From Sinosporangium siamense (GTDB taxonomy: Bacteria > Actinomycetota > Actinomycetes > Streptosporangiales > Streptosporangiaceae): a stretch of 64,000 nucleotides of DNA. The translations under genes and the position numbers were made by a program. The stretch lies in the NCBI RefSeq assembly GCF_016863435.1, contig NZ_BOOW01000057.1, forward strand, positions 1 through 64,000, read 5' to 3'. Shown one piece after another: positions 1 through 64,000 of the stretch. The notes under the pieces were generated by a model. It saw only the letters and a program-made list of their open reading frames with translations. It did no database searches and had not been told where the DNA came from. Within the stretch, counting starts at the first letter, position 1, and each line of letters starts with the position of its first letter.

Positions 1-1
1 C

Positions 2-481
2 CAGGTGCTGGCCATGCAGCAGGAGGCTCACGGGCGTTCGCTCACTCGGGAGCGCGCGGAGTGCGATCGTGTGTTGGACCGGGCGGCGGAACTGGCCGGC
101 CAGGTGGACGACGACTACGCGTGGGGCAACGCGGCCCGGCGCACTCCCCGCTACCTCGATGTGCAGCGTGCCACCTGCTACGGGAGGCTCGGACTGCACA
201 AGGAAGCTGTAACGCTGTGGGCCACGACATTGGCTGAGCAGCCGTCGACGTCGCAGCGCGATGTGGGTGTCTTCAAGGCGCGGTTCACCGTGGCGCTCGC
301 TGCCAGTGGTGAGGCCGAGCGGGCCGTGGAGATGGCGGGCCAGGTCGTGCGGTTGATCGGTGAAACCGGTTCTGCCCGAATGCGCACCGCGTTGGCCGGT
401 GTTCGGACGGCGATGCGTCCATGGGCTCGCACGTCGCATGGGCGTTCGATGAGTGAGATGCTGGCGGCGGTCAAGCCCTGA
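2..481 (+). CDS. C-terminal part of a TPR (XRE-type) regulator, 5' end outside window
   Basis: The frame is open from the first bases and stops with TGA at 479-481, so only about the last 159 residues are visible. They are almost entirely helical, with TPR-like helix pairs such as ATCYGRLGLHKEAVTLW and RFTVALAASGEAERAVEMA, and a basic tail. This matches the C-terminal half of actinobacterial regulators that join an N-terminal XRE helix-turn-helix to tetratricopeptide repeats; the DNA-binding half would lie to the left. The pterin dehydratase gene starts 18 bp downstream on the same strand, so the two may share a transcript. Family assignment without the N-terminus is an inference. Confidence 0.55.
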   Translation, partial: QVLAMQQEAHGRSLTRERAECDRVLDRAAELAGQVDDDYAWGNAARRTPRYLDVQRATCYGRLGLHKEAVTLWATTLAEQPSTSQRDVGVFKARFTVALAASGEAERAVEMAGQVVRLIGETGSARMRTALAGVRTAMRPWARTSHGRSMSEMLAAVKP

Positions 482-499
482 TTGCGGAGGATCTCGCAG

Positions 500-811
500 A
501 TGTCTGTGCCTGCCCCGTTGGCCGATGCCGAGGTGGATGAGCTGCTTGAGGCCCTGCCGGGATGGGAGCGTGACGGGGATGCCATCCGGCGGACGTACAC
601 GCACACGTACCACGAGTGCCTGCACCTGGTGATGTATGTCGGTGCCAAGGCGCGGGAGATCGGCCACCACCCCGACATCGATATCCGCTGGCAGCGCGTG
701 ACGTTTTCGAGCACCACGCATGACGCGGGCGACAAGATCACGCTGAAGGACTTCGAGTTGGCCCGGCAGATCGACGTGATCGCTGCGGCGCATGGTGCGA
801 AGCCAGCCTAA
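500..811 (+). CDS. Pterin-4a-carbinolamine dehydratase (4a-hydroxytetrahydrobiopterin dehydratase)
   Basis: A 103-aa protein of the usual length for this family. It dehydrates 4a-hydroxytetrahydropterin, recycling the cofactor of aromatic amino acid hydroxylases, in the cytoplasm. The diagnostic active-site pattern is present near residue 54: GHHPDIDIRW followed by VTFSSTTHDAG and LKDFELA, giving the His-His-Pro, aromatic, His and Asp positions. ATG 500 was chosen over an in-frame TTG at 482 because GCGGAGG lies just upstream with good spacing and because homologues begin with this short leader before a helix of the type DAEVDELLEALPGW. No hydroxylase gene is visible next to it. The assignment is secure; the physiological partner is unknown. 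Confidence 0.9.
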   Translation: MSVPAPLADAEVDELLEALPGWERDGDAIRRTYTHTYHECLHLVMYVGAKAREIGHHPDIDIRWQRVTFSSTTHDAGDKITLKDFELARQIDVIAAAHGAKPA

Positions 812-1249
812 GGGCAGGAGATCGCTGTGATAAGCCACAGCAGATGTATGCCCTGAAGTGCGCTATTAGCGCACTCTACGTGGACTGGCCGTCTGACCGA
901 TCATTGCTCTCAGGATTGCTACCGAGGCCAAGTGCATCGGTGATGCGGAATCGTTATATGCAAGTTTTGGGGTGTGGATCGCCTTTGTGGTTTCACGGAG
1001 ACGCTTCTAGTTGAAAATTCAACACGCTCTGACCTGTGATCAACGACTTATTTTTTGATAAGTCGATTGTCAGCTACGCGCTGACCTGCGCCTTTGTGTC
1101 GATCTTGGCTGGATGATCACGTGATCGCTTGTCCAATTCTGGAGCTTCCAGAGCGCTACGCTTCTGACACAGAAAACCGCCCGTCGCGGAATCTTGGCCG
1201 GAATCACGACGGGCGGTTAAAGTTCCCCAGCTCCAAGAGGAGAAGGTTC
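812..1249 (+). other. Gene-free, AT-richer stretch with several palindromes
   Basis: No convincing gene. The stretch is visibly richer in A/T than its surroundings and holds four perfect inverted repeats: AGTGCGCT/AGCGCACT at 857-864 and 868-875 (3-nt loop, possible terminator of the pterin gene), GTTGAA/TTCAAC at 1010-1015 and 1018-1023, CGACTTAT/ATAAGTCG at 1044-1051 and 1058-1065 around a T-run, and a 12-bp pair at 1175-1218 (listed separately). The composition resembles regulatory or element-end DNA; no function can be assigned. Confidence 0.5.
1175..1218 (+). promoter_or_regulatory. 12-bp perfect inverted repeat before a small membrane protein gene
   Basis: Arms AACCGCCCGTCG (1175-1186) and CGACGGGCGGTT (1207-1218) are perfectly complementary around a 20-nt loop, ending 31 bp before GTG 1250. 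Transcribed, it forms a very stable hairpin, so it could terminate upstream transcription or act as an attenuator in the leader of the small gene. The run AAAGTTCCCC after it is not a U-tract, so a plain intrinsic terminator is less likely. Confidence 0.5.
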
Positions 1250-1435
1250 GTGAAGAGAGTATCGTTCGGAAGCGGCCCGTTGTACTTGGCGGCCTTGATC
1301 GCAGTTCTGTCGGCTGTGCTCGTCGAGAGAGGGCACGCAAGCGACATCCCCGTAGTCATCAGTTCTGCTACCACAGTGCTCGCGGTCTTTGTCGGTAGGT
1401 CTGCTGAACGTCCGCAGCAGTCAGACGGCAAGTAG
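1250..1435 (+). CDS. Small membrane protein of unknown function
   Basis: A 61-aa protein starting at GTG 1250, preceded by AGAGGAGAAGG (1236-1246), a strong ribosome binding site. It begins VKRVSFGSGPLYLAALIAVL and carries two short hydrophobic stretches (about residues 9-24 and 31-50) separated by a charged ERGHASD loop, then a polar tail ending PQQSDGK. No family is recognised. Its position between a long inverted-repeat leader and the tRNA-like integration scar suggests it belonged to the mobile element that once sat here, but that is inference. An in-frame start further upstream lacks a ribosome binding site. Confidence 0.45.
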   Translation: MKRVSFGSGPLYLAALIAVLSAVLVERGHASDIPVVISSATTVLAVFVGRSAERPQQSDGK

Positions 1436-1522
1436 TTCATTCGCTGTACAGCAGGAAAGTACAGCAACGCACCCACACATAGACCTACTCAGCCATACCC
1501 TGCCAACCCTCTGACCAGGGCG

Positions 1523-1594
1523 GGAGCTTCTTCAGCTGGGTTGTGCCGGTAGTTCGCATCGAGGGGGTCTGGGGTTCAAATCCCCATAGCTCCA
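1523..1594 (+). other. Degenerate tRNA-like sequence with intact 3' end; probable att scar
   Basis: Bases 1570-1594 form a good tRNA 3' end: T-stem TGGGG, T-loop TTCAAAT, stem CCCCA, then the acceptor strand TAGCTCC and A73, as in tRNA-Ala-like genes. GGAGCTT at 1523 could pair with six of seven acceptor bases and TTCAGCTGGG resembles the D-loop box, but neither the D-stem nor the anticodon stem closes. It therefore looks like a tRNA remnant or the 3' duplication left by integration. A terminator hairpin directly follows and an integrase remnant lies about 200 bp downstream, which supports an attachment-site reading. Confidence 0.55.
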
Positions 1595-1603
1595 CGAGAC
1601 ATA

Positions 1604-1647
1604 GGCGGCCCGTGCTTGCAAGCTTTGCTTGCTCGGCACGGGCCGCC
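1604..1647 (+). terminator. Terminator hairpin behind the tRNA-like sequence
   Basis: GGCGGCCCGTGC (1604-1615) pairs perfectly with GCACGGGCCGCC (1636-1647) around a 20-nt loop, followed by TCTCTGTGTCTT. Its position 10 bp behind the tRNA 3' end is where a tRNA gene terminator normally lies. Confidence 0.65.
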
Positions 1648-1659
1648 TCTCTGTGTCTT

Positions 1660-1758
1660 CCAAGGGGAAACGCCCTGGAACCCCCGTGTCTGCCAGGGGG
1701 AAACCCGCTGGAACCCCCCGGTTTACCAGGGGGCGACCCGCTGGAACCCCCGGCTGCG
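1660..1758 (+). repeat. Three head-to-tail 33-bp repeats
   Basis: Units start at 1660, 1693 and 1726; each follows the plan CCAGGGGGAAACCCGCTGGA then a C-run and a variable end. Units are contiguous with no spacers, so this is a minisatellite-like array, not CRISPR. Each unit can form a small CCAG/CTGG stem. It is non-coding and lies between the tRNA-like terminator and the integrase remnant. Confidence 0.75.
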
Positions 1759-1798
1759 GTGCTCCGCCCCGCCTTCCCGGGGTGGGGTGTTTCCTCGA

Positions 1799-2019
1799 TC
1801 ATTCTGGGCTTCGGATGGCCTGATACAGCAGCAGAGTCCAGCTACGGCACTTGTCCCCGAGCTTCTTTCGGACTGCCCTGGTGTCGTTGGGGGAGACCTC
1901 GCCGTAGATGTTCATGGTCACGGCATCTGGCTGTGGCGGAGGATCTGTGTGGCGATCCTTGGGCGGGGGTTGAGGGCTACGAGCATTGAGGCGCAGGTCT
2001 TTCGGGTCGCGTGTATGGG
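1799..2019 (-). pseudogene. Frameshifted C-terminal remnant of a tyrosine-recombinase integrase
   Basis: On the minus strand, 2019-1921 reads IHATRKTCASMLVALNPR and then ILRHSQ, which corresponds to the phage-integrase box HxLRHTCASLL...QILRHS with its catalytic Arg and second His. A shift of one frame at about 1921-1930 continues as VTMNIYGEVSPNDTRAVRKK, which contains the catalytic Tyr of the TMNxYxHVSP box, and ends at a stop at 1799-1801. Nothing upstream of 2019 restores the N-terminal core-binding domain or first catalytic Arg. Known integrases of actinomycete integrative elements sit beside a tRNA attachment site, exactly as here. The gene is dead: truncated and frameshifted. Confidence 0.7.
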
Positions 2020-2204
2020 ATCTGGCGGATTTCGGCTCTCTTGGTTGCCTTGGCGAGACATGTACATCCCGACACTGCAGAACACCTCCACGGTCGATAT
2101 CTGTCGGCGTTCTGCTCGCGCTACCGGGTGGGCGCCGACAACAAGTTCTGGGTGAGAATCGTCGATTAGGTGGTCCACCAGCAGAATGATCGCGACATTG
2201 CTTT

Positions 2205-2235
2205 GGCGCGGCACGCTGGGAAGCGTGCCGCGCCA
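2205..2235 (+). terminator. Strong hairpin, possible terminator
   Basis: TGGCGCGGCACGCT (2205-2218) and AGCGTGCCGCGCCA (2222-2235) form a perfect 14-bp stem with a GGA loop, followed by GGGTGTTTTCTT. The T-rich tail suggests transcription termination on the plus strand just before the next small gene. Confidence 0.6.
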
Positions 2236-2267
2236 GGGTGTTTTCTTCATCCGAACAGGACGCGACC

Positions 2268-2576
2268 GTGGCTTTCCCCAACGAGCGTTATGACCTGCTC
2301 AACGAGTACGAACTGCATGACGTCTTCCTCGGTGCCTGGTGCAAGGGCCTGAGTGTCACCGAGGCCGCCGCACGTTTGCGGGTCGATCCTGATTCGGCCG
2401 TCGAGTGTGTGTGGGCGGAGATCGGCGACGACCTGGGCGAGCTGGACGCGGAGACCGGAGTGGTGTGGATCGGTGAGCAGGCCCCCGGTTGGACGCAGAT
2501 CATCCAGTACGTGGGCCTGCACATAGGCATGAACGAGCCGCAGGAGGAGCTCTCCGATGGCGGCGGGCTCCTATAA
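2268..2576 (+). CDS. Hypothetical small acidic protein
   Basis: A 102-aa acidic protein. GTG 2268 was chosen (begins MAFPNERYDLLNEYELHD); ACAGGA lies shortly upstream, a modest ribosome binding site. An earlier in-frame ATG at 2238 would place the start right at the terminator hairpin and is less likely. Residues 25-45 (GLSVTEAAARLRVDPDSAVE) look like a helix-turn-helix-like segment, followed by the unusual string VVWIGEQAPGWTQIIQYVG. No domain is recognised with confidence. It stands alone, after the integrase remnant and before an unrelated secreted hydrolase. Confidence 0.5.
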   Translation: MAFPNERYDLLNEYELHDVFLGAWCKGLSVTEAAARLRVDPDSAVECVWAEIGDDLGELDAETGVVWIGEQAPGWTQIIQYVGLHIGMNEPQEELSDGGGLL

Positions 2577-2921
2577 CTGGACGCCGACTGGCTGCGCAGC
2601 CGCCACACGCGGTACATCATCCCGGCCGGCGCCTGGGATCTGAAGTAGCGGCTGACCCTGGCCGGTTCGGGGGCGTCGCGACGGTGCAGGTGCGTGCCTG
2701 CGGTAGTAGGAGGCCGCGACGGCGGCGGGCCATAGATAGCACCGGCACCTGGACTGCGATGGAGGTGCGAGCAGGTCGCGGGCGCGCGGCCGGTGGTGGA
2801 CCGGGCGGTCGATGGCACCGAGGTCAGTGTCCAAAAACCTTATTGGCCAAAGCCAAAAATGCACCCTAAGATCCGCTACCGATGTTCAATGCCCCTCCAA
2901 CCGCCGACCCAAGGACCGCAT
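2577..2921 (+). other. Gene-free stretch before the secreted serine hydrolase
   Basis: No reading frame here shows convincing protein features; all have proline/arginine-rich shadow composition. The last 80 bases become A-rich (around 2830-2870), consistent with the promoter of the following gene, but no clear -35/-10 pair is claimed. Confidence 0.4.
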
Positions 2922-4175
2922 GTGACGCTGCTCAGCAGGCGAAGGCTTCTCCAGGCGGGTACTGCGATGGTGCCCGCGGTCGTACTCGGTGCGCCGCCCG
3001 TGCGGGCGAGCAGCGCCCCGGCGGTGGCGGTGTCCGGGGTCGTTCCTGCCACGCTCGCCAGGTTCGACCAGGTCCTGAAGACCTACATCATCGAGCGAGA
3101 CATCTCCTGTGCCCAGCTCGCCATCGTCAAGAACGGCAAGCTCGTCCTGGCGCGCGGTTACCGGTATTCCAGCGACGGCCGGGCCGTACCCGCGGTGTCG
3201 CCCACCTCGCTTTTCCGGATCGCGAGCCTGAGTAAGCACATCACCGCCGCCGCCATCATGCGCCTGGTCCAGGACGGCAAGCTCAGCCTGGGCGCCTCAG
3301 TGGCCGGTCTGCTCGGCCTGTCCACCGCGGCGGATCCCCGGCTGGCCAGTGTGACGGTGCTGCGGCTGCTGCAGCACACCGGCGGCTGGGACAGCGCCAT
3401 CTCGAAGGACTATCTGTATCTGGACCACGTGATCGCCGACACGCTCGGCATACCGCTGCCGATCACCCAGGGTGACATCGTCAAGTATGCAAGCAGTCGG
3501 CCGCTCGACTTCGCCCCCGGCAGCCGCTACGCGTACAGCAACTACGGCTATATGCTGCTCGGCCGGATCGTCGAGAAGGTCTCCGGGCAGAGTTACGAGT
3601 CCTACGTCAAGCAGAAGTTGTTGGCGCCCGTCGGCATCACCCGATTGAGGCTCGGCCGTACGCTCCGCGCTGAAGCGTTTCCCGGCGAGGTGTTCTACGA
3701 GTCGCGTTTCACCAGTAAGACCGTCACGGGTCCTACGGGCGCCGTGGTGCCCACTCCGTACGGCGGTTTCAGTATGGCCAACCGTGGTCCCGGCGGTGGC
3801 TGGCTGGCCTCCGCGGTGGATTTGGTCAGGTTCGCGGGGATCTTTGACGCGGCGGGTCCGGTGCTCAATGCGGCTTCCATCGGCAAGATGTTCGCCAAGC
3901 CGGAGATCGGCGTCACCTCAAGCGGTTCCTGGTACGGCGCGGGCTGGTGGGTGCGTCAGGTGACCGGGCACCTCAACACTTGGCACGATGGCTCGCTGCC
4001 CGGCACGTACACCTATCTGGCTCGGTTGCAGAACGGCTTCACCTATGCCGCGCTGTTCAACCGCCGGGAGGAGAGCGGAAGCCTCGACTTCGACGTGCTG
4101 AGTCCACGGATCAACGCCGAGATCGGCAAGGTCACCACCTGGCCCACCACCGACCTCAGCTCCCGTTACTTCTGA
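2922..4175 (+). CDS. Secreted beta-lactamase-fold serine hydrolase (class C / PBP4* type)
   Basis: A 417-aa exported protein starting at GTG 2922 with AAGGA seven bases upstream. The N-terminus LLSRRRLLQAGTAMVPAV is a twin-arginine signal with cleavage near VRASSAPA. The three active-site motifs of the class C beta-lactamase/DD-peptidase fold are present: SLSK (Ser nucleophile and Lys) in SLFRIASLSKHITAAA, the Tyr motif YSN in YAYSNYGYMLLG, and HDG in WHDGSLPG, taking the place of KTG. The fold includes esterases, D-aminopeptidases and lactonases, so the true substrate is unknown. It stands alone and ends in a very strong terminator. Confidence 0.85.
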   Translation: MTLLSRRRLLQAGTAMVPAVVLGAPPVRASSAPAVAVSGVVPATLARFDQVLKTYIIERDISCAQLAIVKNGKLVLARGYRYSSDGRAVPAVSPTSLFRIASLSKHITAAAIMRLVQDGKLSLGASVAGLLGLSTAADPRLASVTVLRLLQHTGGWDSAISKDYLYLDHVIADTLGIPLPITQGDIVKYASSRPLDFAPGSRYAYSNYGYMLLGRIVEKVSGQSYESYVKQKLLAPVGITRLRLGRTLRAEAFPGEVFYESRFTSKTVTGPTGAVVPTPYGGFSMANRGPGGGWLASAVDLVRFAGIFDAAGPVLNAASIGKMFAKPEIGVTSSGSWYGAGWWVRQVTGHLNTWHDGSLPGTYTYLARLQNGFTYAALFNRREESGSLDFDVLSPRINAEIGKVTTWPTTDLSSRYF

Positions 4176-4178
4176 GCA

Positions 4179-4217
4179 CCTGTCATGTCCCCGCCGGGCC
4201 GGCGGGGACATGACAGG
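4179..4217 (+). terminator. 17-bp terminator hairpin
   Basis: CCTGTCATGTCCCCGCC (4179-4195) pairs perfectly with the complementary arm at 4201-4217 around GGGCC, three bases after the serine hydrolase stop codon. No U-run follows, as is usual for actinomycete terminators. Confidence 0.8.
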
Positions 4218-4378
4218 GGCGTACGCCGCGGGGTCAGCTCCAGTGGTCCTATTCGGAAGTCTCAGCCAATGTCGGGCGGACCCATGGTCGGCCGCGGGCC
4301 CGTGCCGGCGCAGCAGCAGGCCACGGCCTTACCGTGGCAGCAGCGATCCAGGAAACGTGGTCTCTTTCGCGCCTGGGC

Positions 4379-6343
4379 TCAGCGTGCGTCGATTCGGACC
4401 AGGGCATCGTGGATCTCGTTGCGGAACTCCTCATCCTCATGAATAGCCCGCCATCCCGAGCCGTAGCTGAGGCGTCGATCGGTGGCCAATGCCTGCTGCA
4501 GGAGGGGAACGACGGGTATGGCGGCGGGACCGATCTTCCCGAGGCAATGCACGGCGGCCTGCATTACGGGCAGCATCTGGCCCTCGCCCAACGGCAGAAT
4601 GATCCTTTGCAGAATGGGCACGATTTTGTCTGGCTCACCACTGATCGCCCACACGGCGTGTGCGGCCTGGGCCTGGGTCCAGGCGTCCTCACTGTCCAGT
4701 AGTTCTCGCACCTGAGGTAGGAGCGGCCTGGCCTCGGCCCCGAGATCGGCCACGCGCTGCACAGCGGAACCCAGGCCACCGGTTCGCAAGTCCATGCGTA
4801 AGACGCTCAGCGCGGCCGTGGGATCGCCGCAGACCTTCCAGAGGGCCCACGCCGCCGTCCTGCGAACTCTGGGATTCACCTCAGCATCAAGAGCCAGCTG
4901 CCGCAGTCGCGAATCAGCGGCGTTGGCCGCCGACCCGATGGCGGCCAACGCTTCTGCCGCCCACTCGGCGGTGTCGCTGTGAAGTAGCGCGATGAGCTCG
5001 GGAACGGCTTCAGATGCCGCCGGCCCCCACGCTGTGATCGTCTGGCAGAGCGCCCGCCGTTCGTTCGGCAACGTTGCTGCACGCAGTTGAGTGCGGACTG
5101 CGGGCAGGAGATCCGCGGCGTACTGTGGAACGCGCCCGAGCACCTCGTGAATCCCTGGAAGCACCACCCAGTAGAAGTCCGCGCTGTAATGGCCGGAGTT
5201 GTAGCCGAAAGCTGTTACGGCGTGGGTGATGTGCTCGACGAGCGGAGCGACGCAACGCGCATCGCCCAACCTGGCCAGCCCCCACACGGCGATGTCGCCC
5301 ACGGTTCCGGACAACCGCTGAGAGAACGGAGTCTGGTCGGTCGCCGCCGATGCCAGCAGATCGGCATGAGCGGTGTTTCCCGCGACGGCTACCAGATGCA
5401 CCGCCACACGTCGGACGTCGATATCAGGGTCGCTCATCCGCTTGGCGAGCGCCGGCAGTAACCGGGGCTGAGGGGAGCGCCGATGCATTAGGAGCCGGGC
5501 CGACGAGTTGGCGGCGCCGACACGCCGATCGGCACGGGGGGCGTCCAGCAGGCGCAGGCAGAGTTCGGTCTGGGAGTCGGCGTCGTCTTTTAACGTGTCG
5601 TATACCCAGCGCACTGTGCTGCCCCGTGCCGGGCCCACCCACAAATGCGCCTCACGTAGCCCTGCGAGCTCTTCCTCAAGCAGCAACTGGACGGCTGCAT
5701 CCAGCTGATCGCGGAGAAGAGATGACGGCGAGCAGACCAGCGCGGCCAGCCGTACCTCTGCGAGCGGGTGTTCCTCTGCCCCGGCAAGCCAGTCTCGCAC
5801 TAGCCGCACGTCCTCATCTGTACCGTCAGCAGCGAGCATCTTCGCCGCGACCATCATGCTCACCAGGACGGCGGTGTCTTCTTCTCGGCCCCAGCGGTCA
5901 CGCAGACACTGGATGAGGAGATGGCCGGCTTCTTGCCCGGCGGACAGCGGATAGGTCGCCATCCGCCGCAGCCCCGGGTCCGGATCATCCAACAGCTCTG
6001 TAAGTGCAGGCAGCGTGCCGCGCCACGCCGATCCCCATCCATCGGCCACCAGTTCCTTGCGACACCTGCGGGCGGTCCTGGCAAGATCGCCCAGCAGCTC
6101 GACCAGCTCTGTGCGATGGCATGCTGCTGGGGTGCACGCCAGCTCGACGAGGTACGGCAAAGCCGCGACAGCTGCGGAGCAAATCCACCCGCCCTGGTGG
6201 TGAAGGTGATTCGAGAGTTTGAATACAGCGTCATCCGCTCGCTGCGGATCCAGTATGTCCCGCAACAACGTGGGTACGTCCGCTCCGCTCCCGTAGTTGT
6301 GCTTCAGGGATTCCCAAGCGATCTCGTTCAACCCTTTCAGCAT
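4379..6343 (-). CDS. HEAT-repeat protein
   Basis: A 654-aa soluble protein with no signal peptide or membrane segment. From about residue 55 to the end it consists of repeated helix pairs of roughly 30-40 residues with the HEAT / PBS-lyase-like pattern (small-residue helices followed by DP, e.g. LTELLDDPDPGLRRMATYPL, MSDPDIDVRRVAVHLVAVAG, TAAWALWKVCGDPTAALSVL). Such alpha-solenoids act as protein-binding scaffolds; no catalytic motif is seen. The start ATG at 6343 gives MLKGLNEIAWESLKHNYG, a common opening of this actinobacterial group. It is monocistronic and convergent with the serine hydrolase. The biological role is unknown. Confidence 0.8.
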   Translation of the reverse strand: MLKGLNEIAWESLKHNYGSGADVPTLLRDILDPQRADDAVFKLSNHLHHQGGWICSAAVAALPYLVELACTPAACHRTELVELLGDLARTARRCRKELVADGWGSAWRGTLPALTELLDDPDPGLRRMATYPLSAGQEAGHLLIQCLRDRWGREEDTAVLVSMMVAAKMLAADGTDEDVRLVRDWLAGAEEHPLAEVRLAALVCSPSSLLRDQLDAAVQLLLEEELAGLREAHLWVGPARGSTVRWVYDTLKDDADSQTELCLRLLDAPRADRRVGAANSSARLLMHRRSPQPRLLPALAKRMSDPDIDVRRVAVHLVAVAGNTAHADLLASAATDQTPFSQRLSGTVGDIAVWGLARLGDARCVAPLVEHITHAVTAFGYNSGHYSADFYWVVLPGIHEVLGRVPQYAADLLPAVRTQLRAATLPNERRALCQTITAWGPAASEAVPELIALLHSDTAEWAAEALAAIGSAANAADSRLRQLALDAEVNPRVRRTAAWALWKVCGDPTAALSVLRMDLRTGGLGSAVQRVADLGAEARPLLPQVRELLDSEDAWTQAQAAHAVWAISGEPDKIVPILQRIILPLGEGQMLPVMQAAVHCLGKIGPAAIPVVPLLQQALATDRRLSYGSGWRAIHEDEEFRNEIHDALVRIDAR

Positions 6344-6420
6344 GCAGCGAACCTATCTCGCACCGCCGGGCCGTCCTCAACCGAGCATTTGACCTGGTTC
6401 ATCAGCAGCGGACTTAGCTT

Positions 6421-6690
6421 CTATCTGTGCATCGCTGTGAACAGCTCGTGCGGGATACCCCATAGGCGGGCGGCGGTCAGGTCGTGCACCCCGCCCGGCA
6501 GCGCCACCGTCTCCTCCACGTAGCGCCACGCGGTCGCCGCCGACACCCCGAAAACGGCTCCGAGCCCGGCGAACGTCTTTCCCTTGCGCAGGTGGACCAG
6601 CACGAGGAGCATCTGCGTGGTGACGGTGTTCTCGCCGTTGTGCCTCTTCGGGGTGTCGAGGAACAGCCCAAGCGTCGACTGCTGGTGTGG
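6421..6690 (-). pseudogene. Fragment of an IS5-group transposase (N-terminal HTH domain)
   Basis: The minus strand reads TLGLFLDTPKRHNGENTVTT, then VLVHLRKGKTFAGLGAVFGV and SAATAWRYVEETVALPGG, the helix-turn-helix segment typical of the N-terminus of IS5-group transposases in actinomycetes (LRxGETxAxLAxxFGVSxATAWRYV). The frame stops at 6421 after TAMHR; the DDE catalytic domain is missing and no terminal inverted repeats were found. It lies between the HEAT gene and the Trp/Pro-module genes and is a relic. Confidence 0.7.
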
Positions 6691-6713
6691 GCGGGCTTAC
6701 CCGAAAAGGGTGG

Positions 6714-7589
6714 TCATATCTCATCGTTGGTGCGTCGTAGCAGGCCCTCCTGCTCGGCGACGGGATTCCACAAGGCGACGAAGTCGGACTTCGCCGAGGT
6801 GGCTTGGGCGGAGGCGGCGTTACCTGCGTCGTAGTTGGGATCGCCTACGGTCTTGCCTGAGCAGGCGCGAGATCGATATCGCTTTGCCCACTTCAAATAT
6901 GCCTTGTCTGCCCGGTATGAGGCGGACAGTGCTTGGACCAGGCTGTCCTTGAGTTCCGCGCCATCGGCCAGTGCGCTCACGTTGAGGCCTTCGGCCTCGT
7001 CCGCCTGTCGGCCGCGCTGCCTGGTGACGTGCTCGATGTTCACGATGGCCTCGCCCATGTTGGAACAGCGCAACATCTCGCTTAGGGCGCTGCGGAGCGC
7101 TCCCCGGCTGGGTTTGCTCTGCTCCAGGATGTCGTTGATCGCCAGCGCCTGCTCACGAGCGGTTGAGGTCGTTGTCGTCGCCGATGGTTCCGCTTCGGTG
7201 GAGGGCCGGGGTGTGTCATCGACGATTTCGAATGTCTGCTCTCGGCTGTCGGACATCGGGGTGATTCCCTCGCGGCTGCCGAGGTAGACGGTCACCGTGA
7301 TGAGTGCCAGGACAGCCGCCCCCGATGCGATCATAGGGGCTCTGAGTTTGCGGAGTAGGGGACGAGGCGGCTCGGTTTCGGCCGGTGCGAGCAGTGAATC
7401 GAGACTTAGTGTCGGCGGCACGAAAGTTTCGGAGTCGCGGATCCACCACGTCCAGTACGGCGGAGCCTCCGGCCAATCGTCCTCCGGCCCCGCCCAGGCA
7501 GGTGAGGGAATCCATCCGTCAGGAGGAGTCGGCCAGCCCTGTGGAGCGTTGAACCGCCACTCGGGGCCGGGACGCGGGGGAATGTTCAA
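6714..7589 (-). CDS. Membrane protein with N-terminal Trp/Pro-rich module and extracellular helical domain
   Basis: A 291-aa protein. Residues 2-47 form the module IPPRPGPEWRFNAPQGW ... APPYWTWW, shared with the next two genes. One membrane span follows (about residues 78-98, APMIASGAAVLALITVTVYL), then a long extracellular domain of conserved helices with LRCSNMGEAI and ending FVALWNPVAEQEGLLRR, a pattern I recognise from uncharacterised actinobacterial membrane proteins. Start: TTG 7589 is preferred to GTG 7598 because both this gene and the kinase gene share GAAGTGG[GA]ACCT directly before TTG and then encode [NS]IPPRP. It diverges from the next gene across 152 bp; GAGCGT/ACGCTC at 7623-7639 is a possible operator. 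Function is unknown. Confidence 0.75.
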   Translation of the reverse strand: MNIPPRPGPEWRFNAPQGWPTPPDGWIPSPAWAGPEDDWPEAPPYWTWWIRDSETFVPPTLSLDSLLAPAETEPPRPLLRKLRAPMIASGAAVLALITVTVYLGSREGITPMSDSREQTFEIVDDTPRPSTEAEPSATTTTSTAREQALAINDILEQSKPSRGALRSALSEMLRCSNMGEAIVNIEHVTRQRGRQADEAEGLNVSALADGAELKDSLVQALSASYRADKAYLKWAKRYRSRACSGKTVGDPNYDAGNAASAQATSAKSDFVALWNPVAEQEGLLRRTNDEI

Positions 7590-7741
7590 AGGTTCCACTT
7601 CAGATCATCGAGACGGGTGGGGGAGCGTAATGCACGCTCTCCGCTGATGTAGCCAGGCATGTCAGCGGCTGTGCGATCGACAACGAGTGCCACTCTATGC
7701 ATAATTCGGCTTGTTGATCTATCTGTTCGGAGCGACTTTTC

Positions 7742-8377
7742 ATGCGCATTCCCCCTCGTCCTGGCCCTGAGTGGCGGTTCAACTTGCCACCTGGATGGCC
7801 TGATGCTCCGGCCGATTGGGAACCCAACGAAGGTTGGGGAGGCCCTGAGGGTGACTGGCCTGCGGCTCCGCCGTACTGGAATTGGTGGGTCGTTTTAGAA
7901 GGTGTCGCCCCGGGGAGCGAGACCCTCCCGAGCGGGCGACAAAAGCTGGTGGCGTCGCTGATGAAGAACCGGAACCTGCTTCTTGCCGGGGCTGTGACTG
8001 TGGTGGTGGCCTTCGCTGCAGGAGGGTTTGCGGTTCAGTCCCTCGGAGGTGCGGACCGTGATTCGACTGCCGTGACGGACGAGCAGTCAAGCGACGGCGA
8101 GGATACCGGTGGTGCTAATGGTGCAGATTTGGCTTATCAGACTGAATGGTCAGAAATGAGCACTCGACAGACGTTTGTCCGTTCGCCAGAATGTTCGGCG
8201 ATCAACTTTAGCCAAGCCGCCTGTCTGTCCAATCCAGGGCGATCGGTATCTGAACCGTATATGACCGTTCGGCAAGGTCATGTATGCGCGGCAGACTTTA
8301 ACGAGGCTACTCAACTGGCGTCGGCGAACCGCGCTCGTCTCACGGGTAAAATCCTCAGCTTGGAATGCTCGCACTGA
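7742..8377 (+). CDS. Small membrane protein with N-terminal Trp/Pro-rich module
   Basis: A 211-aa protein starting at ATG 7742 with GGAG about ten bases upstream. It opens MRIPPRPGPEWRFNLPPGW and ends the module with APPYWNWW, almost identical to its divergent neighbour. A membrane span lies at about residues 79-100 (LLLAGAVTVVVAFAAGGFAV). An acidic linker follows, then a roughly 80-residue extracellular part with four cysteines (SPECS, QAACLS, GHVCAA, LECSH), probably two disulfides. No family is recognised. Convergent with the kinase gene. Confidence 0.75.
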   Translation: MRIPPRPGPEWRFNLPPGWPDAPADWEPNEGWGGPEGDWPAAPPYWNWWVVLEGVAPGSETLPSGRQKLVASLMKNRNLLLAGAVTVVVAFAAGGFAVQSLGGADRDSTAVTDEQSSDGEDTGGANGADLAYQTEWSEMSTRQTFVRSPECSAINFSQAACLSNPGRSVSEPYMTVRQGHVCAADFNEATQLASANRARLTGKILSLECSH

Positions 8378-8457
8378 TCATCTTTGCCTCAGGTGTGATC
8401 TTGTCTTCAGGCGGCAGGATGCCTGTGGTGGCGGGGAGTTATGAACTGCGGGCAATG

Positions 8458-10437
8458 TCATTCCCGTGTCGGCCTGGTGATCTTTCCGGACGTCTTCCAA
8501 TCGCGATAGGTGGTAGCGAACTCGGACTCGTAGGTGCCGCCGCCCCCTACGGGGACCTTCCATACCAGATTGAATTTCTTCGGTCGGTTCTCAGTATCGA
8601 TGGCGAGGGTGTAGGAGACGAAGGAGTTGTTCGTCTCACTGTCTATATCAACACCGAGCCACGAGCTGAGCAGTGTCCGTAATCGGCCGCTTGTCTCGCC
8701 TGCGGGGAGGACTCCAGAATACGTTCGGCCTTTTCTGTGCATTCGCTCGGTATTTAAGACCAACTCTTGGATGACGGACGGCCCTGCGGTGCCGGCAACC
8801 ATAAGGGCATACCAACTCGCCTCCCCTGAGGCCTGCTCCACCAGAGCCACGGAAGACGCTCCTGGTGAATCCAGATACAAGTCTCCATTACCGGTGATCA
8901 CGTAGCCCTCGGCGGGGTATTCGTCAGAGTCGACCCTCATCTTGAAATCGTCGGAGTGCCGTGAACCGCGGTTCATGAGCCGACCAATCGCTTTCGCTGC
9001 GACGTTGCTCTGAGTGAAGCCGCCTTCGAATGAGAATGCGGCTGCGGGCGTCACTCTTAGTGCCAGGTCGAGGGCAGCGGCAAGTTCGACTGGGGTGCGG
9101 GGTGCGGGAAGTCGTGCGGTGGAGTGGGTTGGCGCGGTCGGTGAGGTCTCTGCTTCAGTGGACGGTGTCCGATTTGCGGGGGAGGCGGTGGCCACTCCTG
9201 GCGACTGATGTTGCCGGCTGGGCGAGTCCTGCAGATTGGCAAGAAACATCGGACCGGCGACCCCGATGGCCGCCAGCGACGCGGCGGCAGGTAAGAGAAG
9301 TCGGCGTAAACGACGCTTGCTCGGTTGCGGCAACTCCGTCGGCCAGACTGCCGTGGGTTCAACGCGGAAGGCCCAGGTGCGATCCAATCGGGTTGTGATA
9401 TCGGCTGTGGGATCCCACTCTGTGGTTCTGCTTTCTCCGTGCTGCTCTCGCCATGCGTCGGCCACGGCTTTGAAAATCTCAGCAAGGGCAGGCCTCGCTT
9501 CAGGCGACTTCGCCAGAGCTCTGTCAACGGTCGGTCGGAGCCTTTCGGGCAGCATCCCGGTGTCAACCACGTCGTTTATGACCTTGAGGGCGAGAACCTC
9601 AGGTCGACCCGCTCCATAAGGTTGCACCCCCGTAGCGGCGTACACGACAACCAGTGCCCAGCCGTACACATCTGCCGCCGGCCCGGTTGGCCCACCGACA
9701 TACTCTTCCGGGCTTACCCACCCAGGAGAGCCGATCATCGAGCCGGATCCCGTGAGAGATGTCGCATCGAGTGAGCGGGCGATCCCGAAGTCGACCAGTC
9801 GCGGGCCTGCGTGTGACAGCATCACGTTGGAGGGCTTGAGGTCGCGGTGCACCACCTCCGCCTTGTGGACGGCGACCAGTGCCTCCGCGAGTCCAGCGGC
9901 GAGTCCAAACAACTCGTCGCCGCTGAGAGGTCCCCGGGCTCTGACATATTCATCCAGGCTTCGCCCGGTGATGTATTCCGTCGCGAGCCATGGCTGGTCG
10001 GCTTCCGCGTCCGCTGCGAGGATCCTGACGCAACAAATTCCCTGAACTCGGCGCAGCATCGCGATTTCGCGCCGGAACCGAGCTCTGAACTCCGGATCTG
10101 CTGTGTGCATGTCATGAATTAGCTTGACTGCGGCTCGTTGTCCAGCGGCGTCGACTCCGGCATACACAATTCCCATGCCTCCGGTGCCAAGCCGTCCGAC
10201 TATGCGATACGGTCCGACTCTCTCCGGGTCCCGTGGTTGTAGCGGAAGGAAGTCAGGTGGGTTGGGCTCCGATGTCGAAGGGGAGGGCTCAGTCCACCAC
10301 AACCAGTACGGCGGTGCCGCCGGCCAGTGCGGGTCGGGGCCGGCCCAGTCCACCGGCGGCTCCCATCCTTCCGGGACAGTCCATCCGGGTGGGGGGTTGA
10401 AGGACCAATGGGCGGCAGGGCGTGGGGGGATGCTCAA
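8458..10437 (-). CDS. Transmembrane Ser/Thr protein kinase with Trp/Pro-rich module and extracellular sensor
   Basis: A 659-aa protein starting at TTG 10437. Order: Trp/Pro module (residues 2-48, IPPRPAAHWSFNPPPGW to APPYWLWW), Hanks-type kinase (about 75-335), linker, one membrane span (about 388-406), Thr/Ser/Pro-rich stalk, and an extracellular domain (about 465-659). Kinase motifs are intact: GTGGMGIVY loop, AAVKLI lysine, HRDLKPSNV catalytic loop and VDFGIAR. The extracellular part, with SFEGGFTQSNVAAKAIGR and GYVITGNGDLYLDS, resembles LppX/LprG-like beta-sheet lipoprotein domains that bind hydrophobic ligands. It probably senses an envelope signal; its substrates may include the two neighbouring module proteins (inference). 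Confidence 0.88.
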   Translation of the reverse strand: MSIPPRPAAHWSFNPPPGWTVPEGWEPPVDWAGPDPHWPAAPPYWLWWTEPSPSTSEPNPPDFLPLQPRDPERVGPYRIVGRLGTGGMGIVYAGVDAAGQRAAVKLIHDMHTADPEFRARFRREIAMLRRVQGICCVRILAADAEADQPWLATEYITGRSLDEYVRARGPLSGDELFGLAAGLAEALVAVHKAEVVHRDLKPSNVMLSHAGPRLVDFGIARSLDATSLTGSGSMIGSPGWVSPEEYVGGPTGPAADVYGWALVVVYAATGVQPYGAGRPEVLALKVINDVVDTGMLPERLRPTVDRALAKSPEARPALAEIFKAVADAWREQHGESRTTEWDPTADITTRLDRTWAFRVEPTAVWPTELPQPSKRRLRRLLLPAAASLAAIGVAGPMFLANLQDSPSRQHQSPGVATASPANRTPSTEAETSPTAPTHSTARLPAPRTPVELAAALDLALRVTPAAAFSFEGGFTQSNVAAKAIGRLMNRGSRHSDDFKMRVDSDEYPAEGYVITGNGDLYLDSPGASSVALVEQASGEASWYALMVAGTAGPSVIQELVLNTERMHRKGRTYSGVLPAGETSGRLRTLLSSWLGVDIDSETNNSFVSYTLAIDTENRPKKFNLVWKVPVGGGGTYESEFATTYRDWKTSGKITRPTRE

Positions 10438-10916
10438 GAGGTCCCACTTCGACGGGAGTTAGGTGGTCGCGGGGAGATTATCCTAAAGGGTGAAACATCA
10501 GATGGCGTTACTCTCCCCTGCGGGAGGCATTTGGTGGCGTGTCGGGTTATGACCTTCAGTGCAGCCTCTTGCGGCGAATATCCCTTCTCCTGCCTAGGAG
10601 ATGGGATTCAATATTTAATTTCCAATTTTACCGCCCTCGCACCCCAATGCGGTGCGATGTCGTAGTTGAAGCGAGGATCTTTCCTTAGCCGCCGTTCCAG
10701 GGACGCCAGGAGCCGTTGATGCATGACCAGGGACTGCTGCAGGCGGCGCGTCTGACGTAGACAGCCCATCGAAGAGCCGTTCTTGAGATGGCCTGTTAGA
10801 AAGTGCATCCTGGCCGATCACGTAGACCGGGCGGATCTTGTCGTAGGTGGGGCCGACGCCCTCCCGTTTCCGGCCAAGACTGCGGGAACCCGCAGAGGAG
10901 CGCAGCGGTTGGCGCG
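10438..10916 (-). other. Gene-free or degraded stretch between kinase and LysR genes
   Basis: No gene is supported. A 66-codon minus-strand frame (10608-10808) gives MHFLTGHLKNGSSMGCLRQT and then a charged helix (LLASLERRLRKDPRFNYD); another frame across 10780-10860 gives REGVGPTYDKIRPVYVIGQD. Both look somewhat protein-like and could be pieces of one decayed gene, but I recognise neither. The first 170 bases hold AT-rich DNA (e.g. ATATTTAATTTCC near 10610). Confidence 0.3.
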
Positions 10917-11801
10917 TTACTCCGATCCGCGCATCTGCTGCGCCACCAGTTCGGCGAACTCGACGACAGGTGGTTCGAGGTCGGCCCACGACCGTGCGGC
11001 CCAGCCTGCGGTCGGGCCGGGGAGCTCCGGGATCGGCACCAGCCGGAGGCCGGGGTGGACCGATGGAGCCCAATCGGGAACGGTCGCCACGACGGCGCGG
11101 CTCACGCCCAGTTCGGCGAGTAGCAGGGCGGTGTCCCAGTCCGAGACGGCCTGGGATGGGAACACGCCCTCGCCGAGGGCCGCGTCGAGGCGGCCCCGGG
11201 AGCTTGACGATACCGGCAGCACGATGTTGGGGATGTCGGCGAGTTCGGGCGGGCTCAGGCTCGTCCGTGCCGCCATCGGGTCGTCGCGATTGACTGCCAG
11301 CGACCACTGCAATTCGATCAGCGGGCGCAGCTCGACGTCGGGGATCGGGCCGCTGATGGAGATCAGGGCGATGTCGGCGCGGTTCGCGGCCAGGTCGGTG
11401 AGGCATGCCCGACTGGTCGGCTGCGTGCGCAGGGTCAGCTGCACGCCGGGGTGGCGGCTGCGCAGCTCCAGGATCGCCTTGGGCATGAAGTGCCGGACGG
11501 TGGCGGCTCCCGAGCTGACCCGCACCTCGCCTGCTCCGCCGGCGGCCAGTGCGCGCAACTGTTGGGCCGCTGCGTCGATCCGGCCCACTCCGGCGACTGC
11601 CGCGTCACGCAGCAACCGCCCGGCCGATGTGGGCAGTACGCCGCGGGGACGCCGCTCGAGAAGGCTCAGGCCGAACTCCCGCTCCAGGCGGCGCACGTGC
11701 TGGCTCACCGCCGACTGGCTGCACGACAGGGCCCGCGCCACCGCGGTGAAGCTGCCCCGCTCGCAGACCTCAACGAACACCCGCAAGTCATCCAGCGTCA
11801 T
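10917..11801 (-). CDS. LysR-family transcriptional regulator
   Basis: A 294-aa protein of typical LysR length. Residues 1-60 form the winged helix-turn-helix (MTLDDLRVFVEVCERGSFTA, then QSAVSQHVRRLEREFG), followed by the helical linker and a periplasmic-binding-protein-like effector domain (about 90-290). It is transcribed divergently from the permease and the catabolic operon, the classical arrangement for a LysR activator responding to the pathway's substrate. The 178-bp intergenic region contains GGGTCA (11822-11827) and TTGACT (11845-11850), a loose dyad that may be its binding site. The ligand is not known; by context it is the substrate of the operon. Confidence 0.92.
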   Translation of the reverse strand: MTLDDLRVFVEVCERGSFTAVARALSCSQSAVSQHVRRLEREFGLSLLERRPRGVLPTSAGRLLRDAAVAGVGRIDAAAQQLRALAAGGAGEVRVSSGAATVRHFMPKAILELRSRHPGVQLTLRTQPTSRACLTDLAANRADIALISISGPIPDVELRPLIELQWSLAVNRDDPMAARTSLSPPELADIPNIVLPVSSSSRGRLDAALGEGVFPSQAVSDWDTALLLAELGVSRAVVATVPDWAPSVHPGLRLVPIPELPGPTAGWAARSWADLEPPVVEFAELVAQQMRGSE

Positions 11802-11979
11802 AGGGAGAAGCTAACACTTATGGGTCAGCAACAAAAACCGAGAATTGACTTATCCCTAATGGCAGATGACGATTTCAACACCGCCGCGGCGCATCTTCTT
11901 CGCGGCTGACTCTCCGCCTCCGCTCAGCCGTGGACCGGAGTGATCGTTTTCTGGGCAATGGCGATGGAAGGAGACCGCC
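11802..11979 (+). promoter_or_regulatory. Divergent promoter region of LysR gene and catabolic operon
   Basis: This 178-bp region separates the two starts. Positions 11812-11862 are AT-rich, with GGGTCA and TTGACT spaced as an imperfect dyad and ATT/AAT ends around TGACTTATCCCT. The permease ribosome binding site GGAAGGAG is at 11967-11973. Exact start sites cannot be read. Confidence 0.45.
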
Positions 11980-13395
11980 GTGTCCGAACCCCCCACCAGC
12001 ATCGAAAACCCCTCTCAATTCCACCGCGTGATGACCTGGCGGGACGCGTTCTCGCTGGCGATCGCGCTGCCCGCCAGCGCGTTCGCGCTGGTCGGATATT
12101 GGACCGGCGCGCTCGGCGCGTGGGCGGCCGTCGCGCTGCTCGCCGTGTCGGGGCTGCTCGCGATCGGGCAGAACTTCGTGTACGCCGAGATGGCGGCGAT
12201 GTTCCCGGACAAGCCCGGCGGCATCGCGTTGTACGCCTCGGCCGCCTGGAGTGGTCGCAGCCGCCCACTCGGCGCACTCGCCTCGGCGGGTTACTGGATC
12301 GGATGGTCGTTCGGTCTGGCCGGGAACGCGCTCGTGATCGGTGAACTGATCAAGGCGCAGTGGCTGCCGGACACCGGGACATTGCAGGTCGGTCCGCTGC
12401 ACCTGGGCAGTGCACACGCCGTGGCGGTGGCCGCGCTGGTGCTGGTGTGGCTGCTCAACACGGCAGGGATCCGGCCCGCGGTTCGGCTGAGCACGATCGT
12501 CAACACCCTGGTGCTGGTGGTGCTCGCCGCGGCCGGCGTTACGGCGCTCCTCACCGGGGGTCTGCACCTGGACCGGCTGACCTGGGGCCTCGGTGGCGAC
12601 GGCCAGTCGGCGTTCGTGGTCGCGTGCGTGTGGTTGTTCCTCATGGGCTGGACCGTCTACGGCACCGAGGTCGCCGCCACGTTCACCCCGGAGTACCGCA
12701 ACCCGCGTTCGGACGCTCCCCGGGCGCTCGTCTGGTCGGGCGTCGCCGCGCTGGCCGTGTTCGTGCTGATGCCGGTGCTCGCCGCGGGCACGACGGGCGA
12801 GGCGGGCATCACGGCGGAGCCTCTCGGGTTCACCGTCGTGATGTTCGAGAACCTGTTCGGCGGTGCCGGCTGGCTCGCTGTGGTCGTGCTGTGCCTGGCC
12901 ATGCTCAACCTCATGTCGGTGGCGACCGCCGACAGCGGGCGGGCTCTGCACGGCATGGCGGTCGAGGGACTGACCGTCCGCGGTCTCGGCGTCTTCAACT
13001 CCGCGGGTATGCCCGCCCGCGCCATGACCGTGGGGCTGCTGGTCAACGTCGGCCTGGTCGTGTTCATCGGCAACCTGCTGGGCGTCGTGTTCGCCTCCAA
13101 CGTCGGCTACATGATCTCCGTCGTCATCGCGCTCAGCGGTTATGTGCTGCTGCGGCGGGCGGACACGACTCCTGACCGGGCCTTCCGGCTGCACCGGTGC
13201 TGGGTGCCGATCGCCGCCGCGCTCGCCGGGATCAACCTGCTGCTGCTGGCGGTCGCCGTACTCAATCCGGAGCTGACCGGCTACGGCAGCTGGCGCGACG
13301 AACTGATCGGGTTCGGCGTGCTGGCCCTGGCCATGACCCTCTACGCCGTTCGCCGTCTCGGCGATCGGACCCCGACTTACGAGAACCCGAGGTGA
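11980..13395 (+). CDS. APC-family amino acid/amine permease
   Basis: A 471-aa integral membrane protein starting at GTG 11980 with GGAAGGAG just upstream. About twelve membrane segments are visible from residue 20 on. The first segment carries SLAIALPASAFALVGYWTGA and the next MAAMFPDKPGGIALYASAAW, the conserved P-x-x-GG region of the amino acid-polyamine-organocation family. It is the first gene of the operon and probably imports the substrate, here likely a zwitterionic or cationic nitrogen compound. It is not a BCCT-type carnitine/betaine carrier, which is notable given the carnitine-type enzymes behind it. The stop overlaps the next start by one base. Confidence 0.9.
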   Translation: MSEPPTSIENPSQFHRVMTWRDAFSLAIALPASAFALVGYWTGALGAWAAVALLAVSGLLAIGQNFVYAEMAAMFPDKPGGIALYASAAWSGRSRPLGALASAGYWIGWSFGLAGNALVIGELIKAQWLPDTGTLQVGPLHLGSAHAVAVAALVLVWLLNTAGIRPAVRLSTIVNTLVLVVLAAAGVTALLTGGLHLDRLTWGLGGDGQSAFVVACVWLFLMGWTVYGTEVAATFTPEYRNPRSDAPRALVWSGVAALAVFVLMPVLAAGTTGEAGITAEPLGFTVVMFENLFGGAGWLAVVVLCLAMLNLMSVATADSGRALHGMAVEGLTVRGLGVFNSAGMPARAMTVGLLVNVGLVVFIGNLLGVVFASNVGYMISVVIALSGYVLLRRADTTPDRAFRLHRCWVPIAAALAGINLLLLAVAVLNPELTGYGSWRDELIGFGVLALAMTLYAVRRLGDRTPTYENPR

Positions 13396-14354
13396 TGAGC
13401 ATGTGGCAACCGTCCGTCGCACCAGGCGACGTCGAGCGGATCGCCTGTGTGGGAGCCGGCGTCATCGGCGGCGGCTGGGTGGCACACTTCCTGGCCCGTG
13501 GCCGCCGGGTCACCGCATGGGACCCCGCGCCAGGCGCCGAGGACCGGCTGCGCACGCTGGTCGACGCCGCGTGGCCCGCGCTGGAGTCGCTCGGGCTCGC
13601 CGACGGCGCCACGCGCGACCGTCTCACGGTCGTCGGCACCCTCGAAGAGGCCGTCGCCGACGCCGAGTTCGTGCAGGAGAGCGCGCCGGAAGATCTCGGA
13701 CTGAAGTCCGACCTGCTCGCCCGCATCGACGCCGCGGCGCCCGTCGGCGTCGTGATCGGCTCGTCGACGTCCGGCTACCGGATGACCGACATGCAGGCCG
13801 CCGCCGCGCACCCGGAACGCCTCGTCGTCGGCCACCCGTTCAACCCGCCATATCTGGTGCCGCTGGTAGAGGTCGTCGGAGGGGAACGCACGGACCCGGC
13901 CGCGGTCGCCTGGGCCGAGGAGTTCTACACGCTGGCCGGCAAGACCGTGATCGTGATGGATCGCGAGGTGCCCGGGTTCATCGCGAACCGCCTGCAAGAG
14001 GCGCTGTGGCGGGAGGCCCTGCACATGCTCGACACGGGCGAGGCCACCGTCGCCCAGATCGAGACCGCCGTGACCGCGGGGCCCGGGTTGCGCTGGCCGT
14101 TCCACGGCCCGTGCACCACCTTCCACCTGGCCGGTGGCGAAGGGGGCATGGCGCACGCGCTCGACCATTTCGGCCCTGCGCTGGAATACCCGTGGACCCG
14201 GCTGGTGAGCCCGGCGCTGACCGGCGACCTGCGGGAGGCGCTGGTGACGGGGGCGGCTCAGGTTACCGGCGGCCGGTCCACCGCGGACCTGATCGCTGAG
14301 CGGGACCGGCGGCTGATCGCGGTCCTGCGGGCAATGCGTGAGGTGCGGGCATGA
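13395..14354 (+). CDS. L-carnitine dehydrogenase-type 3-hydroxyacid dehydrogenase
   Basis: A 319-aa NAD-dependent enzyme. ATG 13395 overlaps the permease TGA. The N-terminal Rossmann fold shows IACVGAGVIGGGWVAHFLAR; further conserved blocks are VQESAPEDLGLKSDLLARID, SSTSGYRMTDMQ, VGHPFNPPYLVPLVEVVGG and PGFIANRLQEALWREALHML. The unfused length, the missing CoA-binding features and the thioesterase/BKACE neighbours fit carnitine 3-dehydrogenase, which oxidises L-carnitine to 3-dehydrocarnitine, better than 3-hydroxybutyryl-CoA dehydrogenase. In characterised carnitine pathways the same three activities occur together (dehydrogenase, BKACE, thioesterase). A related quaternary-amine or amino beta-hydroxy acid could be the real substrate. 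Confidence 0.82.
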   Translation: MSMWQPSVAPGDVERIACVGAGVIGGGWVAHFLARGRRVTAWDPAPGAEDRLRTLVDAAWPALESLGLADGATRDRLTVVGTLEEAVADAEFVQESAPEDLGLKSDLLARIDAAAPVGVVIGSSTSGYRMTDMQAAAAHPERLVVGHPFNPPYLVPLVEVVGGERTDPAAVAWAEEFYTLAGKTVIVMDREVPGFIANRLQEALWREALHMLDTGEATVAQIETAVTAGPGLRWPFHGPCTTFHLAGGEGGMAHALDHFGPALEYPWTRLVSPALTGDLREALVTGAAQVTGGRSTADLIAERDRRLIAVLRAMREVRA

Positions 14355-14848
14355 CCGGCGTCCTGAGTGACGCGTCCGAGGTTCCGCCGCTGCACCGGTC
14401 CGACGTGTCCGAGGTTCCGCCGCTGTACCGGTCCCTCGAAGACGAGTGGATCGACGCCAACGGGCACCTCAGCGAGGCGTACTACGTGCTGGTTTTCGGA
14501 GAGGCCACCGAGCACGCGATGGCGCATGTGGGGATGGCGCCGGACTACCGCACGGAGACAGGGTGCTCGCTGTTCACGGTGGAGGCCCACCTGCGTTATC
14601 TCGACCAGGTGCTGCCGGGTGAGCGGCTCGAGGTGCGCACGACGGTGATCGGGGTGGACGCGAAGCGGCTGCTGCTGTGGCACGAGATGGCGGCAGGCGG
14701 CCGGTTGCGGGCCACGGCGGAGGTGCTCGGCGTCCACGTCGACATCCCGGGCGGCACCTCCTGTCCCTTCCCGGACGGGGTGCGCGCCGCCGCCGAGGCG
14801 CGGCTTCGGCCGGTGCCGCAGGCCGCGGGCCGGGTGTGGCGGCGATGA
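14351..14848 (+). CDS. Hotdog-fold thioesterase (betainyl-CoA thioesterase type)
   Basis: A 165-aa hotdog protein, ATGA-coupled to the dehydrogenase. The signature WIDANGHLSEAYYVLVFGEA contains the acidic residue and the NGH loop of 4-hydroxybenzoyl-CoA-thioesterase-like enzymes. In rhizobia the equivalent domain is fused to carnitine dehydrogenase, and it hydrolyses betainyl-CoA to glycine betaine. The first 28 residues are odd: an 11-residue block (DASEVPPLHRS / DVSEVPPLYRS) is present twice, from a 33-bp tandem duplication. GTG 14405, inside the second copy, may have been the original start and may still be used. Substrate is inferred from context. Confidence 0.8.
   Translation: MTGVLSDASEVPPLHRSDVSEVPPLYRSLEDEWIDANGHLSEAYYVLVFGEATEHAMAHVGMAPDYRTETGCSLFTVEAHLRYLDQVLPGERLEVRTTVIGVDAKRLLLWHEMAAGGRLRATAEVLGVHVDIPGGTSCPFPDGVRAAAEARLRPVPQAAGRVWRR
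14369..14434 (+). repeat. 33-bp in-frame tandem duplication at the thioesterase N-terminus
   Basis: Bases 14369-14401 and 14402-14434 differ at only two positions, shared core GTCCGAGGTTCCGCCGCTG. The period is a multiple of three, so the reading frame survives with 11 extra residues. Confidence 0.9.
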
Positions 14849-15804
14849 GGCTGCTCACCGCGAGCGACGTATACGCCCTGCTCGACCCGGACGCGGCGAT
14901 CGCGACCCAGCGGGCCGCGTTCACGGCTCTGGCCACAGGCGACGCCTGGCAACCGGACAAGATCGGCGGCGGTCCGGACGGCGCGCGCTCCACGGTCTTC
15001 TGCTACGCCGCCCGCCTTGATGCGGCGACCGGGCCGGTGTCGAAGTTCGGCAGCGTCAACCCCGGCAATTCCGCGCTGGGCCTGCCCTCGATCCACGCCG
15101 TGCTGGTGGCGCTGCACCCCGAGACCGGTGCGCCCGTCGCGGTGCTCGACGGCGGCGCCGTCACCACGCTGCGGACGTCGGCGGCGAGCGCGGTGGCGGT
15201 CGCGGAGCTGGCCCGGCCGGGTGCGACCCGGCTGGCGGTGCTCGGTACGGGCATCCAGGGACGCGCCCACGTTCGCGCGATCTCCAGGGTGCTCCCACTG
15301 CGGGATGTGACCATGTGGTCCCCGGTTCCCGAGGAACGCGAGCAGGCCGCCCGCGAGCTGGCCGCAGACGGGTATCCCGTCCGGGCCGTCGCCGACGTGG
15401 CCGGGGCGGTGGCCGAGGCCGACGTCGTGGTCTGCGCGACGCTCGCCACCGAGCCGATCCTCCCGCCCGAGCTGCTGCGCCCCGGCGCCACCGTGGTGAG
15501 CATCGGCTCCTTCGAGGAGCACCGCCGCGAGATAGGCACGGACCTGCTGGCGGCGAGCGCCGCGGTCGTCGTCGACCACGTGTCGACCGCCCGCGCCCAC
15601 GCCGGGCCGGTGGTCGCCGCCCGGCGGCCGATGGAGCTGCTCGCGCTCGGCGACGTGCTGACCGGACGCGCGACCGCGCGCCGGCACCCGGACGACCTGG
15701 TGACCTACCTGAGCGTCGGCCTCGGCGTGCAGGACGCCGCCGCCGCGTGGCATGTGGTCGAGCGTGCTGAGGTGCTGTGTGCCGGGTGGGAGGTCGCCTG
15801 GTGA
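14845..15804 (+). CDS. Ornithine cyclodeaminase / mu-crystallin family dehydrogenase
   Basis: A 319-aa protein ATGA-coupled to the thioesterase gene (ATG 14845). Conserved blocks are SKFGSVNPGNSALGLPSIHA, DGGAVTTLRTSAASAVAVAE and the dinucleotide site VLGTGIQGRAHVRAI. The family includes ornithine cyclodeaminase, lysine cyclodeaminase, ketimine reductases, alanine dehydrogenase and N-(1-amino-carboxyethyl) ligand dehydrogenases, all acting on amino or imino acids with NAD(P). In this operon it probably handles an amino/imino-acid intermediate. The last 21 codons are echoed in a decayed copy directly downstream. Confidence 0.82.
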   Translation: MRLLTASDVYALLDPDAAIATQRAAFTALATGDAWQPDKIGGGPDGARSTVFCYAARLDAATGPVSKFGSVNPGNSALGLPSIHAVLVALHPETGAPVAVLDGGAVTTLRTSAASAVAVAELARPGATRLAVLGTGIQGRAHVRAISRVLPLRDVTMWSPVPEEREQAARELAADGYPVRAVADVAGAVAEADVVVCATLATEPILPPELLRPGATVVSIGSFEEHRREIGTDLLAASAAVVVDHVSTARAHAGPVVAARRPMELLALGDVLTGRATARRHPDDLVTYLSVGLGVQDAAAAWHVVERAEVLCAGWEVAW

Positions 15805-15914
15805 CGCGGGCACGCCGACCATGAACCGCCGCCGCGTGGCACGTCGTCGAACGCGCCGAGGCGCTGTGTGCCGGGCGGGAGATCGCCTGGTGACGCGGGC
15901 GAACCGACCACGAC
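15737..15914 (+). repeat. 89-bp tandem duplication of the end of the mu-crystallin-like gene
   Basis: Bases 15737-15825 recur at 15826-15914 with a constant offset of 89 bp. The second copy still encodes AWHVVERAEALCAGREIAW and a TGA stop, but lies behind the true stop with no start of its own, so it is an untranslated relic. It separates the otherwise overlapping genes of the operon. Confidence 0.85.
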
Positions 15915-15937
15915 GAGAGCCGAGAGGGGAGAACCCG

Positions 15938-17359
15938 ATGGACGAACTGCATCACATGTCGGCAACCGACGCGCTGCGCGCCTTCCGCGCCCGGCGGCTG
16001 TCGCCGGTTGAGCTGACCGAGGCGGTGATCGCCCGCGCCGAACGGACCGAGCCGGTCGTCAACGCGTTGTGCCACCGCTTCTTCGACGAGGCACTGCGGC
16101 AGGCCAAGCTGGCCGAACGCCGCTATGCGGGCCAGGGTGGGCCGCTGTGGCCGCTGGAGGGGTTGCCCACCGTCGTCAAGGAGGACGAACCGGTCGAGGG
16201 CCAACCCTGGACTCAGGGATCGCTGCAGTATCGCGACGCCGTCGCCGGGCACACCTCGCTTTTCGTCCGGCGCCTCCTCGACGCCGGCGTGATCGTACAC
16301 GCCCGGAGTACGGCCTCGGAGTTCGCCTCCGCCGCGTTCACGCACTCGGCGCTCTGGGGCGTCACCCGCAATCCGTGGAACCCCGAGTTCTCTCCCGGCG
16401 GTTCTTCCGGTGGCTCGGGCGCGGCGCTCGCCGCCGGGTCGACGGTGCTGGCGACGGGATCGGACACCGCGGGCTCGATCCGGGTGCCCGCCTCGTTCAG
16501 CGGTGTGGTCGGGTTCAAGCCGCCTCACGGCCGCGTGCCGGTGGATCCGCCCTACCACCTCGACACCTACGTTCACTCCGGTGTGCTGGCCCGCACTGTC
16601 GCCGACGTCGCGCTGACGCAGAACGTCGTGGCCGGGCCCCACCCTGGCGACGTCGGCTCGCTACGGCCCCGTCACGTGCTGCCGGACCCCGCCGAACTCG
16701 GCCGCGACCTGCGCGGGATGCGGATCGCGCTGTCGGAGGATCTCGGTGACTGGGCGGTCGACCCGGCGGTCCGCCGCAACACCCGGGAGTACGGCGAGCG
16801 GCTGCGAGCGGCAGGAGCCCATGTCGAGGAGGTCGGCCTCCGGGTGCCGCGGGCGCAGGTGATGCGCGCGGCGGCCATCCACTTCCATCACGGGTTCGGC
16901 GCCGCCGTCGCGGCCGAGGGACGAGAGCCCGGCGCCCGTCTCACCCCATATGCGCAGGCGTTCGCGCGATGGGCGGCCGAGGGCGCCGCCGACGCCGGCG
17001 TGCTCGACGGATTGGCGATCGAGGCCGACCTCTACCGGCCCGTCGGCGAGTTGTTCGAGCGGTTCGACGCGCTCGTCTGCCCGACCGCCGCAACTAATGG
17101 GCTGGTGGCGGGCGAGGACTACGTCGACCACGGCCCGGAGGTCGACGGCGAGCGGCTCGGGCACTACCTGGAGTCGCTGCTCGCGCTCCCGTTCAACATC
17201 ATGAACCGCTGCCCCGTGCTGGCCGTACCGTCCGGCTTCGCCGGCAACGGGGTGCCCACCGGGGTGCAGATCGTCGGGCGGCCGTTCGACGACACCACGC
17301 CGTTCCGGCTCGGGATGGCGGTCGAGCAGCGGACGCACTGGCCTGAGGTCGGGGCATGA
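15938..17359 (+). CDS. Amidase signature family hydrolase
   Basis: A 473-aa cytoplasmic amidase starting at ATG 15938 behind GAGAGGGGA. The Ser-cisSer-Lys triad is visible: Lys in LPTVVKEDEPVEGQPWTQGS, the Gly/Ser loop SPGGSSGGSGAALAAGS with the cis-Ser, and GSDTAGSIRVPASFSG with the nucleophile Ser. VKED stands where most amidases have KDx. These enzymes hydrolyse carboxamides to acid plus ammonia. Together with the nitrilase-type gene at the operon end it suggests that the imported substrate or an intermediate is an amide. It is ATGA-coupled to the following oxidase gene. Confidence 0.88.
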   Translation: MDELHHMSATDALRAFRARRLSPVELTEAVIARAERTEPVVNALCHRFFDEALRQAKLAERRYAGQGGPLWPLEGLPTVVKEDEPVEGQPWTQGSLQYRDAVAGHTSLFVRRLLDAGVIVHARSTASEFASAAFTHSALWGVTRNPWNPEFSPGGSSGGSGAALAAGSTVLATGSDTAGSIRVPASFSGVVGFKPPHGRVPVDPPYHLDTYVHSGVLARTVADVALTQNVVAGPHPGDVGSLRPRHVLPDPAELGRDLRGMRIALSEDLGDWAVDPAVRRNTREYGERLRAAGAHVEEVGLRVPRAQVMRAAAIHFHHGFGAAVAAEGREPGARLTPYAQAFARWAAEGAADAGVLDGLAIEADLYRPVGELFERFDALVCPTAATNGLVAGEDYVDHGPEVDGERLGHYLESLLALPFNIMNRCPVLAVPSGFAGNGVPTGVQIVGRPFDDTTPFRLGMAVEQRTHWPEVGA

Positions 17360-18558
17360 GCGCGCGAGACGCCGACGTGGCGGTCGTCGGCGCCGGCGTG
17401 GTCGGTGCCTTCGCCGCCTACTACCTCGCCCGCGCGGGCGTGCGGGTGCTCGTGCTCGATCCGGAGCCGGCCGGGGGTGCCTCCGCCGGGAACGCCGGCC
17501 TGCTGGTCCCCAGTTACAGCCACCCGATGGCACACCCGCAAATGCTGGTCGAGGGGGTGCGGGCGCTGCTTGGCGGGAGCGGGGACATCGCCCTGAGGCG
17601 GCCGGTGCGACCCGCGACGCTGGCCTGGCTCGGCCGGTTCGCGTTCGCCGCGCGCCCCGGCCGGGCGTGGCGCGCGGCGCCGCGGCTGGCCGCGTTGGCC
17701 GACCGCAGCCTGCTGCTCTACGCCGAGTTCGCCGCCACCGAGCACCTCGACATCGGGCTGCGCGAGGCCGGGCTGCTCGCGGTGAGCCGCCACCGCCGCA
17801 CGCTGGACACCCAGCGGCGTGCCGCGGTACGGCTAAGCCACGTTGGCGTCGCCTCCGAGATGCTCGACGCGGCAGCGGTCGCGGCCACCGAGCCGGCCCT
17901 CGGCCCGGTGGCCGGCGGCGTACGGTTCCCCGGCGACGCCCTTCTGGACCCTCTGCTCGCGACCCGGGCCGCGCTGACCGCGGCCGAGCGGCACGGTGCC
18001 GTCCTGGTGCGGGCGGCAGCGCGGCGTGTGCGGCATGCGAGCGGCCGGATCACGGGCGTCGACACCGACACCGGTCCGGTCGCCACCACCACCGTAATCC
18101 TCGCCGCCGGGGCGGCGAGTGCCCTGCTGGCCCGATCGGCGGGCGTCCGGCTGCCGGTGGAACCCGGCTACGGCTGGAGCCTCACGGTGCCGGTGGCGGC
18201 GCCGCTTCTGCGCCACGCCGTCCTCGACCTCGACGCGCACGTCGTGATCGCCCAGCGTGACGACCGGCTGCGGCTGACCGGGGGCATGGAGCTCGGCGGG
18301 CCGCCCACGCCACCTGCTCCGGAGGCGTTTGCCGGGCTGCGCCGTACGGCATCGGCGCTGTTGCCCGGGGCCTCCCTCGACGGCACGGAGGTCCGGTGGT
18401 GCGGGGCCCGCCCGATGACCCCGGACGGTCTGCCGATCGTCCGGGAGGTCCGGCCCGGCCTCGTCGCCGCCACCGGACACGGGCAGCTCGGCATGACACT
18501 CGCCCCCGCGACCGGCGAACTGATCGCCACCGACCTCACCGCAAGGAGCCGTGTATGA
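17356..18558 (+). CDS. FAD-dependent oxidoreductase, D-amino-acid/sarcosine oxidase (DAO) family
   Basis: A 400-aa flavoprotein, ATGA-coupled on both sides. The N-terminal FAD-binding motif VAVVGAGVVGAFAAYYLARA and the following GGASAGNAGLLVPSYSHPMA are typical of DadA/sarcosine-oxidase-like enzymes; the C-terminal block WCGARPMTPDGLPIV and the FAD-contact loop TGHGQLGMTLAP are intact. Such enzymes oxidise secondary or tertiary amines or D-amino acids. In a carnitine-like pathway it could demethylate or deaminate a glycine-betaine-type product; this is inference. Confidence 0.88.
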   Translation: MSARDADVAVVGAGVVGAFAAYYLARAGVRVLVLDPEPAGGASAGNAGLLVPSYSHPMAHPQMLVEGVRALLGGSGDIALRRPVRPATLAWLGRFAFAARPGRAWRAAPRLAALADRSLLLYAEFAATEHLDIGLREAGLLAVSRHRRTLDTQRRAAVRLSHVGVASEMLDAAAVAATEPALGPVAGGVRFPGDALLDPLLATRAALTAAERHGAVLVRAAARRVRHASGRITGVDTDTGPVATTTVILAAGAASALLARSAGVRLPVEPGYGWSLTVPVAAPLLRHAVLDLDAHVVIAQRDDRLRLTGGMELGGPPTPPAPEAFAGLRRTASALLPGASLDGTEVRWCGARPMTPDGLPIVREVRPGLVAATGHGQLGMTLAPATGELIATDLTARSRV

Positions 18559-21020
18559 GCTCGCCACTGCACGGCATCCGTGTCCTCGACTTCGGCCAGT
18601 ACGTCGCCGGCCCCGCCGTCGCCCTGCTGCTCGCCGACCTGGGCGCCGAAGTGATCCGTATCGACCCGCCCGGCGGCCCGCGCTGGGCCTCTCCAGCGGC
18701 AGCCGCGCTCAACGCGGGCAAGAAGAGCATCGTGCTGGACCTGACCGAGCCCGCCGACGTCACGACCGCCCGCCGGCTGGTGGCAGGGGCCGATGTGGTG
18801 GTCGAGAACTTCCGGCCCGGCGTCATGGCCGGGTTCGGGCTCGGACCGGAGGACACGCTCGCGCTCAACCCCCGTGTGATCCACCTGTCCCTGCCCGGCT
18901 TCGCCGCGGCCGACCCGCGCCGCGAACTGCCGGCCTGGGAGGGGATCGTGCTGGCGGCGACCGGCGGCTTCACGGACATGGGACTGAACCGGATCCTCAT
19001 GGGCGCCGACCCGTCCTACACACCGCTGCCGCTGGCCTCGGCATACGCCGCGGCGCTCGGCGCGCTCGCGGTCGGCGCCGGGCTGGCCGCCAGGCGGCGC
19101 ACCGGGCGCGGCGACGCGTTCGAGGTGCCGCTCGCCGAAGCCGTGCTGGAAGGGCTGGCGTTCAACTCGCTGGCCGTCTCCGACCTCCCCCCGCGCTATC
19201 TCTCGCTGCGCGAGCACGAGATCGCTCGCCGGCGTGCCGCCGGGGAGCCGATGGACCTCACCTATGAGCGGCTACAGGAGCTTCTCGACCCGTTCTACCG
19301 CAGCTACCCCTGCCAGGACGGCAGGCTGTTCTACCACTGCTGCCCCGCCCACCGCACTCACGCGATCCGGTCACTGCAGCTGCTCGGCATCTGGGACACC
19401 GTCCTCGCGGAGGGCATCCCGATGGCCGACTCCTATCTGTCCAGCGACAGCTGGCCCGACGGCGCGGACTGCACGCTGCTGGCCTACCCGCTCTCCGCCC
19501 ACTGGGCGGCCCGGCTGTCGGAGCTGATCGCGGCCGCCTTCCTGCGGCACCCGGCGGAGGAGTGGGAACGGCGCTTCGACGCGGCGGGCATCCCGGGCGC
19601 CGCCCACCGCAGCACCCTGGAGTGGATGCGGTCGGAGCACCCGCGCGCGGCCGGGCTCGTCACCACCGTCGACGATCCGGTCCACGGCGAGCTGACCGTT
19701 CCCGGACCCGTCGTCTGGACCGAGGGCACCCCGCCGGGCCGCAGGCCCGCCCCCGCGCTCGACGCCGACCGGGCCGCGATCCTCGCCGGCCTGCCACCGG
19801 GCCCGCCGACGGGACCGCCGCCGGGCCCGTCGGCCGAGCCCGGCGGGCTTCCGCTGGCCGGCATCCGCATCCTCGACGTCACTAACGTCATCGCAGGGCC
19901 GGTGATCGGCGCGACCCTCGCCCGGTTCGGCGCCGAGGTCGTCAAGATCGACCCACCGACGCCGGGCTTCGACCCTTACCACACCGTGGTCATCGGCATG
20001 CACTCTCAGCGCGGCAAGCGCAGTGTGCTGGCCGACCTGCGCACTCCGGCCGGTCGTGAGGTGCTCGACCGGTTGCTGCCCACCGTCGACGTCGTCACGT
20101 TCAACGGCAGCGAGCGCCAGCTCGGCGACCTCGGCCTGGACCCGCGGCGGCTGCGGGAAATCCGACCTGAGATCGTGCTCGTGCGGGTGGACGCCTACGG
20201 CGGGCCGGGTCACGGGCCACGCAGCCACGCGGCGGGTTACGACGACAATGTGCAGGCGTGCACCGGGATCATGACCAGGTTCGGCGGCGGCCCCGGCACC
20301 CCGGAGGAGCACGCGCACCTTGGGACGATCGACGCCCTGGCCGGGTTCTGCGGCGCCTTCGCCGTCGTCGCCGCGCTGGCGGGACGCGGCGAACACGCCC
20401 CGGTGATGCGCACCTCCCTCGCCGCCGCCGGGCAACTGCTGCAGATCCCGTTCCTCTTCGACGGCGCGGGCCGCGACGACGTTCCGGAACCCGGCGGGCC
20501 CGACGTGCTCGGCGAGCACGCGGGATACCGGTGCTACCCGGCAGCGGACGGCTGGTTCTTCCTGGCGGGCCCGGCCGATGCCGTAGCGGCCGCGCTCGGT
20601 CTCGACGCGGCCGCGCCGCAGGACCTGCTCGTCACGCGGTTCCGGGAACAACCGGTCGAAGCGTGGGCCGAGCTGCTCGGCCCGCACGGGGTCGCGGTGC
20701 ACCGGATCGAGCGCATCGCCGAACTGCGCTCCCGGAGGCTGGTACGGCAGAGCACCGGACCCGTCCCGCTGCGCGACTCGGCCGTGTTCGTCCGCCACGA
20801 CCGGCACCCCAGCGGCCGTGAGGTGGACCTCATCGCCCCACAGGCGGTCCGGCCCCGGCACGCGGCGGTGCGGATGCCGTCCGACGCCCCGCGCTACGGC
20901 GCGCACACCCGCGAGGTGCTCGCCGAGCTCGGCTTCACGCCTGCCGAGATCGAGGCGATGGCCGCCGACGGCGCGGTCGCCGACGGCTGGACCACCGACC
21001 ACACCTACCTGCCCACCTGA
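18555..21020 (+). CDS. Fused double CaiB/BaiF-family CoA-transferase
   Basis: An 821-aa protein, about twice the usual ~400 residues, ATGA-coupled to the oxidase gene. Two complete class III CoA-transferase domains are joined head to tail: domain 1 opens HGIRVLDFGQYVAGPAVALL and domain 2 (about residue 430) AGIRILDVTNVIAGPVIGAT, linked by a Pro/Gly-rich stretch. The position of the catalytic Asp is filled in domain 2 (LGTIDALAGFCGAF) but appears to be Ser in domain 1 (LPLASAYAAALGAL), suggesting an active half and a structural half. CaiB-type enzymes move CoA between carnitine-type acids, so this one probably activates or recycles CoA for the pathway. Confidence 0.85.
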   Translation: MSSPLHGIRVLDFGQYVAGPAVALLLADLGAEVIRIDPPGGPRWASPAAAALNAGKKSIVLDLTEPADVTTARRLVAGADVVVENFRPGVMAGFGLGPEDTLALNPRVIHLSLPGFAAADPRRELPAWEGIVLAATGGFTDMGLNRILMGADPSYTPLPLASAYAAALGALAVGAGLAARRRTGRGDAFEVPLAEAVLEGLAFNSLAVSDLPPRYLSLREHEIARRRAAGEPMDLTYERLQELLDPFYRSYPCQDGRLFYHCCPAHRTHAIRSLQLLGIWDTVLAEGIPMADSYLSSDSWPDGADCTLLAYPLSAHWAARLSELIAAAFLRHPAEEWERRFDAAGIPGAAHRSTLEWMRSEHPRAAGLVTTVDDPVHGELTVPGPVVWTEGTPPGRRPAPALDADRAAILAGLPPGPPTGPPPGPSAEPGGLPLAGIRILDVTNVIAGPVIGATLARFGAEVVKIDPPTPGFDPYHTVVIGMHSQRGKRSVLADLRTPAGREVLDRLLPTVDVVTFNGSERQLGDLGLDPRRLREIRPEIVLVRVDAYGGPGHGPRSHAAGYDDNVQACTGIMTRFGGGPGTPEEHAHLGTIDALAGFCGAFAVVAALAGRGEHAPVMRTSLAAAGQLLQIPFLFDGAGRDDVPEPGGPDVLGEHAGYRCYPAADGWFFLAGPADAVAAALGLDAAAPQDLLVTRFREQPVEAWAELLGPHGVAVHRIERIAELRSRRLVRQSTGPVPLRDSAVFVRHDRHPSGREVDLIAPQAVRPRHAAVRMPSDAPRYGAHTREVLAELGFTPAEIEAMAADGAVADGWTTDHTYLPT

Positions 21021-21212
21021 AACGGGGTTCGGGGTCCGGCACCAGGACCCCGTCTACCACCGACCATCGCCACCACGGCCCCGTCCACCACCGACCACGC
21101 CCACCCGTCCACCTGAAACGGGGTTCGGGGTCCGGCACCAGGACCCCGTCTACCACCGACCATCGCCACCACGACCGCGTCCACCACCGACCGCACCGAC
21201 CCGCCCACCTGA
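21015..21212 (+). repeat. Two 96-bp direct repeats plus start of a third, each with a stem-loop
   Basis: Units begin at 21015 and 21111, and the first bases of a third at 21207; each starts with ACCTGA, which in the first copy is the stop region of the CoA-transferase. Every full unit carries GGGGTCC...GGACCCC, an attenuator- or terminator-like hairpin (about 21031-21051 and 21127-21147). Two such hairpins in series separate the CoA-transferase from BKACE inside the operon and could reduce read-through. Confidence 0.85.
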
Positions 21213-21240
21213 ACCACACCCGATAAGGAAGGAGCGCCCG

Positions 21241-22167
21241 ATGCGCGCGCCGTACGACCCCATCGTCCTCACCGCAGCCGTCACCGGAGGCGACGTCCTG
21301 CCCAGCCAGAGCCCCGCCATCCCCTGCGGGCCGGAAGCGATCATCGAGGCGGCCGTGGCGGCCGCGCGGGCCGGCGCCACCGCCGTGCATCTGCATGCCC
21401 GGGAGGCCGACGGCCGCCCGACGGGCTCGGCCTCGATGTTCAAGGAGATCGTCGCCGGAGTGCGCGAGCAGTCCGACGTCGTCATCAACATCACCACCGG
21501 CGGGTCCGTCGACATGACGCCCGACGAGCGCCTGGAGGGTGTCGTGGCCGTGGTGCCGGACATCGCGACGCTTAACCTGGGCACGATGAACTTCGAGGGC
21601 TTCCCGACCCGTTCCCGGTGGCCGCAGGTGCGCCACGACTGGGAGCGGCAGGTGCTGGAGCAGTCCGGGTCGGTGGTCTTCACCAACACGCTCGCCACGA
21701 TGCGCCGGTTCGCCACGACGTTCCGTGAGCTCGGGGTGACCCCGGAGCTGGAGGTATACGACCTCAGTCATCTGTCGATGGCCCGGTTCCTGATCGACGA
21801 GGGCACGCTCACCGGACCGGTCCGCGTCCAGTTCATCCTCGGCGTGCTCGGCGGTGTCGGCGGCAGCCCGCACGACCTGTTCGCGCTGCGTGAGGCGGCC
21901 GGCCGCATCCTCGGGCCCGACCTGGCCGCCGTCAGTGTCGCGGGCGTCGGCTACCCGGCGCAGCTGCGGTTCGGTGCGATCGCCGCCGCGTCCGGTATGG
22001 ACGTCCGGGTGGGGGTCGAGGATAACTTGCGCATCCGGCGCCGCCGCCAGGCCGCCGACTCGGCCGAACTCGTCGCGGCCGCCGTGGCGATCGCCGACCA
22101 GCTGGAGCGCCCGATCGCCACCCCGCAACAGCTGCGTGCCGAGCTCGCAGCGGTGCGCCCGTCATGA
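21241..22167 (+). CDS. Beta-keto acid cleavage enzyme (BKACE, DUF849 family)
   Basis: A 308-aa protein starting at ATG 21241 behind AAGGAAGGAG. BKACE enzymes are zinc-dependent TIM barrels that condense a beta-keto acid with acetyl-CoA to give acetoacetate and a new acyl-CoA. Metal ligands are seen in AVHLHAREADGRP (two His) and VGVEDNLRIR (Glu); the opening IVLTAAVTGGDVLPSQSPAI and the block INITTGGSVDMTPDERL are standard. With the carnitine-type dehydrogenase upstream, the expected substrate is 3-dehydrocarnitine, giving betainyl-CoA plus acetoacetate, but BKACE specificities vary widely. ATGA-coupled to the nitrilase gene. Confidence 0.92.
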   Translation: MRAPYDPIVLTAAVTGGDVLPSQSPAIPCGPEAIIEAAVAAARAGATAVHLHAREADGRPTGSASMFKEIVAGVREQSDVVINITTGGSVDMTPDERLEGVVAVVPDIATLNLGTMNFEGFPTRSRWPQVRHDWERQVLEQSGSVVFTNTLATMRRFATTFRELGVTPELEVYDLSHLSMARFLIDEGTLTGPVRVQFILGVLGGVGGSPHDLFALREAAGRILGPDLAAVSVAGVGYPAQLRFGAIAAASGMDVRVGVEDNLRIRRRRQAADSAELVAAAVAIADQLERPIATPQQLRAELAAVRPS

Positions 22168-23006
22168 GCACCTTGCGGATCGCATGCCTGCAGAGCGCGG
22201 GCCACGGCCGTGACGTCGAAGCCAACCTGGCCGAGCTGGACTCTGCCGCGGCAGCCGCGGCTGCCGCGGGCGCGGAGATGCTCGTCACACCCGAGATGTT
22301 CGTGACCGGCTACGACGTCGGGGACGTCGCCGCGCTCGCCGCCCTGCCGCTGGTCGAGCGGGTCGTCGCCATCGCGGCCGCCCGCGGCATCGCGGTCGTC
22401 GCGGGTCTGCCCGCCGTCCTGCCGGGCGGGGGCGTCGGCAACATGGCTGTCGTCGTCGGCGACGGCGGCGAGGTGCTGGCCGGCTACGCCAAGACCCACC
22501 TGTTCGGCGAGATCGACCGCCGGTTCCGCGCGGGAGAGGCGCCTGCGGCTGTCTTCGACTACCGCGGCGTGCGGTGTGCCGTCATGATCTGCTTCGATGC
22601 GGAGTTTCCTGAGTCCGTGCGGGTGGCGGCACTCGCGGGCGCGCACCTGGTGCTCGTGCCGACCGCCAACATGCATCCCTACGGCGCCGTCAATGAGCAC
22701 GTGATGTGGACCCGGGCCTGGGAGAACCAGGTCCACCTCGCCTACGTCAACCGGTGCGGTGCCGAAGGTGCGACCGTATATGTCGGCCGCACCCGCGTCA
22801 TCGGTCCTGACGGCACCGAGCTCGCGGCCGCCGGCACCGGGCCCGACCTCGTGTTCGCCACGATCGACACCGACGCCGTTGACAGTGCCCGGGCCGACTT
22901 CGACTACCTGTCCGAGCGCCGGCCGGTGCTCTATGGCACGCTCACCGTCTCCGCCGAGGACGAGGAAGCTCAGGAAACCGACGCCGGCACCGGCGAAACG
23001 GGCTGA
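22164..23006 (+). CDS. Nitrilase-superfamily carbon-nitrogen hydrolase (amidase branch)
   Basis: A 280-aa enzyme, ATGA-coupled to BKACE and last in the operon. The Glu-Lys-Cys triad is intact: VTPEMFVTGYDVGD (Glu), AKTHLFGEIDRRFRAG (Lys) and CAVMICFDAEFPESVRVAAL (Cys). Length and motifs place it with omega-amidases, carbamoylases and aliphatic amidases rather than true nitrilases. It probably removes ammonia from an amide or carbamoyl intermediate. Two amide hydrolases of unrelated folds in one operon is unusual and indicates a nitrogen-rich substrate. Confidence 0.9.
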   Translation: MSTLRIACLQSAGHGRDVEANLAELDSAAAAAAAAGAEMLVTPEMFVTGYDVGDVAALAALPLVERVVAIAAARGIAVVAGLPAVLPGGGVGNMAVVVGDGGEVLAGYAKTHLFGEIDRRFRAGEAPAAVFDYRGVRCAVMICFDAEFPESVRVAALAGAHLVLVPTANMHPYGAVNEHVMWTRAWENQVHLAYVNRCGAEGATVYVGRTRVIGPDGTELAAAGTGPDLVFATIDTDAVDSARADFDYLSERRPVLYGTLTVSAEDEEAQETDAGTGETG

Positions 23007-23332
23007 TAAGGGAGGCGACATGTGAGCTGCACCGGAACCGGTCACTGGGTGGCATTGCCGTAGCGGCGGCGGCTCTTGACCTTCGCTGCCGCGGTGCGGA
23101 GCACCCGCGCCCGCCTCCAGGTCGTGGTCGGCAGTGGCACTATGGGGTGGAGGTCTCCAGCCGCGGCCGACTCCAGTCCCGCGCCCGCCTCCAGGTCATG
23201 GTCGGCGGCGGCACCCCTGCACCGCGCGGGAACGCTTGGACGGCGCCGCCCGCGATTCGGCGGCGCCGCGTCGTCGTCATCCACTGCCGCCGGCTTCTCG
23301 TACGGCACCGCCTGCTCGATCGCCTGCCACAC
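23007..23332 (+). other. Gene-free stretch between convergent genes, with a 37-bp direct repeat
   Basis: No gene is supported. A repeat of about 37 bp containing CCCGCGCCCGCCTCCAGGTC occurs at 23104-23140 and 23178-23214 (offset 74 bp) with four or so differences. ACCGG/CCGGT at about 23034-23045 is a short palindrome. The stretch follows the operon end and faces the convergent hydrolase gene. Confidence 0.55.
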
Positions 23333-24226
23333 CTAAGCGAGCTGATCGAGGAATGCCCGCGTGTCCGTGAGGAAGCGGTCGTGGGCCTCCAGTTGTGCCC
23401 AGTGTCCGCAGTCGGGGACGGTGACGAGCCGGGCATGGGGAAGACGGTCGGCGGCGTGGCGTGAGCCGGCGGGATCGACGATGGGGTCGTTCTCGCCGTG
23501 GAAGATCAACGTGGGTGCGCTGATCTCGTGCACGCGGCCCGTGAGATCGTTTCGCATGCCGTGCCGTCCGAGGGTGGCCTGGTTGTAGCGGGCGTAGCCG
23601 AGCCCGGCGCCGGGTTTGCGGGCCTCGCGGACGAACTCGGCGACGACCTCGGGCGGGAGTGTTGCCGGGTCCTTGACGAGGGCCCGTACGGCGGTGCCGG
23701 AGAAGCGGTTGGCGAAGCGGGTGGCGGGGCGGAGCAGCCAGTCGGGGGCCTGCGCCGCCGCCCAGGCGCCGAAGTGCGCGATGCGGTTTCGGAAGATCGG
23801 TACGAGGCCGCCCGGAGCGACGAGTATGAGGCCCGCGACGCGATGAGGGTGCTCCAGGGCCAGATTGAGCGCGACGTCACCGCCCATGGACACGCCCGCC
23901 ACCACCGCCCGCGTGACCCCGAGCGCGGTCATGGCCTCGGCGACGACGCGGGCGAGTTCGCGCGGGCCGCCGGCGGGCGGGGCGTCGATGCTCCCCCCGA
24001 ATCCGGGCAGGTCCGGCGCCCACACCTCACGCTCGGCCGACAGCGGCTCGATGAGCCGATACCAGGAGATCGCCGCGTTGTCCGTCCCGCCGCCGTGGAT
24101 GAGCACAAGCGGGCTGGGATGCGGAGTAGGTGGTGGCACGTCCGGGCGGGCGTGAAGTACGCGTAGCCGTCCGGCGCCGGTGGAGATGTGGTGTTCCCTC
24201 GCACCGGGCGGGATGAGGTGGGTCAT
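23333..24226 (-). CDS. Alpha/beta hydrolase
   Basis: A 297-aa alpha/beta-fold hydrolase starting at ATG 24226, which overlaps the TetR stop (ATGA). Oxyanion-hole HGGG in LVLIHGGGTDNAAISWYRLI, nucleophile elbow VAGVSMGGDVALNLAL, acid HGENDPIVDPAGSRHAADRL and His VPDCGHWAQLEAH complete the triad. The pattern is that of esterases and meta-cleavage-product-type hydrolases. Translational coupling to TetR makes it the likely target of that repressor. The substrate is not readable from sequence. Confidence 0.88.
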   Translation of the reverse strand: MTHLIPPGAREHHISTGAGRLRVLHARPDVPPPTPHPSPLVLIHGGGTDNAAISWYRLIEPLSAEREVWAPDLPGFGGSIDAPPAGGPRELARVVAEAMTALGVTRAVVAGVSMGGDVALNLALEHPHRVAGLILVAPGGLVPIFRNRIAHFGAWAAAQAPDWLLRPATRFANRFSGTAVRALVKDPATLPPEVVAEFVREARKPGAGLGYARYNQATLGRHGMRNDLTGRVHEISAPTLIFHGENDPIVDPAGSRHAADRLPHARLVTVPDCGHWAQLEAHDRFLTDTRAFLDQLA

Positions 24227-24861
24227 CGTTGCTCCCGTTCGGCGATCAGCGCCTCGGCGAAGGCGACGAAGGCGCGTTTGCCGGCGTTCGTATCGGTGGT
24301 GCCGGTGTCGGCGGCGCGTGCCAGCAGCGTGCCCATGCCGAGGATGAGCTCGTCGACGCCGATGGCCAGCGCCTGTGTGGCGAGGGCCTGGTTCCACAGG
24401 GTGAGGTTCGCGGCGAGGACGTCCGCGTCCAGGTCCGCCGCCACGACGCCCTCGGCCTGGAGGGCGCGGATGAACTCGGCCCCGAGGAGTTCGCGTGCCC
24501 GGACACTCTCGCTGTCCTGCGGCAGGTCCCGTAGCGGCGTGGAGGGTTCCTGGTACAGGCGTAGCAGCGCCGGGCGTGAGTGCAGCGCGGTCACCGCGTG
24601 GACGTACAGCCGGGAGAACGAGCCGCCGTGGCGGTCGGCCTCCACCAGTTCGATCGAGCGGCGGATCGCCAGGACGATCTCGCGGTCGACGACGGCGCGG
24701 AGCAACGCGTTCTTGTCGGCGAACCGCAGGTAGAGCACGCCTTTCGCGACTGCGGCGCGGGCGGCGATCGCGTCCATCCGCACGCTGCCGAAGCCCTGTT
24801 CGGCGATGAGCCGGGCGGCGGCGTCGAGGATGACGTTCGTCTCGACACTGGGGCGGACCAT
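24223..24861 (-). CDS. TetR-family transcriptional regulator
   Basis: A 212-aa repressor. The N-terminal helix-turn-helix is clear: ILDAAARLIAEQGFGSVRMD followed by IAARAAVAKGVLYLRFADKN. ATG 24861 was chosen over TTG 24867 because AGAAGGG lies with correct spacing to it. The C-terminal ligand domain is helical and unassigned. The gene is first in a two-gene unit with the alpha/beta hydrolase, and a perfect palindrome directly upstream is the obvious autoregulatory operator. Confidence 0.9.
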   Translation of the reverse strand: MVRPSVETNVILDAAARLIAEQGFGSVRMDAIAARAAVAKGVLYLRFADKNALLRAVVDREIVLAIRRSIELVEADRHGGSFSRLYVHAVTALHSRPALLRLYQEPSTPLRDLPQDSESVRARELLGAEFIRALQAEGVVAADLDADVLAANLTLWNQALATQALAIGVDELILGMGTLLARAADTGTTDTNAGKRAFVAFAEALIAEREQR

Positions 24862-24872
24862 GATCAACCCTT

Positions 24873-24906
24873 CTAAATGACTGGAATTCCTATTTTAGTC
24901 ATTTAG
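24873..24906 (-). promoter_or_regulatory. Palindromic operator upstream of the TetR gene
   Basis: CTAAATGACT (24873-24882) and AGTCATTTAG (24897-24906) are perfect 10-bp arms around a 14-nt AT-rich spacer (GGAATTCCTATTTT). It lies 12 bp upstream of the TetR start and stands out from the GC-rich background. This is the geometry of a TetR operator overlapping its own promoter. Confidence 0.75.
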
Positions 24907-25203
24907 AGCTCTGTGCTGCTCGCCGGCCCCGGCGAAAGGTTCGTGGTCAGCTTCGAACGGCCCCCCTGACCTGCACTGACGCAATCGCGTGTGCCTGACT
25001 GCAGCACTGCTAGCCGTCTGTCGATCGCGTCTCGGATTCGCGCTGCGCGATCGACCCGGTCGGCCTCCGCGCGACCAAGGGTGTGGCGAGCTTCCTGCCT
25101 GTGGGGCGGGTTCGCCTTCTCAGCGCCAAGGTGGAGGTTGTCCCCCTCTTCGCCCTTCCGCGATTCGGTGAACCTTGGCGTGGTTCTGCGGATCGAAGAA
25201 GAC
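24907..25203 (+). other. Intergenic region before the DUF817 gene
   Basis: No gene is supported in either strand. It contains the divergent regulatory region for TetR (right to left) and the leader of the DUF817 gene; CGATCGC-type short palindromes around 25020-25060 are seen but not interpreted. A GTG-initiated in-frame extension (from about 25168) would add residues NLGVVLRIEED to the DUF817 protein. Confidence 0.35.
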
Positions 25204-26031
25204 ATGAGGTTCTTTGTCGTGCAGATGTTCCGTTTCACGTGGGCAGAGCTGAAATCGTGCGCGTTCGCGGTTGCCCTGTTTGTGGGGCTTGCCGTTTCGT
25301 CGATCCTGCCGTTGCCGATCCCGCGCTATGACGCGCTGCTGGTGTTCGCGGTGGCGGTGACGGTGGTCTTTCGTGTCCTGCGGTGGGAGAGCAGCCAGGA
25401 GACAGTTGTCATCGCCGGGTTTCATCTGGTCGGTCTGGCCTTTGAGATGATCAAGGTGCGGCTCGGGTCCTGGAGCTATCCCGAAGACGCCTACACCAAG
25501 TTCGGCGGGGTGCCGCTGTACAGCGGATTCCTCTACGCAGCGGTGGGCAGCTACGTATGCGCGGCCTGGCGGATCTTCTCGCTGCGCCTGGTGGCCTACC
25601 GGACGGTGCCGGTGACCTGCCTGGCGGTGGCGATCTACGCCAACTTCGTCAGCCAGCACTGGTGGATCGACCTGCGGCTCCCGTTGGCCGTCGCGCTGGT
25701 CCTGGCCACGTGGGGGACGGTGGTGCACTTCACCGTGGGCGAGCATCGCTACCAGATGCCATTGGCACTGTCGCTCACACTCATCGGGTTCTTCCTGTGG
25801 GTGGCGGAGAACATCGCCACCTACCTCGGCGCCTGGGAGTATCCCCACCAGAGGGAGACCTGGCAGCTGGTCCATGCCAGCAAGGTCGGGTCCTGGGCGC
25901 TGCTGGTCAGCGTCACGTTTGTGATCGTCGCTTCCTGGCAGGCGCGCCGGGGACGGCTCCACCTGACCGGTGCCCGGTCGCGTCCCCGCGGGTGGGCACT
26001 GCCTGTGCGCCGCGTCCCCGCCGATGGATGA
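25204..26031 (+). CDS. DUF817 family integral membrane protein
   Basis: A 275-aa protein with about eight membrane segments, starting at ATG 25204 (GAAGAAG upstream). Conserved features are FEMIKVRLGSWSYPE, FGGVPLYSGFLYAAVGSYVC and the late FFLWVAENIATYLGAWEYP followed by VHASKVGSWALL, which I associate with the DUF817 family. These proteins have no established function; the conserved acidic and His residues in and between helices could bind metal or lipid. It precedes the two-component genes by 96 bp on the same strand, so co-transcription is possible but not shown. Confidence 0.78.
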   Translation: MRFFVVQMFRFTWAELKSCAFAVALFVGLAVSSILPLPIPRYDALLVFAVAVTVVFRVLRWESSQETVVIAGFHLVGLAFEMIKVRLGSWSYPEDAYTKFGGVPLYSGFLYAAVGSYVCAAWRIFSLRLVAYRTVPVTCLAVAIYANFVSQHWWIDLRLPLAVALVLATWGTVVHFTVGEHRYQMPLALSLTLIGFFLWVAENIATYLGAWEYPHQRETWQLVHASKVGSWALLVSVTFVIVASWQARRGRLHLTGARSRPRGWALPVRRVPADG

Positions 26032-26127
26032 GCGTTTGGTGCGGTCTTCTCGGGCCTGCGCGCTTCCCGCGATCCGCGTCCGCTTTCTTTCGCTCCCGCT
26101 TATGCCTGTCCGCCTATAAACCCTGTC

Positions 26128-26829
26128 ATGGACAAATGCCCTCCCCCGTGTGTGCTGGTCGTCGATGACGAGCCGAGCATTCGTGAGCTGCTGTCGGAGG
26201 CCTTGACCCTGAACGGCTTCGGCGTGCGGACCGCCTCCTGCGGGCGTGCGGCGCTGGAGGAGATCGAGCGGGCGCAGCCTGACATCGTCGTCCTTGACGT
26301 GATGTTGCCTGACATCGATGGCTTCTCGGTGGCACGGAGGCTGCGTGAGGTGCCAGGCAACCCGCCAGTGCTCTTCCTGACCGCGAAGGGCACGGTGGGG
26401 GATCGTATCGCCGGCCTTACCGCGGGGGGCGACGACTACGTCACCAAGCCCTTCAGCCTGGAGGAGGTGGTGTTGCGGCTGCGGGCGATCCTGCGGCGCA
26501 TGAGGCCGCCGGAGGAGCAGGTCGACGACGGGGTGGTGCGTTATGCGGACCTGGAGCTGGATGAGCAGGCTCATGCCGTACGGCGGGCGGGGAGGCCGAT
26601 TCATCTGTCCCCGACGGAGTTCGCGCTGCTGCGCTATCTGATGATCAACTCTGGGTGTGTGGTCAGCAAGGCGCAGATCCTGGAGCGTGTGTGGGACCAC
26701 GGATTCGACTGCGACAGCCGGATCGTCGAGTCCTACATCAGCTATCTCCGGCGCAAGATCGACACCCATGGTCCGCCGCTGATTCACACCTTGCGTGGCG
26801 TCGGCTATCGCCTGTCCCTGCCGTCGTGA
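26128..26829 (+). CDS. OmpR/PhoB-family response regulator
   Basis: A 233-aa regulator. The receiver domain (about 8-120) has the acidic pair VVDDEPSIRELL, the phospho-acceptor Asp in VVLDVMLPDIDG, the Thr in LFLTAKG and the Lys in DYVTKPFSLEE. The C-terminal winged helix (about 140-230) contains LSPTEFALLRYLMINSG and ends SYISYLRRKIDTHGPPLIHT with GVGYRL. It is followed, with a one-base overlap, by its histidine kinase. CCTATAAACC near 26115-26123 may be its -10 region. Its targets may include the VTC operon immediately downstream. Confidence 0.95.
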   Translation: MDKCPPPCVLVVDDEPSIRELLSEALTLNGFGVRTASCGRAALEEIERAQPDIVVLDVMLPDIDGFSVARRLREVPGNPPVLFLTAKGTVGDRIAGLTAGGDDYVTKPFSLEEVVLRLRAILRRMRPPEEQVDDGVVRYADLELDEQAHAVRRAGRPIHLSPTEFALLRYLMINSGCVVSKAQILERVWDHGFDCDSRIVESYISYLRRKIDTHGPPLIHTLRGVGYRLSLPS

Positions 26830-28241
26830 TGCGGGCCGGTCGTCCTTGGCCGTTGCGGCTGCGGTTGCTCGCGGCACTGCTGGGCCTGTGCGCGCTGGGG
26901 TTGACGGTCTTTGCCGTGTCCGGCGTGGTGGTGCTGGAGCGGTCGTTGCTTAAGCGGGTGGATGTCCAGCTTCGCGAATTCGCCGCGACGGTCGGCCGGC
27001 GTCCGCCGCCCACGGCGCAGCTCAGGCCCCCGGCGAATCTGGAGTTGCCGAGTCAGTTCCAGGTCGCCTTTTACTCCGCCTCCGGCGACCTGGTGCGTCA
27101 GCTGGCCTCGGCGCCCTTCGACGGGCCCGCCATCGGCGCCGAGACCGTCTCCACTGCGCCGCGTCGGCCGTTCACCACGGCAGGCCGGGTAGGTGAGCAG
27201 GATTGGCGGGTTTTGGTGGAGGATCTCCCGAACGGTGATCGGGTGGCCGTGTCGATGTCGCTGGGGGCCAATCAGGCGACTGTGCGGCAGTTGCTGGTCA
27301 TTCAGGTGGTCACCGGCGTCGTGGTGTTGACGCTGCTCGGCGCGCTGGCCTGGGTGGTGGTGCGAATCGGGCTCCGCCCGCTCACCAGGATGGAGAGTAC
27401 GGCGGAGGCCATCGCGGCCGGGGACATCGACCGCCGGGTGGCGGACGCCGATCCGCGCACCGAGATCGGGCACCTCGGGCGGGCGCTGAACACGATGCTG
27501 GAGCGCCTGGCCACTGCTCTGCGCGCCCGGGAGCAATCCGAAGGGCGGCTGCGGCATTTCGTCGCCGACGCCTCCCACGAGCTGCGCACCCCGCTGACGT
27601 CGATCCGGGGCTTCGCCGAGTTGTACCACCACGGGCAGGAGGCCCGCGATCCGATGGCCGAGCGGCTGCTCGGCCGGATCGAGAACGAGGCCGGGCGCAT
27701 GGGTGTACTCGTTGAGGACATGCTGCTGCTGGCGCAACTTGACCGGGAGCCGATGCTGGAGCACAGCACAGTCGACCTGCGGGTGCTGGCGGGTGACGTG
27801 GTGCACGCCGCGCGTGCCCGCGACCCCGGACGGACGATCAAGCTTGAGGTTCCGGCCGACTCGGTGTTCGTGCTCGGTGACGAGCACCGCCTGCACCAGG
27901 TGATCGCCAACCTGGTCGGCAACGCCATCACGCACACCGCCGGCGGCACGCCCATACATGTCAAGGTCGCACATGAGCCGTTAGGGGCGGGCGGGACGGC
28001 TGTCGTGCAGGTGCACGACGAGGGTGTGGGCATCGACCCCGGGCATCTGCCGTACGTCTTCGACCGTTTTTACCGGGCGGATCCCAGCCGTTCGCGTGCT
28101 CACGGCGGCACGGGCCTGGGGCTGGCCATCGCCGCCGCTCTGGTGGAGGCGCATGGGGGCCGGATCGAGGTGGCGAGCGTCGCCGGCCGGGGGACGACGT
28201 TCCGGGTCCTGCTGCCCTCGCACCGGCCGTCGGACGGCTGA
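26829..28241 (+). CDS. Sensor histidine kinase
   Basis: A 470-aa membrane kinase whose ATG 26829 overlaps the response-regulator stop. Membrane spans at about residues 11-35 and 158-182 flank an extracellular sensor of about 120 residues. HAMP follows (RPLTRMESTAEAIAAGDIDR), then the phospho-His box FVADASHELRTPLTSIRGFA and ATP-binding motifs: N box HQVIANLVGNAITHT, G1 DEGVGIDPGHLPYVFDRFYR and G2 GGTGLGLAIAAALVEAHGG. All catalytic elements are present. The sensor has no recognisable domain. Paired with the upstream regulator. Confidence 0.95.
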   Translation: MRAGRPWPLRLRLLAALLGLCALGLTVFAVSGVVVLERSLLKRVDVQLREFAATVGRRPPPTAQLRPPANLELPSQFQVAFYSASGDLVRQLASAPFDGPAIGAETVSTAPRRPFTTAGRVGEQDWRVLVEDLPNGDRVAVSMSLGANQATVRQLLVIQVVTGVVVLTLLGALAWVVVRIGLRPLTRMESTAEAIAAGDIDRRVADADPRTEIGHLGRALNTMLERLATALRAREQSEGRLRHFVADASHELRTPLTSIRGFAELYHHGQEARDPMAERLLGRIENEAGRMGVLVEDMLLLAQLDREPMLEHSTVDLRVLAGDVVHAARARDPGRTIKLEVPADSVFVLGDEHRLHQVIANLVGNAITHTAGGTPIHVKVAHEPLGAGGTAVVQVHDEGVGIDPGHLPYVFDRFYRADPSRSRAHGGTGLGLAIAAALVEAHGGRIEVASVAGRGTTFRVLLPSHRPSDG

Positions 28242-28252
28242 GCCCGCTTGTC

Positions 28253-28285
28253 GTTCACCTTTGGTTCACACATTGTTCCCAGCTT
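28253..28285 (+). promoter_or_regulatory. PHO-box-like triple 11-nt direct repeat before the VTC operon
   Basis: Three consecutive 11-nt units begin with GTTC: GTTCACCTTTG (28253-28263), GTTCACACATT (28264-28274) and GTTCCCAGCTT (28275-28285). In Streptomyces, PhoP binds direct-repeat units of 11 nt with consensus close to GTTCACC. The block lies between the kinase stop and the VTC gene, 37 bp before ATG 28322, the right place for an activator or promoter-overlapping site. OmpR-type regulators other than PhoP use the same layout, so the neighbouring regulator is an alternative binder. Confidence 0.65.
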
Positions 28286-28321
28286 TGTGCTGTCGGATGT
28301 GCGCAACATTAAAGGAGGGGC

Positions 28322-29248
28322 ATGCTGCAACGATTTCGCAGGAAGTCCATCTTCGGACGTCAGAGCGCCGAGACGACCGCTACCGCGACCACGGCGACAC
28401 CGGCGGTGGACGGCGACGCGGGTCACCGGTTGCGCGCACCGAGCAAGCTGCACGCCTTCAACCGCTACGAGATCAAATATCTGATCGACGCCGAGCGGGT
28501 GGACGAGTTGCGCGAGGAGGTGGAACAGCGCCTCGAACGCGACCGGTATTGCCCGGAAGAGGGCTACAAAATCTGGAGCGTCTACTACGACACCCGGCAA
28601 CTCCGCTTCTACTGGGAAAAGATCGAAGGGCTAAAGTTCCGCCGCAAACTGCGCATCCGCCACTACGGTGACCGGTTCGCCGCCACCGATGAGACGCCGG
28701 TCTTCGTCGAGATCAAGCAGCGGGTCAACCGGGTCACCCAGAAGCGCCGGGTGCGCCTGCCCTACGCCGACGCGCTGCGCCTGTGCGACGGGCGGCAGAT
28801 GGTCGAGCACGAGCCGGGCGGGCGGGCCTTCCTGGAGGAGGTCCTCGACCTTGTGTCCCGGTTGGAGCTGCACGCCACCGCGATGACCGGTTACACCCGC
28901 CACGCCTATGTGGGGCGTGATGCCGATGTCGGGCTGCGCGTCACCTTTGACCGGCGCGTCCGCGGGCGCGACCGCGACTTTCACTTCAGCGCCGACGCCG
29001 AGAACAGGCTCATCGTCCCGGTACACAAAGCGATCATGGAGGTGAAGGCCAACGAGCGGGTGCCCTACTGGTTCACGGATCTGGCCGCCGCCAGGGATCT
29101 GCGGGTGGTACGGGTGTCCAAGTACTGCCAGAGCGTGGAGGCCTATGGGCTGGCACCACGTTCGATCTTCCATCTTCCCGATCTGCCCGACCTTTCCGAC
29201 GACCACTCCCTCGGCGCCGTCCGGCCGCCCGTGCGTATGGAGGCCTGA
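28322..29248 (+). CDS. VTC-domain polyphosphate polymerase-type protein
   Basis: A 308-aa cytoplasmic protein, ATG 28322 behind AAAGGAGGGG. From residue 38 it follows the VTC4-like tunnel fold: HAFNRYEIKYLID, SVYYDTRQLRFYWEKIEGLK, FRRKLRIRHYG, FVEIKQRVNRVTQKRRV, and MTGYTRHAYVG; the last strand carries IMEVKANERVPYWF, with the catalytic Glu and basic residues lining the tunnel. Eukaryotic VTC4 makes polyphosphate from ATP, and bacterial relatives are annotated as polyphosphate polymerase domain proteins. It is followed after 5 bp by DUF4956 and then CotH, a recurrent bacterial trio. A PHO-like box upstream fits a phosphate-linked role. Confidence 0.88.
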   Translation: MLQRFRRKSIFGRQSAETTATATTATPAVDGDAGHRLRAPSKLHAFNRYEIKYLIDAERVDELREEVEQRLERDRYCPEEGYKIWSVYYDTRQLRFYWEKIEGLKFRRKLRIRHYGDRFAATDETPVFVEIKQRVNRVTQKRRVRLPYADALRLCDGRQMVEHEPGGRAFLEEVLDLVSRLELHATAMTGYTRHAYVGRDADVGLRVTFDRRVRGRDRDFHFSADAENRLIVPVHKAIMEVKANERVPYWFTDLAAARDLRVVRVSKYCQSVEAYGLAPRSIFHLPDLPDLSDDHSLGAVRPPVRMEA

Positions 29249-29253
29249 CCCAT

Positions 29254-29931
29254 ATGGACTTCTCCTTCCAGGACCTGTCGGGCACGTTCAGCGTGGCCGA
29301 CATCGCCATCGCCATGGCGTTGTCCTTCGTGCTGAGCGCGATGATCGGCTGGGTCTACCGGGCGACGCACCGCAACGTCTCCTACAGCCAGTCCTACGTG
29401 CAGACGCTGGTCATCCTCGGAATGCTCATCTCGCTGATCATGCTTGTGGTCGGCTCGAACATCGCCCGCGCGTTCGCCCTGGTCGGCGCGTTGTCGGTGG
29501 TCCGCTTCCGCAACGCCATCAAGGAGACCCGCGACGTCGGGTTCGTCTTCCTGGTGATGGGCGTCGGCATGGCCGTCGGCACGCGGTTCTATCTGCTGGC
29601 CGTGGTCGCTGCCGTGACCATTTCGCTGATCATCATGATCATGCACCGGTTCAACTGGTTCCAGCTCAATGTGCGCCGCCAGGTGGTCAAGGTGCAGGTG
29701 CCTTCGGATGAGGACTTCACCCAAGCCATCCAGGACGTGCTGGTACGGCACACCGACGAGTTCGAGCTGGTCAGCATGGAGTCCATCCGGGCCGGCGCGC
29801 TCATGGAGCTGATGTACACCGTGAAGATCAAGAAGGGGCACGAACCGGCGGACGTGATCGCCGCGCTGCGCGAGCGCAATCACGGCCAGTCGGTCACGGT
29901 GCTCACCGGATACGACCAGACCGACCTCTGA
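29254..29931 (+). CDS. DUF4956 membrane protein
   Basis: A 225-aa protein with about four membrane segments in residues 10-125 (ADIAIAMALSFVLSAMIGWV, LVILGMLISLIMLVVGSNIA, GFVFLVMGVGMAVGT and a fourth) and a soluble C-terminal alpha/beta domain of about 90 residues (VKVQVPSDEDFTQAIQDVL). The loop SNIARAFALVGALSVVRFRN followed by IKETRDVGFVF is the most conserved DUF4956 signature. The family is regularly encoded beside VTC-type polymerases and probably forms the membrane partner, perhaps a channel for polyphosphate; this is inference. Confidence 0.88.
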   Translation: MDFSFQDLSGTFSVADIAIAMALSFVLSAMIGWVYRATHRNVSYSQSYVQTLVILGMLISLIMLVVGSNIARAFALVGALSVVRFRNAIKETRDVGFVFLVMGVGMAVGTRFYLLAVVAAVTISLIIMIMHRFNWFQLNVRRQVVKVQVPSDEDFTQAIQDVLVRHTDEFELVSMESIRAGALMELMYTVKIKKGHEPADVIAALRERNHGQSVTVLTGYDQTDL

Positions 29932-29937
29932 CCGGCC

Positions 29938-31620
29938 ATGGCGCGACTAAAGCACCGTATCCCGGTCTCACTCCGGCAGAACTGGAAGCTGGTCGCCGCG
30001 TGTGGGGCGTTCCTCGCAGTCTGCGTGCTGGTCTTCGGCAGCGGCACAATACGTCCGTATGTCACCAGCGTCCGCAGTGCCTCCGGCAACACGGTCGTCA
30101 CCGACCTGACCGGCGGCAAGGATCTGTTCACCGCCTCGACCCCCCACGAGGTGAAGCTCACGTTCACCGACGAGGCGTACGAGGACATGCTGACCGAGTA
30201 CTTCAAGTCGGGGGAGAAGAACTACGTCGAAGCCGACCTCGTCATCGACGGCACCACGATCCCGAGCGTGGGCGTCCGGCTGAAAGGCAATTCCACGCTG
30301 ATGGGGCTGACCTGGAAAGGCCAGTCTCGTGCGCGGGAGCGGGGCGGGCCGGGTGGTGGTCCAGGGGGCGGCCGGCCGCCTGAGGGCTTCGAACCACCTG
30401 AAGGTATGCCGAACCCCCCCGAGGGCATGGCCCCTCCGGACGGCATGCAGCCGCCGCAGAATCTTGCGGGCGCCGGGGGTGGGCAAGGCCGTGATCCCGG
30501 CGCGGGTTTCGGGGGGCTTAGCCGTACGCCGCTCAAAGCCGAGGAACCGGAGAACCTGCCCTGGCTGATCAGCTTCGACGAATTCGTGGAGGGCCGCCGC
30601 TACCAGGGACACAGCCAGATCGCCGTACGGCCGTCCTCGATGGGGTCGGCGACGCTGCTCAAGGAGTCGCTGGCGATTTCCATGGTCGGCGCGTCCGGTG
30701 AGCCGTCCCAGGGTTACGCCTACAGTTCCTTCTCGGTCAACGGCCGCTCTTCGGCGCCGCGACTGCTGGTGGAGTATCTCGACGAGGGGTACGCCGAAAG
30801 GCTCGGTGCCGGTGTGCTCTACAAGTCCTTGGCCTCCTCCACCTTCTCCTACAAAGGCGAGGACCAGACCGCGTACACCGCCGATTTCAAGCAGGTCAAC
30901 CGTAAGGGCGAGCAGGATCTTCAGCCGGTGATCGACCTGATCAAGTGGGTGGAACAGTCCTCGGACGAGGAATTCGCCGCCGGTCTGGCGTCCAGAGTGG
31001 ACGTGGAGTCCTTCGCCCGCTATCTCGCGTTGCAGAACATGCTGCTGAACTTCGATGACATGGCGGGGCCGGGGCGCAACTACTACCTGTGGTACGACCT
31101 TGGCACCAAGAGATTCAAAGTGATCAACTGGGATCTCAACCTCGCCTTCGGCGGCAATGCGAGCGCGGGGCCGGACGATTCCATCGGCATGGGGGGCTTT
31201 AGAGGCGGAGCCGAAGGCGACCGCCGGCCTCGGGCTGAGGCTCAAGGTGAGAACCAGGGCCAGGGGCAGAACCCCAGTCCGAGTCCGAGCGCGAGTCAGA
31301 CCCCCGGCCAGGGTCAGGCTCGTCAGCCCGGTCAGGGGGGCGGCGGTGGTGGCATGCGAATGGGGCACGTCCTGAAGGAGCGCTTCCTGAAGACCCCCGC
31401 CTTCAAAGAGATCTACCGGCAGCAATACCAGAAGTTGTATCAAGACCTTCTGGTCACCGGTAAGGCAGGCACCCTTCTGGATCAGGCGACCGCGTCCTAT
31501 CGGTCTATCCAGGGCGCCGACGCCGAGGAAGCGCAGAAGGAGCTCACTTCTCTGCGCACCACGCTCACGACCCGCACCGAGGTCCTGGGCAAGGCATTCG
31601 CCGAGAATGGCGCGGGCTGA
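29938..31620 (+). CDS. CotH-family secreted/membrane-anchored protein kinase-like protein
   Basis: A 560-aa protein with an N-terminal membrane anchor (about residues 16-38) and an extracellular CotH domain. Recognisable blocks are SVGVRLKGNSTLMGL and LALQNMLLNFDDMAGPGRNY with YYLWYDLGTKRFKVINWDLN, the CotH nucleotide/metal site (W-D-L-N in place of the usual D-x-D). Two disordered inserts break the domain: Gly/Pro/Met-rich PPEGM repeats (about residues 137-190) and a Gly/Gln/Ser/Pro stretch (about 420-475). CotH proteins are atypical extracellular kinases first known from spore coats. Six bp after DUF4956, so same operon; start ATG 29938. Confidence 0.85.
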   Translation: MARLKHRIPVSLRQNWKLVAACGAFLAVCVLVFGSGTIRPYVTSVRSASGNTVVTDLTGGKDLFTASTPHEVKLTFTDEAYEDMLTEYFKSGEKNYVEADLVIDGTTIPSVGVRLKGNSTLMGLTWKGQSRARERGGPGGGPGGGRPPEGFEPPEGMPNPPEGMAPPDGMQPPQNLAGAGGGQGRDPGAGFGGLSRTPLKAEEPENLPWLISFDEFVEGRRYQGHSQIAVRPSSMGSATLLKESLAISMVGASGEPSQGYAYSSFSVNGRSSAPRLLVEYLDEGYAERLGAGVLYKSLASSTFSYKGEDQTAYTADFKQVNRKGEQDLQPVIDLIKWVEQSSDEEFAAGLASRVDVESFARYLALQNMLLNFDDMAGPGRNYYLWYDLGTKRFKVINWDLNLAFGGNASAGPDDSIGMGGFRGGAEGDRRPRAEAQGENQGQGQNPSPSPSASQTPGQGQARQPGQGGGGGGMRMGHVLKERFLKTPAFKEIYRQQYQKLYQDLLVTGKAGTLLDQATASYRSIQGADAEEAQKELTSLRTTLTTRTEVLGKAFAENGAG

Positions 31621-31636
31621 CCTCAGGCCGAAGGCA

Positions 31637-31679
31637 AAAGGCCATCTCTCGAACTCACCGTGGTCGGGAGGTGGCCTTT
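31637..31679 (+). terminator. Terminator of the VTC/DUF4956/CotH operon
   Basis: AAAGGCCA (31637-31644) pairs with TGGCCTTT (31672-31679) and the stem can extend by weaker pairs. The A/T flanks give an intrinsic terminator readable in both directions, 16 bp after the CotH stop and between convergent genes. Confidence 0.65.
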
Positions 31680-31745
31680 CGATGTCGCGCGGTGGCAAAA
31701 GAGGGCACCGCCAACCATCCCGTTCATGAGCCGTCCCGGACTGCT

Positions 31746-32552
31746 TTACGGCTTGCGCCCGACGGCGGCGTACATGTTGGTGGCGGTGTCCGGAAGGGGC
31801 TCGTCGCCGGGCGCGGGGCGCCAGTTGGGCATCGGGACGACACCTGGGGGAAGGAGTTCCAGGCCGGTGAACAGGCGCTCCACCTCGGCGCGGTCGCGGA
31901 GGTACATCGGGATGCCGCGGCGGGTGTACTCCGCGGCCAGCCGCCCAGACTCGGGGGCGAGGTCGCCGGTGGGGATGGTGATGGCGAGGTAGCTACCCGA
32001 GGCGAGGGGGGAGAGCAGCGCCTCCACCAGGCCCTGGGCGTCTTCCACGAACTGGAGCATCGCGATCACCGTGAGTGCGACCGGCTGGGAGAGGTTGAGC
32101 ACCTCCTCGAGTGAGGGGTCGGCGAGGAGGGCCTCAGGGGAGTTCATATCAGCCTGGATGTAGACGATGCGCCCCTCGGGCTTGCCGACCAGCAAAGCGC
32201 GGGCGTGTGTCAGGACGATGGGGTCGTTGTCGACGTAGACGATCCGCGCGTCGGGCGCCGTCTCCTGGGCCACCTCGTGCAGGTTGGGCGAGGCGGGGAT
32301 GCCGGTGCCGACATCGATGAACTGGCGCACCCCGAGACCGGTGAGAAAGCGGACCATCCTGTGCATGCAGGCCCGGTTGGCGAGCATCGAGGTGCGTAGT
32401 CCGGGCCAGTCGGTCAGCACTTGGGCTGCGGTTTCCCGGTCGGCGGCGAAGTGGTCTTTGCCGCCCATGATGTAGTTGTAGACCCTGGCCGAATGCGGCC
32501 GGTTGGTCTGCAGGTCGACTGGCGCTAGCCCATCTCTGATGGCATCTGACAT
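31746..32552 (-). CDS. SAV2177-type S-adenosylmethionine-dependent methyltransferase
   Basis: A 268-aa protein. ATG 32552 gives MSDAIRDGLAPVDLQTNRPH and keeps the family start (RPHSARVYNYIMGGKDHFAA); a longer start at 32603 lacks conservation. The SAM-binding glycine motif is FIDVGTGIPASPNLHEVA and the acidic motif VYVDNDPIVLTHA. This DUF574 / SAV2177 family is large in Streptomyces and relatives and often linked to regulation or secondary metabolism, but substrates are unknown. It stands alone. Confidence 0.92.
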   Translation of the reverse strand: MSDAIRDGLAPVDLQTNRPHSARVYNYIMGGKDHFAADRETAAQVLTDWPGLRTSMLANRACMHRMVRFLTGLGVRQFIDVGTGIPASPNLHEVAQETAPDARIVYVDNDPIVLTHARALLVGKPEGRIVYIQADMNSPEALLADPSLEEVLNLSQPVALTVIAMLQFVEDAQGLVEALLSPLASGSYLAITIPTGDLAPESGRLAAEYTRRGIPMYLRDRAEVERLFTGLELLPPGVVPMPNWRPAPGDEPLPDTATNMYAAVGRKP

Positions 32553-32861
32553 ATCCGGATTCCGCCTTCCGTTGGTCCCTGTCACGATCTCACCGTCGCC
32601 CACTCAAGATCAACCAAAGAGCCTCAACTCTTATTGTCATAAAACGTGACATCTGCTGACTCGGGTGTGCCCAGACGCACCCCGGCCCACTCCCCTCCGA
32701 AGCCGACACGTCGCGTACGGCGAAAGCCTCGCGCGGTGGCGTGGATGACAACGTGTCGCGTCCCCAGCCCGAACTCGGACGTCTGTGGGCTGTCGGCCTG
32801 TTCCGCTCCTGGCCACTATGGGCGCAGCGGCGCCGGACGGCGGGCGCGAGGAGGTGGCGGT
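32553..32861 (+). other. Intergenic region with no recognised gene
   Basis: Contains the promoter of the methyltransferase gene (AT-rich around 32620-32650, TTATTGTCATAAAACG) and the leader of the decayed ABC operon. No coding frame is supported. Confidence 0.4.
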
Positions 32862-32978
32862 GTGAAGCGAATCGATTTACCACGATATGCAGGCGGCCTC
32901 GCAGCCGTGGCGCTGGTCATGCAGTTGAGCGCGTGTGGCGGCGGCCCCGAAGGCGCCAAGGACCCGGGCGGCCGGTGA
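32862..32978 (+). pseudogene. Signal-peptide remnant of a solute-binding lipoprotein
   Basis: GTG 32862, with GCGAGGAGG about ten bases upstream, starts a 38-codon frame: VKRIDLPRYAGGLAAVALVM followed by QLSACGGGPEGAKD, a perfect lipoprotein signal with lipobox LSAC, then TGA. Only the export signal of a substrate-binding protein remains; the whole binding domain is missing. The next bases already code for the middle of an ABC permease, so a deletion joined the two. Confidence 0.75.
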
Positions 32979-33371
32979 CCTTCACCCTCGGCTGGTTGCC
33001 CTCGTCCGGGCTGGAGAACCTGCGCGAACCGCAGGAGGGCCTGGCCGCCGTGGCCGATCTCACCACTCACCTGATCATGCCCGTGGCGGTTCTGGCCCTG
33101 GTGTCGGTGGCAGGGCTCATGCGCTACGTGCGGTCGTCGATGCTTGAAGTGCTCCAGCAGGATTACATCCGTACCGCCCGAGGCAACGGCCTGCCAGAAC
33201 GGACCGTCCTGATCGGCCACGCGCTGAGGAACGCCGCGATCCCCGGTCGTAACCATGGCGGTGCTGACGATCCCGGCGCTGTTCCTGGGCTCCGTCATCA
33301 CCGAGTCGATCTTCGGTCTGCCTGGAATGGGACACCTGTTCGTCGAGTCGGCCAATCTGCGCGAGGACTGA
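32975..33371 (+). pseudogene. Truncated, frameshifted dipeptide/oligopeptide ABC permease (DppB type)
   Basis: From 32975 the frame reads VTFTLGWLPSSGLEN and then LIMPVAVLALVSVAGLMRYV, RSSMLEVLQQDYIRTARGNG and LPERTVLIGHALRNAAIP, the conserved EAA-loop region of DppB/OppB permeases. At about 33245 a frame change occurs, and the C-terminus continues from ATG 33255 as MAVLTIPALFLGSVITESIF and GLPGMGHLFVESANLRED to TGA 33371. The N-terminal half is gone, as are the partner DppC, ATPase and binding-protein genes. The locus is a dead fragment of a peptide transporter operon. Confidence 0.8.
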
Positions 33372-33565
33372 CGGCCGCGGGCCGGTTTGGTGACTCGTGT
33401 CCGGAGAGGACAGATCCGGTTCGGTCAGGGGCCGGTCTGATGGCCATGCCTCTCCGGCCCCCGACGTGAGGGTCACCTGACACGGTCGTGTTGCCGGGAA
33501 GGGGGCGGGGTCGCGGTTCGCGGCTCCGCCCTTTGGCGTTCCGGGCCGATGGGCGTCGGCTCGGC

Positions 33566-33613
33566 TTGACCACTCCTTGGTTAGGGGCGCATGCTCTGGT
33601 TATATGCTATAAC
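33566..33613 (+). promoter_or_regulatory. Promoter and palindrome of the multicopper oxidase gene
   Basis: TTGACC (33566-33571) and CATGCT (33590-33595) are spaced 18 bp like a housekeeping promoter. Within it, GGTTAGG (33579-33585), a 4-nt gap and CATGCTCTGGT (33590-33600) recur almost exactly before the TetR gene downstream. Directly after it lies GTTATA-TGC-TATAAC (33599-33613), a perfect palindrome at the likely transcription start. The rest of 33372-33662 holds no gene. Confidence 0.55.
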
Positions 33614-33662
33614 TTCGGTAAGTCCATATCAGTGGCCCCGGCTTGAGAAGGCGAGCGACGCG

Positions 33663-35627
33663 ATGGTGGAATCCCTCTTCCTCACCGATCTGGTGCTGGC
33701 GTTTCTTCTGGCGGTGACGGGTGTGCTGCTCGGCCGTCGCGCCGGCCGGCACCAAATGACGCCCGGTGCTTCGGCCGTGCTGAGGCGGTTCTTGTACGCC
33801 ACGACCGCCGTCGTCGCGGCCCGTGTGGTCGTCGCCGTCATGCTGCTGGTGGCCGGCGGCTGGGAGCCGGCCGCTCACCGGTTCCTGCTCGGTCTGCCCG
33901 TGGTGGCGCTCCCGCTGGCCTGGACGTGGCTACGGCCCCACCCGATCGCCGGGCATGTGACCGCTATGGGGGCGCTGACCTCCTTCTATGTGCTCTACGT
34001 TCCGCCGGGGCCGCAGGACATGGCGATCGCCGTGCTGGCCGCGATCACGGTGCTCGGCATGACGGGGGCGGCGTCGCTGCTGCTCGGCATCTGGCGCTCG
34101 GGTAACGGACGGCTTCGCCGTATGCCCTGGTTGTCGGGGGTGGCGGTGCTCGCGGTGGCAGCCTCGGTGGGGGCCCTGTTCATGGCCGCTCAGCCTGGCC
34201 CCGATGTGCACGCGTCGGTGCGGGATTGGGGTGGTGGGGCCGAGCCGGCTCCCGCGGTGGCGGCGCCGCAGGCGGCAGGTGGGCACCACGGTGGTGCGGC
34301 TCCTGTGGCGCGGCCGGTCGCGGCCGACCCGGCGGCGGCCAGGACTCGTAGCGTCGACGAGCTGACCGGGCCGCGCGACCGCGAGCCGGACGTGCGGTTC
34401 ACGCTCACCGCGGCCAAGGGTGTGGTGCGCCTGGCGTCGGGGAAGCAGGTCGAGGCTCTCACGTTCAACGGCACGTCGCCAGGGCCGGAGCTTCGGGTAC
34501 GGCACGGCGAATTGGTCGAGGTCACACTGATCAACCGGGATGTGGCCGAAGGGGTCACCCTGCACTGGCACGGCATCGACGTGGCCAACGCCGAGGACGG
34601 TGTGCCCGGTGTGACGCAGAATGCCGGGCGACCGGGGAAAAAGCACGTCTACCGCTTCGTTCCCGACCGTGCGGGCACGTATTGGTATCACACTCACCGC
34701 GACGCCAACCGTTCCATCGAGCGTGGCCTGTTCGGCGCCCTGATCGTCGAGGGTGACGACACCGAAGCGGGATTTATCAGGAATGTCTTCACCCACCAAT
34801 GGCCGGGGGAGATCGCTGCCTTCGGCACCGCCGACGTGCCGGAGGGGGTGGCGGTCGCACCGGACACGCCGGTCACGCTCCGGCTGATCAACAGCTCCAA
34901 GGAGCCGCATCGCCTGATGCTGGGCGGCACGCCGTACAAGGTCACTGCGCTGGACGGAAACCCGATCAACCGGCCGGGTGACCTCAAACCGGGCACCGAT
35001 CTGCTCTTGGCCGCCGGCGGGCGGTATGACGTGTCCTTCACCATGCCGGCCGGCCCGGTGACCCTGAGGCTCGACACGGCGGAGGCCCCCAACCCGGTGG
35101 CCCTGACACTCAGCTCGGACGGCAAGGCCGCGCCCGCCGAGCTGACGCCGGGGGAGCTGTTCGACCGGATCGGGTACGGCAAGCCGGATGTGCCGGTGGA
35201 TTCAGCTCCTTACCAGCGAGACTTCCAGCTTGTCCTGGACAACGGCCTCGGGTTCTCGGGTGGTGCGTTCACCTGGAGCAACACGATAAACGGTCGACTC
35301 TGGCCCGCCGTGCCGACGCTCATGGTCAGGGAGGGGGACAAGGTGCGCATGGTTATCACGTCTCGCGGCATCGGCGACCACCCGATGCACCTGCACGGGC
35401 ACAGGGTGCGGGTGTTGTCGCGCAACGGGACGCCTGTCACGGGCAGCGCGTGGTGGGCCGACACGATCAACGTCGCGCCCGGTGAGAGCTACGAGATCAC
35501 CTTCACGGCCAACAATCCGGGCATCTGGATGGACCACTGCCACGACTTCGATCACGCCGAGGCCGGCATGGTCATGCACCTCGCCTATGAAGGCGTGACC
35601 TCTCCCTATCACGGCGACGGTCACTGA
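33663..35627 (+). CDS. Membrane-anchored multicopper oxidase
   Basis: A 654-aa protein. ATG 33663 is preferred, behind GAGAAGG; it starts directly at the first helix (MVESLFLTDLVLAFLLAVTG). About six membrane segments fill residues 1-185, followed by an Ala/Pro/His linker and a two- or three-cupredoxin oxidase. All copper sites are present: LHWHG, WYHTHRD, HPMHLHGHR and DHCHDFDHAEAGM (type 1 His-Cys-His...Met and trinuclear His pairs). The enzyme oxidises Cu(I), phenols or other metals outside the membrane with reduction of O2. The membrane domain fused to it is unusual. The TetR gene downstream is the likely local regulator. Confidence 0.92.
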   Translation: MVESLFLTDLVLAFLLAVTGVLLGRRAGRHQMTPGASAVLRRFLYATTAVVAARVVVAVMLLVAGGWEPAAHRFLLGLPVVALPLAWTWLRPHPIAGHVTAMGALTSFYVLYVPPGPQDMAIAVLAAITVLGMTGAASLLLGIWRSGNGRLRRMPWLSGVAVLAVAASVGALFMAAQPGPDVHASVRDWGGGAEPAPAVAAPQAAGGHHGGAAPVARPVAADPAAARTRSVDELTGPRDREPDVRFTLTAAKGVVRLASGKQVEALTFNGTSPGPELRVRHGELVEVTLINRDVAEGVTLHWHGIDVANAEDGVPGVTQNAGRPGKKHVYRFVPDRAGTYWYHTHRDANRSIERGLFGALIVEGDDTEAGFIRNVFTHQWPGEIAAFGTADVPEGVAVAPDTPVTLRLINSSKEPHRLMLGGTPYKVTALDGNPINRPGDLKPGTDLLLAAGGRYDVSFTMPAGPVTLRLDTAEAPNPVALTLSSDGKAAPAELTPGELFDRIGYGKPDVPVDSAPYQRDFQLVLDNGLGFSGGAFTWSNTINGRLWPAVPTLMVREGDKVRMVITSRGIGDHPMHLHGHRVRVLSRNGTPVTGSAWWADTINVAPGESYEITFTANNPGIWMDHCHDFDHAEAGMVMHLAYEGVTSPYHGDGH

Positions 35628-35652
35628 TGGCAGGCCGCAGGCATATAGCCGC

Positions 35653-35690
35653 GGTTAGGACCCCATACTCTGGTGTGATGGTGTCATCAC
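35653..35690 (+). promoter_or_regulatory. Promoter and palindrome at the start of the TetR gene
   Basis: GGTTAGG (35653-35659), 4-nt gap, CATACTCTGGT (35664-35674) matches the oxidase promoter element with one difference and identical spacing. CATACT is a good -10 box and ATG 35678 follows within ten bases, so the mRNA is probably leaderless. GTGATG-GTGT-CATCAC (35675-35690) is a perfect palindrome overlapping the start codon, a likely operator. Confidence 0.6.
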
Positions 35691-36355
35691 CGCGACAGCG
35701 CTACCGCGATCAGGTTCGAGCCGAGATCAAGCAGGCCGCCCTGGCCCAGATCGGCGAAGGCGGCGTCGGGGCACTCAGCCTGAACGCGGTGGCCAAGCAG
35801 TTCGGGATGACCGGTCCGGCGCTGTACAAATACTTCCGCAGCCGGGACGACCTGCTGACCGAGTTGATCATCGAAGGCTTCGACGACGTGGCCAGAGCCG
35901 TATACGCCGCTGTGCGTGAGGGTGTCCCGGCCCGTGAGCGGCTGCACGCTCTCGCGGAGGCGTTTCATCGGTGGGCGCTGGCCAAGCCGCATTTGTTCCA
36001 GCTGCTGTTCGGCACGCCGGTGGCGGGATATCAGGCTCCGCAGGAGACCAGCGAGCAGGCGCGGGGGGTGATGGGGCCGTTCCTGCCGATTTTCGCGCAG
36101 GGAACGGCGCCTGCGTCGTTGCGTGCCGAGGTAGTGCAGTGGATGGAGGACATGCCGTTGGTCGCCACATGGGTGCACGTTTTCGCACCGGACGGAGACC
36201 CGGCCAGTGCACTGGCCGGAGGTGTCATGGTGTGGGCGCGCCTCCATGGGATCATCAGCCTGGAGGTCGAGGGACAGTTCGCAGGCATGGGGCACCGGGC
36301 GGAGACATTGAGGGTGATCGAGATGGACTCACTCGCCGACCTGTGGGGGATCTAG
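35678..36355 (+). CDS. TetR-family transcriptional regulator
   Basis: A 225-aa protein. Start ATG 35678 (MVSSPRQRYRDQVRAEIKQA) rather than 35627, because the promoter -10 lies between them and homologues start near here. Helix-turn-helix: LSLNAVAKQFGMTGPALYKY followed by FRSRDDLLTELI. The C-terminal domain with RWALAKPHLFQLLFGTPVAG is the WHG/TetR_C_13 type. It lies 50 bp after the multicopper oxidase with its own promoter carrying the same element, so it probably represses both genes. Confidence 0.9.
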   Translation: MVSSPRQRYRDQVRAEIKQAALAQIGEGGVGALSLNAVAKQFGMTGPALYKYFRSRDDLLTELIIEGFDDVARAVYAAVREGVPARERLHALAEAFHRWALAKPHLFQLLFGTPVAGYQAPQETSEQARGVMGPFLPIFAQGTAPASLRAEVVQWMEDMPLVATWVHVFAPDGDPASALAGGVMVWARLHGIISLEVEGQFAGMGHRAETLRVIEMDSLADLWGI

Positions 36356-36365
36356 CCTTCCCGAG

Positions 36366-37343
36366 TCATTCGGCTGAGATGAGCAGCAATGACTTGCCCA
36401 GTGTCTTGCGTTCCGTGAGGGAGACGTGGGCGTCCCGGGCCTGGCCCAAGGGGAAGGTCGCGCCGATGATGGGACGCAGGCGGCCCTGGGCCGTGAGGGA
36501 GAGCGCCTGCTTGAGGAGTGCCTGGCGCTCGGCCGGGCTGGGAGGGGCGGCCTCCAGGGCGTTGTGCACCCAGGCGTCACGTTGCTTGGCGTGCTGCGAG
36601 GGGATTTCAGCGAACCTGCGGTTGGACGAGCCATAGGTAATGAAGCGACCGCCATGGGCCACCGTTTCGAAGGCCGTCTCACCCAACGAGCCGCCCACGC
36701 CGTCGAACACCAGGTCCACCCCCCGGCCGCCGGTCGCCTCGCGCACCTTGTGTTGCCAGCCCTCTCGTGAATAGTCGACGGCGACCTCGGCGCCCAGATC
36801 ACGGGCGAGTGCGAGTTTGCGTTCTCCGCCGGCGGCGGCCACGACGCGGGCGCCGGCGTCGAGGGCGAGCTGCACGAGCAGGGAGCCGGCACCGCCGGTG
36901 GCAGCCGTCACCAGGACCCATTCGTCCTTCTGAATCCGCCCCTTGCCGGCCAAGATCAGTGCGGTCACACCGTCGTGGAGTACGGCTGCCGCCTCGGAGA
37001 AGCCCACCTCGCCGGGGATCTCGACCACGTCGCTCTCGGCGGTCACGACCTGCTCGGCGTAGCCGGTGGGCGCGTCGGCCGCGACCCGGCGGCCGATCCA
37101 GGCGGGGGCCACACCTTCACCGACGGCCGACACCCGCCCGGCACCGCCGGTGCCCGGCACATATGGGGGTGTGAGGGGGAAGAACTCACCTCCCCATCCG
37201 CTGCGCAGCAGCGTGTCGAGGAAGAGGACATCGGCGACGGCCAGGTCCAGAACCATCTCCCCGGGGCCCGCCACGGGGGCGGGGATGTCGACGGGAATCA
37301 GCACATCGGGACCACCGAACTCGCTCACCTGAATCGCACGCAT
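36366..37343 (-). CDS. Quinone oxidoreductase-type MDR alcohol dehydrogenase
   Basis: A 325-aa zinc-independent medium-chain reductase. ATG 37343 (MRAIQVSEFGGPDVLIPVDI) is the typical start; upstream in-frame codons lack conservation. The N-terminal GroES-like domain is followed by the NADPH-binding motif TAATGGAGSLLVQLALDAGA and VDLVFDGVGGSLGETAFETV. It reduces quinones or enones with NADPH in the cytoplasm. It is convergent with the TetR gene, with only 10 bp between the stops. Physiological substrate unknown. Confidence 0.9.
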   Translation of the reverse strand: MRAIQVSEFGGPDVLIPVDIPAPVAGPGEMVLDLAVADVLFLDTLLRSGWGGEFFPLTPPYVPGTGGAGRVSAVGEGVAPAWIGRRVAADAPTGYAEQVVTAESDVVEIPGEVGFSEAAAVLHDGVTALILAGKGRIQKDEWVLVTAATGGAGSLLVQLALDAGARVVAAAGGERKLALARDLGAEVAVDYSREGWQHKVREATGGRGVDLVFDGVGGSLGETAFETVAHGGRFITYGSSNRRFAEIPSQHAKQRDAWVHNALEAAPPSPAERQALLKQALSLTAQGRLRPIIGATFPLGQARDAHVSLTERKTLGKSLLLISAE

Positions 37344-37530
37344 AGCCGCCACACTTTCTTGTCGATCGTCGCCGGACCTCCAGCGTTCAACCTCTAGCGC
37401 GGTTGAGGTCAAGTGCTTTGGCCGTGGCCGGAGCGAGGCCAGCCGCCGTCTCGGGTAAGCGGGAGGAATGCCGGAGACCGCCACCCGGGGCGGTGGGGGG
37501 CGGTCTGCCGGGCTTTGCCGTACGGGAGGG

Positions 37531-39543
37531 TCAGGAACCGATCTTTCCGCCGCGGCTGTGCCAGGCGACGGCGACCGACGGGCGGGGCTGGTCGCCGTCG
37601 GGCCAGCGGCTGGCGGGCTTGTCGGGGGTGGCGCCGTCGATCTCGCCGGGGTGCTGCACGGCGACGAAGACGCTGCGCTGGTCGTTGGTGATCAGCGGGC
37701 CGCAGGTCTCGGCGCCGAGGGGGACGGTGAGGAACTGGCGGACATAGCCGCGTTCCCTGCCGCGAACGGGCATGACGAACAGGCCGTCGTTGGTGCCGAG
37801 GGCGTTGCCGTCGGTGGAGATCCACAGGTTGCCGTCGCGGTCGAAGGCGAGGTTGTCGGGGCAGGAGATCGGCGAGACCTTGGTCTTGTCGTAACCCGCG
37901 AAGTAGGTCGTGGGGTCGTTGGGGTCGCCGCAGACGAGCGGGAGGGACCAGGCGAAACGGGTGCCGCGGTCTTCGACGATCTCCAGGATGTGGCCGTGCT
38001 TGTTCGACGGGCGCGGGTTGGCCTCGTCCACCTGTGCGGCGGTCCGGTTGGAGTTGTTGGTGAGGGCCACGTAGACGGCGCCGGTGACGGGGTTGGGCTC
38101 GACGTCCTCGGGGCGGTCCATCTTGGTGGCGCCGACCTTGTCGGCGGCGGTGCGGGTGAAGATGAGAACTTCGGCGGCGCTCATGCCCGGCACGTGCGAC
38201 TTCTCACCGCTGACCAGCGGAATCCACTCGCCGCTGCCGTCGAACGCGCCGTCCTTGGGCAGTTTGCCGGATCCGTCGATCTCCTCCTTGGGGCTGTCGC
38301 CGGTGAACTTGGCGACGTAAAGGGTGCCTTCGTCGAGGAGAGTGCGGTTGTGCCGGTCGTGGCCCTGGATGTAGCGGTTCTTGGAGACGAACCGGTAGAT
38401 GTACTCGAAGCGCGAGTCGTCACCCATGTAGACCACCAGGTGGCCGTCGTTGGAGATCGACGTGGTGGCGGCCTCGTGCTTGAAGCGGCCGAGCGCGGTG
38501 CGCTTGATCGGCGTGCTCTCGGGGTCGAACGGGTCGATCTCCACCATCCACCCGAACCGGTTGACCTCGTTGGGGTGCTTGGCGAGGTCGAAACGCTCCT
38601 CGACCTTGTCGAAGCGGCGGCTCCCGCTCGGCACGCCGGTCGGGATGCCATACCTCGCGGTGTTCGGGTTGGCCGCGCTGCCGTTGATGAAGTATTGGTC
38701 GAAGTTCTCTTCAGCGGTGAGTACGGTGCCCCACGGCGTGGTGCCGCCTCCGCAGTTGTTCAGCATGCCAACCGGTTTGCGGCCTTCGGGGTCGGCCGCC
38801 GTCTTGAGCAGATCGTGGCCGGCTGCCGGACCGGTGAAGCGCATGGGCGTCTTGGCGGTGATGCGACGGTTGTAGCGGCGGCGTCCCTTGGTGACGAGTT
38901 TCCACTCGCCGCCGCCGCGGACCCGCTCGATCTCGACGACCGAGCCGCCGTGCGCCTCTAGGGCGATCTTGATCTGCTCTTCGGTGGGGTTGGCCGCCGA
39001 GTAACCGCGGAACATGAGCACTTCGTCGGTGTATTCGTGGTTCACCCAGAGCAGGCCCTTGTTCCGGCCCCGCTCGAACAGCGTGACGTAGTCGCAGTTA
39101 TAGCCGAACTGCTTGGCCTGCGCCTCCGCCGTCTGGTTGTCGAAGTCGAACGCGGGCGCGTCGGGCAGCACCGGGTCGCCCCACCGCACCACGACGCTCG
39201 TCTGGTAGCCGTCCGGGACCTTGACGATGTCTTCTCTGTTCGGCGGCACCGGGCTGAACCGCAGGTCGCCGCCCCCGTGCCCCGCGGGCTCGGTCGCCTC
39301 CGGATCGACGGCGGCTGCGGCAGGCGCGGCCCCTGCCGCGCCGGCGGCGCCGACGACGAGCGCGCCCAGCGCGCCGGCGCGTAGCACTCCGCGCCTGGAC
39401 AGGGCTTTGGCGGCGATCTCGCCGAAGTAGGCGTTCTCGCTCCGGTTGGCTACGTCGTTCGCACATGCGTTGCCGCATCGGAACCGGCACGTCAGCGCGG
39501 AACGGCCGCCCTTGTGCGGGTCGGAGAGCAGGGGCAGCGGCAC
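37531..39543 (-). CDS. phoX: PhoX-family alkaline phosphatase
   Basis: A 670-aa secreted phosphatase. Near residue 50 it has a twin-arginine signal (LSRRGVLRAGALGALVVGAA) with cleavage after AAPAAAA; the preceding leader LTCRFRCGNACAN is typical of actinobacterial PhoX. Characteristic blocks are GLLWVNHEYTDEVLMFRG, LNNCGGGTTPWGTVLTAEEN, GWMVEIDPFDPES, KHEAATTSISNDGHLVVYMG and CGDPNDPTTYFAGYDK, which supply the iron/calcium-binding acidic residues and Cys. PhoX hydrolyses phosphate esters outside the cell during phosphate starvation; a PHO-like repeat sits upstream. Start is ATG 39543 behind GGAGGAAG. Monocistronic. Confidence 0.93.
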   Translation of the reverse strand: MPLPLLSDPHKGGRSALTCRFRCGNACANDVANRSENAYFGEIAAKALSRRGVLRAGALGALVVGAAGAAGAAPAAAAVDPEATEPAGHGGGDLRFSPVPPNREDIVKVPDGYQTSVVVRWGDPVLPDAPAFDFDNQTAEAQAKQFGYNCDYVTLFERGRNKGLLWVNHEYTDEVLMFRGYSAANPTEEQIKIALEAHGGSVVEIERVRGGGEWKLVTKGRRRYNRRITAKTPMRFTGPAAGHDLLKTAADPEGRKPVGMLNNCGGGTTPWGTVLTAEENFDQYFINGSAANPNTARYGIPTGVPSGSRRFDKVEERFDLAKHPNEVNRFGWMVEIDPFDPESTPIKRTALGRFKHEAATTSISNDGHLVVYMGDDSRFEYIYRFVSKNRYIQGHDRHNRTLLDEGTLYVAKFTGDSPKEEIDGSGKLPKDGAFDGSGEWIPLVSGEKSHVPGMSAAEVLIFTRTAADKVGATKMDRPEDVEPNPVTGAVYVALTNNSNRTAAQVDEANPRPSNKHGHILEIVEDRGTRFAWSLPLVCGDPNDPTTYFAGYDKTKVSPISCPDNLAFDRDGNLWISTDGNALGTNDGLFVMPVRGRERGYVRQFLTVPLGAETCGPLITNDQRSVFVAVQHPGEIDGATPDKPASRWPDGDQPRPSVAVAWHSRGGKIGS

Positions 39544-39602
39544 GGACTTCCTCCAAAGTGGTACAAATCATTCGGTCCGGACGATACGGACGCATCCCAA
39601 AC

Positions 39603-39635
39603 CGTGGATGAACGACCTTCACCCCCTCGATGAAC
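39603..39635 (-). promoter_or_regulatory. PHO-box-like 11-nt repeats upstream of phoX
   Basis: On the minus strand three 11-nt units run GTTCATCGAGG (39635-39625), GGGTGAAGGTC (39624-39614) and GTTCATCCACG (39613-39603). Units one and three match the PhoP direct-repeat consensus closely, the middle one poorly. The block lies 60-92 bp upstream of the phoX start, where PhoP activates in Streptomyces. Confidence 0.6.
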
Positions 39636-39719
39636 GCTGAACACCTGTTGAGCGATCCGGCGGCACATCGGCCTGATAGCCCGCCACTGCCGCCCGGCGA
39701 GGCACCGGTCAGGGCGGAG

Positions 39720-42668
39720 TCACCGAGGACCGGCCGGGGCACGGCCCCGCGCCAAGGCACGAATGCGGTCGACGTCGCCGCGTTCGGCGGCGGGCAGGGG
39801 CGCGCCGACGGATTCCCGTCGTGCGCCCGCCTTCTCCAGCAGCCGCAGCGCCTCGTCACTGCGGCCTTCCAGGGCCGCGACCCCGGCGAGCCCCTCCTCC
39901 GCCAGGGCGATCGCCCGCGGGTCGCCGAGCTCCCGGGCCGCGGCGAGCCCTTCCAGATGAAGGGCTCCGGCCCGGCCGGCGTCCCCGCGTTGTTCGGCGA
40001 GGAAGCCGAGCTCGGCCAGGATCAAGGTCACGCCGTAATACGGTTTGCCCGCCGCGAGGCTCCGGTTCCACTCCAGCGACTCGCCGAAAAGCCGCTCCGC
40101 GGTGTCGAAATCACTCGCGCGCCTGGCCGTGAGGCCGAGCCCCACCCGTGCGAACTCCTCGGCGAACCGGTGCGACTGCTCGGCCGCCAGCCGCCTTGCC
40201 CGCTCGTGCAGCTCCCTCGACTCGGCGAGATCACCGGTCAGCAACGCGATCCTGCCGAGACTCGACAGCCGGTACGACATATCCGTCCACAGGTGCAGCT
40301 CCTCCGCGACACGCAACCCCTCACGGTGCAACCGCGCCGCCCGCCCGTGATCGCCGTTGATCTCCGCCAGGTAGGCGAGCGTGTCCGCGGCCTGAAGCCG
40401 ACCCCACTGGTCGCCGAGCTCGGTGAAGATCCGCAGGCTCTCCTCCCCGTGACGCTCGACGGCGGCGAGATCGCCGAGGAACACCGCCTGTTTGGCCAGC
40501 CCGGCCAGTGCGGCGGCCTCCCCCCAGCGGTCGCCTGCGGCGCGGAACTCCGCGAGCGCCTCGCCGAGCAGCGGCGCGGCCGCCGCCGCGTCACCCAGGT
40601 GAAGGTGGGCGTGCGCGACGAACCAGCGCGCCCGGGCATCGGGAAACCCGGCGATCTCGCCCCGCCCGGCACCGGTCAGCATGGCGAACGCCGCCTCCGT
40701 CGCCGTTCCGGGGCTCACCGCCGCCAGATAGCGGTGCCCTTCCCCATGACGGCCGCGGATGTACCAATACCAGGCGAGAGCCTCGGCGAGCCGGGCAGAC
40801 CCGGCGACCGCCCGCAGGTTCAGCGTTTCGTCGTCGAGCCGCCGCAGCCACTCCCGCTGCCGCGGCCCCCTGAGGTACGGCGCCGCCCGCTCGGCCAGAG
40901 CGAGGTAATAGTCGTCGCGGAGCGTGAACACCGGATCATCGTCGGCCAGGCTGTCCAGGCAATAGGCCGAGATGCTCTCCAGCAGCCGATATCTCGGCGG
41001 ATCAGCCACCACCATGGACCGGTTGACCAACTGGTCCAGCAGGTCGACATCGACACCGACGGCTTCGGCGGCTTCCGCCGTACACCCGCCGGGGTGAGTG
41101 GCGAGGGCGCACAAAGCGGTTCGCTGAGCGTGGGTGAGCTGCTCCCAGCTCCAGTCGATCACCGCGCGCAGGGTCTGCTGCCGGGTCGGCAGGCCGCGGG
41201 CCGTGCCGGTGAGGAGGCGGAACCGGTCGTCGAGCCGCTCGGCCACGCCGCGCACCCCGAGGGCACGCACGCGGGCGGCGGCCAGCTCCAGCGCCAGGGG
41301 AAGGCCGTCGAGCCGCGCGCAGATCGTCTCCACCCAGGTGGCGGTCTCCGGCGACAGGGTGAGCCCGCGCCCCGCGCGTTCCACGAACAGCCGCACCGCG
41401 TCGGGCAGGGGCAGCGGCGCGACGGGATAGAGGGCCTCACCGACGACGGCCAGCGACTCCTGGCTGGTGGCCAGCACGCGTAACCCCGGCGCGGTGCGCA
41501 GCAGCAGGGCGACCAGATCGGCGACCTGTTCGATCAGGTGCTCGCAGTTGTCGAGGATCAGCAGGAGCTCCCGCCCGCGCAGGGAGTTCGCGAGCCGGCG
41601 CGCGAGATCCGCGGTGCCGGCCCCCTCGGCAGTGGTGTGCTCGTCGCGCATGCCGAGCACGTCCGCCACGGCCTCGGCCACCGCCCCGCTCCCGGCCGTG
41701 CCGGCCAGCTCGACCAGCCACACGCCTTCGGGAGGGCTGAGACCGGCGACCGACGCGAGTGCCAGCCGGGTCTTGCCCACCCCTCCGGGGCCGGTCACGG
41801 TGACCAGCCGCGAGTCCCGCAGCAGGGCACGCACCTCCGCGACGTCCCCGTCCCGCCCCACCAGCCCGGTCAGGGACGCCGGGAGCGGCGGAGGCCGGTT
41901 CGCCCGCGGACGTACGGCGTGAGCCTCGGCGGGCAAAAGCCCGGGAGCCTGGCGCAGGATCGCCTGCTGCAGCTCGGCCAGCTCGGGCCCGGGAGCCAGG
42001 CCAAGCTCCTCGTCGAGCAGCTCACGGAACTCCGTGTAGGTCGTGAGGGCCTCACTCTGCCGCCCCGACCGGTAGAGCGCCCGCATATAGGCGGCACGCA
42101 GCCGTTCGCGGAGCGGCTGCTCGGCCACCGCCGCGCCCAGTTCGTCCGCGAGGAGGCTGTGCTCACCGAGCGCCAGCCGCACCTCCGCCCACTCCTCCAG
42201 GGCGGTCAGCCGCCGCTCCTCCAAGAGGGCCGCGGCGGCGCGTACGAAGTCCTCGTCGCGGAAATCCGCATAAGCAGGGCCACGCCAGAGAGCGAGCGCG
42301 TCGGACAGGAGAGCGGCCTTGGCACGCGGGTCCTCCTCGGCGCGGGCGCTGTCGAGCAGTGCGGCGAACGTGATCGCGTCGACCTGATCGCTGTGCAGCA
42401 CATAACCCGCGGCTTGGTAGACCACCAGCTTCCTGCCCTCCTCGCCCAGGGCGCGGCGGAGCTGGGAGACCTTGGTCTGGAGGGTGTTGGTGGGGTTGCC
42501 CGGCGGATCGTCGCCCCACAGGTCGTAGGCGAGGCGGTCCGCCGGCACCGGACGGCCCTCGTGGACCAGCAGGTCGGCGAGGAGAGCGCGAACCTTCACC
42601 TCGGGGACCCGGACGGGTCGCCCGTCGGCGGTCCACACCGAAAGCGGGCCAAGCACTCCAAAGCGCAC
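39720..42668 (-). CDS. AfsR/SARP-type regulator with BTAD, NB-ARC and TPR domains
   Basis: A 982-aa regulator. Order: OmpR-like winged helix (1-95, FGVLGPLSVWTADGRPV, TLQTKVSQLRRALGEEG), bacterial transcriptional activator domain (about 100-245), NB-ARC-type ATPase (about 270-560; Walker A VTGPGGVGKTRLALA, Walker B LLILDNCEHLIE) and a C-terminal TPR-like region (about 600-960, e.g. LAYLAEINGDHGRAARLHRE). Such SARP proteins activate secondary-metabolite or stress genes, with the ATPase/TPR part integrating signals. It diverges from the NADP-dependent reductase across 96 bp, which may be a target. No biosynthetic cluster is evident nearby. Confidence 0.93.
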   Translation of the reverse strand: MRFGVLGPLSVWTADGRPVRVPEVKVRALLADLLVHEGRPVPADRLAYDLWGDDPPGNPTNTLQTKVSQLRRALGEEGRKLVVYQAAGYVLHSDQVDAITFAALLDSARAEEDPRAKAALLSDALALWRGPAYADFRDEDFVRAAAALLEERRLTALEEWAEVRLALGEHSLLADELGAAVAEQPLRERLRAAYMRALYRSGRQSEALTTYTEFRELLDEELGLAPGPELAELQQAILRQAPGLLPAEAHAVRPRANRPPPLPASLTGLVGRDGDVAEVRALLRDSRLVTVTGPGGVGKTRLALASVAGLSPPEGVWLVELAGTAGSGAVAEAVADVLGMRDEHTTAEGAGTADLARRLANSLRGRELLLILDNCEHLIEQVADLVALLLRTAPGLRVLATSQESLAVVGEALYPVAPLPLPDAVRLFVERAGRGLTLSPETATWVETICARLDGLPLALELAAARVRALGVRGVAERLDDRFRLLTGTARGLPTRQQTLRAVIDWSWEQLTHAQRTALCALATHPGGCTAEAAEAVGVDVDLLDQLVNRSMVVADPPRYRLLESISAYCLDSLADDDPVFTLRDDYYLALAERAAPYLRGPRQREWLRRLDDETLNLRAVAGSARLAEALAWYWYIRGRHGEGHRYLAAVSPGTATEAAFAMLTGAGRGEIAGFPDARARWFVAHAHLHLGDAAAAAPLLGEALAEFRAAGDRWGEAAALAGLAKQAVFLGDLAAVERHGEESLRIFTELGDQWGRLQAADTLAYLAEINGDHGRAARLHREGLRVAEELHLWTDMSYRLSSLGRIALLTGDLAESRELHERARRLAAEQSHRFAEEFARVGLGLTARRASDFDTAERLFGESLEWNRSLAAGKPYYGVTLILAELGFLAEQRGDAGRAGALHLEGLAAARELGDPRAIALAEEGLAGVAALEGRSDEALRLLEKAGARRESVGAPLPAAERGDVDRIRALARGRAPAGPR

Positions 42669-42764
42669 CAGGTCACGCTACCCCCAGCGAACCCCCAGCC
42701 GATCGTGCGTGCCCCTCGGCAGAGTGAAGCCCAGCAAGCGGGAAACACGATGAAGGAGCACATC

Positions 42765-43766
42765 ATGACGAAGACCCGTGAGATCCGGCTGGCGGCCCGC
42801 CCGGTGGGGGAGCCTCGGCTGACCGACTTCGACCTGGTCGCCACAGAGGTGCCGGAGCCCGGCGAGGGACAGGTTCTGGTGCGGAACACGTGGATGTCGG
42901 TTGATCCGTACATGCGCGGGCGGATGGACGACATCGAGTCCTACATCCCGCCCTTCCGGCTCGGGGTGGCCCTGGAGGGTTCGGCGGTGGGTGAGGTGAT
43001 CGCCTCACGCGCTCCTGAGGTGCCGGTGGGCGCGACGGTCGTGCACTTCGCGGGGTGGCGCGAGCACGTGGTGCTCGACGCGGCAGCCGTACAGATCGCC
43101 GACACGGCCGAAGTCCCCGCCGAGGCATATCTCGGGGCGCTTGGCACCACGGGGTTGACGGCCTACGCGGCCCTGACCGAGGTGGCTCCGGTGCGGCAGG
43201 GCGATGTCGTCTTCGTCTCGGCGGCGGCCGGTGCCGTGGGCAGCGTGGCCGGGCAACTCGCCCGGAAGCTGGGCGCCTCACGTGTGATCGGCTCGGCCGG
43301 AGGCCCGATGAAGGCGGGCAAACTCGTGGAGGTCTTCGGCTACGACACCGCCCTCGACTACAAGGCCGGGCCCATCGGCGAGCAACTCGCCGCGGCGGCG
43401 CCGGACGGCATCGACGTCTACATCGACAACGTCGGCGGTGATCACCTGGAGGCCGCGGTCGGCGCGCTGCGCGTCGGCGGGCGGATCGCCCTGGTGGGCG
43501 CCATCAGTGGCTACAACGCCACCGAGCCCGCTCCCGGGCCCCGCAATCTGTACAACCTAGTCACCCGCGAGGGGAGTATGCGTGGGATGTTGATCAACTC
43601 CTACTTCCACCTCTTTCCCGCGTGGATCGAGAAGGCAGCCGGATGGCTCGCCGACGGCTCGCTGCGCACCGAGTTCACCGTGGCCGACGGCCTCGACCGG
43701 GCCCCGGACGCCTTCCTGGACATGATGCGCGGCGGCAACGTCGGCAAGATGCTTGTGCGGCTCTGA
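42765..43766 (+). CDS. NADP-dependent MDR oxidoreductase (alkenal/curcumin reductase type)
   Basis: A 333-aa enzyme. ATG 42765 (MTKTREIRLAARPVGEPRLT) follows AAGGAG with six-base spacing; ATG 42750 is less well placed. Diagnostic blocks: VLVRNTWMSVDPYMRGRM, LGTTGLTAYAALTEVAPVRQ, VFVSAAAGAVGSVAGQLARK and VYIDNVGGDHLEAAVGALRV. These match leukotriene-B4-12-hydroxydehydrogenase-like NADPH enone reductases, which reduce alpha,beta-unsaturated carbonyls. It is followed 4 bp later by an NAD(P)H oxidoreductase, forming a small detoxification-type operon, and diverges from the AfsR-type gene. Confidence 0.9.
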   Translation: MTKTREIRLAARPVGEPRLTDFDLVATEVPEPGEGQVLVRNTWMSVDPYMRGRMDDIESYIPPFRLGVALEGSAVGEVIASRAPEVPVGATVVHFAGWREHVVLDAAAVQIADTAEVPAEAYLGALGTTGLTAYAALTEVAPVRQGDVVFVSAAAGAVGSVAGQLARKLGASRVIGSAGGPMKAGKLVEVFGYDTALDYKAGPIGEQLAAAAPDGIDVYIDNVGGDHLEAAVGALRVGGRIALVGAISGYNATEPAPGPRNLYNLVTREGSMRGMLINSYFHLFPAWIEKAAGWLADGSLRTEFTVADGLDRAPDAFLDMMRGGNVGKMLVRL

Positions 43767-43770
43767 GCCG

Positions 43771-44376
43771 ATGACGACGCCAACGGCTCTTCTCGTGCTG
43801 GCCCACCCCCGCTCCGGCTCGCTCGCCGCGCGTGGCGCCGATCGTGTACGGCGGCGCCTTGCGCGGGAGGGCTTCGCCGTCGACCTGCTCGACCTGCACG
43901 CCGAGGACTTCGACCCGCGGATGACCACCGCGGACGAGCCCGACTGGAGCGACAGGGACAAGGTCTACTCCGCCGACGCCCAGGCCCATATGCGGCGGGT
44001 CGAGGCGGCCGATGTCATCGTGGTCGTCTTCCCCGTCTGGTGGTTCGGGCTGCCGGCGATCCTCAAGGGGTGGGTCGACCGGGTCTGGAACTACGGGTTC
44101 GCGTACGGCGGAGGCCGGTCCCGGCTCCGCGGCAAGCGGATGGTGTGGATCGGCCTGGCGGGTTACTCCCGGGAGCACTTCGTGGCGGGTGGCTGGGACG
44201 AAACGCTCACACGCACCCTCACGGCGGGCATATCGACCTTTTGCGGGATCGACGAGGTGACGGTCCACCTGGTCTACGGCACCGTGTCCGGCGACGTCGG
44301 CGCGGAGCGCGCCGAGGAGATCGTCGCCGGGGTGGAGCGGGGAGTGGCCGGGCTCCTCCCTGTTCCCCGCGGCTAA
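43771..44376 (+). CDS. Flavodoxin-fold NAD(P)H oxidoreductase (MdaB/KefF type)
   Basis: A 201-aa protein starting at ATG 43771, 4 bp after the reductase stop. It has the flavodoxin-2 layout: LLVLAHPRSGSLAARGADRV (phosphate loop), VIVVVFPVWWFGLPAILKGW (the conserved PxxWxxxPAxLKGW) and VWNYGFAYGGG. These FMN/FAD enzymes carry out two-electron quinone reduction. Coupling with an enone reductase suggests defence against electrophiles and quinones. Confidence 0.9.
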   Translation: MTTPTALLVLAHPRSGSLAARGADRVRRRLAREGFAVDLLDLHAEDFDPRMTTADEPDWSDRDKVYSADAQAHMRRVEAADVIVVVFPVWWFGLPAILKGWVDRVWNYGFAYGGGRSRLRGKRMVWIGLAGYSREHFVAGGWDETLTRTLTAGISTFCGIDEVTVHLVYGTVSGDVGAERAEEIVAGVERGVAGLLPVPRG

Positions 44377-44380
44377 AGTT

Positions 44381-44415
44381 GCCGGGCATGTCCGCCCCTG
44401 GTGGACATGCCCGGC
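44381..44415 (+). terminator. Bidirectional terminator between convergent genes
   Basis: GCCGGGCATGTCC (44381-44393) pairs perfectly with GGACATGCCCGGC (44403-44415) around a 9-nt loop. It lies between the oxidoreductase stop at 44376 and the subtilase stop at 44419, so it can serve both. Confidence 0.8.
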
Positions 44416-44418
44416 AGG

Positions 44419-47400
44419 CTAGCGGGTGTTCTTGTCGGGGCGTTCCCAGACGCGGATGGTGTTGAGGATGGGGGTGCCGGTGCGGGCGGTGAACTGCACG
44501 TTGAGCTGCCCGTCGAGGACCTTCACCGTGAACTGCCTGACGGTTGCGGCGCGCAGGCCGACCTCCTGCGACAGGTCCAGGGCGGGCACCGCGACCTCGC
44601 CCTCGATCCGCACGTCCATCACGCGGTGCTTGGCGCGGATGTCGCGGGTCTCGGCGAAACCGAGCTCCACTGTGTAGACGCCGTCGGGGATCTTGTCGAA
44701 GCGATATTCCGTCATCGACTCGCGGGCCTTTTTGAACAGCGCCCCGTCACGGGTGCCGTGGATCGGGCCCTTGGCCGTGTGGGTCTTGTTGACCGGGGCG
44801 AGATAGCCGTGACGACCGCGGGTGTATTTCCGGTCGGCCGACCAGTGTTCCCCGGCCGAGTCGACGGCCTTGCGTTTCGACCCCACGTCCACGGCGATCT
44901 GAACCTTGGGCACGATCACCGAGACCGGAATTCCGAGAAGGGGTTTCCTGCCGCTGGTCGACCGCACCAGCAGCTCCCCGGTGCGGAGTGAGCCCTTGAC
45001 CGCTTTCGTGCCGCGCACGGTGACGGTCACCTTGGCCGAGGCGCCGGGGCCGAGTTTGCCGCCCGCCGGGCTCGCGCTCAGCCAGCTTCGCGCCGGATCG
45101 GTCTCCAGCGTGTAGGAGGTGGTGGTGCTGCCCCGGTTGGTGAGCACGACCGTGCCGCTCTTCACGGAGTCGGCCGCCATCACGAGATCGAGTGCCTTCA
45201 CCGAGGCGGTGACCTTGCCGGTGCTCAAGGCGACGCCGACGGAGGTGCGTTTCCCGACCGTGACCGTCGCGACCTGGCTCAGCGAACCGTAATGCGCCTT
45301 GTCGGCCGAGACCCGGTAATCACCGGCCGGCACCTGCGCCGTGAACGTGCCGTCGACACCGGTGGAAAGCGTCGCCACATCGCCGATGTTCACAAAGGCT
45401 CCGGCCAGGGGGCGGCCGTCGTTGGCGTCGGTGACTTTGCCGGAGAGCAGCCCGTGGCGTCCCGCGGTGAAGGTCAGGCTCTGCCCGTCGGTGAGAGACG
45501 CCTGGTTGAAGGAGTATTGAAAACCGTCCCGGTCGTTGTGGTTGCTGAGCCCGACGGTGGCCCCGGTCCCCGTGGCCGCTCCGCCGCCGGCTCCCCGATA
45601 GCGGAAACCGATGGAGCCGTCCTCGCCGAGCAGCGCGGAAAACGAGATCCGCCTGCGGGGGTCGGCGTCGATGGCGGCGTTCCGCCATTCGACGACGAAA
45701 GTGCGATCGGGCGCGTTGCCCACGGTGGCGGTGTATATCCCGGCCTTGTCGTCGATCGACAGCTCATCCCAGAAGGGAATGACCGCTGCCTTGGGAGTGT
45801 CCTGCGACGGCGTCGGCCGGTTCAGGCCGCCGTTCTCCCGGTCGAGGAAACTGAGCCACCCGCGGGGGGAGACCCAGGCGTCGGTGTAGTCGCCGCCGTA
45901 GAAGAGAAAGGGAAACGGCAATTTGATCCGCCGGTCGTCGAACGGCAGTTTGCCGGTGCCTGCGACATAGGGCTCCTTGCCGCTGACGCAGGTGTAGCCG
46001 AAGGCGTCGGTACGGCGGGGCAGCGCGATGTCCTTGACCAGATCCCGGCGCACCGCCGCCGCCGTCGTGACCGGCCCGGAACAGTGGGTGTGCGGCGGCG
46101 TCACGGTCAACTCGTAGTCGCCCGGGGGAACGGCGAGCCGATAGCGGCCGGAGGCGTCGGTGGTCGTGCTCACCGGGGTGTCGCCCACGGCGACGACGGC
46201 CCCCGCGTCCGGGGCGCCGTCCACGGTGACGGTGCCCGAGACCATGCGGGTCGGCCGCGCCGTCAGCGGGATGTTGTGCGCGATGGCCGAGCCGGCGGTC
46301 ACGGTGACCGTCGCGGCGGCATCCGCATATCCGATCTTCCGCGCGGTGACCTGATAAGTGCCGATCTTGAGGTGCGGCAGGGTGTACGCCCCGGCCGTGT
46401 TGGTGACCACCGTGCGGTGCATCGGCCCGGCGACCGTGACCGCGACCTGCGCCTGGCGCGCCCCGCCCGAGGTGACCGTGCCGGTCAGGCCGCCGGTCTC
46501 GCCAGTGGGCGAGTCCTGCACCGCCTTGTAGGCGTCGAGGCGGCCCTCACCCCAGACGTTGTTCTTCGCCCGGGTGCCGCCGCACGAGGTGTCGGCGACG
46601 TCGGCGGCGGTGTGGTCGAGCAGTTCGCGGGTGGCGGTGACGTCCCCCTTCAACGTGGGCGCCGCCGACCAGAGCAGCGCCACCGTGCCGGCGACGTGCG
46701 GGGCCGCCATCGACGTCCCGGAGAGCACGTCATAACTGTCGCCGGGCACCGAGGAGCGGATATTGACTCCGGGCGCGGCGACATTGGGTTTGATCCCGTG
46801 GTTCTCCCCGATGCCCCGGCTGGAGAAATGGGCGATGGCGCCGCCGATGTCGAACGCGCCCGCGCTGTAAGTCCCGGTGTCGGCACCCGGCGAGGACGTG
46901 CTGTTGCACGTCGGGCCGGAATCCCCGGCCGAGAACACGGGGAAGATCCCGGCCGCGATCCACGCGTCGATCATCGGCTTGGACCACGGGTGAAAGTCGT
47001 CGCCGCTCCACGAGTTGTTCACCACGTGAGGCGCGAGGTCGGGGCGGGGATTCTGACCGCTCACATCGGTCGGCGCGACCACCCATTGCCCCGCCGCCAG
47101 CAGATCGCTCGTCCAGCATGCGTCGAGACACGCCTGCGCGGCGATCCAGGTGGCCCCGGGGGCGACCCCGATGATGTCGGTGCCCGCGCCGCCGACCATG
47201 GTGCCCATGGTGTGGGTGCCGTGGCCGCTCAAATCACAGGGCGTGCCGAGCGGGCAATAGGTCGTGCCGGGCTCATACCAGTTGTAGTTGTGGTCGACCG
47301 TGCCGTCCGCTCTTCTGCCGCGATATTGGGCTGCTAGAGCGGGATGGTCGAACTGCACGCCGGTGTCGATGCTCGCCACCACGATGTCCTCGCCGCGTGT

Positions 47401-47940
47401 GCCGAACTCGCTCCAGACCCGGCGGGCCCCGATGCGGTCCACGTTCCATTCGACCGCGTTGACCTTCGCCTCGGATTTCTTCGGGCCAGGCACCGGCTCC
47501 GGCATGGGAATGGCGCGGTCGGCCTCGATGCGGTGTACCTCGGGCAGTTTCGCGATCTCCCTGGCGAGTCTGGCGTCGCCGGTCACCTTGACCGCGTTGA
47601 CGATCCAGAACGGTGTGAAGCTCGCCTTGCGCGCGGTCAGGAATTTGCGGAGCCCGGCCTGGGTGCTCGCGGCGTACGCGTTTTTGGCCTTGTAGACCTG
47701 CGCGGCCTTGTCGCCCTTGTCTTTGGCGTTTGTCGCCGCACTCAGGTCGGCCCCTTCCTTGAGGTGCACGAGGAAGGTCGCCGTGGACTGGTCTGTGAGG
47801 TCGTGCAGAACGGCCTTGCTGATTTTGTGCGGCGCCGGGCCGGGCACGGCGGCGTGAGCTGCCCCCTGGGCCCAGAGCAGCGCGAGGATGGTGGCGGTTC
47901 CCGTCAGGATCGTTCGCCACCGCCGGGAAAAGCGCGGCAA
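44419..47940 (-). CDS. Large secreted subtilisin-family (S8) protease with malectin-like C-terminus
   Basis: A 1173-aa exported protease. TTG 47940 is chosen: AAGGAG sits seven bases upstream and the frame then reads LPRFSRRWRTILTGTATILA with a signal peptide ending AQGAAHAA; the upstream open frame is antisense to an SDR relic. An I9-type propeptide (about 45-130) precedes the catalytic domain (about 150-440) with Asp in VVASIDTGVQFDHPAL, His in SGHGTHTMGTMVGG, Asn in VVNNSWSG and Ser in LSGTSMAAPHVAGTVALLW. Then follow carboxypeptidase-regulatory-like beta-sandwich modules (GLTGTVTSGGARQAQVAVTV), a lamina-type region, and a final malectin-like domain (about 1010-1170, IAVDVGSKRKAVDSAGEHW). 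Probably a secreted protease with carbohydrate-binding ability. Confidence 0.9.
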   Translation of the reverse strand: MPRFSRRWRTILTGTATILALLWAQGAAHAAVPGPAPHKISKAVLHDLTDQSTATFLVHLKEGADLSAATNAKDKGDKAAQVYKAKNAYAASTQAGLRKFLTARKASFTPFWIVNAVKVTGDARLAREIAKLPEVHRIEADRAIPMPEPVPGPKKSEAKVNAVEWNVDRIGARRVWSEFGTRGEDIVVASIDTGVQFDHPALAAQYRGRRADGTVDHNYNWYEPGTTYCPLGTPCDLSGHGTHTMGTMVGGAGTDIIGVAPGATWIAAQACLDACWTSDLLAAGQWVVAPTDVSGQNPRPDLAPHVVNNSWSGDDFHPWSKPMIDAWIAAGIFPVFSAGDSGPTCNSTSSPGADTGTYSAGAFDIGGAIAHFSSRGIGENHGIKPNVAAPGVNIRSSVPGDSYDVLSGTSMAAPHVAGTVALLWSAAPTLKGDVTATRELLDHTAADVADTSCGGTRAKNNVWGEGRLDAYKAVQDSPTGETGGLTGTVTSGGARQAQVAVTVAGPMHRTVVTNTAGAYTLPHLKIGTYQVTARKIGYADAAATVTVTAGSAIAHNIPLTARPTRMVSGTVTVDGAPDAGAVVAVGDTPVSTTTDASGRYRLAVPPGDYELTVTPPHTHCSGPVTTAAAVRRDLVKDIALPRRTDAFGYTCVSGKEPYVAGTGKLPFDDRRIKLPFPFLFYGGDYTDAWVSPRGWLSFLDRENGGLNRPTPSQDTPKAAVIPFWDELSIDDKAGIYTATVGNAPDRTFVVEWRNAAIDADPRRRISFSALLGEDGSIGFRYRGAGGGAATGTGATVGLSNHNDRDGFQYSFNQASLTDGQSLTFTAGRHGLLSGKVTDANDGRPLAGAFVNIGDVATLSTGVDGTFTAQVPAGDYRVSADKAHYGSLSQVATVTVGKRTSVGVALSTGKVTASVKALDLVMAADSVKSGTVVLTNRGSTTTSYTLETDPARSWLSASPAGGKLGPGASAKVTVTVRGTKAVKGSLRTGELLVRSTSGRKPLLGIPVSVIVPKVQIAVDVGSKRKAVDSAGEHWSADRKYTRGRHGYLAPVNKTHTAKGPIHGTRDGALFKKARESMTEYRFDKIPDGVYTVELGFAETRDIRAKHRVMDVRIEGEVAVPALDLSQEVGLRAATVRQFTVKVLDGQLNVQFTARTGTPILNTIRVWERPDKNTR

Positions 47941-48076
47941 CGCGAACTCCTTCAGGAAGGGCGGGAGGACAATCCCGCTGGACGACGATCTCTCGGGGGC
48001 ATGCGGAGGATCGTGGATTAATCCGGGGGGGTTTTCAAGTTTTGGAGCGATCGACAATGGGTATTCTTGCCGATTT

Positions 48077-48529
48077 ATGGCTGATAGCAGCCGCTTCTGC
48101 ATTGCCGCTGGCATGGTGGGCACCGCCGTGGCGGTGCGGGCCGATCTCGCCGACCGCGCGGGTGTCGACCACCTGCTTGAGGAGGCCGGGCGGCGCCTCG
48201 ACGCCCTCGACATCCTGGTCAACAACGCGGTCGGGCCCATCGCAGGAGGCAAGGCGGCCATGGAGGTGTTCAGCGTGGTCGCGGCGGGTGAGCTCGGCGT
48301 GCGCGGCATCACGGTCAACGTGGTCTCGCCGGGGGCCACGGACACCGACCTGCTGCGTGAGACCAACCCGGAGGCGACTCTGGAGGTGTTGGTCGGCATG
48401 ACGCCGCTGGGCCGACTCGGCCTGCCCGACGACATCGCCGATGTCGTGGCGTTTCTGGCGGGCCCGGACTCCCGGTGGGTGACGGGGCAGAACATCCGCG
48501 CTACCGGAGGGTTAGGTTATCTGCGCTGA
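48077..48529 (+). pseudogene. Short-chain dehydrogenase with deleted active site
   Basis: From about 48121 the frame follows an SDR: VRADLADRAGVDHLLEEAG, DALDILVNNAVG, then KAAMEVFSVVAAGELGVRG, ITVNVVSPGATDTDLLRETN and PLGRLGLPDDIADVVAFLAG. The N-terminal TGxxxGIG nucleotide site is missing, and an in-frame deletion of about 60 residues between VNNAVGPIAGG and KAAMEVF has removed the catalytic Ser and the Tyr of YxxxK while leaving the Lys. The protein cannot be a working dehydrogenase. It overlaps the 5' leader of the subtilase on the opposite strand. Confidence 0.8.
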
Positions 48530-48735
48530 CCGAAACGCCGTTCATGGCCCGGACTGCACGGTCCGGAATAGTAGATGAAATTCCGTATATTGCTAAATGT
48601 CCGGCAGGGAAAATCCATTGATTTACGAGGCGACAACGGAGGGTGGCGGGGTAAATAAGCCGATGCGCGGATGGAATGCCCGATTTTACCGCGAATGGTG
48701 TTACCCCTAGGTTCGAACCCTCAAGGAGAGATGCC

Positions 48736-49965
48736 ATGGTTCCCCCCACCTGCCCCATCGTGCTCGACCCCGCCGGAACGGACATCCAGGCCGAGGCGCG
48801 GCGCGTCCGCGACGCGGGCACGGCCCCGGTCGTGGAGTTGCCCGGTGCGGTGGAGGCGAGGCTGGTGACCGACTACAGCCGGATCAGGGAGGTCGCCTCC
48901 GACCCGCGCGTGTCCAAGGACGCCCGCAAACACTGGCCGCGGTATATCGACGGGGAGATCGCCGACGACTGGCCCCTGCATTTGTGGGTGTCGGTCAACA
49001 ACATGTTCACCGCCTACGGCGACGACCACAAACGCCTGCGCCGGCTGATCGCCGGGGCCTTCACCGCCCGCCGCACCGAGGCGATGCGCCCCCGGGTGCA
49101 GAAGATCGCCGACGGGCTGCTGGACGAGCTGGCGGCTGTGCCGTACGGGGAGGTGGTGGATCTGCGGGAGGCCTATGCTGTGGCGCTGCCCGCCTGCGTG
49201 ATCTCCGACCTGATCGGCCTGCCGGAGTCGGCGCGGCCCGCGATCCGGCGGGTGGTCGACAGCGTGTTCCACACCGCGGCGTCGCCGGAGGAGGTGCAGG
49301 CCACCACCATCGCGGGCTACACGCTTCTACACGAGCTCGTCGCGCAGAAGCGCGCAGAGCCGGGTGACGACATGGCCAGCGATCTGATCGCCGCCCGGGA
49401 CGAGGACGGCTCGCGTCTCAGCGAACAGGAGCTCGTCGACACCCTGTTCCTCATGCTCGCCGCCGGGCACGAGACGACGGTCAACCTCATCGACCAGGCG
49501 ACATACGCGCTGCTCAGCCACCCCGAGCAACTGGCGCTGATCCGCGGCGGCGAGGAGTCGTGGCAGGCCGCGGTGGAGGAGGCGCTCCGGTGGCAGGCGC
49601 CGGTGGCGAATCTGCCGATGCGCTACGCGGTCGAGGACATCGTGGTCGGCGACACCTTGATCAAGAAGGGGGAGGCGATCGTGCTCGGCCTGGCCGCCGC
49701 CGGTCGCGACCCGGAGCAGCACGGCTCCGACGCCGACCGGTTCGACATCACACGTGTCACCCGGGACCGGCATCTGTCGTTCGGGTATGGCGCGCATCAT
49801 TGCCTGGGAGCGCCGCTGGCCCGGGTGGAGGGGGTGATCGCGCTGGAGTCGCTGTTCACGCGGTTCCCAGACATGGCCCTGGCCGTGGAGGGGCCGCCGG
49901 CGCACCTGGCGTCGTTCATCGCCAACGGTCACGACAGTCTGCCGGTGCGCCTCCACCGGGGGTGA
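48736..49965 (+). CDS. Cytochrome P450
   Basis: A 409-aa soluble bacterial P450. ATG 48736 follows AAGGAGA with good spacing. Motifs: I-helix oxygen-binding MLAAGHETTVNLI, K-helix EEALRW (ExxR), and heme-ligand loop LSFGYGAHHCLGAPLARVEG with the axial Cys. Length and motifs resemble CYP105/CYP107-type hydroxylases of actinomycetes. No ferredoxin gene is adjacent, so electrons must come from elsewhere. The 200 bp upstream are AT-rich and hold its promoter. It is convergent with the epoxide hydrolase gene. Confidence 0.95.
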   Translation: MVPPTCPIVLDPAGTDIQAEARRVRDAGTAPVVELPGAVEARLVTDYSRIREVASDPRVSKDARKHWPRYIDGEIADDWPLHLWVSVNNMFTAYGDDHKRLRRLIAGAFTARRTEAMRPRVQKIADGLLDELAAVPYGEVVDLREAYAVALPACVISDLIGLPESARPAIRRVVDSVFHTAASPEEVQATTIAGYTLLHELVAQKRAEPGDDMASDLIAARDEDGSRLSEQELVDTLFLMLAAGHETTVNLIDQATYALLSHPEQLALIRGGEESWQAAVEEALRWQAPVANLPMRYAVEDIVVGDTLIKKGEAIVLGLAAAGRDPEQHGSDADRFDITRVTRDRHLSFGYGAHHCLGAPLARVEGVIALESLFTRFPDMALAVEGPPAHLASFIANGHDSLPVRLHRG

Positions 49966-49970
49966 AAGGG

Positions 49971-50017
49971 GCGCGACGGGAGTGTTCCCGCCCACGTCCG
50001 GAACACTCCCGTCGCGC
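49971..50017 (+). terminator. 18-bp bidirectional terminator hairpin
   Basis: GCGCGACGGGAGTGTTCC (49971-49988) and its exact complement (50000-50017) flank an 11-nt loop, 6 bp after the P450 stop and between convergent genes. Sequence from the loop onward (CCCGCCCACG...GGAACACTC...GGAGGTG) recurs in altered form about 80 bp further on (50069-50114). Confidence 0.8.
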
Positions 50018-50146
50018 CTGCCCACTCGGAGGTGATCTCCGCCGCCTGGAGCAGCCGCCTGGAGCACCCCGCCCACGCTCGGAACACTCTCGCCCGCGTG
50101 CTCATACGGAGGTGCACTCCCCGGCCCCCCGTTCGCGCATAAGGCG

Positions 50147-51289
50147 TCAGCGCACGAGGCGGAAGAACTCCCTGATGTCACCCACAAGCAGGTCGGGTGC
50201 CTCCATCGCGGCGAAGTGGCCGCCGCGCTCGAACTCCGACCAGTGCACGACCTTGTGGTCGCGTTCGGACACCCGGCGGACCGCGATGTCGCCGGGAAAC
50301 ACCGCCACCCCGTGGGGCACCGAGGAGTGCTCCTGAGGCCGTCCCCAGACGGCGGCGCTCTCCCTGTAGAGCCGCGCCGAGGAGGCCGCCGTGCCGGTCA
50401 GCCAGTAGACGCTCACGTTGGTGAGCATCTGGTCGAGGTCGACGGCCTCCTCGGGCAGGTCGTGGGCGGGGTCGGTCCACTCCTTGAACTTCTCCGCGAT
50501 CCACGCGAGCTGGCCGGCGGGCGAGTCGTGCAGCCCGAACGCAACCGTCTGCGGGCGGGTGGACTGGATGATCGCGTAGCCCAATCCGTCCTGGCTCTCG
50601 GCCAGGCGGGCCTGCTGGGCCTCGGTCAGCTCGGCGAACTCGGCGGGGTCGCCCGAGGGGAAGCCGAGGCCGCCGTTGACGTGCACGCCGGCCACCCGCT
50701 GAGGCGCCACACGGCCGAGTTCGGGGGCGATGAAGGCGCCGGTGTCGCCACCCTGGGCACCGTAGCGGTCATATCCGAGGCGGTTCATAAGCTCCGCCCA
50801 CGCCCGCGCCACTCTGCGTAGGTCCCATCCGGTTTCTCTGGTCGGGCCGGAGAAGCCGAAACCGGGGATGGAGGGGGCGACGACGTGGAAGGCGTCCGCC
50901 GGGTCGCCGCCGTACGCTCGGGGGTCGGTCAGCGGGCCGATGATCTTCATGAACTCGACCACCGAACCCGGCCAGCCGTGGGTGACGATCAGCGGCAGCG
51001 CGTCCGGCTCGGGGGAGCGCACATGCAGGAAGTGGATCTCCTGCCCGTCGATCTCGGTGGTGAACTGCGGGATCTCGTTCAGCGCCGCCTCGTGGCGACG
51101 CCAGTCGTAGGCGGTGCGCCAGTGCTCGGCCAGCTTCCTGGCGTAGGACACCGGCACGCCGTAGCTCCAGCCGACGCCGTTCAGATCGTCCGGCCACCGG
51201 GTGCGGGCGAGCCGGTCGTGCAGGTCGTCCAGGTCGGCCTGCGGGATGTCGATGTGGAAGGGGCGGATTTCCGGCTTGTGCGTCGTCAT
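50147..51289 (-). CDS. Epoxide hydrolase family protein (EHN plus alpha/beta hydrolase)
   Basis: A 380-aa enzyme, ATG 51289. The N-terminal EHN domain (about 1-110) has IRPFHIDIPQADLDDLHDRL and RWPDDLNGVGWSYGVPVSY. The alpha/beta hydrolase core shows oxyanion HGWPGSVVEF, nucleophile Asp in YGAQGGDTGAFIAP and His in ERGGHFAAMEAPDLL. The two lid tyrosine regions are plausible. Such microsomal-type epoxide hydrolases open epoxides to diols, and a P450 next door could supply the epoxide (inference). It diverges from the WYL regulator. Confidence 0.92.
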   Translation of the reverse strand: MTTHKPEIRPFHIDIPQADLDDLHDRLARTRWPDDLNGVGWSYGVPVSYARKLAEHWRTAYDWRRHEAALNEIPQFTTEIDGQEIHFLHVRSPEPDALPLIVTHGWPGSVVEFMKIIGPLTDPRAYGGDPADAFHVVAPSIPGFGFSGPTRETGWDLRRVARAWAELMNRLGYDRYGAQGGDTGAFIAPELGRVAPQRVAGVHVNGGLGFPSGDPAEFAELTEAQQARLAESQDGLGYAIIQSTRPQTVAFGLHDSPAGQLAWIAEKFKEWTDPAHDLPEEAVDLDQMLTNVSVYWLTGTAASSARLYRESAAVWGRPQEHSSVPHGVAVFPGDIAVRRVSERDHKVVHWSEFERGGHFAAMEAPDLLVGDIREFFRLVR

Positions 51290-51352
51290 GTCCACCACGT
51301 TAGGCAGGGGTTAGGTCAATTCCGGTCCTAGGTGTACGGCACAGTGGGAACC

Positions 51353-52306
51353 ATGCTGGAAACCTCGGCTCGCCTCCTCCGACTGCTCTCACTCCTGCAA
51401 ACCCACCGGGAGTGGTCGGGCGCGGAGCTCGCCCAACGCCTCGGTGTGACCGGCCGTACGGTGCGCCGCGACGTGGACCGGCTCCGCGAACTCGGCTATC
51501 CCGTGCACGCCACGGCCGGCGTCTCCGGCTACCGGCTCGGCGCGGGGTCCACCCTGCCGCCGCTCCTGCTCGACGACGACGAGGCCGTCGCCGTGGCCGT
51601 GGGGCTGCGCACCGCGGCCGGAGGCGGGGTGACCGGCATCGAGGAGTCCTCCGTACGCGCCCTCGTGAAGCTCGAACAGGTCCTGCCGGCCCGGCTGCGC
51701 GCCCGCGTCGGCACTCTCCAGTCGATGACCGTGCCCCTGACCGCCGCCGGCCCCACCGTCGACCCGGAGCTCCTCACCGCCGTGGCCGCCGCCTGCCGCG
51801 ACCACGAAGGGCTCAGATTCGACTATCAATCCCACGACGGCTCGGAGACGACACGCCTGGTCGAACCCCACCGTCTGGTCTCCTCCGGACGCCGCTGGTA
51901 TCTGATCGCCTTCGACACCACCCGCGACGACTGGCGCACCTTCCGCCTCGACCGGGTACGGCTGCGCACGCCCGGCGGGCGCCGTTTCGTCCCGCGCGAC
52001 CCGCCGGAGACCGACCTCGCGGGCTACACCACTCGCATGATCAGCAGTGCCCCCTACCGCTATCGGGGCCGCTTCACGGTGCACGCGCCCGCCGCCGAGG
52101 TCGGCGCCCGTTTCCCGCCGGCCGTCGCCCTTGTCGAACCCCTCGACGAGGGCAGCTGCACACTCGTCAGCGGCGCGAATAGCTTGGACGAGATGCTCTT
52201 TTACGTCATGTCGCTCGGCGTGCCGTTCGAAGTGCACGAGCCGGGCGAGCTCGTCGACCACATCCGGGTGCTCATCGGCCGTCTCACGGCAGCCCTCCCG
52301 GATTGA
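51353..52306 (+). CDS. WYL-domain transcriptional regulator
   Basis: A 317-aa regulator. ATG 51353 gives MLETSARLLRLLSLLQTHRE and a DeoR/HTH_11-type winged helix (ELAQRLGVTGRTVRRDVDRL). The WYL domain (about 140-225) contains RLVEPHRLVSSGRRWYLIAF and TFRLDRVR, followed by the C-terminal WCX region. WYL proteins sense nucleic acids or small ligands and control DNA-damage or metabolic genes. The 63-bp divergent gap with the epoxide hydrolase suggests that gene as a target. The mRNA leader is very short. Confidence 0.92.
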   Translation: MLETSARLLRLLSLLQTHREWSGAELAQRLGVTGRTVRRDVDRLRELGYPVHATAGVSGYRLGAGSTLPPLLLDDDEAVAVAVGLRTAAGGGVTGIEESSVRALVKLEQVLPARLRARVGTLQSMTVPLTAAGPTVDPELLTAVAAACRDHEGLRFDYQSHDGSETTRLVEPHRLVSSGRRWYLIAFDTTRDDWRTFRLDRVRLRTPGGRRFVPRDPPETDLAGYTTRMISSAPYRYRGRFTVHAPAAEVGARFPPAVALVEPLDEGSCTLVSGANSLDEMLFYVMSLGVPFEVHEPGELVDHIRVLIGRLTAALPD

Positions 52307-52381
52307 TCCCGCACGAGTGTCGATATGGCCGAGTGCCGTTCGTGTAGGGGACAGAACACCGGCAGCCGAAAGGATCACGCG

Positions 52382-52729
52382 ATGAAGCAATATCTGCTGA
52401 GCATCTACCAGCCCGTTGGAGACCCGCCCCCGCCCGAGGTCCTGGAGCCGATCATGCGGAACCTCGGCAAGCTGAACGAGGAGATGCGGGCCAGCGGCGC
52501 CTGGGTGTTCGCCGCCCCCTTGCACGACCCGAGCACGGCCACCGTGGTGCGGGCCAAGGAGGGCGACGTGCTCATGACGGACGGTCCGTACATCGAAGGC
52601 AAGGAATACCTCGGCGGCTTCACCGTCATCCAGGCCCCCGATCTGGACGCCGCCCTCGTCTGGGGAGGCAGGCTCGCCGAGGTGCTGCACCCCCTCGCCA
52701 TCGAGGTGAGGCCGATCGAGAGCGGCTGA
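52382..52729 (+). CDS. YCII/DGPF-domain protein
   Basis: A 115-aa ferredoxin-like-fold protein starting at ATG 52382 with GAAAGGA upstream. The family hallmark is TDGPYIEGKEYLGGFTVIQA, the DGPF-type motif. Such proteins accompany ECF42 sigma factors in many bacteria and probably act in a redox or detoxification response. The sigma-factor gene follows after six bases, so the pair forms one operon; its function is otherwise unproven. Confidence 0.93.
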   Translation: MKQYLLSIYQPVGDPPPPEVLEPIMRNLGKLNEEMRASGAWVFAAPLHDPSTATVVRAKEGDVLMTDGPYIEGKEYLGGFTVIQAPDLDAALVWGGRLAEVLHPLAIEVRPIESG

Positions 52730-52735
52730 CCCGCT

Positions 52736-53959
52736 GTGACACCCCTTCCCGAGCCGGAGATCGACCGCGTGTTCCGCGCCGAATACGGGCGCGCGGTCGC
52801 CGTCCTGGTGCGCCTCCTCGGCGACATCGACCTTGCCGAGGAGGCGGTGCAGGACGCGTTCACCGAGGCCGTGAAGCGGTGGCCGGCCGACGGCGCACCC
52901 CCCAGCCCGGCAGGCTGGATCATCACCACCGCCCGCAACAGGGCGATCGACCGCTTCAGGCGAGAGGCCAGACGCGACGAACGGCACGCGCAGGCGGCCC
53001 TCCTCCACGACCGCCCGCCTGAGCCGCACGAGGAGGGGCCCGTGCGCGACGAGCGACTCCGGCTGATCTTCACCTGCTGCCACCCCGCGCTCGCCGTCAA
53101 CGCCCAGGTCGCGCTGACACTGCGGCTGCTCGGCGGGCTCACCACCGCGGAGATCGCCCGCGCCTTCCTGGTGAGCGAACAGACGATGGCACAGCGCCTC
53201 GTCCGCGCCAAAGGCAAGATCCGCGACGCGCGGATCCCGTATCGCGTGCCGCGGGAGGCGGATCTCCCCGGGCGGCTGCGCTCGGTGCTCGCGGTGATCT
53301 ACCTCATCTTCAACGAGGGCTACGCGGCGAGCACGGGCGACAGCCTGGTCCGCGAGGACCTCTGCACGGAGGCCATCCGGCTCGGGAGGCTCCTGACCGA
53401 GCTCATGCCCGACGAACCCGAGGCGCTGGGGCTGCTCGCGCTCATGCTCCTGACCGAGTCGCGCCGCGCGGCCCGCACCACGGCGGGCGGCGAGCTGGTG
53501 CTGCTAGCCGACCAGGACCGCCGCCGCTGGGACCAAACCCTCATCGCCGAAGGCCAGGAGCTGGTACGGCGATGCCTGCGGCGCGCGAGCCCCGGCGCCT
53601 ACCAGATCCAGGCCGCCGTCAACGCGGTGCACAGCGACGCAGCCTCGGCGGCCGAGACCGACTGGGGGCAGATCGTGCGGCTCTACGACCTGCTCATGAT
53701 GGTGGCCCCCAGCCCGGTGGCGGCGGTGAACCGGGCGGTCGCGATCGCCGAGATCGAGGGGCCGGAGGTGGCGCTGCGCCTCGTGGACGCCCTCGGCCTC
53801 GACGGCTATTACCTGTTCCACGCCATCCGTGCGGACCTGCTCCGCCGTCTGTGCCGTATCTCCGAGGCGGCGCGGGCCTACGACGCGGCGCTCGCCCTGG
53901 CGGGCAACGCGGCCGAGCGCGACTTCCTGCGGCGGCGACGTGAGTCGCTCACCGACTAG
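52736..53959 (+). CDS. ECF42-type RNA polymerase sigma factor with C-terminal extension
   Basis: A 407-aa sigma factor starting at GTG 52736. Region 2 ([37 protein letters not shown]) and region 4 ([36 protein letters not shown]) are intact. It carries the long TPR-like C-terminal extension typical of the ECF42 group ([32 protein letters not shown]). No anti-sigma factor is encoded; ECF42 activity is thought to be controlled through the extension. Upstream DGPF protein is its usual partner. Confidence 0.93.
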
Positions 53960-54004
53960 TGGCCCGCGGCGGCCTTGGGATGCATGACAAACATGGTCAC
54001 AGTG

Positions 54005-54790
54005 CTAGACGGGGGGAGCGAGGGAGAAGTAGCGGCCGAGGTCGCCCGACACGCGCAGGCGTTCGGCGGGGACACGCTGCCAGAGGAAGAGCATCAGTTC
54101 GGAGGCCGTGCCGGTCACGTCGCCGTCGTAGGTGTCGAAGCGCTCGCCTGTGCGCACCTGGTCGCCGTCGAACACCACCGTCCACTCCTCCGGTCCGTCG
54201 TCGCGCCTGAAGCGGAAACGTTCCCCGCCGCCGGGGGGTGCCTGCCGCCAGGCGCGGCGGGCGGGCACCATGATGTCGAAGGTCTGGGCGACGGCGTCCA
54301 CGGCGAGGTCGGGGTGGATCGGGCTCGGCCGGCCCGTCGCGAGTTCGGCGTCGTAGCGGTGGACGGCGGCCTCGATGGTCTGCATGCGCAGCCAGAAGCC
54401 CACCGTGTGATCGTCGGACCAGGTCCACACGCGGTCGCCGGGGCCTGCCTCGGTGAACAAGTAGCCGAGGAGGGCGGCGCCCTTGGCGAACCAGTCGAGC
54501 AGGCCGGCCGGCGTCGGGCCGGTGTTGGGGGCGTCCTCCGGCCGGGGCCAGCCCGCGGAGACCTCAGGCAGGCCGAGGAGCGTGATGTCGGTCATGTCGT
54601 GCGGCTCGGGGAGCCGGTTGCCGATGAGGTGAATCAGCTGCCGGTGCACTCCGCCCAGATGCATGACCAGGTCGTTCATCGACCATCCGGGGCAGGTGGG
54701 AATCAGCGGTGAGGCACCCATTCTGGCCGTGCGTTGCGCCGCCGCGTGGAACGCCTGGACTTCCGTATCGAAATGGGAAAGGTGATCCAT
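54005..54790 (-). CDS. Maleylpyruvate isomerase-family mycothiol-dependent (DinB-like) enzyme
   Basis: A 261-aa protein from ATG 54790. The N-terminal four-helix DinB/MDMPI domain has PTCPGWSMNDLVMHLGGVHR (metal-binding His) and QTIEAAVHRYDAELATG (Glu and His); a C-terminal MDMPI_C/SCP2-like domain runs from about residue 170 (RRDDGPEEWTVVFDGDQ). In actinobacteria such proteins use zinc and mycothiol as thiol cofactor in transferase or isomerase reactions. The substrate is unknown. Convergent with the sigma factor gene. Confidence 0.9.
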   Translation of the reverse strand: MDHLSHFDTEVQAFHAAAQRTARMGASPLIPTCPGWSMNDLVMHLGGVHRQLIHLIGNRLPEPHDMTDITLLGLPEVSAGWPRPEDAPNTGPTPAGLLDWFAKGAALLGYLFTEAGPGDRVWTWSDDHTVGFWLRMQTIEAAVHRYDAELATGRPSPIHPDLAVDAVAQTFDIMVPARRAWRQAPPGGGERFRFRRDDGPEEWTVVFDGDQVRTGERFDTYDGDVTGTASELMLFLWQRVPAERLRVSGDLGRYFSLAPPV

Positions 54791-55149
54791 GACCTCACTC
54801 TGCCACCTCCCTTTCGGCCTCGGGGCGTGTCACCCGCCCCTCGTGCCAGATCGGCTCCGGGGCATCCGCGTCAACGGCCGGGCCGCTTTGTCCTAGGTGT
54901 CGACTCCCGCGCCCGCGGCGGCGGGGCAAACTTTCGAAAGTCTATTGACCAATCGAATGTGTGCAGAGTACACCTATAGGAGATCTACGAGCTCAGCGAA
55001 TCAAGCAAGCTCTTCCCAACTACGTACTCACTGCCTGATTTCACATGGTTCCGGCCTCGCCCACGGAACTGCCCGTTCCGCGCCCGCCTGACCTCCACGA
55101 CATTGGAGCGGTCCAGCAACGCGGCGCCGTACACAACCATGGAGAAGCC
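54791..55149 (+). other. Regulatory region before the solute-binding protein gene
   Basis: No gene is supported. The second half is AT-rich and holds the two-part motif at 54931-54958 and TTGACC (54945-54950). CTCAGCGAATCAAGCAAGCT and nearby bases are leader. An in-frame extension of the binding protein up to 55045 lacks a signal peptide and was not accepted. Confidence 0.5.
54931..54958 (+). promoter_or_regulatory. Two-part motif, site A (candidate GntR operator)
   Basis: CTTTCGAAAG (54931-54940, a perfect palindrome) and AATCGAAT (54951-54958), starts 20 bp apart. The same two words with the same 20-bp spacing lie before the GntR gene (site B). TTGACC between them could be a -35 element, so binding here would block the promoter. 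Confidence 0.6.
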
Positions 55150-56703
55150 ATGCTCACCAGCACATATGGGCCGCAATCCACGTATCTCTCGCGCAAGGGG
55201 AGGCAACTGCGCGGGGTTCTAGGAGTCTTTCTAGCCATAGCCGTGGCCGCGGCCTGCGGCTCGGACGGCCAGGAGAAGAAGGCGAGCGGGCCGAAGGCGA
55301 AGCCCGTCGTACGGTTCGGCGTGCCCGTGCCTTTGAACGATTGGGAAACGCTCGACCGGGGCAACAGCACGTACTCCTCGCTCGTATACGAGGGGCTGGT
55401 TGCCCTGGCGAGTGACGGTGCCACAATCCAGCCGGGGCTGGCCCGCGAGTGGAAGGAAACCGACAGGGAAGTGACCTTCACCCTGGAAGAGGGGGTGGTC
55501 TTCCATGACGGCACTCCATTCGACGCCACGGCAGTAGTGAAGAACCTGGAGCGGATGCGCGCGGACTCGCCCCGCTGGAAGGGGATCATGAGCACGGTCA
55601 CCGGCTTCGAGGCGGTGGACGGCAATCATGTGAGAATCAAGCTGAAGGGCTCCGCGCCCTCATTGCTGCCGAACCTCGCACGCAGCCAGGGATACATCAT
55701 CTCGCCGGTCGCCCTGGACGCCGGGACCTGGGCGAAGTCACCCTCCGGGACAGGCCCGTACACCTATGACCAGGCACGCTCGGTGTCAGGCTCCAAGGTG
55801 GTGGGCAAGGTCTTCGACCGCTACCGCGATCCGGAGAAGATCGGCACCGGCGGCATCGAAATCCACTTCATCAACGACCCGGACTCCCTGCTGAACGCGC
55901 TCTCCGCCGGGCAACTGGACATCGCCTACTCCACGGCGTCCTACAGCAAGCGAGTGGAGCGAAACGGCCTGGGCCTCGCCACCTATCCGTCCTCCCTCTT
56001 CCACCTGCAGATGTATGACACCAAGGGGGTGCTGAGCGACAAGAGGATACGGCAGGCCATCTGCCTGGCGATGAACCCGCAGGAATACGCCGATGCGCAG
56101 TACGCCGGTTATTCCAAGGTGTGGATGCAGCGTATGCGGGAGGGCCAGCAGGGCTACAACCCCGACGTCAAGGGCTATCCCCACGACCTCGTCAAAGCGA
56201 AGCAGCTGATGTCCGAGGCGGGCGATCCCAAGGTGAGCTTCGTCCTGCCGACTTATGACATCCAGCGGCCGACCAGCGAGCTCTTCCGTGCGCAGATGGC
56301 GGCGATCGGGGTGGACGTGAAACTGGAAATGATGACCTGGGGCCAGTTCTACACGGTCTACAACAACGGCAAGTATCCTGCGGCAATCCTCTCCGACTTC
56401 GGTGACGCCAGCGCCTACGACTACTACCTCTACAAGTTTTCCACAGGCGCCGGAAATCCCAAGAAGGTCGCATACCCGGCCCTCGACAAGGTGGTCGAGC
56501 GGGCGCTTGCCGCACCGGACCGCGAGGCCGCCGACACGGCGTGGGCCGAGATGACCAAGATCGTTAACGATGAGGCGCTGGACTGCGGATACTTCGAGCA
56601 GCCGTACTTCTGGGCATTCAACAAGCAGAAGGTCGAGAACGTGAACTCGACGGCGACCGTGCCGGCCGCGATCCGCTATGCCGAACTCGTGGCCAAGGGC
56701 TGA
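55150..56703 (+). CDS. ABC-type solute-binding lipoprotein, family 5 (peptide/opine type)
   Basis: A 517-aa lipoprotein. ATG 55150 follows GGAGAA; the signal LRGVLGVFLAIAVAAACGSD has the lipobox AAAC. The body has family-5 features: YSSLVYEGLVALASDGATIQ, LAREWKETDREVTFTLEEGV, FHDGTPFDATAVVKNLERM and DIAYSTASYSKRVERNG. These proteins bind oligopeptides, nickel or small amines. No permease or ATPase genes are adjacent, so it is an orphan that must share a transporter. The amidohydrolase gene follows 50 bp later, and a GntR-type motif lies upstream. Confidence 0.92.
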   Translation: MLTSTYGPQSTYLSRKGRQLRGVLGVFLAIAVAAACGSDGQEKKASGPKAKPVVRFGVPVPLNDWETLDRGNSTYSSLVYEGLVALASDGATIQPGLAREWKETDREVTFTLEEGVVFHDGTPFDATAVVKNLERMRADSPRWKGIMSTVTGFEAVDGNHVRIKLKGSAPSLLPNLARSQGYIISPVALDAGTWAKSPSGTGPYTYDQARSVSGSKVVGKVFDRYRDPEKIGTGGIEIHFINDPDSLLNALSAGQLDIAYSTASYSKRVERNGLGLATYPSSLFHLQMYDTKGVLSDKRIRQAICLAMNPQEYADAQYAGYSKVWMQRMREGQQGYNPDVKGYPHDLVKAKQLMSEAGDPKVSFVLPTYDIQRPTSELFRAQMAAIGVDVKLEMMTWGQFYTVYNNGKYPAAILSDFGDASAYDYYLYKFSTGAGNPKKVAYPALDKVVERALAAPDREAADTAWAEMTKIVNDEALDCGYFEQPYFWAFNKQKVENVNSTATVPAAIRYAELVAKG

Positions 56704-56753
56704 GGCGTGCCCTTCTCCCCTGACGCGATGCATCCCCACCAAGGAGCTTTCTG

Positions 56754-58076
56754 TTGTCCAGCATTCTGATCAAGAACGGCTTCGTCGTCACGATGGATCC
56801 CCGCCTCGGGACCCTGACCCGGGGTGACGTCCTCATCCGGGGCGACCGGATCGAAGCAGTCGGCACGGATCTCGAAGGACCGGCCGACAAGGTCATCGAC
56901 GCTTCCGGAAAGATCGTCATTCCGGGCTTGATCGACACGCATATTCACATGTGGCAGCACCCCCTGCGCGGCCTTGCCTCCGAGCTGTGGAGCCACCACA
57001 TCTACAAGACGGTCATCACACCGACGCGCGAGAATTTCAGCGCGAAGGACTTCGGGACCGCCGTATACCTCTGCGGCCTGGAGATGCTCGACCGGGGTGT
57101 CACCGGAGCGCTGGACTTCTGCCACGGAATCATGTCGCCGGGCCACGCCCGTGCGGCATTCGACGCGCATTCCCGCACCGGGCAGCGTGTGCTGATGGCC
57201 TACGGGCTCTCCCTGGGCTACTCGTTCAAGGGGCAGACTCTCGACCGCTCACACAGCGCGAAACTGGACGACATCGTCGAACTCCGGTCCGAGCAGCGCG
57301 ACGAATCGATGGTGACGTTGGGCGTGGGGCTCTCCGAGATGGAGACCGCCGGCCTGGAACTCTTCACGAAGGAGCGGGACTTCGTCCGCGAGCACGGCCT
57401 GCGGGCCACGTTCCACCAGAACTCACCGGGACAGATCCTCACCCTTCACGAGCGGGGGATGCTCGGCGCCGATCTGGTCCCGGTCCACGTCAACTCGGTG
57501 ACGGACCGGGAGTTGCGGCTGCTCGAAGAGGCCGAGGTCGCCATCTCCGTCACGCCCGAGGTGGAGATATCGGTCGGTCGTTCCATGAGCGTGCTCAACC
57601 GGGCGCTCCGCGAGGATGTGAAACTGTGCATCGGCACGGACACACCGTCCCGCGTGTCGATCGACCTGCTGAGCCAGCTCCGGCTGTCCCTCACCCTGGT
57701 CCAGGCGCACGACGCGCAGGAGGCTCGGGCGGCGGGACGCCTGCCGCTGTCCGCTCGTGAGGACTCCCGATCGGCGTCCCCCGGTGACATGCTGGCCACC
57801 GCGACGGTGAACCCCGCCCACGCCCTCGGCCTGGGCGACAGCCTGGGCACGCTGGCACCCGGGAAGCTGGCCGACGTCGTCCTGCTGGAGACCTGGCCCT
57901 TCGGGGACCCGATCGGCGATCCGGCGGCTCATGCCGTACTTTTCAGCTCCTCCCGCGACGTGGACACCGTGATCGCCGGCGGTGTCGTGCGCAAGGAGAA
58001 GGGCGCGCTGGTCGGCGTCGACCTGCAGGACGTCGCCGACAGCCTCGCCGACCTGCGCAGCCGCGTGCTCGGCTGA
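56754..58076 (+). CDS. Amidohydrolase (ATZ/TRZ, cytosine-deaminase-like subgroup)
   Basis: A 440-aa metal-dependent hydrolase starting at TTG 56754 behind AAGGAG. Metal ligands: LIDTHIHMWQHPLRG (HxH), FHQNSPGQ (third His), VPVHVNSVTDRELR (fourth His) and LCIGTDTPSR (Asp). In true deaminases the third His is followed by Glu three residues later (HxxE); here that place is Ser (HQNS), which argues for hydrolysis of a C-N or C-Cl bond without the deaminase Glu, or another chemistry. Downstream of an orphan binding protein, it probably degrades the imported compound. Confidence 0.9.
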   Translation: MSSILIKNGFVVTMDPRLGTLTRGDVLIRGDRIEAVGTDLEGPADKVIDASGKIVIPGLIDTHIHMWQHPLRGLASELWSHHIYKTVITPTRENFSAKDFGTAVYLCGLEMLDRGVTGALDFCHGIMSPGHARAAFDAHSRTGQRVLMAYGLSLGYSFKGQTLDRSHSAKLDDIVELRSEQRDESMVTLGVGLSEMETAGLELFTKERDFVREHGLRATFHQNSPGQILTLHERGMLGADLVPVHVNSVTDRELRLLEEAEVAISVTPEVEISVGRSMSVLNRALREDVKLCIGTDTPSRVSIDLLSQLRLSLTLVQAHDAQEARAAGRLPLSAREDSRSASPGDMLATATVNPAHALGLGDSLGTLAPGKLADVVLLETWPFGDPIGDPAAHAVLFSSSRDVDTVIAGGVVRKEKGALVGVDLQDVADSLADLRSRVLG

Positions 58077-58089
58077 TCGCGAATGGCAT

Positions 58090-58121
58090 AGCCCGGCATG
58101 GCCCTGCCGTCATGCCGGGCT
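58090..58121 (+). terminator. Bidirectional terminator after the amidohydrolase gene
   Basis: AGCCCGGCATG (58090-58100) pairs with CATGCCGGGCT (58111-58121) around a 10-nt loop, followed by TTCGC. It overlaps the last codons of the convergent GntR gene, so both genes can end here. Confidence 0.75.
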
Positions 58122-58790
58122 TTCGCGTGCGCCGATCAGCAGGTCGGGGGTTTGCGTGATGTGCGCGCGCAGAAGGGCCGCGGCCCGGTCGGCGTCGCGA
58201 TCCAGGGCGGCGGCGACCAGGGCCCGATGCTCGTCCGCGTGGCCGCGGTCGAACGCGGGCGCGACCGCTACCGACCAGCGGCGGTAGAGTGCGGCCTCCT
58301 CGCGCAGCGCACGGGCGGTCTCCGCCAGCCTGCGGTTCGGGCACCCGGCGAGCAGGGCGAAGTGGAAGGCCGCGTGCGCAGTGATCCACGCTTCACTGAG
58401 CCCGGCGTCGGACTCGGGATCGAGGCAGGGCGTGCGATCGAGCATGTGATGAGCGGCGACGACGTCGGCCTCCCACCGCACATCGCCGTGCGTCACCGAC
58501 ATGCGGAACACCAACGTCTCGATCTCGACCCGGGCCTGGGTCAAGTCGGCCAGATCATCGTTGGACAGCGGGGTCACCGTGTATCCCAAATGGGCCCGCG
58601 CCTTGACCAGCCCTTCGGCCTTCAGGCGGACGAGCGCCTCACGCGCCGCGCCGACACTGGTGTTGTAATGCTCGCACAGATCGGGGAACTTCAAGCGCTC
58701 GCCCGGGGTGAGCCGGCCCCCCAGAATATCGGCGCGGAGTCGTTGGTAGATGCCCTCAGCGCGGGTCGTCGAACCACTCTGGCGTGCCAT
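58110..58790 (-). CDS. GntR-family regulator (FCD subgroup)
   Basis: A 226-aa protein, ATG 58790. Winged helix (about 12-75) with IYQRLRADILGGRLTPGERL and YNTSVGAAREALVRLKAEGL; FCD ligand domain (about 90-220) with the metal-binding Asp and His residues (ARVEIETLVFRMSV, AHAAFHFALLAG, EHRALVAAALDRDADRAAAL). Such regulators sense small carboxylates. It is convergent with the binding-protein/amidohydrolase operon, and the two promoters share a motif, so it is probably the regulator of both. Confidence 0.93.
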   Translation of the reverse strand: MARQSGSTTRAEGIYQRLRADILGGRLTPGERLKFPDLCEHYNTSVGAAREALVRLKAEGLVKARAHLGYTVTPLSNDDLADLTQARVEIETLVFRMSVTHGDVRWEADVVAAHHMLDRTPCLDPESDAGLSEAWITAHAAFHFALLAGCPNRRLAETARALREEAALYRRWSVAVAPAFDRGHADEHRALVAAALDRDADRAAALLRAHITQTPDLLIGARESPA

Positions 58791-58825
58791 ATGAACATTC
58801 TATTTGAATACGAAGGCGATGTTTG

Positions 58826-58853
58826 CTTTCGAAGCTTGTGAAAGTAATCGAAT
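58826..58853 (-). promoter_or_regulatory. Two-part motif, site B (candidate GntR operator)
   Basis: CTTTCGAAG (58826-58834) and AATCGAAT (58846-58853), again starting 20 bp apart, located 36 bp upstream of the GntR start. Same words, same order and spacing as site A at 54931. Further CTTTCG at 58854-58859 may extend it. Confidence 0.6.
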
Positions 58854-59295
58854 CTTTCGCCTCGTGAGTGCCGCGCACGCCGCCTATCTGTTGCTAATTG
58901 GCATGGCCACTATGCCAATCAACAACCCATTGCCAGCCACTTGAGAAGTCGTCTTGAGAAGTCGGCTTAGAAGTCGTCGCCCTCCGCCGAGCACCTACGG
59001 GCGCACCGTGACGCCTGCCCCACGCTCGCCGCTCACGGGCCGCCGCTCGGCCACGACCGGGACGAGACGTTCGGGCGGCTGGGGCCGGGTCACCTTCTCG
59101 CCGACATTCGAGTCAATGGCGAGGCGGCTATGTAGTCCTTGGTTGTAGGAGTTCTAGGTTCGCGCCGCATACTTAAGTTCTGATCGGCTCCTCCTTCCCG
59201 ATGATCGCCCGATCATTCCCAAAGCCGACGACTCCAGGGTGATTTCCTGTGAAGGTCGCCTTATCGGGTTTTTCCACTCCGAAAGGCGATGAAAG
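58854..59295 (+). other. Gene-free region with the leader of the serine hydrolase
   Basis: No gene is supported. It contains AT-rich DNA next to the GntR promoter (58860-58930), a near-duplicate GAGAAGTCGNCTT motif at 58944-58976, and from about 59224 a leader that resembles the one before the second peptidase gene (see the leader entry). Confidence 0.5.
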
Positions 59296-59307
59296 ATGGC
59301 ACGTCGG
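59224..59307 (+). repeat. Leader sequence shared with the second peptidase gene (copy 1)
   Basis: GCCGACGACTCCAGG (59224-59238), CCACTCCGAAAGGC (59275-59288) and ATGGCACGTCG (59296-59306) recur in the same order at 62184-62256 as GCCGACGATTCCAGG, CCACTCTGAAAGGC and ATGGCACGTCG. The downstream proteins belong to different families, so the leader and first codons were copied or exchanged. Confidence 0.7.
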
Positions 59308-60543
59308 GCATGGTTGGTCGCCGGTTTGGCCGCAGCAGTTCTCATGGGTGGTACGGCGACGCCCGCGTTAGCCCAGCCCACCCCCACCACACTCGACAAG
59401 TCCGCCCTCCGGCAAACGCTGAAGGCGATCACCGACGGTGGCATATACGGCGTTTACTCCCACGCCCGAGACGGCAGGCGGCAGTGGCGCGGGGCCTCCG
59501 GAGTCGCGGACGTGTCGACACAACGCCCCACACGGCCGGACATGTATCACCGAGCTGGCAGCATCACCAAGACCTTCGTGGCGACCGCCGTGTTGCAGCA
59601 GGTCGAGCGCGGCACGGTTGAACTCGACGCCTCCGTCGAACGCTACCTCCCCGGCCTCCTGCCCGACTCGCGCGTCACCGTGCGTATGCTGCTCAACCAC
59701 ACCAGCCATATCAGCGACTACGACCACATCATCTTCGCGACCGTCGACGACCTCGAAGCGAACCGCCACCGCACCTTCAGCCGGCGGGAACTCGTCGAGA
59801 TCGGCTTGAGCGGCGGCAAGACCGGCGAGCCCGGCGTCCTCCCGGGAAGCTACTCCAACACCAACTACGCCGTGCTGGGGCTCCTGCTGGAGAAGGTCAC
59901 CGGCATGGACCCCGAACGCTACATCACCCGCCACGTGATCCAGCGGGCCGGACTCTCGAACACCTTCTTCCCCCGGACCTCGCAGCTGCCCCGCCCGCAC
60001 TCGCTCGCCTACGAATCGCTCGGCGGCTACTACAACCCGCCCCGGGACTTCTCCACCTACAACATGTCGTGGGGAGACATGGCCGGGGCCGTCGTCTCCA
60101 CCATGGCCGACCTCAACACGTTCTATCGCGCGCTTTTCCAGGGACGGCTCATCGGCGCGGAGCAACTCGCCGAGATGCGCACCACGGTGCCGGTCACAAG
60201 CGGGCCTGGAGCGACCAACTCCACCTCCTACGGCCTCGGCATCTTCTCACTCCCCACACCCTGCGGAACGGTGTGGGGCCACGACGGCGGCGTCCTCGGC
60301 ATGCTCACCCTGTCGTTCTCCACAGCCGACGGCGGCAAGCAGTCGTCCATCGGCGTGAATCTCACGAACCACCCCGGCGCCGCCGCGGGCGGGTCCGCGA
60401 TGGGCATGCATCTCCTCACCGCCATTTGCGGCCCGCAGTCGACGTGGCCCTCCTCCGCCCAGAAGACCGCACCGGCCCTTCCCTTCAACTCGGGCCTCCC
60501 CTTCAGCTCAGGCATCCGCCCTCTTGCCTCGAAGTCCGGCTAA
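59296..60543 (+). CDS. Secreted beta-lactamase-fold serine hydrolase (D-Ala-D-Ala carboxypeptidase type)
   Basis: A 415-aa exported protein from ATG 59296 (GAAAGGCG upstream). Signal peptide ARRAWLVAGLAAAVLMGG, cleavage after TPALA. Active site motifs: SITK in YHRAGSITKTFVATAVLQQ, YSN in PGSYSNTNYAVLGLLLEKV, and HDGG in VWGHDGGVLGMLTLSF, in place of KTG. Members include Streptomyces R61-type DD-peptidases and esterases. The C-terminus LPFNSGLPFSSGIRP is a short imperfect repeat. It is followed 27 bp later by a secreted tripeptidyl-aminopeptidase-like gene. Confidence 0.9.
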   Translation: MARRAWLVAGLAAAVLMGGTATPALAQPTPTTLDKSALRQTLKAITDGGIYGVYSHARDGRRQWRGASGVADVSTQRPTRPDMYHRAGSITKTFVATAVLQQVERGTVELDASVERYLPGLLPDSRVTVRMLLNHTSHISDYDHIIFATVDDLEANRHRTFSRRELVEIGLSGGKTGEPGVLPGSYSNTNYAVLGLLLEKVTGMDPERYITRHVIQRAGLSNTFFPRTSQLPRPHSLAYESLGGYYNPPRDFSTYNMSWGDMAGAVVSTMADLNTFYRALFQGRLIGAEQLAEMRTTVPVTSGPGATNSTSYGLGIFSLPTPCGTVWGHDGGVLGMLTLSFSTADGGKQSSIGVNLTNHPGAAAGGSAMGMHLLTAICGPQSTWPSSAQKTAPALPFNSGLPFSSGIRPLASKSG

Positions 60544-60570
60544 TCCTCAACCGAAAGAGAACCACCGATC

Positions 60571-62076
60571 ATGCGATCTCGCAGATTGGCCACGACGGCC
60601 GTGGCGACCGTTTCGGCTCTCGCCGTACTGGCCGTTCCAGGTCATGCGGCGGGTACGCCGAAGGCGGAGGCTCAGCCGATTTCCTGGGGGGCGTGCGAGG
60701 ACGTGCCGCAGCAGGCCACCGGCCTGGAGTGCGGCACGCTGACCGTGCCGCTCGACCACGACAAACCCGGCGGCGACACCGTCGGCCTCCCGCTCATCCG
60801 GGCCAAGGCCACCGGCGACAAGGCGGGCTCTCTGCTGATGCACCTAGGCGGCACCGGCGCTCACCGTGCGGCCTTCGCACAGTCGCACTCGGCGTATGCC
60901 GCGCTGCGCACCCGCTATGACCTCATCGCCTACGACCAGCGCGGTTCCGGCGGTGACACACAGGTGAAATGCGGCTCCGACCGCGACATCGACCGTCGCT
61001 ACTCCCTGACCGCCGGTCTCAAACGAGCCGCGGAACACGCGCGGTTCTTCCAGGAGGTAGCGCGTTACACGAGCGCCTGCGCGAAAAACTCCGGGCGAGT
61101 CCTGCCTCATCTAGGCACGGCCGAAAACGCCAGAGACCTCGAGCAGCTGCGCAAGGCACTCGGGGAGGAGAAGCTCAATTACTACGGCGTCTCCTTCGGC
61201 AGTGCCGTCGGCGGCGTTTACGCCACGCTCTTTCCCCAGCGTGTCGGCCGCATGGTGATGGACGCCGCACTCGACCCCCGGCAGACCCCGACCGACGTGG
61301 CCAGGAACACCACAGCGGAAATGCAGCGCACCTACGAGAAGTTCCTCGCTGGGTGCGTCAAGGACGGCTGCGACCTCGGCAAGACCGCCAAGGCGGCCGA
61401 CAAGACCGTCCAAGGGCTCGTGCGGAAACTCAAACACTCCCCGCTGAAGGTCGGAAACCGCACGCTCACCCCCGCCCTGGCCGTCAACGCCCTGGTCCTG
61501 AGCTCGGCCTCGCAACTATGGGGCGAAGTGGAGGCGGCTCTGGCCCTGGCCCTCAAGGGCGACGGCGCAGCCATGCTGCAACTGGCCGACGCCATCACCG
61601 GCCGCGACACCGCGGGCGTCTACGGCCCCGGCGGAGCCGCGGGTGCGATGGCCGGCGACGGCACCTACTGTCGCGACCGGGTAAGGGAGACCCGGCGGGG
61701 CGTCGTGCGTGCCGACGCCGAACTCACACGCATCTCCCCGCTGTTCGGCCCCCTGGCGGTCTTCAGCGGCGTGAGCAACTCGGTGATCGCGGCCTGCGCC
61801 CTCTGGCCCGTCCCTGACAACCCCGAGGGCCGTACGGTGAACCACACCGGCGCCACTCCCATCGTCGTGCTCAACTCCACGGGCGACCGCGCCGCCCCGC
61901 CCCCCGGCGCGGCGGCCCTGGCCAAACAACTGAAAACCGCCGTGCGCGTGACCTACCAGGGCAGTCTGCACGGCGCCTATCCGGGCGGAGGTCCCTGCGT
62001 CGTCAATGCGGTGGAGGGTTATCTGCTGGGCGGCACACTGCCCGCCGACGGCGGCACGTGCCCGTCCGTCGAGTAG
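60571..62076 (+). CDS. Secreted alpha/beta hydrolase, tripeptidyl aminopeptidase type (paralogue 1)
   Basis: A 501-aa exported hydrolase, ATG 60571 (GAAAGAGA upstream). Signal peptide to about PGHAAG. Domains: alpha/beta core with oxyanion LLMHLGGTGAHRAAF, IAYDQRGSGGDTQVKCGSD, nucleophile elbow YYGVSFGSAVGGVYATLFP, Asp in VVLNSTGDRAAPP and His in YQGSLHGAYPGG. It contains the cap and C-terminal TAP-like domain of Streptomyces SlpD/Tap-type peptidases. It likely removes tripeptides from extracellular peptides. The next gene encodes a close paralogue of identical length. Confidence 0.9.
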   Translation: MRSRRLATTAVATVSALAVLAVPGHAAGTPKAEAQPISWGACEDVPQQATGLECGTLTVPLDHDKPGGDTVGLPLIRAKATGDKAGSLLMHLGGTGAHRAAFAQSHSAYAALRTRYDLIAYDQRGSGGDTQVKCGSDRDIDRRYSLTAGLKRAAEHARFFQEVARYTSACAKNSGRVLPHLGTAENARDLEQLRKALGEEKLNYYGVSFGSAVGGVYATLFPQRVGRMVMDAALDPRQTPTDVARNTTAEMQRTYEKFLAGCVKDGCDLGKTAKAADKTVQGLVRKLKHSPLKVGNRTLTPALAVNALVLSSASQLWGEVEAALALALKGDGAAMLQLADAITGRDTAGVYGPGGAAGAMAGDGTYCRDRVRETRRGVVRADAELTRISPLFGPLAVFSGVSNSVIAACALWPVPDNPEGRTVNHTGATPIVVLNSTGDRAAPPPGAAALAKQLKTAVRVTYQGSLHGAYPGGGPCVVNAVEGYLLGGTLPADGGTCPSVE

Positions 62077-62245
62077 ATCCGGCCGGTGCCCCGCTCCCAG
62101 GACTACACCTCGTGGTCTGACGAAGTGCCCTGGGGGCGGCCTGCGGGCTACTCCTTTGTAGGTAGCCGTGATTCGTTCCCGGTGCCGACGATTCCAGGCC
62201 GTTCGCCGGGGAGGGTGGTGGTCTCCACTCTGAAAGGCATGTGAA
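62077..62245 (+). promoter_or_regulatory. Promoter/leader of the second peptidase gene (leader copy 2)
   Basis: This 169-bp gap holds GCCGACGATTCCAGG (62184-62198) and CCACTCTGAAAGGC (62225-62238), near copies of the serine hydrolase leader at 59224. The shared block probably carries the ribosome binding site and perhaps an operator. Its presence suggests the second peptidase gene has its own promoter. Confidence 0.5.
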
Positions 62246-63751
62246 ATGGCACGTCGAGCAACGCTCTTGGCGTCATGCATATCGGCAGCCGCGGTGTTCA
62301 CCTTCCTCCCCGCCCCGGCCTCCGCGAGTACGGCGAAAGCCGGCCCTGGGGCGATTTCCTGGGGAGCCTGCGATGACCTGCCGGCACGGACCCCGGATCT
62401 GGAATGCGGCACGTTGACCGTGCCGCTCGACCACGGCAAACCCGATGGCGACACCGTCGGCATCCCACTCGTCCGCGCGAAGGCCACCGGGAACAGAGCG
62501 GGCTCCCTGCTGATGCACTTCGGCGGCAACGGCGCCCACCGGTCGGAATTCGCGGCGGCCTACACCGCTCTGGCCTCGCTGCGCACCCGCTACGACATCG
62601 TCGCCTACGATCAGCGCGGTTCCGGCGGCGACAGTCAGGTGAAATGCGGCTCCGACCGCGCCGTCGACCGTCTTTACTCCCTCACCGCCGGCCTGAAGCG
62701 CGCCTCGGAACGTCGGCGCTTCTTCCAGGAGGCCGAGGCATTCACCCAAGCCTGCGCGAAGAACTCCGGGCGCATCCTCCCGCACCTCGGCGCGGCCGAG
62801 AACGCCAGGGACATCGAGCGCCTGCGCGCCGCACTCGGCGACGAGAAACTCAATTACTACGGCTTGTCCTTCGGCAGCGTGGTCGGCGGCGTATATGCCA
62901 CGCTCTACCCCGGGAAGGTCGGCCGCATGGTGCTGGACGCCCCCCTGGACACCCACCAGACCCCGGCCGACCTGGCGAAGAACAGCGTGCGCTATGTGCA
63001 GCAGACCTACGAGCAGTTCCTCGCCGCGTGCGTCAAAGGCGGCTGCGACCTCGGCAAAACCACTAAAGCGGCCAACCACACCGTCGAAAGGCTCGTGAAA
63101 AGGCTCAAGCACACCCCGCTGAAGGTCGGAAACCGCGAACTCGGCTCCGTCCTGGCGGTCAACGGCCTGGGCCAGATGGCCGTCCCCGGGTTGTGGGCCG
63201 AGGTGGAGTCCGCGCTGGCCTCGGCCGTCAAGGGCGACGGCCGGGCTCTCCTGCGCCTGGCCGACGCCGCCGTCGGCCGTACGGACAACGGCGTCTACAG
63301 CCCATACGGCGGAGCCAGAAGCCTGATGGCCAGCATCGGCACCTACTGCCATGACCGGGGCAGGGAGACGCCGAAGGGCCTCGTGCGCGTCGACGCCGAA
63401 CTCACGCGGATCTCCCCGCTCTTCGGCCCCCTCGCGGTGTTCAGCGCGCCGAACAACTCCTCGGTCGCGGCCTGCGCCTTCTGGCCCGTGCCCGCCGGCA
63501 CCGAGGGCCGCACGGTCGATCACACCGGCACGACCCCCATCGTCGTGGTCGACTCGACCGGCGACGTCGTGGCGCCACCCTCCGGCGCGGCCCTCATGGC
63601 GGCGCGGCTGCGAACCGCCGTTCGCGTGACCTACCAGGGCACCGCGCACGGCGCCTACGTTGCCGGGATCCCCTGCGTCGCCGACGCCGTCGAGGGCTAC
63701 CTGCTCAAGGGCATCCTGCCCGCTGACGGCTCCACGTGCCCACCTGTCTGA
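62246..63751 (+). CDS. Secreted alpha/beta hydrolase, tripeptidyl aminopeptidase type (paralogue 2)
   Basis: A 501-aa exported protein from ATG 62246 (GAAAGGCATG upstream). Signal peptide ends near APASAS. It matches paralogue 1 throughout: SWGACDDLPARTPDLECGTL, IVAYDQRGSGGDSQVKCGSD, nucleophile YYGLSFGSVVGGVYATLYP, Asp in VVVDSTGDVVAPP and His in YQGTAHGAYVAG. Same length and cysteine positions indicate a tandem duplication followed by divergence, with the signal peptide and leader replaced by a version like that of the serine hydrolase gene. Confidence 0.9.
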   Translation: MARRATLLASCISAAAVFTFLPAPASASTAKAGPGAISWGACDDLPARTPDLECGTLTVPLDHGKPDGDTVGIPLVRAKATGNRAGSLLMHFGGNGAHRSEFAAAYTALASLRTRYDIVAYDQRGSGGDSQVKCGSDRAVDRLYSLTAGLKRASERRRFFQEAEAFTQACAKNSGRILPHLGAAENARDIERLRAALGDEKLNYYGLSFGSVVGGVYATLYPGKVGRMVLDAPLDTHQTPADLAKNSVRYVQQTYEQFLAACVKGGCDLGKTTKAANHTVERLVKRLKHTPLKVGNRELGSVLAVNGLGQMAVPGLWAEVESALASAVKGDGRALLRLADAAVGRTDNGVYSPYGGARSLMASIGTYCHDRGRETPKGLVRVDAELTRISPLFGPLAVFSAPNNSSVAACAFWPVPAGTEGRTVDHTGTTPIVVVDSTGDVVAPPSGAALMAARLRTAVRVTYQGTAHGAYVAGIPCVADAVEGYLLKGILPADGSTCPPV

Positions 63752-64000
63752 CGACGTTCACGCGGCCGGATCGCGCCCGTCGCCTATGCGATTCCGGCCG
63801 CAAAACGCTATCCCGGCTCGACGGATATGCGGACTGATTCTCGTGAGGAGGAGCGCCGCCACGTCCCCCTCGCCAGGACGTGGCAGCGCGGCCCAGGGTG
63901 TCCACTCGCGAGATGTTTGCTCCGCGAAATCTGATTTGAACACACCGGTGCCATCCACGTCATGGACAGCGCGTGTGCGCCGCATAATCGTTATGACCTG
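63752..64000 (+). other. End of window: no supported gene
   Basis: GCCACGTCC (63858-63866) and GGACGTGGC (63876-63884) form a 9-bp hairpin, a possible terminator for the preceding gene. A 75-codon minus-strand frame ending near 63758 has no recognisable feature and is not called. The last bases are AT-richer and may be a promoter region. Confidence 0.4.

Follow-up and report, generated by a model that had tools for sequence, protein, structure and literature searches.

Three adjacent genes of Sinosporangium siamense, all within 3.7 kb of the window (the whole 64,000-nucleotide stretch that was analysed), encode proteins that begin with the same Trp/Pro-rich module: P1, P2 and a receptor Ser/Thr kinase. 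The proteins that bear this module probably function together in one membrane complex, because related bacteria keep the module genes together. The fuller reading, in which the module would be an interaction domain on the cytoplasmic side that brings membrane partners together, here into one signalling assembly, we regard as evenly balanced between right and wrong.

Three module genes and their products

The three open reading frames described in the earlier note, 6714-7598 (minus strand), 7742-8377 (plus) and 8458-10437 (minus), were recovered with translations that agree, using a gene finder and a span predictor that are simple scripts. P1 (6714..7589, minus) consists of a module (7443..7589, minus; MNIPPRPGPEWRFNAPQGWPTPPDGWIPSPAWAGPEDDWPEAPPYWTWW), a linker, one membrane span and a helical ectodomain. 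Its start is most likely the TTG at 7589, because this codon aligns with the starts of the orthologues; the GTG at 7598 that opens the longest frame is the less likely start. P2 (7742..8377, plus) has a module (7742..7888, plus), one span and a small ectodomain with four Cys. The kinase (8458..10437, minus) carries a module that is one residue shorter and of the GWTVPEGW form (10294..10437, minus), followed by a Pkinase domain, one span and an ectodomain without an assigned fold. P1 and P2 are divergent (intergenic region 7590..7741; gap 143 bp by the longest frames), and P2 and the kinase are convergent with a gap of 80 bp. The divergent arrangement is kept in N. antri and N. maritima, and alignment with these two species identifies a TGCATAAT box on the P2 side of the intergenic region. 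A comparison across genera found no conserved neighbours besides module genes; flanks are common to the Planotetraspora-type loci only, and the HEAT-repeat gene adjoining the set in the window is not shared.

The module is about 48 residues long, includes eight Trp, and is N-terminal in all three proteins. The three copies align over 47-49 columns, 26 of them identical in all three, which bears out the common N-terminal plan first proposed, and all end in YWxWW. When the P2 module was used to search the entire genome (8.86 Mb on 84 contigs), the two neighbours matched at 1.7e-15 and 2.6e-10, and no further strong match was found in the 8.86 Mb, the next best scoring 0.195. The probability that three random sites in this genome would lie within 3.7 kb of each other is about 5e-7.

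The three modules match no Pfam family at E<=10 and no NCBIfam family, so the earlier note was correct in calling the module unnamed and in setting it apart from DUF2510. The only curated families well matched by the three whole proteins (Pfam, NCBIfam) are protein-kinase families, and no published description of the module was found in the literature searched, which comprised available papers only. The module resembles DUF2510 (PF10708) in its short, Trp-bearing N-terminal form and its position as an N-terminal adaptor, but the DUF2510 profile has 35 positions and a WDG-type ending, whereas the module is about 48 residues long and has no WDG end. DUF2510 has a single match in this genome, on a different contig.

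Between P1 orthologues of four species the dN/dS of the module is about 0.02-0.10, indicating that it is under purifying selection and conserved as protein, not as a by-product of GC-rich DNA; these ratios and the E-values together rule out a composition artefact. It is the best-kept part of the P1 orthologue pairs, at 62-98% identity, compared with 51-88% for the ectodomain and 24-69% for linker plus span. The P1 module in the window is 85% identical to those of N. maritima and Sphaerimonospora P1, and the kinase module is 85% identical to that of N. antri kinase 1, with which it shares the GWTVPEGW form; within the window, P1 and P2 modules are 69% identical. In a tree built from few columns, in which only 2 of 24 inner branches reached the support threshold, modules group mostly by protein type and not by genome. 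The gene set therefore appears to be old; a recent local duplication of the module does not fit this grouping, which holds across species, and was rejected.

A hydropathy scan found one span per protein, as previously claimed: in P1 and P2 it follows the module, and in the kinase it follows the kinase domain, at about residues 380-400. The companion claim that the module is cytoplasmic stands for the kinase, because there the module is separated from the span by the kinase domain. For P1 and P2 the same topology is predicted, because basic residues precede the span.

Models were made with AlphaFold2 from shallow alignments of 18-19 rows. The module alone (18 rows) is predicted to have a compact fold (pLDDT 87.6, pTM 0.63) with strands at 11-13 and 49-51 and no helix, and no PDB chain, WW and GYF domains included, matches this model at a Foldseek E<=10. 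In P1 (19 rows) the first five ten-residue blocks have pLDDT of 83-90 and the helical ectodomain is well predicted. The ectodomain model is like four-helix-bundle ligand-binding domains (PcaY_PP, Tar), with a score inside the helical-bundle background. Against 6s33_A it gives Z 12.0 and rmsd 3.1 over 135 aligned residues, which is also background, as Z under about 13 is the range of common arrangements among helical bundles; the best Foldseek E is 0.11, and a higher score goes to a designed protein. The ectodomain of P2 in the window has no phmmer match to other P2-type ectodomains, and this protein is linked to P2a by its position and its module, which is 75% identical to that of Sphaerimonospora P2a.

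The kinase matches the Pkinase profile at 6.4e-35 over residues 77-321. All four module kinases have intact AVK, HRDLKPxN and DFG motifs, and the window kinase thus keeps the catalytic Lys, HRDxKxxN and DFG of the Hanks type. It shares the Pkinase domain, with one span after it, with actinobacterial receptor Ser/Thr kinases of the AfsK/PknB-like Hanks type. It differs from AfsK and the PASTA kinases in having a module ahead of the kinase domain and in scoring far under the family cut-offs: the best NCBIfam match, AfsK (NF053615), reaches 203 bits against a cut-off of 1300, and PknB/Stk1 (NF033483) 173 bits against 450. Pfam detected no PASTA repeats. The lipoprotein-like sensor described in the earlier note found no profile support, since the ectodomain matches nothing in Pfam or NCBIfam, LppX/LprG included, and a PDB sequence search returned only a phycobilisome linker at E 0.17. 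The PADLOC matches of the kinase, to PD-T4-6 and mad6, fall largely within its kinase domain and do not count here as a sign of a defence role.

Linkage of module genes in related genomes

Relatives carrying the module were sought by scanning one genome per species in 84,980 species with two short peptide patterns, a procedure that misses divergent copies, and at least 13 loci were confirmed. Nine of these 13 belong to the branch with the IPPRP...YWxWW form (Nonomuraea, Sphaerimonospora, Planotetraspora). In N. antri the genes for a kinase (minus), P1 (minus), P2b (plus) and P2a (plus), all with modules, form one cluster in which the TTG of the kinase overlaps the stop codon of P1 in a shared TTGA. 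Another module kinase of N. antri lies on a second contig, following a module-DUF4870 gene, and is truncated where that contig ends; a module protein that spans the membrane several times is encoded on a third. The P1, P2b and P2a genes of N. maritima are arranged as in N. antri. Directly after P1 in N. maritima, exactly in the place of the N. antri kinase, is a decayed kinase-type module with a stop and a frame change, 78% and 93% identical in two frames, after which no kinase domain is left. The gene order of the window differs from that of N. antri, and the set is still together.

The linkage to kinases is thus not confined to one genome, as module genes cluster with kinases in two genera. 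Three of the four module kinases adjoin another module gene (one of the four is cut by a contig end); with two decayed kinases counted, the figure is four of six. The TTGA overlap and the changed gene order point to a functional link and not to one inherited duplication. This bears on the alternative of plain N-terminal duplication, in which the three proteins would be paralogues and their shared N-terminus would serve no joint function; it would fit the sharing of modules by proteins whose ectodomains have no match to one another. We consider it very improbable: duplication would not be expected to produce either type-specific conservation across genera with strong purifying selection, or TTGA coupling and recurrence in a different order.

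Other members of the branch stand apart. The closest relative of the kinase, 75% identical in the kinase domain, is in a genome (G275) of the genus group of N. maritima, and no other module gene lies within its 19-kb locus. Six of nine P1 genes stand alone (Sphaerimonospora and five Planotetraspora-type genomes), the locus of the module-DUF4870 gene of N. terrae contains no other module gene, and Sphaerimonospora P1 and P2a are on separate contigs. In genome G266 a kinase-type module runs into another frame, which resembles a transposase. Isolated branch members, about half of the total, are about as many as clustered ones, and it is here that the complex model is weakest.

A joint function of P1, P2 and the kinase is likely, given that their genes cluster repeatedly and in different orders, that the P1 and kinase genes overlap, that conservation follows protein type and that the module is under purifying selection. 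The position of the module, and its reuse elsewhere on proteins whose counterparts in other bacteria need membrane placement, suggest that this function would run through the modules. We infer binding, signal and substrate as follows. P1 and P2 would hold the module just inside their single span and a small ectodomain outside, and the kinase would hold its module ahead of the catalytic domain and a third, different ectodomain outside. The modules would bind one another or a common cytosolic hub and in this way keep P1 and P2 next to the kinase; a signal from outside would alter the assembly, and the kinase would then phosphorylate its partners' cytoplasmic linkers or a downstream protein. Phosphorylation of P1 or P2, as putative substrates, is plausible. 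Linked genes can also be co-regulated without physical contact, a point that counts against the complex model.

The wider module family

The form that ends in YWxWW is a branch, with one extra residue, of a wider actinobacterial module whose aligned relatives give a consensus of roughly RFNxPPGWPxPPxGWxPPxGWxPDPSWPxAPxGWxxW. A profile of three rows had matches in 18 of 100 genomes, some of the weaker ones being chance frames. The wider module occurs in 90 of 297 genomes of the family sample. A search of the phylum found the module in at least 3 genomes out of 396, counting that of the window itself; it scored 17 candidates per genome, and the true spread is therefore larger. The domain partners that the earlier note suggested seeking with a profile of the module include kinases, DUF4041/T5orf172, DUF4870, HIRAN and DUF4190/Septum_form. 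Our census covers 110 module ORFs in 101 loci: 106 listed places, less two (G195, G113) and the N. maritima remnant, plus seven N. antri ORFs. The DUF4041/T5orf172 proteins make up 49 of the 110; there are 9 P1, 7 P2-type and 4 kinase ORFs, 3 HIRAN proteins with the module C-terminal, 2 DUF4870 and 2 DUF4190/Septum_form proteins, and 22 others with and 12 without a span. An ORF with kinase motifs and no module lies near module genes in 1 of the 101 loci. Outside the YWxWW branch the module is, on this census, not linked to kinases, and most members of the wider family are soluble SNIPE-type nucleases or other membrane proteins, which argues against a kinase-specific role.

These counts also weigh on the proposal that the module is a docking or substrate tag, read by a kinase, a phosphatase or an FHA-type reader without stable assembly. 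The kinase and its putative substrates do adjoin, their genes overlap in N. antri, and P1 linkers are rich in Thr, Ser and Pro. However, no Ser or Thr is found among the invariant columns of 18 aligned modules, the kinase itself carries the module, and most module proteins have no kinase nearby, so that we judge such a tag improbable.

The DUF4041/T5orf172 proteins are homologues of SNIPE (PD-Lambda-1): two that were tested match PADLOC PD-Lambda-1 at E 1.1e-113 and 3.9e-113, and no span is predicted for any of the 49. In the family, DUF4041 was found in 24 of 150 genomes; 19 of the 24 ORFs begin with the module in its broad form and none has a span. Among the five without it, two (L191, L209) have the module in another open frame, one (L207) is cut by a contig end, one (L210) keeps only FNPSPGW, and one (L192) has no module. 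In the phylum sample, 7 of 346 genomes have DUF4041, again with no span in any; one of the seven proteins has the module, one (L216) has DUF2510 with its WDG ending, one (L212) has DUF4429, and for four no such domain was noted. DUF2510 can thus also fill the slot, and not every SNIPE homologue needs the module. The window proteins differ from SNIPE in having neither DUF4041 nor a nuclease (GIY-YIG) domain, and the Sinosporangium genome has no DUF4041 match, so the window set must work without a SNIPE partner.

SNIPE is described as a membrane-bound anti-phage nuclease whose N-terminal region is the membrane anchor in E. coli, with removal of that region toxic (PMC13190303). The same paper states that 34% of SNIPE homologues lack a predicted span, and raises, with only a partial answer, how span-less nucleases are placed (PMC13190303). 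The module takes the N-terminal slot that holds the anchor in E. coli SNIPE.

This position invites the interpretation that the module acts as a general tag for localisation or for the membrane periphery, binding either the membrane interface or some ubiquitous protein of the pole or septum; the cluster in the window would then reflect a common address of its proteins instead of a kinase complex. It draws on the span-less SNIPE homologues that form the largest class of the census, on the high proportion of family DUF4041 ORFs with the module, on the toxicity of the anchor-less E. coli protein, and on the presence of DUF2510 or DUF4429 in the same slot. We find it rather unlikely as an account of the window: branch members already have spans, which would make an anchor redundant, and the four of seven phylum DUF4041 proteins with no noted module, span or other N-terminal domain indicate that SNIPE homologues can lack a visible anchor. 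The charge of the module also sets it apart from cationic Trp/Pro-rich membrane peptides, for it is weakly acidic, with a median net charge of -1 over 110 modules.

A broader proposal, which we hold to be speculative and quite improbable, is that actinobacteria use the module to plug proteins into a shared membrane hub, with one docking code for kinase assemblies and SNIPE-type nucleases. If it were true, the YWxWW form would serve receptor-kinase assemblies with exchangeable ectodomains, and the GWxFW form, standing in for a membrane anchor, would bring SNIPE-type nucleases to the hub; surface sensing, kinase signalling and the cleavage of incoming phage DNA would then come under this one code. 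On actinobacterial SNIPE homologues the module is a candidate for the placement of span-less nucleases, the question raised in PMC13190303. For bacterial receptor kinases, whose partners and substrates are difficult to identify, a cytoplasmic domain that the kinase shares with the products of adjacent genes offers a direct means of predicting them.

Upstream sequences and the setting of the window genes

The genes for P1, one of the module-bearing membrane proteins, and for the receptor kinase are preceded, 5-9 nt ahead of their starts, by an AAGTGG leader that is common to several genera. GATAAT-like boxes also lie upstream. Leader and boxes occur at 7590-7741 and 10438-10500 in the window, and at L075 (Nonomuraea antri), L076, L077 (N. 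maritima) and L058; in one case the identity is longer, with GGATAATCTCCCCGC found upstream of both the window kinase and the Sphaerimonospora P1.

P1 is adjoined by a HEAT-repeat protein (4379-6343), a neighbour that was not seen at P1 loci elsewhere, and directly by a short ORF (6421-6612), which we take to be similar to the helix-turn-helix part of a transposase. The G+C content of positions 1-12000 is approximately 63-65%, versus 65-75% across the remainder of the window, and this segment was perhaps acquired. At the far end (60703-63751), two neighbouring proteins, apparently paralogues, have in common a LECGTLTVPLDH..KP segment.

Module proteins in other genomes

In genome G266 (L175:5900-6320), a kinase-type module continues into a presumably transposase-like frame; this is probably a decayed module kinase. 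At L063:7030-12993, about 4 kb separates a P2-like module protein from a HIRAN protein carrying the module at its C-terminus. The P1 linkers at L056 and L059-L062 contain DTMAF/ETMAF motifs, repeated in some Planotetraspora-type linkers, and judged by their sequence these may be phosphorylation sites.

The N-terminal slot of SNIPE homologues

Other occupants of the N-terminal slot in homologues of the anti-phage nuclease SNIPE (PD-Lambda-1) are DUF2510 (L216:904-2373) and DUF4429 (L212). A long extra N-terminal stretch precedes the broad module in some actinobacterial homologues. The broad module, the wider actinobacterial form, itself fills this slot in actinobacterial SNIPE homologues (L066-L072, L111-L115 and others).

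Follow-up and report, generated by a model that had tools for sequence, protein, structure and literature searches.

The window analysed here comprises 64,000 nucleotides of contig NZ_BOOW01000057.1 from Sinosporangium siamense and contains a set of nine genes, all on the forward strand, next to a divergently oriented LysR gene. The Pfam and NCBIfam families of the proteins bear out the preliminary description of this DNA, which had named the same nine genes and the divergent regulator. The locus is composed of the following features:

10917..11801, reverse strand: LysR-family regulator, divergent (PF00126 and PF03466)
11980..13395, forward strand: APC-family permease
13395..14354, forward strand: carnitine-type 3-hydroxyacid dehydrogenase (CDH), with ATG at 13395 or 13401 (NF005471, E 1.8e-108)
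14351..14848, forward strand: 4HBT_2 hotdog thioesterase (PF13279, E 6e-30)
14845..15804, forward strand: OCD/mu-crystallin family enzyme (PF02423), accessory
15737..15913, no strand assigned: tandem duplication of 88 nt of the 3' end of the OCD gene, 86% identical, in the +133 gap
15938..17359, forward strand: amidase-signature (AS) family amidase (PF01425, E 7e-86)
17356..18558, forward strand: DAO FAD-dependent amine/amino-acid oxidoreductase (PF01266, E 6e-67), accessory
18555..21020, forward strand: double CaiB protein with two CoA_transf_3 domains (CoA-transferase family III), DddD sister family
20991..21182, no strand assigned: tandem duplication of 96 nt after the double CaiB gene, 94% identical, in the +220 gap
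21241..22167, forward strand: BKACE (PF05853, E 2.6e-85), not of the carnitine-operon subfamily
22164..23006, forward strand: nitrilase-superfamily amidase (CN_hydrolase; PF00795, E 2.6e-38)

The junctions along the nine genes measure -1, -4, -4, +133, -4, -4, +220, and -4 nt, so that six of the eight are overlaps of one or four nucleotides, in agreement with the earlier statement that most genes are joined by ATGA overlaps. Both intergenic gaps are occupied by tandem duplications. The open reading frame at 13403-14299 is a false frame without a family match, and the dehydrogenase is encoded in the frame from 13395 or 13401 to 14354. Promoter and terminator scans of the locus returned nothing exceeding chance.

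When 84,980 species genomes were scanned using the alignment of the double CaiB protein, four named clusters emerged, in Nonomuraea indica, Streptosporangium saharense, Spongiactinospora rosea, and Amycolatopsis jejuensis. The order LysR, permease, CDH, thioesterase, amidase, double CaiB, BKACE, nitrilase is common to these four actinomycetes and the window, and the arrangement is therefore not due to chance. Orthologues of the LysR regulator (65-92% identical) are found at the same place in the four other clusters, as are orthologues of the permease (72-92%). The amidase, the nitrilase, and the double CaiB protein are kept in all five clusters and are still 65-73% identical in Amycolatopsis. 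The conserved co-linearity of the amidase and nitrilase genes with the core, which the preliminary description had proposed as a check, is thus found in five genomes. Within the order, 299 genomes were searched and two BKACE orthologues with 92-95% identity were recovered. A BKACE search of 395 class-wide genomes did not reveal further ones, and the cluster is therefore rare. Searching 148 genomes of the class with the second half of the double CaiB protein gave a match in the source genome only. The two accessory genes behave differently from the genes kept in all clusters. Of the four relatives, two have an intact OCD gene and one has an intact DAO gene. Amycolatopsis jejuensis has neither gene, both are remnants in Nonomuraea indica, where the OCD protein is cut to about 56 residues, and the DAO gene is also missing in Streptosporangium saharense, so that it is intact only in the window and in Spongiactinospora rosea. 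This loss and decay places both genes outside the conserved core and rules them out as core steps, and the weight that had earlier been put on the amine oxidase and the cyclodeaminase-family gene is not borne out.

The double CaiB protein has 821 residues and shows the full-length tandem architecture of DddD (about 820-840 residues), the DMSP CoA-transferase/lyase. Its full-length tblastn matches on plasmids, with 43-46% identity, are DddD-type proteins including that of the Sinorhizobium fredii NGR234 locus, and NGR234 is among the listed dddD carriers (PMC3338564). With DddD proteins of the Marinomonas, Psychrobacter, and NGR234 type it shares 44-48% identity, both CoA-transferase family III domains, and the catalytic aspartate of the second half, which is Asp593 within an invariant EEHAH-x-GTID motif. 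The first half has Ser162 where the catalytic aspartate is expected. This position aligns with Asp175 of Rv3272, a residue that differs between the entries 5yit (Asp) and 5yiy (Ala). In a tree of 88 proteins, one clade, whose loci show the canonical ddd neighbourhood (of 31 loci, 12 have DddB, 16 DddC, 14 a dddA-like GMC gene, and 10 BCCT), is split from the Oceanospirillales, roseobacter/Halomonas, and actinomycete groups, and we refer to the groups outside this clade as the DddD-sister family. Sampled members of the canonical clade are 77% identical to each other, whereas identity across the split is 46-48%. The window protein is 49-51% identical to proteins of the sister groups, as compared to 46% for the canonical clade, and judged from sequence and tree it belongs to the sister family. 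It is placed on a branch separate from the known dddD genes (NGR234, Psychrobacter-type dddBCT), and none of the actinomycete clusters has dddA/B/C/T neighbours. Therefore, the protein was not classed as a true DddD. Nor was it classed as a plain CaiB-type carnitine CoA-transferase, as it scores 77 bits with the L-carnitine CoA-transferase model against a cut-off of 413. The preliminary description had recognised the double CaiB protein but missed that it is a DddD-family fusion. As to function within the wider family, a Microbacterium protein of 36% similarity did not cleave DMSP (PMC6309047), and canonical DddD has been deemed an unlikely carnitine CoA-transferase (PMC7174347).

The gene neighbourhoods also differ across the split. 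A CDH gene lies within 10 kb in 9 of 52 sister loci but in none of the 31 DMSP-clade loci (p=0.02), DddB is nearby in none of the 52 but in 12 of the 31 (p=1.5e-6), and a gene similar to N,N-dimethylformamidase adjoins in 20 of the 52 but in only two of the 31 (p=0.002), while a CDH gene anywhere in the genome is found in 33 of 34 sister-family but 13 of 21 DMSP-clade genomes (p=0.001); all four p values ignore shared ancestry. Some of the sister genes are interleaved with BKACE, CDH, and thioesterase genes (loci L077 and L080), and in two MAGs, one from Arenicellales and one from Cohaesibacter, the sister gene is located between BKACE and a fused CDH-thioesterase gene. The proteobacterial part of the family is never near dddB and adjoins either carnitine genes or the N,N-dimethylformamidase-like gene. 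GlxA/AraC-type regulators are present in 26 of the 52 sister loci. The counts imply that the pairing of a DddD-sister protein with carnitine genes and an amide hydrolase recurs, with hydrolases that are unrelated. The sister family and, as seen in these neighbourhoods, its tie to carnitine-type genes are the strongest new element of the locus.

The dehydrogenase shows no sign of a changed substrate. Its score with NF005471 (L-carnitine dehydrogenase) is 362 bits and thus under the curated cut-off of 414, and an ordinary carnitine operon of actinobacteria has a CDH that is likewise under this cut-off with 357 bits. In the tree the window CDH is placed inside the actinobacterial part of the carnitine-operon clade. 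The thioesterase is of the betainyl-CoA hotdog type; it resembles the domain at the C-terminus of fused carnitine dehydrogenases, matching residues 350-489 of NF005716, and is 51% identical to the thioesterase of a carnitine operon (L048). Neither a second close CDH nor a second carnitine BKACE was found elsewhere in the source genome, whose one other BKACE is only 28% identical to the carnitine type. It could be imagined that the locus is an ordinary operon converting L-carnitine to glycine betaine and that the amidase, nitrilase, and double CaiB genes hitchhike in it while serving unrelated functions. The carnitine-type CDH and thioesterase, and a genome without another CDH, would agree with this. 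However, the three supposed hitchhikers have been kept in every cluster while the OCD and DAO genes decayed alongside them, and the BKACE belongs to another type than that of carnitine operons. An ordinary carnitine operon is therefore quite improbable.

The BKACE was assigned to the right family in the preliminary description, which missed that it is outside the carnitine-operon subfamily. In carnitine operons, whether or not a DddD-type gene lies nearby, the CDH and the BKACE are each drawn from one clade. The window BKACE shares 31-33% identity with the carnitine-operon BKACEs and grouping it with them is rejected (AU test, p=0.003), so that it does not belong to the dehydrocarnitine-cleaving subfamily. 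Its zinc-binding motifs are present and invariant in the orthologues (H50-x-H52 and E260-D261), and at the GIG/AGxG motif it reads AGVGY and lacks the arginine that comes next in most BKACEs used for comparison, where the pair is GR (or GK, SR). All sampled BKACEs of the window type have an aspartate, Asp18, in the column of Kce Glu14, whereas none of 13 carnitine-operon BKACEs has an acidic residue there. Glu14 of Kce binds the 5-amino group of its substrate (PMC10470551). Asp18 thus points to a substrate cation on C5, as for Kce, rather than on C4, as in carnitine, and from this residue the enzyme would seem to fit a C5 cation better.

A C5 cation leads to the chief rival explanation, in which the substrate would be a 3-hydroxy acid whose onium group is one carbon further out than in carnitine, for example gonyol (5-dimethylsulfonio-3-hydroxypentanoate) or a trimethylammonio analogue. 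The CDH would oxidise it to the 3-keto acid, BKACE with acetyl-CoA would yield acetoacetate and DMSP-CoA (or beta-alanine-betaine-CoA), and the DddD-sister protein would eliminate DMS (or trimethylamine) to leave 3-hydroxypropionyl-CoA. Such a route would account for the exchange of the BKACE for one outside the carnitine subfamily and for Asp18, its product would be the presumed DddD intermediate (PMC8163506), and gonyol is consumed by bacteria through an unknown breakdown route, although R. pomeroyi, Halomonas, and Sulfitobacter did not produce DMS from it (PMC7221440). It also resembles the Kce/Kal module of lysine fermentation, where the same BKACE cleavage, with an acidic residue in the Glu14 column, yields a beta-substituted acyl-CoA that is then deaminated by elimination; the candidate elimination enzyme would here be a CoA-transferase family III fusion and not Kal. 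However, the double CaiB protein belongs to the sister family and not to the DMSP-lyase clade (46% identity as compared to 77% within), the proteobacterial sister family is accompanied by a carnitine-type BKACE, the CDH seems unchanged in its substrate, and the amidase and nitrilase would be left unexplained. On balance a C5-onium substrate is rather unlikely, and slightly less likely still is the complete pathway, in which BKACE would make DMSP-CoA directly for cleavage by the DddD-sister protein.

The two amide hydrolases have different relatives. The nearest solved relatives of the amidase are an aryl acylamidase and the 6-aminohexanoate-cyclic-dimer hydrolase, and those of the nitrilase-family protein are the aliphatic amidases 5jqn and 3hkx (E about 1e-43), the window protein being distinguished by its place within a putative catabolic operon. 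The best NCBIfam match of the permease is the trimethylamine N-oxide permease, well under the cut-off (145 as compared to 690 bits). Homologues of the amidase, nitrilase, and permease located on plasmids had uninformative contexts. An operon that combines an amidase and a nitrilase with an amino-acid-type permease, a DAO, and an OCD could also serve to catabolise an amide- or peptide-bound gamma-amino-beta-hydroxy acid of the GABOB or statine type. The amidase would free the acid, CDH and BKACE would shorten it to an aminoacyl-CoA, and the thioesterase would release the amino acid for DAO or OCD. The closest relatives of the BKACE outside the clusters (about 65% identity) fit this idea, because they adjoin an SDR gene, in one genome also a gamma-glutamyltranspeptidase-type gene, and in places have a family 5 solute-binding protein nearby. 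Nevertheless, the CDH is in the carnitine clade, DAO and OCD are dispensable, and the DddD-sister enzyme, the relatives of which go together with carnitine genes, would be left without a role. Catabolism of a GABOB- or statine-type compound is thus improbable, although somewhat less so than an ordinary carnitine operon.

What the members of the sister family have in common is carnitine-type metabolism, often together with an amide hydrolase, and we therefore tentatively favour an extended carnitine-type pathway. The locus would then form a single operon that breaks down a carnitine derivative or a close onium analogue, a reading to which we assign slightly less than an even chance. In the order of steps that we infer, the APC permease would import a zwitterionic or cationic amide, from which amidase and nitrilase would take off an N-acyl or carboxamide group. 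The double CaiB protein would load CoA on the freed carboxylate and may swap the beta substituent via elimination and hydration, giving an L-3-hydroxy acid. On a carnitine skeleton, by analogy to the established CaiB/CaiD chemistry, D-carnitine, crotonobetaine, or a beta-substituted gamma-butyrobetaine could be turned into L-carnitine. The carnitine-type CDH would produce the 3-keto acid, BKACE with acetyl-CoA would give acetoacetate and an onium acyl-CoA, and the thioesterase would free the onium acid, which would be glycine betaine if the skeleton is that of carnitine. LysR would regulate the operon, and OCD and DAO may be optional side activities. The extended carnitine-type pathway is consistent with the gene order in five genomes and with a CDH score on par with that of an ordinary carnitine operon; the position of the BKACE outside the carnitine clade and the aspartate in the Glu14 column argue against it. 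It also counts against it that, to our knowledge, no natural carnitine amide requiring both hydrolases has been established, and that we know of no reaction for any DddD-sister protein. DddD itself acts on DMSP by the same sequence of CoA loading, elimination, and hydration, which gives 3-hydroxypropionyl-CoA (PMC8163506). Of the extended carnitine-type pathway outlined in the preliminary description, which is partly borne out, the core of CDH, thioesterase, and BKACE and the APC importer hold, whereas the part given to DAO and OCD does not; a substrate that is an amide or other derivative of a carnitine-like acid is still plausible.

Compared to the L-carnitine degradation operon (carnitine dehydrogenase, BKACE/CdhC, and betainyl-CoA thioesterase), the window has the same CDH and thioesterase families but a BKACE from another subfamily, and in addition an amidase, a nitrilase, and a DddD-sister CoA-transferase. 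Its transporter is an APC permease, whereas ABC or BCCT transporters are encoded in the carnitine or DddD-linked loci used for comparison. From DddD, the double CaiB protein differs in being outside the clade that carries dddA/B/C/T, its sister relatives adjoining carnitine genes and amide hydrolases instead. This rare but conserved combination of a carnitine route with two amide hydrolases and a DddD relative suggests, by its gene content, an undescribed route for a compound similar to carnitine. The operon is compact, and a few enzyme assays could identify the substrate. If the C5-onium reading were true, a gonyol-type compound would be a source from which actinomycetes set free DMS (or trimethylamine). 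A widespread DddD-sister family linked to carnitine-type catabolism and amide hydrolysis matters for gene surveys. In published surveys, about 35-40% identity or similarity to DddD is enough for a homologue to be accepted as a DMSP lyase (PMC6309047, PMC13270143), and members of the sister family, with 44-51% identity here, could thus be miscounted as DMS producers.

The OCD and DAO genes of the operon survive in Nonomuraea indica only as remnants (L063, 7600-10030), the first 56 residues of OCD and about 40 residues close to the end of DAO, which is operon decay around a conserved core. Within the window, two short tandem duplications coincide exactly with the operon's only two non-overlapping gene junctions:

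15737-15913, short tandem duplication, 88 nt
20991-21182, short tandem duplication, 96 nt

Three genes flank the cluster, and neither the kinase nor the hydrolase was found near the clusters of Nonomuraea indica, Streptosporangium saharense, Spongiactinospora rosea, and Amycolatopsis jejuensis:

8458-10437, minus strand, unrelated Ser/Thr kinase
23333-24397, minus strand, alpha/beta hydrolase
24991-26031, plus strand, DUF817 protein

Outside the operon, the BKACE clade of the compared loci L035-L038 shares about 65% identity with the window BKACE and likewise has Asp at the column of Kce Glu14. Here, BKACE is adjoined by an SDR gene, with a family-5 solute-binding protein gene close by; an XRE-cupin regulator is also located beside it in L035, and a gamma-glutamyltranspeptidase-type gene close to it in L036.

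The DddD-sister gene, which encodes a double-CaiB protein outside the DMSP-lyase clade, is directly followed in roseobacters, Halomonas, and Shinella by a PF20254 N,N-dimethylformamidase beta-subunit-like gene, while a GlxA/AraC regulator gene, divergently oriented, lies ahead of it (loci with the module include L055, L056, L088, L099, L104, L116, L142, and others). Identity cut-offs would label this two-gene module as DMSP lyase. The 'Phormidium willei' contig (L102) carries the carnitine-type dehydrogenase together with a DddD-sister gene; it groups with proteobacterial sequences and may be a contamination. In Roseibium and Desulforhopalus (L072, L087, L089, L103, L118) an MttB-family methyltransferase gene is found near the DddD-sister gene, which is another link of the latter to quaternary amines.

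Follow-up and report, generated by a model that had tools for sequence, protein, structure and literature searches.

Tandem 11-nt repeats before an actinomycete VTC operon: a probable operator of the adjacent PhoP-like response regulator

The repeat array and the genes around it

Analysis of the window, that is, the whole 64,000-nt stretch of Sinosporangium siamense DNA, indicates that the three contiguous repeats at 28253–28285 most likely serve as the binding site of the adjacent two-component response regulator, rather than of the phosphate-starvation PhoP proposed by a first-pass annotation. Comparison of promoters and regulators makes it quite probable that these repeats are the operator by which the adjacent regulator controls the VTC-DUF4956-CotH operon. 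This regulator is preferred because the promoters of the response regulator genes share the operator, because the genes are linked, and because they occur together across genomes. The features concerned are the following.

26080–26127, + strand: promoter region of the response regulator gene, in which a TATAAA -10 is preceded by a degenerate form of the operator (poor matrix score, p 0.30)
26128–26829, + strand: OmpR-family response regulator, the predicted binder, of the sister group to Mycobacterium tuberculosis PhoP
26829–28241, + strand: cognate histidine kinase (HAMP, HisKA, HATPase_c), whose likely ATG overlaps the stop codon of the regulator gene
28253–28263, + strand: unit 1 of the probable operator, GTTCACCTTTG, PHO-like; in relatives mostly one unit farther upstream
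28264–28274, + strand: unit 2, GTTCACACATT, first half of the conserved core
28275–28285, + strand: unit 3, GTTCCCAGCTT, second half of the conserved core, in the place of a -35
28286–28292, + strand: 7-nt spacer, constant in length, that separates the core from the -10
28293–28298, + strand: predicted weak -10, TCGGAT (TCAGAT in most relatives), 7 nt after unit 3
28311–28318, + strand: ribosome-binding site AAAGGAGG before the VTC gene, as read from the sequence
28322–29248, + strand: VTC-domain protein, putative polyphosphate polymerase (Pfam PF09359, 159.5 bits)
29254–29931, + strand: DUF4956 protein
29938–31620, + strand: CotH-kinase-like protein

The array reads GTTCACCTTTG-GTTCACACATT-GTTCCCAGCTT, three abutting 11-nt units located after the stop of the histidine kinase gene (28241) and ahead of the VTC start codon (28322). 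Three GTTCMC units at 11-nt spacing occur once without mismatch in the window and, when up to three mismatches are allowed, two overlapping matches are found for 0.39 expected from shuffles. The three-unit array is thus real, exceeds chance and is present exactly as first described. The pair GTTCAYN5RTTCAY has three copies in the whole 8.86-Mb genome, one in the VTC array, one upstream of pstS and one within a coding region. A core-like site with one mismatch at C18:332891, at the end of a coding sequence, was judged a chance occurrence.

We propose that the phosphorylated regulator would bind head to tail on units 1–3, each providing a 7-bp motif followed by a 4-bp spacer, as a tandem oligomer; unit 3 would substitute for the -35, and the regulator would recruit RNA polymerase to the weak hexamer TCGGAT, which is likely the -10 of the VTC promoter. 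Binding by this regulator, activation rather than repression, and dependence on phosphorylation are what we infer.

The operon product is probably a polyphosphate-type polymer, given the score of the VTC domain and a weak but consistent profile match of the protein to yeast Vtc4 (3g3q, E 0.00047). Each of the 80 compared loci, all having a close VTC gene, carries matches to VTC, DUF4956 and CotH together. The same three gene types are noted beside Gram-positive Pel clusters in the source consulted (PMC7112168), whereas the VTC operon described here is tied to a two-component system. The gene directly preceding that of the response regulator (25066–26031, + strand) encodes a DUF817 protein.

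Conservation of the operator in relatives

The window and 35 of the compared loci form a set of 36 promoters of Streptosporangiaceae type. With small variations, the core GTTCACACATT-RTTCCCAGSTT is found in 35 of them, the sole exception being L029, and it is followed after exactly 7 nt by a hexamer that is mostly TCAGAT. An additional GTTCA unit is present upstream of the core in 28 of the 35 core-bearing promoters and was not seen in the other seven. It lies 22 nt upstream in 25 cases, 33 nt in one, 21 nt in one and 11 nt in the window, so that 27 of the 28 units keep a multiple of 11 nt. Three contiguous units are therefore a feature of the window genome, the first unit usually lying 22 nt upstream in relatives, and the preserved phase indicates that the window shows a local version of a larger array. 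Within the VTC promoters of Micromonosporaceae the letters drift and the tandem 11-nt units stay, five units being discernible by eye in L087. At four loci (L015, L016, L025 and L057) only a few bases separate the predicted -10 from the start codon of VTC, a proximity which suggests that these VTC messages may be leaderless.

The same layout before the response regulator genes

A matrix built on the VTC core (L029 being excluded from its training and counted in the tests) recognizes 11 of 32 response regulator promoters when the cutoff is p<0.01 and 16 when it is p<0.05; of the 24 pstS promoters, 3 pass p<0.01. The reverse comparison started from the 32 regulator promoters alone: from random seeds, a motif of two YTCNCA units 11 nt apart was obtained, followed after 7 nt by TAGAAC, with a total of 958 against 344–383 in eight shuffled sets, figures that give no clean probability since these promoters are mutually related. 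The resulting matrix picks the same VTC core in the same register, reaching p<0.05 in 35 of the 37 VTC promoters and p<0.01 in 25; L029 and L086, which it misses at p<0.05, belong to genomes without a close copy of the adjacent regulator. On the pstS promoters it finds none of 24 at p<0.01 and three at p<0.05. In the window, two weak units fit in front of the TATAAA of the regulator gene. As the gene has the same layout in many relatives, the adjacent regulator is probably autoregulated.

For the Micromonosporaceae, a first motif run on 29 regulator promoters converged on conserved coding sequence; a second run used the final 165 nt of 26 of them (L088, L130 and L142 dropped). About 21 of these 26 show by eye TCNNAGG-N4-TCNNAGG at the same distance from the -10, and the layout was not seen by eye at L131, L139–L141 and L143. 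These units are nearer to TCACAGC, the repeat of M. tuberculosis PhoP, than are those of the window.

Linkage and co-occurrence of regulator and VTC genes

Among 341 genomes of the family, a close regulator (340 bits or more) is present in 41 and a VTC gene in 57. Both occur in 39 genomes, the regulator alone in 2 (G190 and G333), VTC alone in 18 and neither in 282 (Fisher 7e-35, a test that, like the shuffle tests, ignores the kinship of genomes). High-identity VTC genes without a close regulator are those of G016, G329 and G354; G016 (L039) and G354 retain the array, and none was found in G329. The 15 genomes with a lower-identity VTC gene were examined separately from this count: in 11 of them a regulator of 58–63% identity is encoded no more than about 9 kb from VTC and on the other strand, and residue 212 is Arg in all six of the regulators that could be read.

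Regulator and VTC genes lie within 12 kb of each other in 31 of the 39 genomes having both. Eight genomes were scored as unlinked, one of which (G181) reflects a contig break, the end of the histidine kinase gene being visible on its contig, that of L028; in the remaining seven, all unlinked, the core is retained without exception. The orientation of the regulator relative to VTC varies (upstream, downstream or convergent). Of the 80 loci, 28 have it upstream of VTC and 5 have it downstream; in the others it was not seen within the compared stretch. The divergent regulator of the Catellatospora and Virgisporangium loci was rejected as the same protein, with 43–45% identity and a position near PrrA in the tree. 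The PrrA-like two-component system of Catellatospora, Hamadaea and Virgisporangium (L047, L056, L071, L076 and L082) reads away from VTC, and its promoter is rich in CTAAGAA repeats.

Two proteins named PhoP

Two distinct proteins go by the name PhoP, the RegX3-type phosphate PhoP and the M. tuberculosis PhoP type. The phosphate PhoP of Streptomyces is RegX3-like and thus of the type of the regulator encoded beside phoU in the window genome (contig C22), which joins RegX3 in our tree with a support of 100/96. The closest solved relative of the adjacent regulator is M. tuberculosis PhoP (260 bits versus 160 for RegX3). In the tree, 58 VTC-associated regulators group beside M. tuberculosis PhoP (61-row group, support 98/91), and this cluster stands apart from RegX3 and PrrA. 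By its sequence, the adjacent regulator therefore belongs to a sister group of M. tuberculosis PhoP and is not its ortholog. Two more regulators like M. tuberculosis PhoP, about 4.5 kb apart, are encoded on contig C31 (62268–67451) of the window genome; they are 58–60% identical to the window regulator and are nearest to M. tuberculosis PhoP in the tree.

The published crystal structure of M. tuberculosis PhoP with DNA (PMC4832192) describes the protein as a dimer in tandem arrangement, bound to 7-bp repeats whose spacer is strictly 4 bp long; the units of the window, exactly 11 nt apart, have the same spacing. The base-reading residues named there include Asn212, Glu215, Ser216, Tyr217 and Tyr220, the last four of which are retained in the window regulator. 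The likeness to M. tuberculosis PhoP (Rv0757) thus comprises the OmpR family, most of the base-reading residues, the spacing of the TCACAGC-N4-TCACAGC repeats given in the two sources (PMC4832192, PMC4038636), and an operator at the promoter of the regulator itself, seen here in relatives. On the other hand, helix 8 differs by Asn212 to Arg and Val213 to Ile. All 58 VTC-associated regulators in the tree have Arg at position 212, the two PhoP-like paralogs encoded in the window genome have Gly, and RegX3 and the phoU-side regulator have Lys. Moreover, the corresponding letters of the core units here are TCACACA and TCCCAGC, and the target is a VTC operon.

Phosphate control and other readings of the repeats

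The first-pass annotation had read the three units as matching the layout of Streptomyces PhoP repeats, placing the putative polymerase under phosphate control. What holds of this reading is a tandem direct repeat of OmpR/PhoB-family type before the VTC operon, and a likeness to the PHO box of Streptomyces PhoP and mycobacterial RegX3 in the 11-nt repeats starting with GTTCAC, unit 1 being GTTCACC in all seven letters. Indeed, considering the letters of the window alone, its units 1, 2 and 3 share 7, 6 and 5 of 7 letters with GTTCACC (18/21) and 4, 5 and 6 with TCACAGC (15/21), the PHO consensus fitting better. In the same genomes, a pair of RTTCAY units at 11-nt distance, mostly of the form GTTCACC-N4-GTTCACC, occurs in 23 of 24 pstS promoters; in the window genome the box is GTTCACCCTGT-GTTCACCTTGA. 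A PHO matrix was trained on these promoters (L183, where no GTTCA unit was found, being excluded from training and counted in the tests). In the softened form used for the window, it gives the first pair 14.7 bits (p about 0.0007 per 225-nt window), which bears out the resemblance to PhoP direct repeats for that pair; it also reaches p<0.01 in 16 of the 37 VTC promoters, and a phoX gene with GTTCATC units 22 nt apart lies about 11 kb away. Nevertheless, we consider it improbable that the operon is induced in phosphate limitation by a RegX3-type phosphate PhoP bound to the three units. The matches in VTC promoters come mostly through unit 1 and its unconserved flank, whereas relatives keep units 2 and 3, whose letters 5–7 are unlike GTTCACC: a PHO box as such was not found conserved before the orthologous VTC operons, the conserved core being GTTCACACATTRTTCCCAG, and the pstS boxes of the same genomes are distinct from it. 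At the regulator promoters the PHO matrix matches none of 32 at p<0.01 and two at p<0.05, and the distribution of the operon tracks the adjacent regulator. The phosphate PhoP is furthermore another protein, encoded beside phoU, with another recognition helix. As the main binder it is therefore disfavoured.

A division of labour, with the adjacent regulator on the core and the phosphate PhoP or another factor on unit 1 adding the phosphate state to the main signal, appears possible though rather doubtful. Unit 1, which reads GTTCAYCTYY in many relatives, is similar to the second unit of pstS boxes, so that the phosphate PhoP may make an additional contribution, and the upstream GTTCA unit is the one retained in 28 of the 35 core-bearing promoters. 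As the first pair of the window is a moderate PHO box, cross-binding by that protein is also possible. PHO boxes, however, are pairs of units, yet most relatives have a degenerate unit beside unit 1, and a GTTCACC unit also precedes a response regulator gene (L078), so that the unit may belong to the same regulator. It is highly improbable that an unrelated reader of GTTCAC repeats is at work, such as the DevR-type PolR of Microlunatus phosphovorus, which according to the source (PMC6754071) reads GTTCACnnnnnGTTCaC and governs genes for polyphosphate when oxygen conditions shift; the published consensus and the polyphosphate theme are the same, but such a factor leaves the linkage to an OmpR-type regulator, the co-occurrence and the operator at the regulator promoters unexplained. 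Control by the adjacent regulator, which we favour, has points against it as well: its own promoter in the window matches the VTC matrix poorly (p 0.30), this matrix reaches only 11 of the 32 regulator promoters at p<0.01, arrays are kept in two genomes without a close regulator, the window letters fit GTTCACC better, and the VTC-associated regulators have as a group a support of only 91/89.

Scope of the putative regulon

The kind of mechanism is already known, and the well conserved operator is real. In the literature searched, by titles and abstract openings, neither a description of the control of bacterial VTC-type polymerases nor this pair of regulator and target was found. We hold as evenly balanced the wider proposal of a regulon spread widely among actinomycetes: a PhoP-like system with Arg at position 212 would be devoted to the VTC-DUF4956-CotH operon and to its own gene, a polyphosphate-type polymer answering a signal other than phosphate starvation. 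If control by the adjacent regulator is right, the polymer would be separated from the phosphate-starvation response and tied to a PhoPR-like system, with operator, regulator and promoter all named and directly testable. The distinction would also remove a natural misreading, as two different regulators are both named PhoP.

The phoX gene of the window (37531–39543, - strand) encodes an alkaline phosphatase of the PhoX type (PF05787, 567 bits). The two GTTCATC units upstream of it, at 39603–39635, lie exactly 22 nt apart and are a candidate for a true PHO box.
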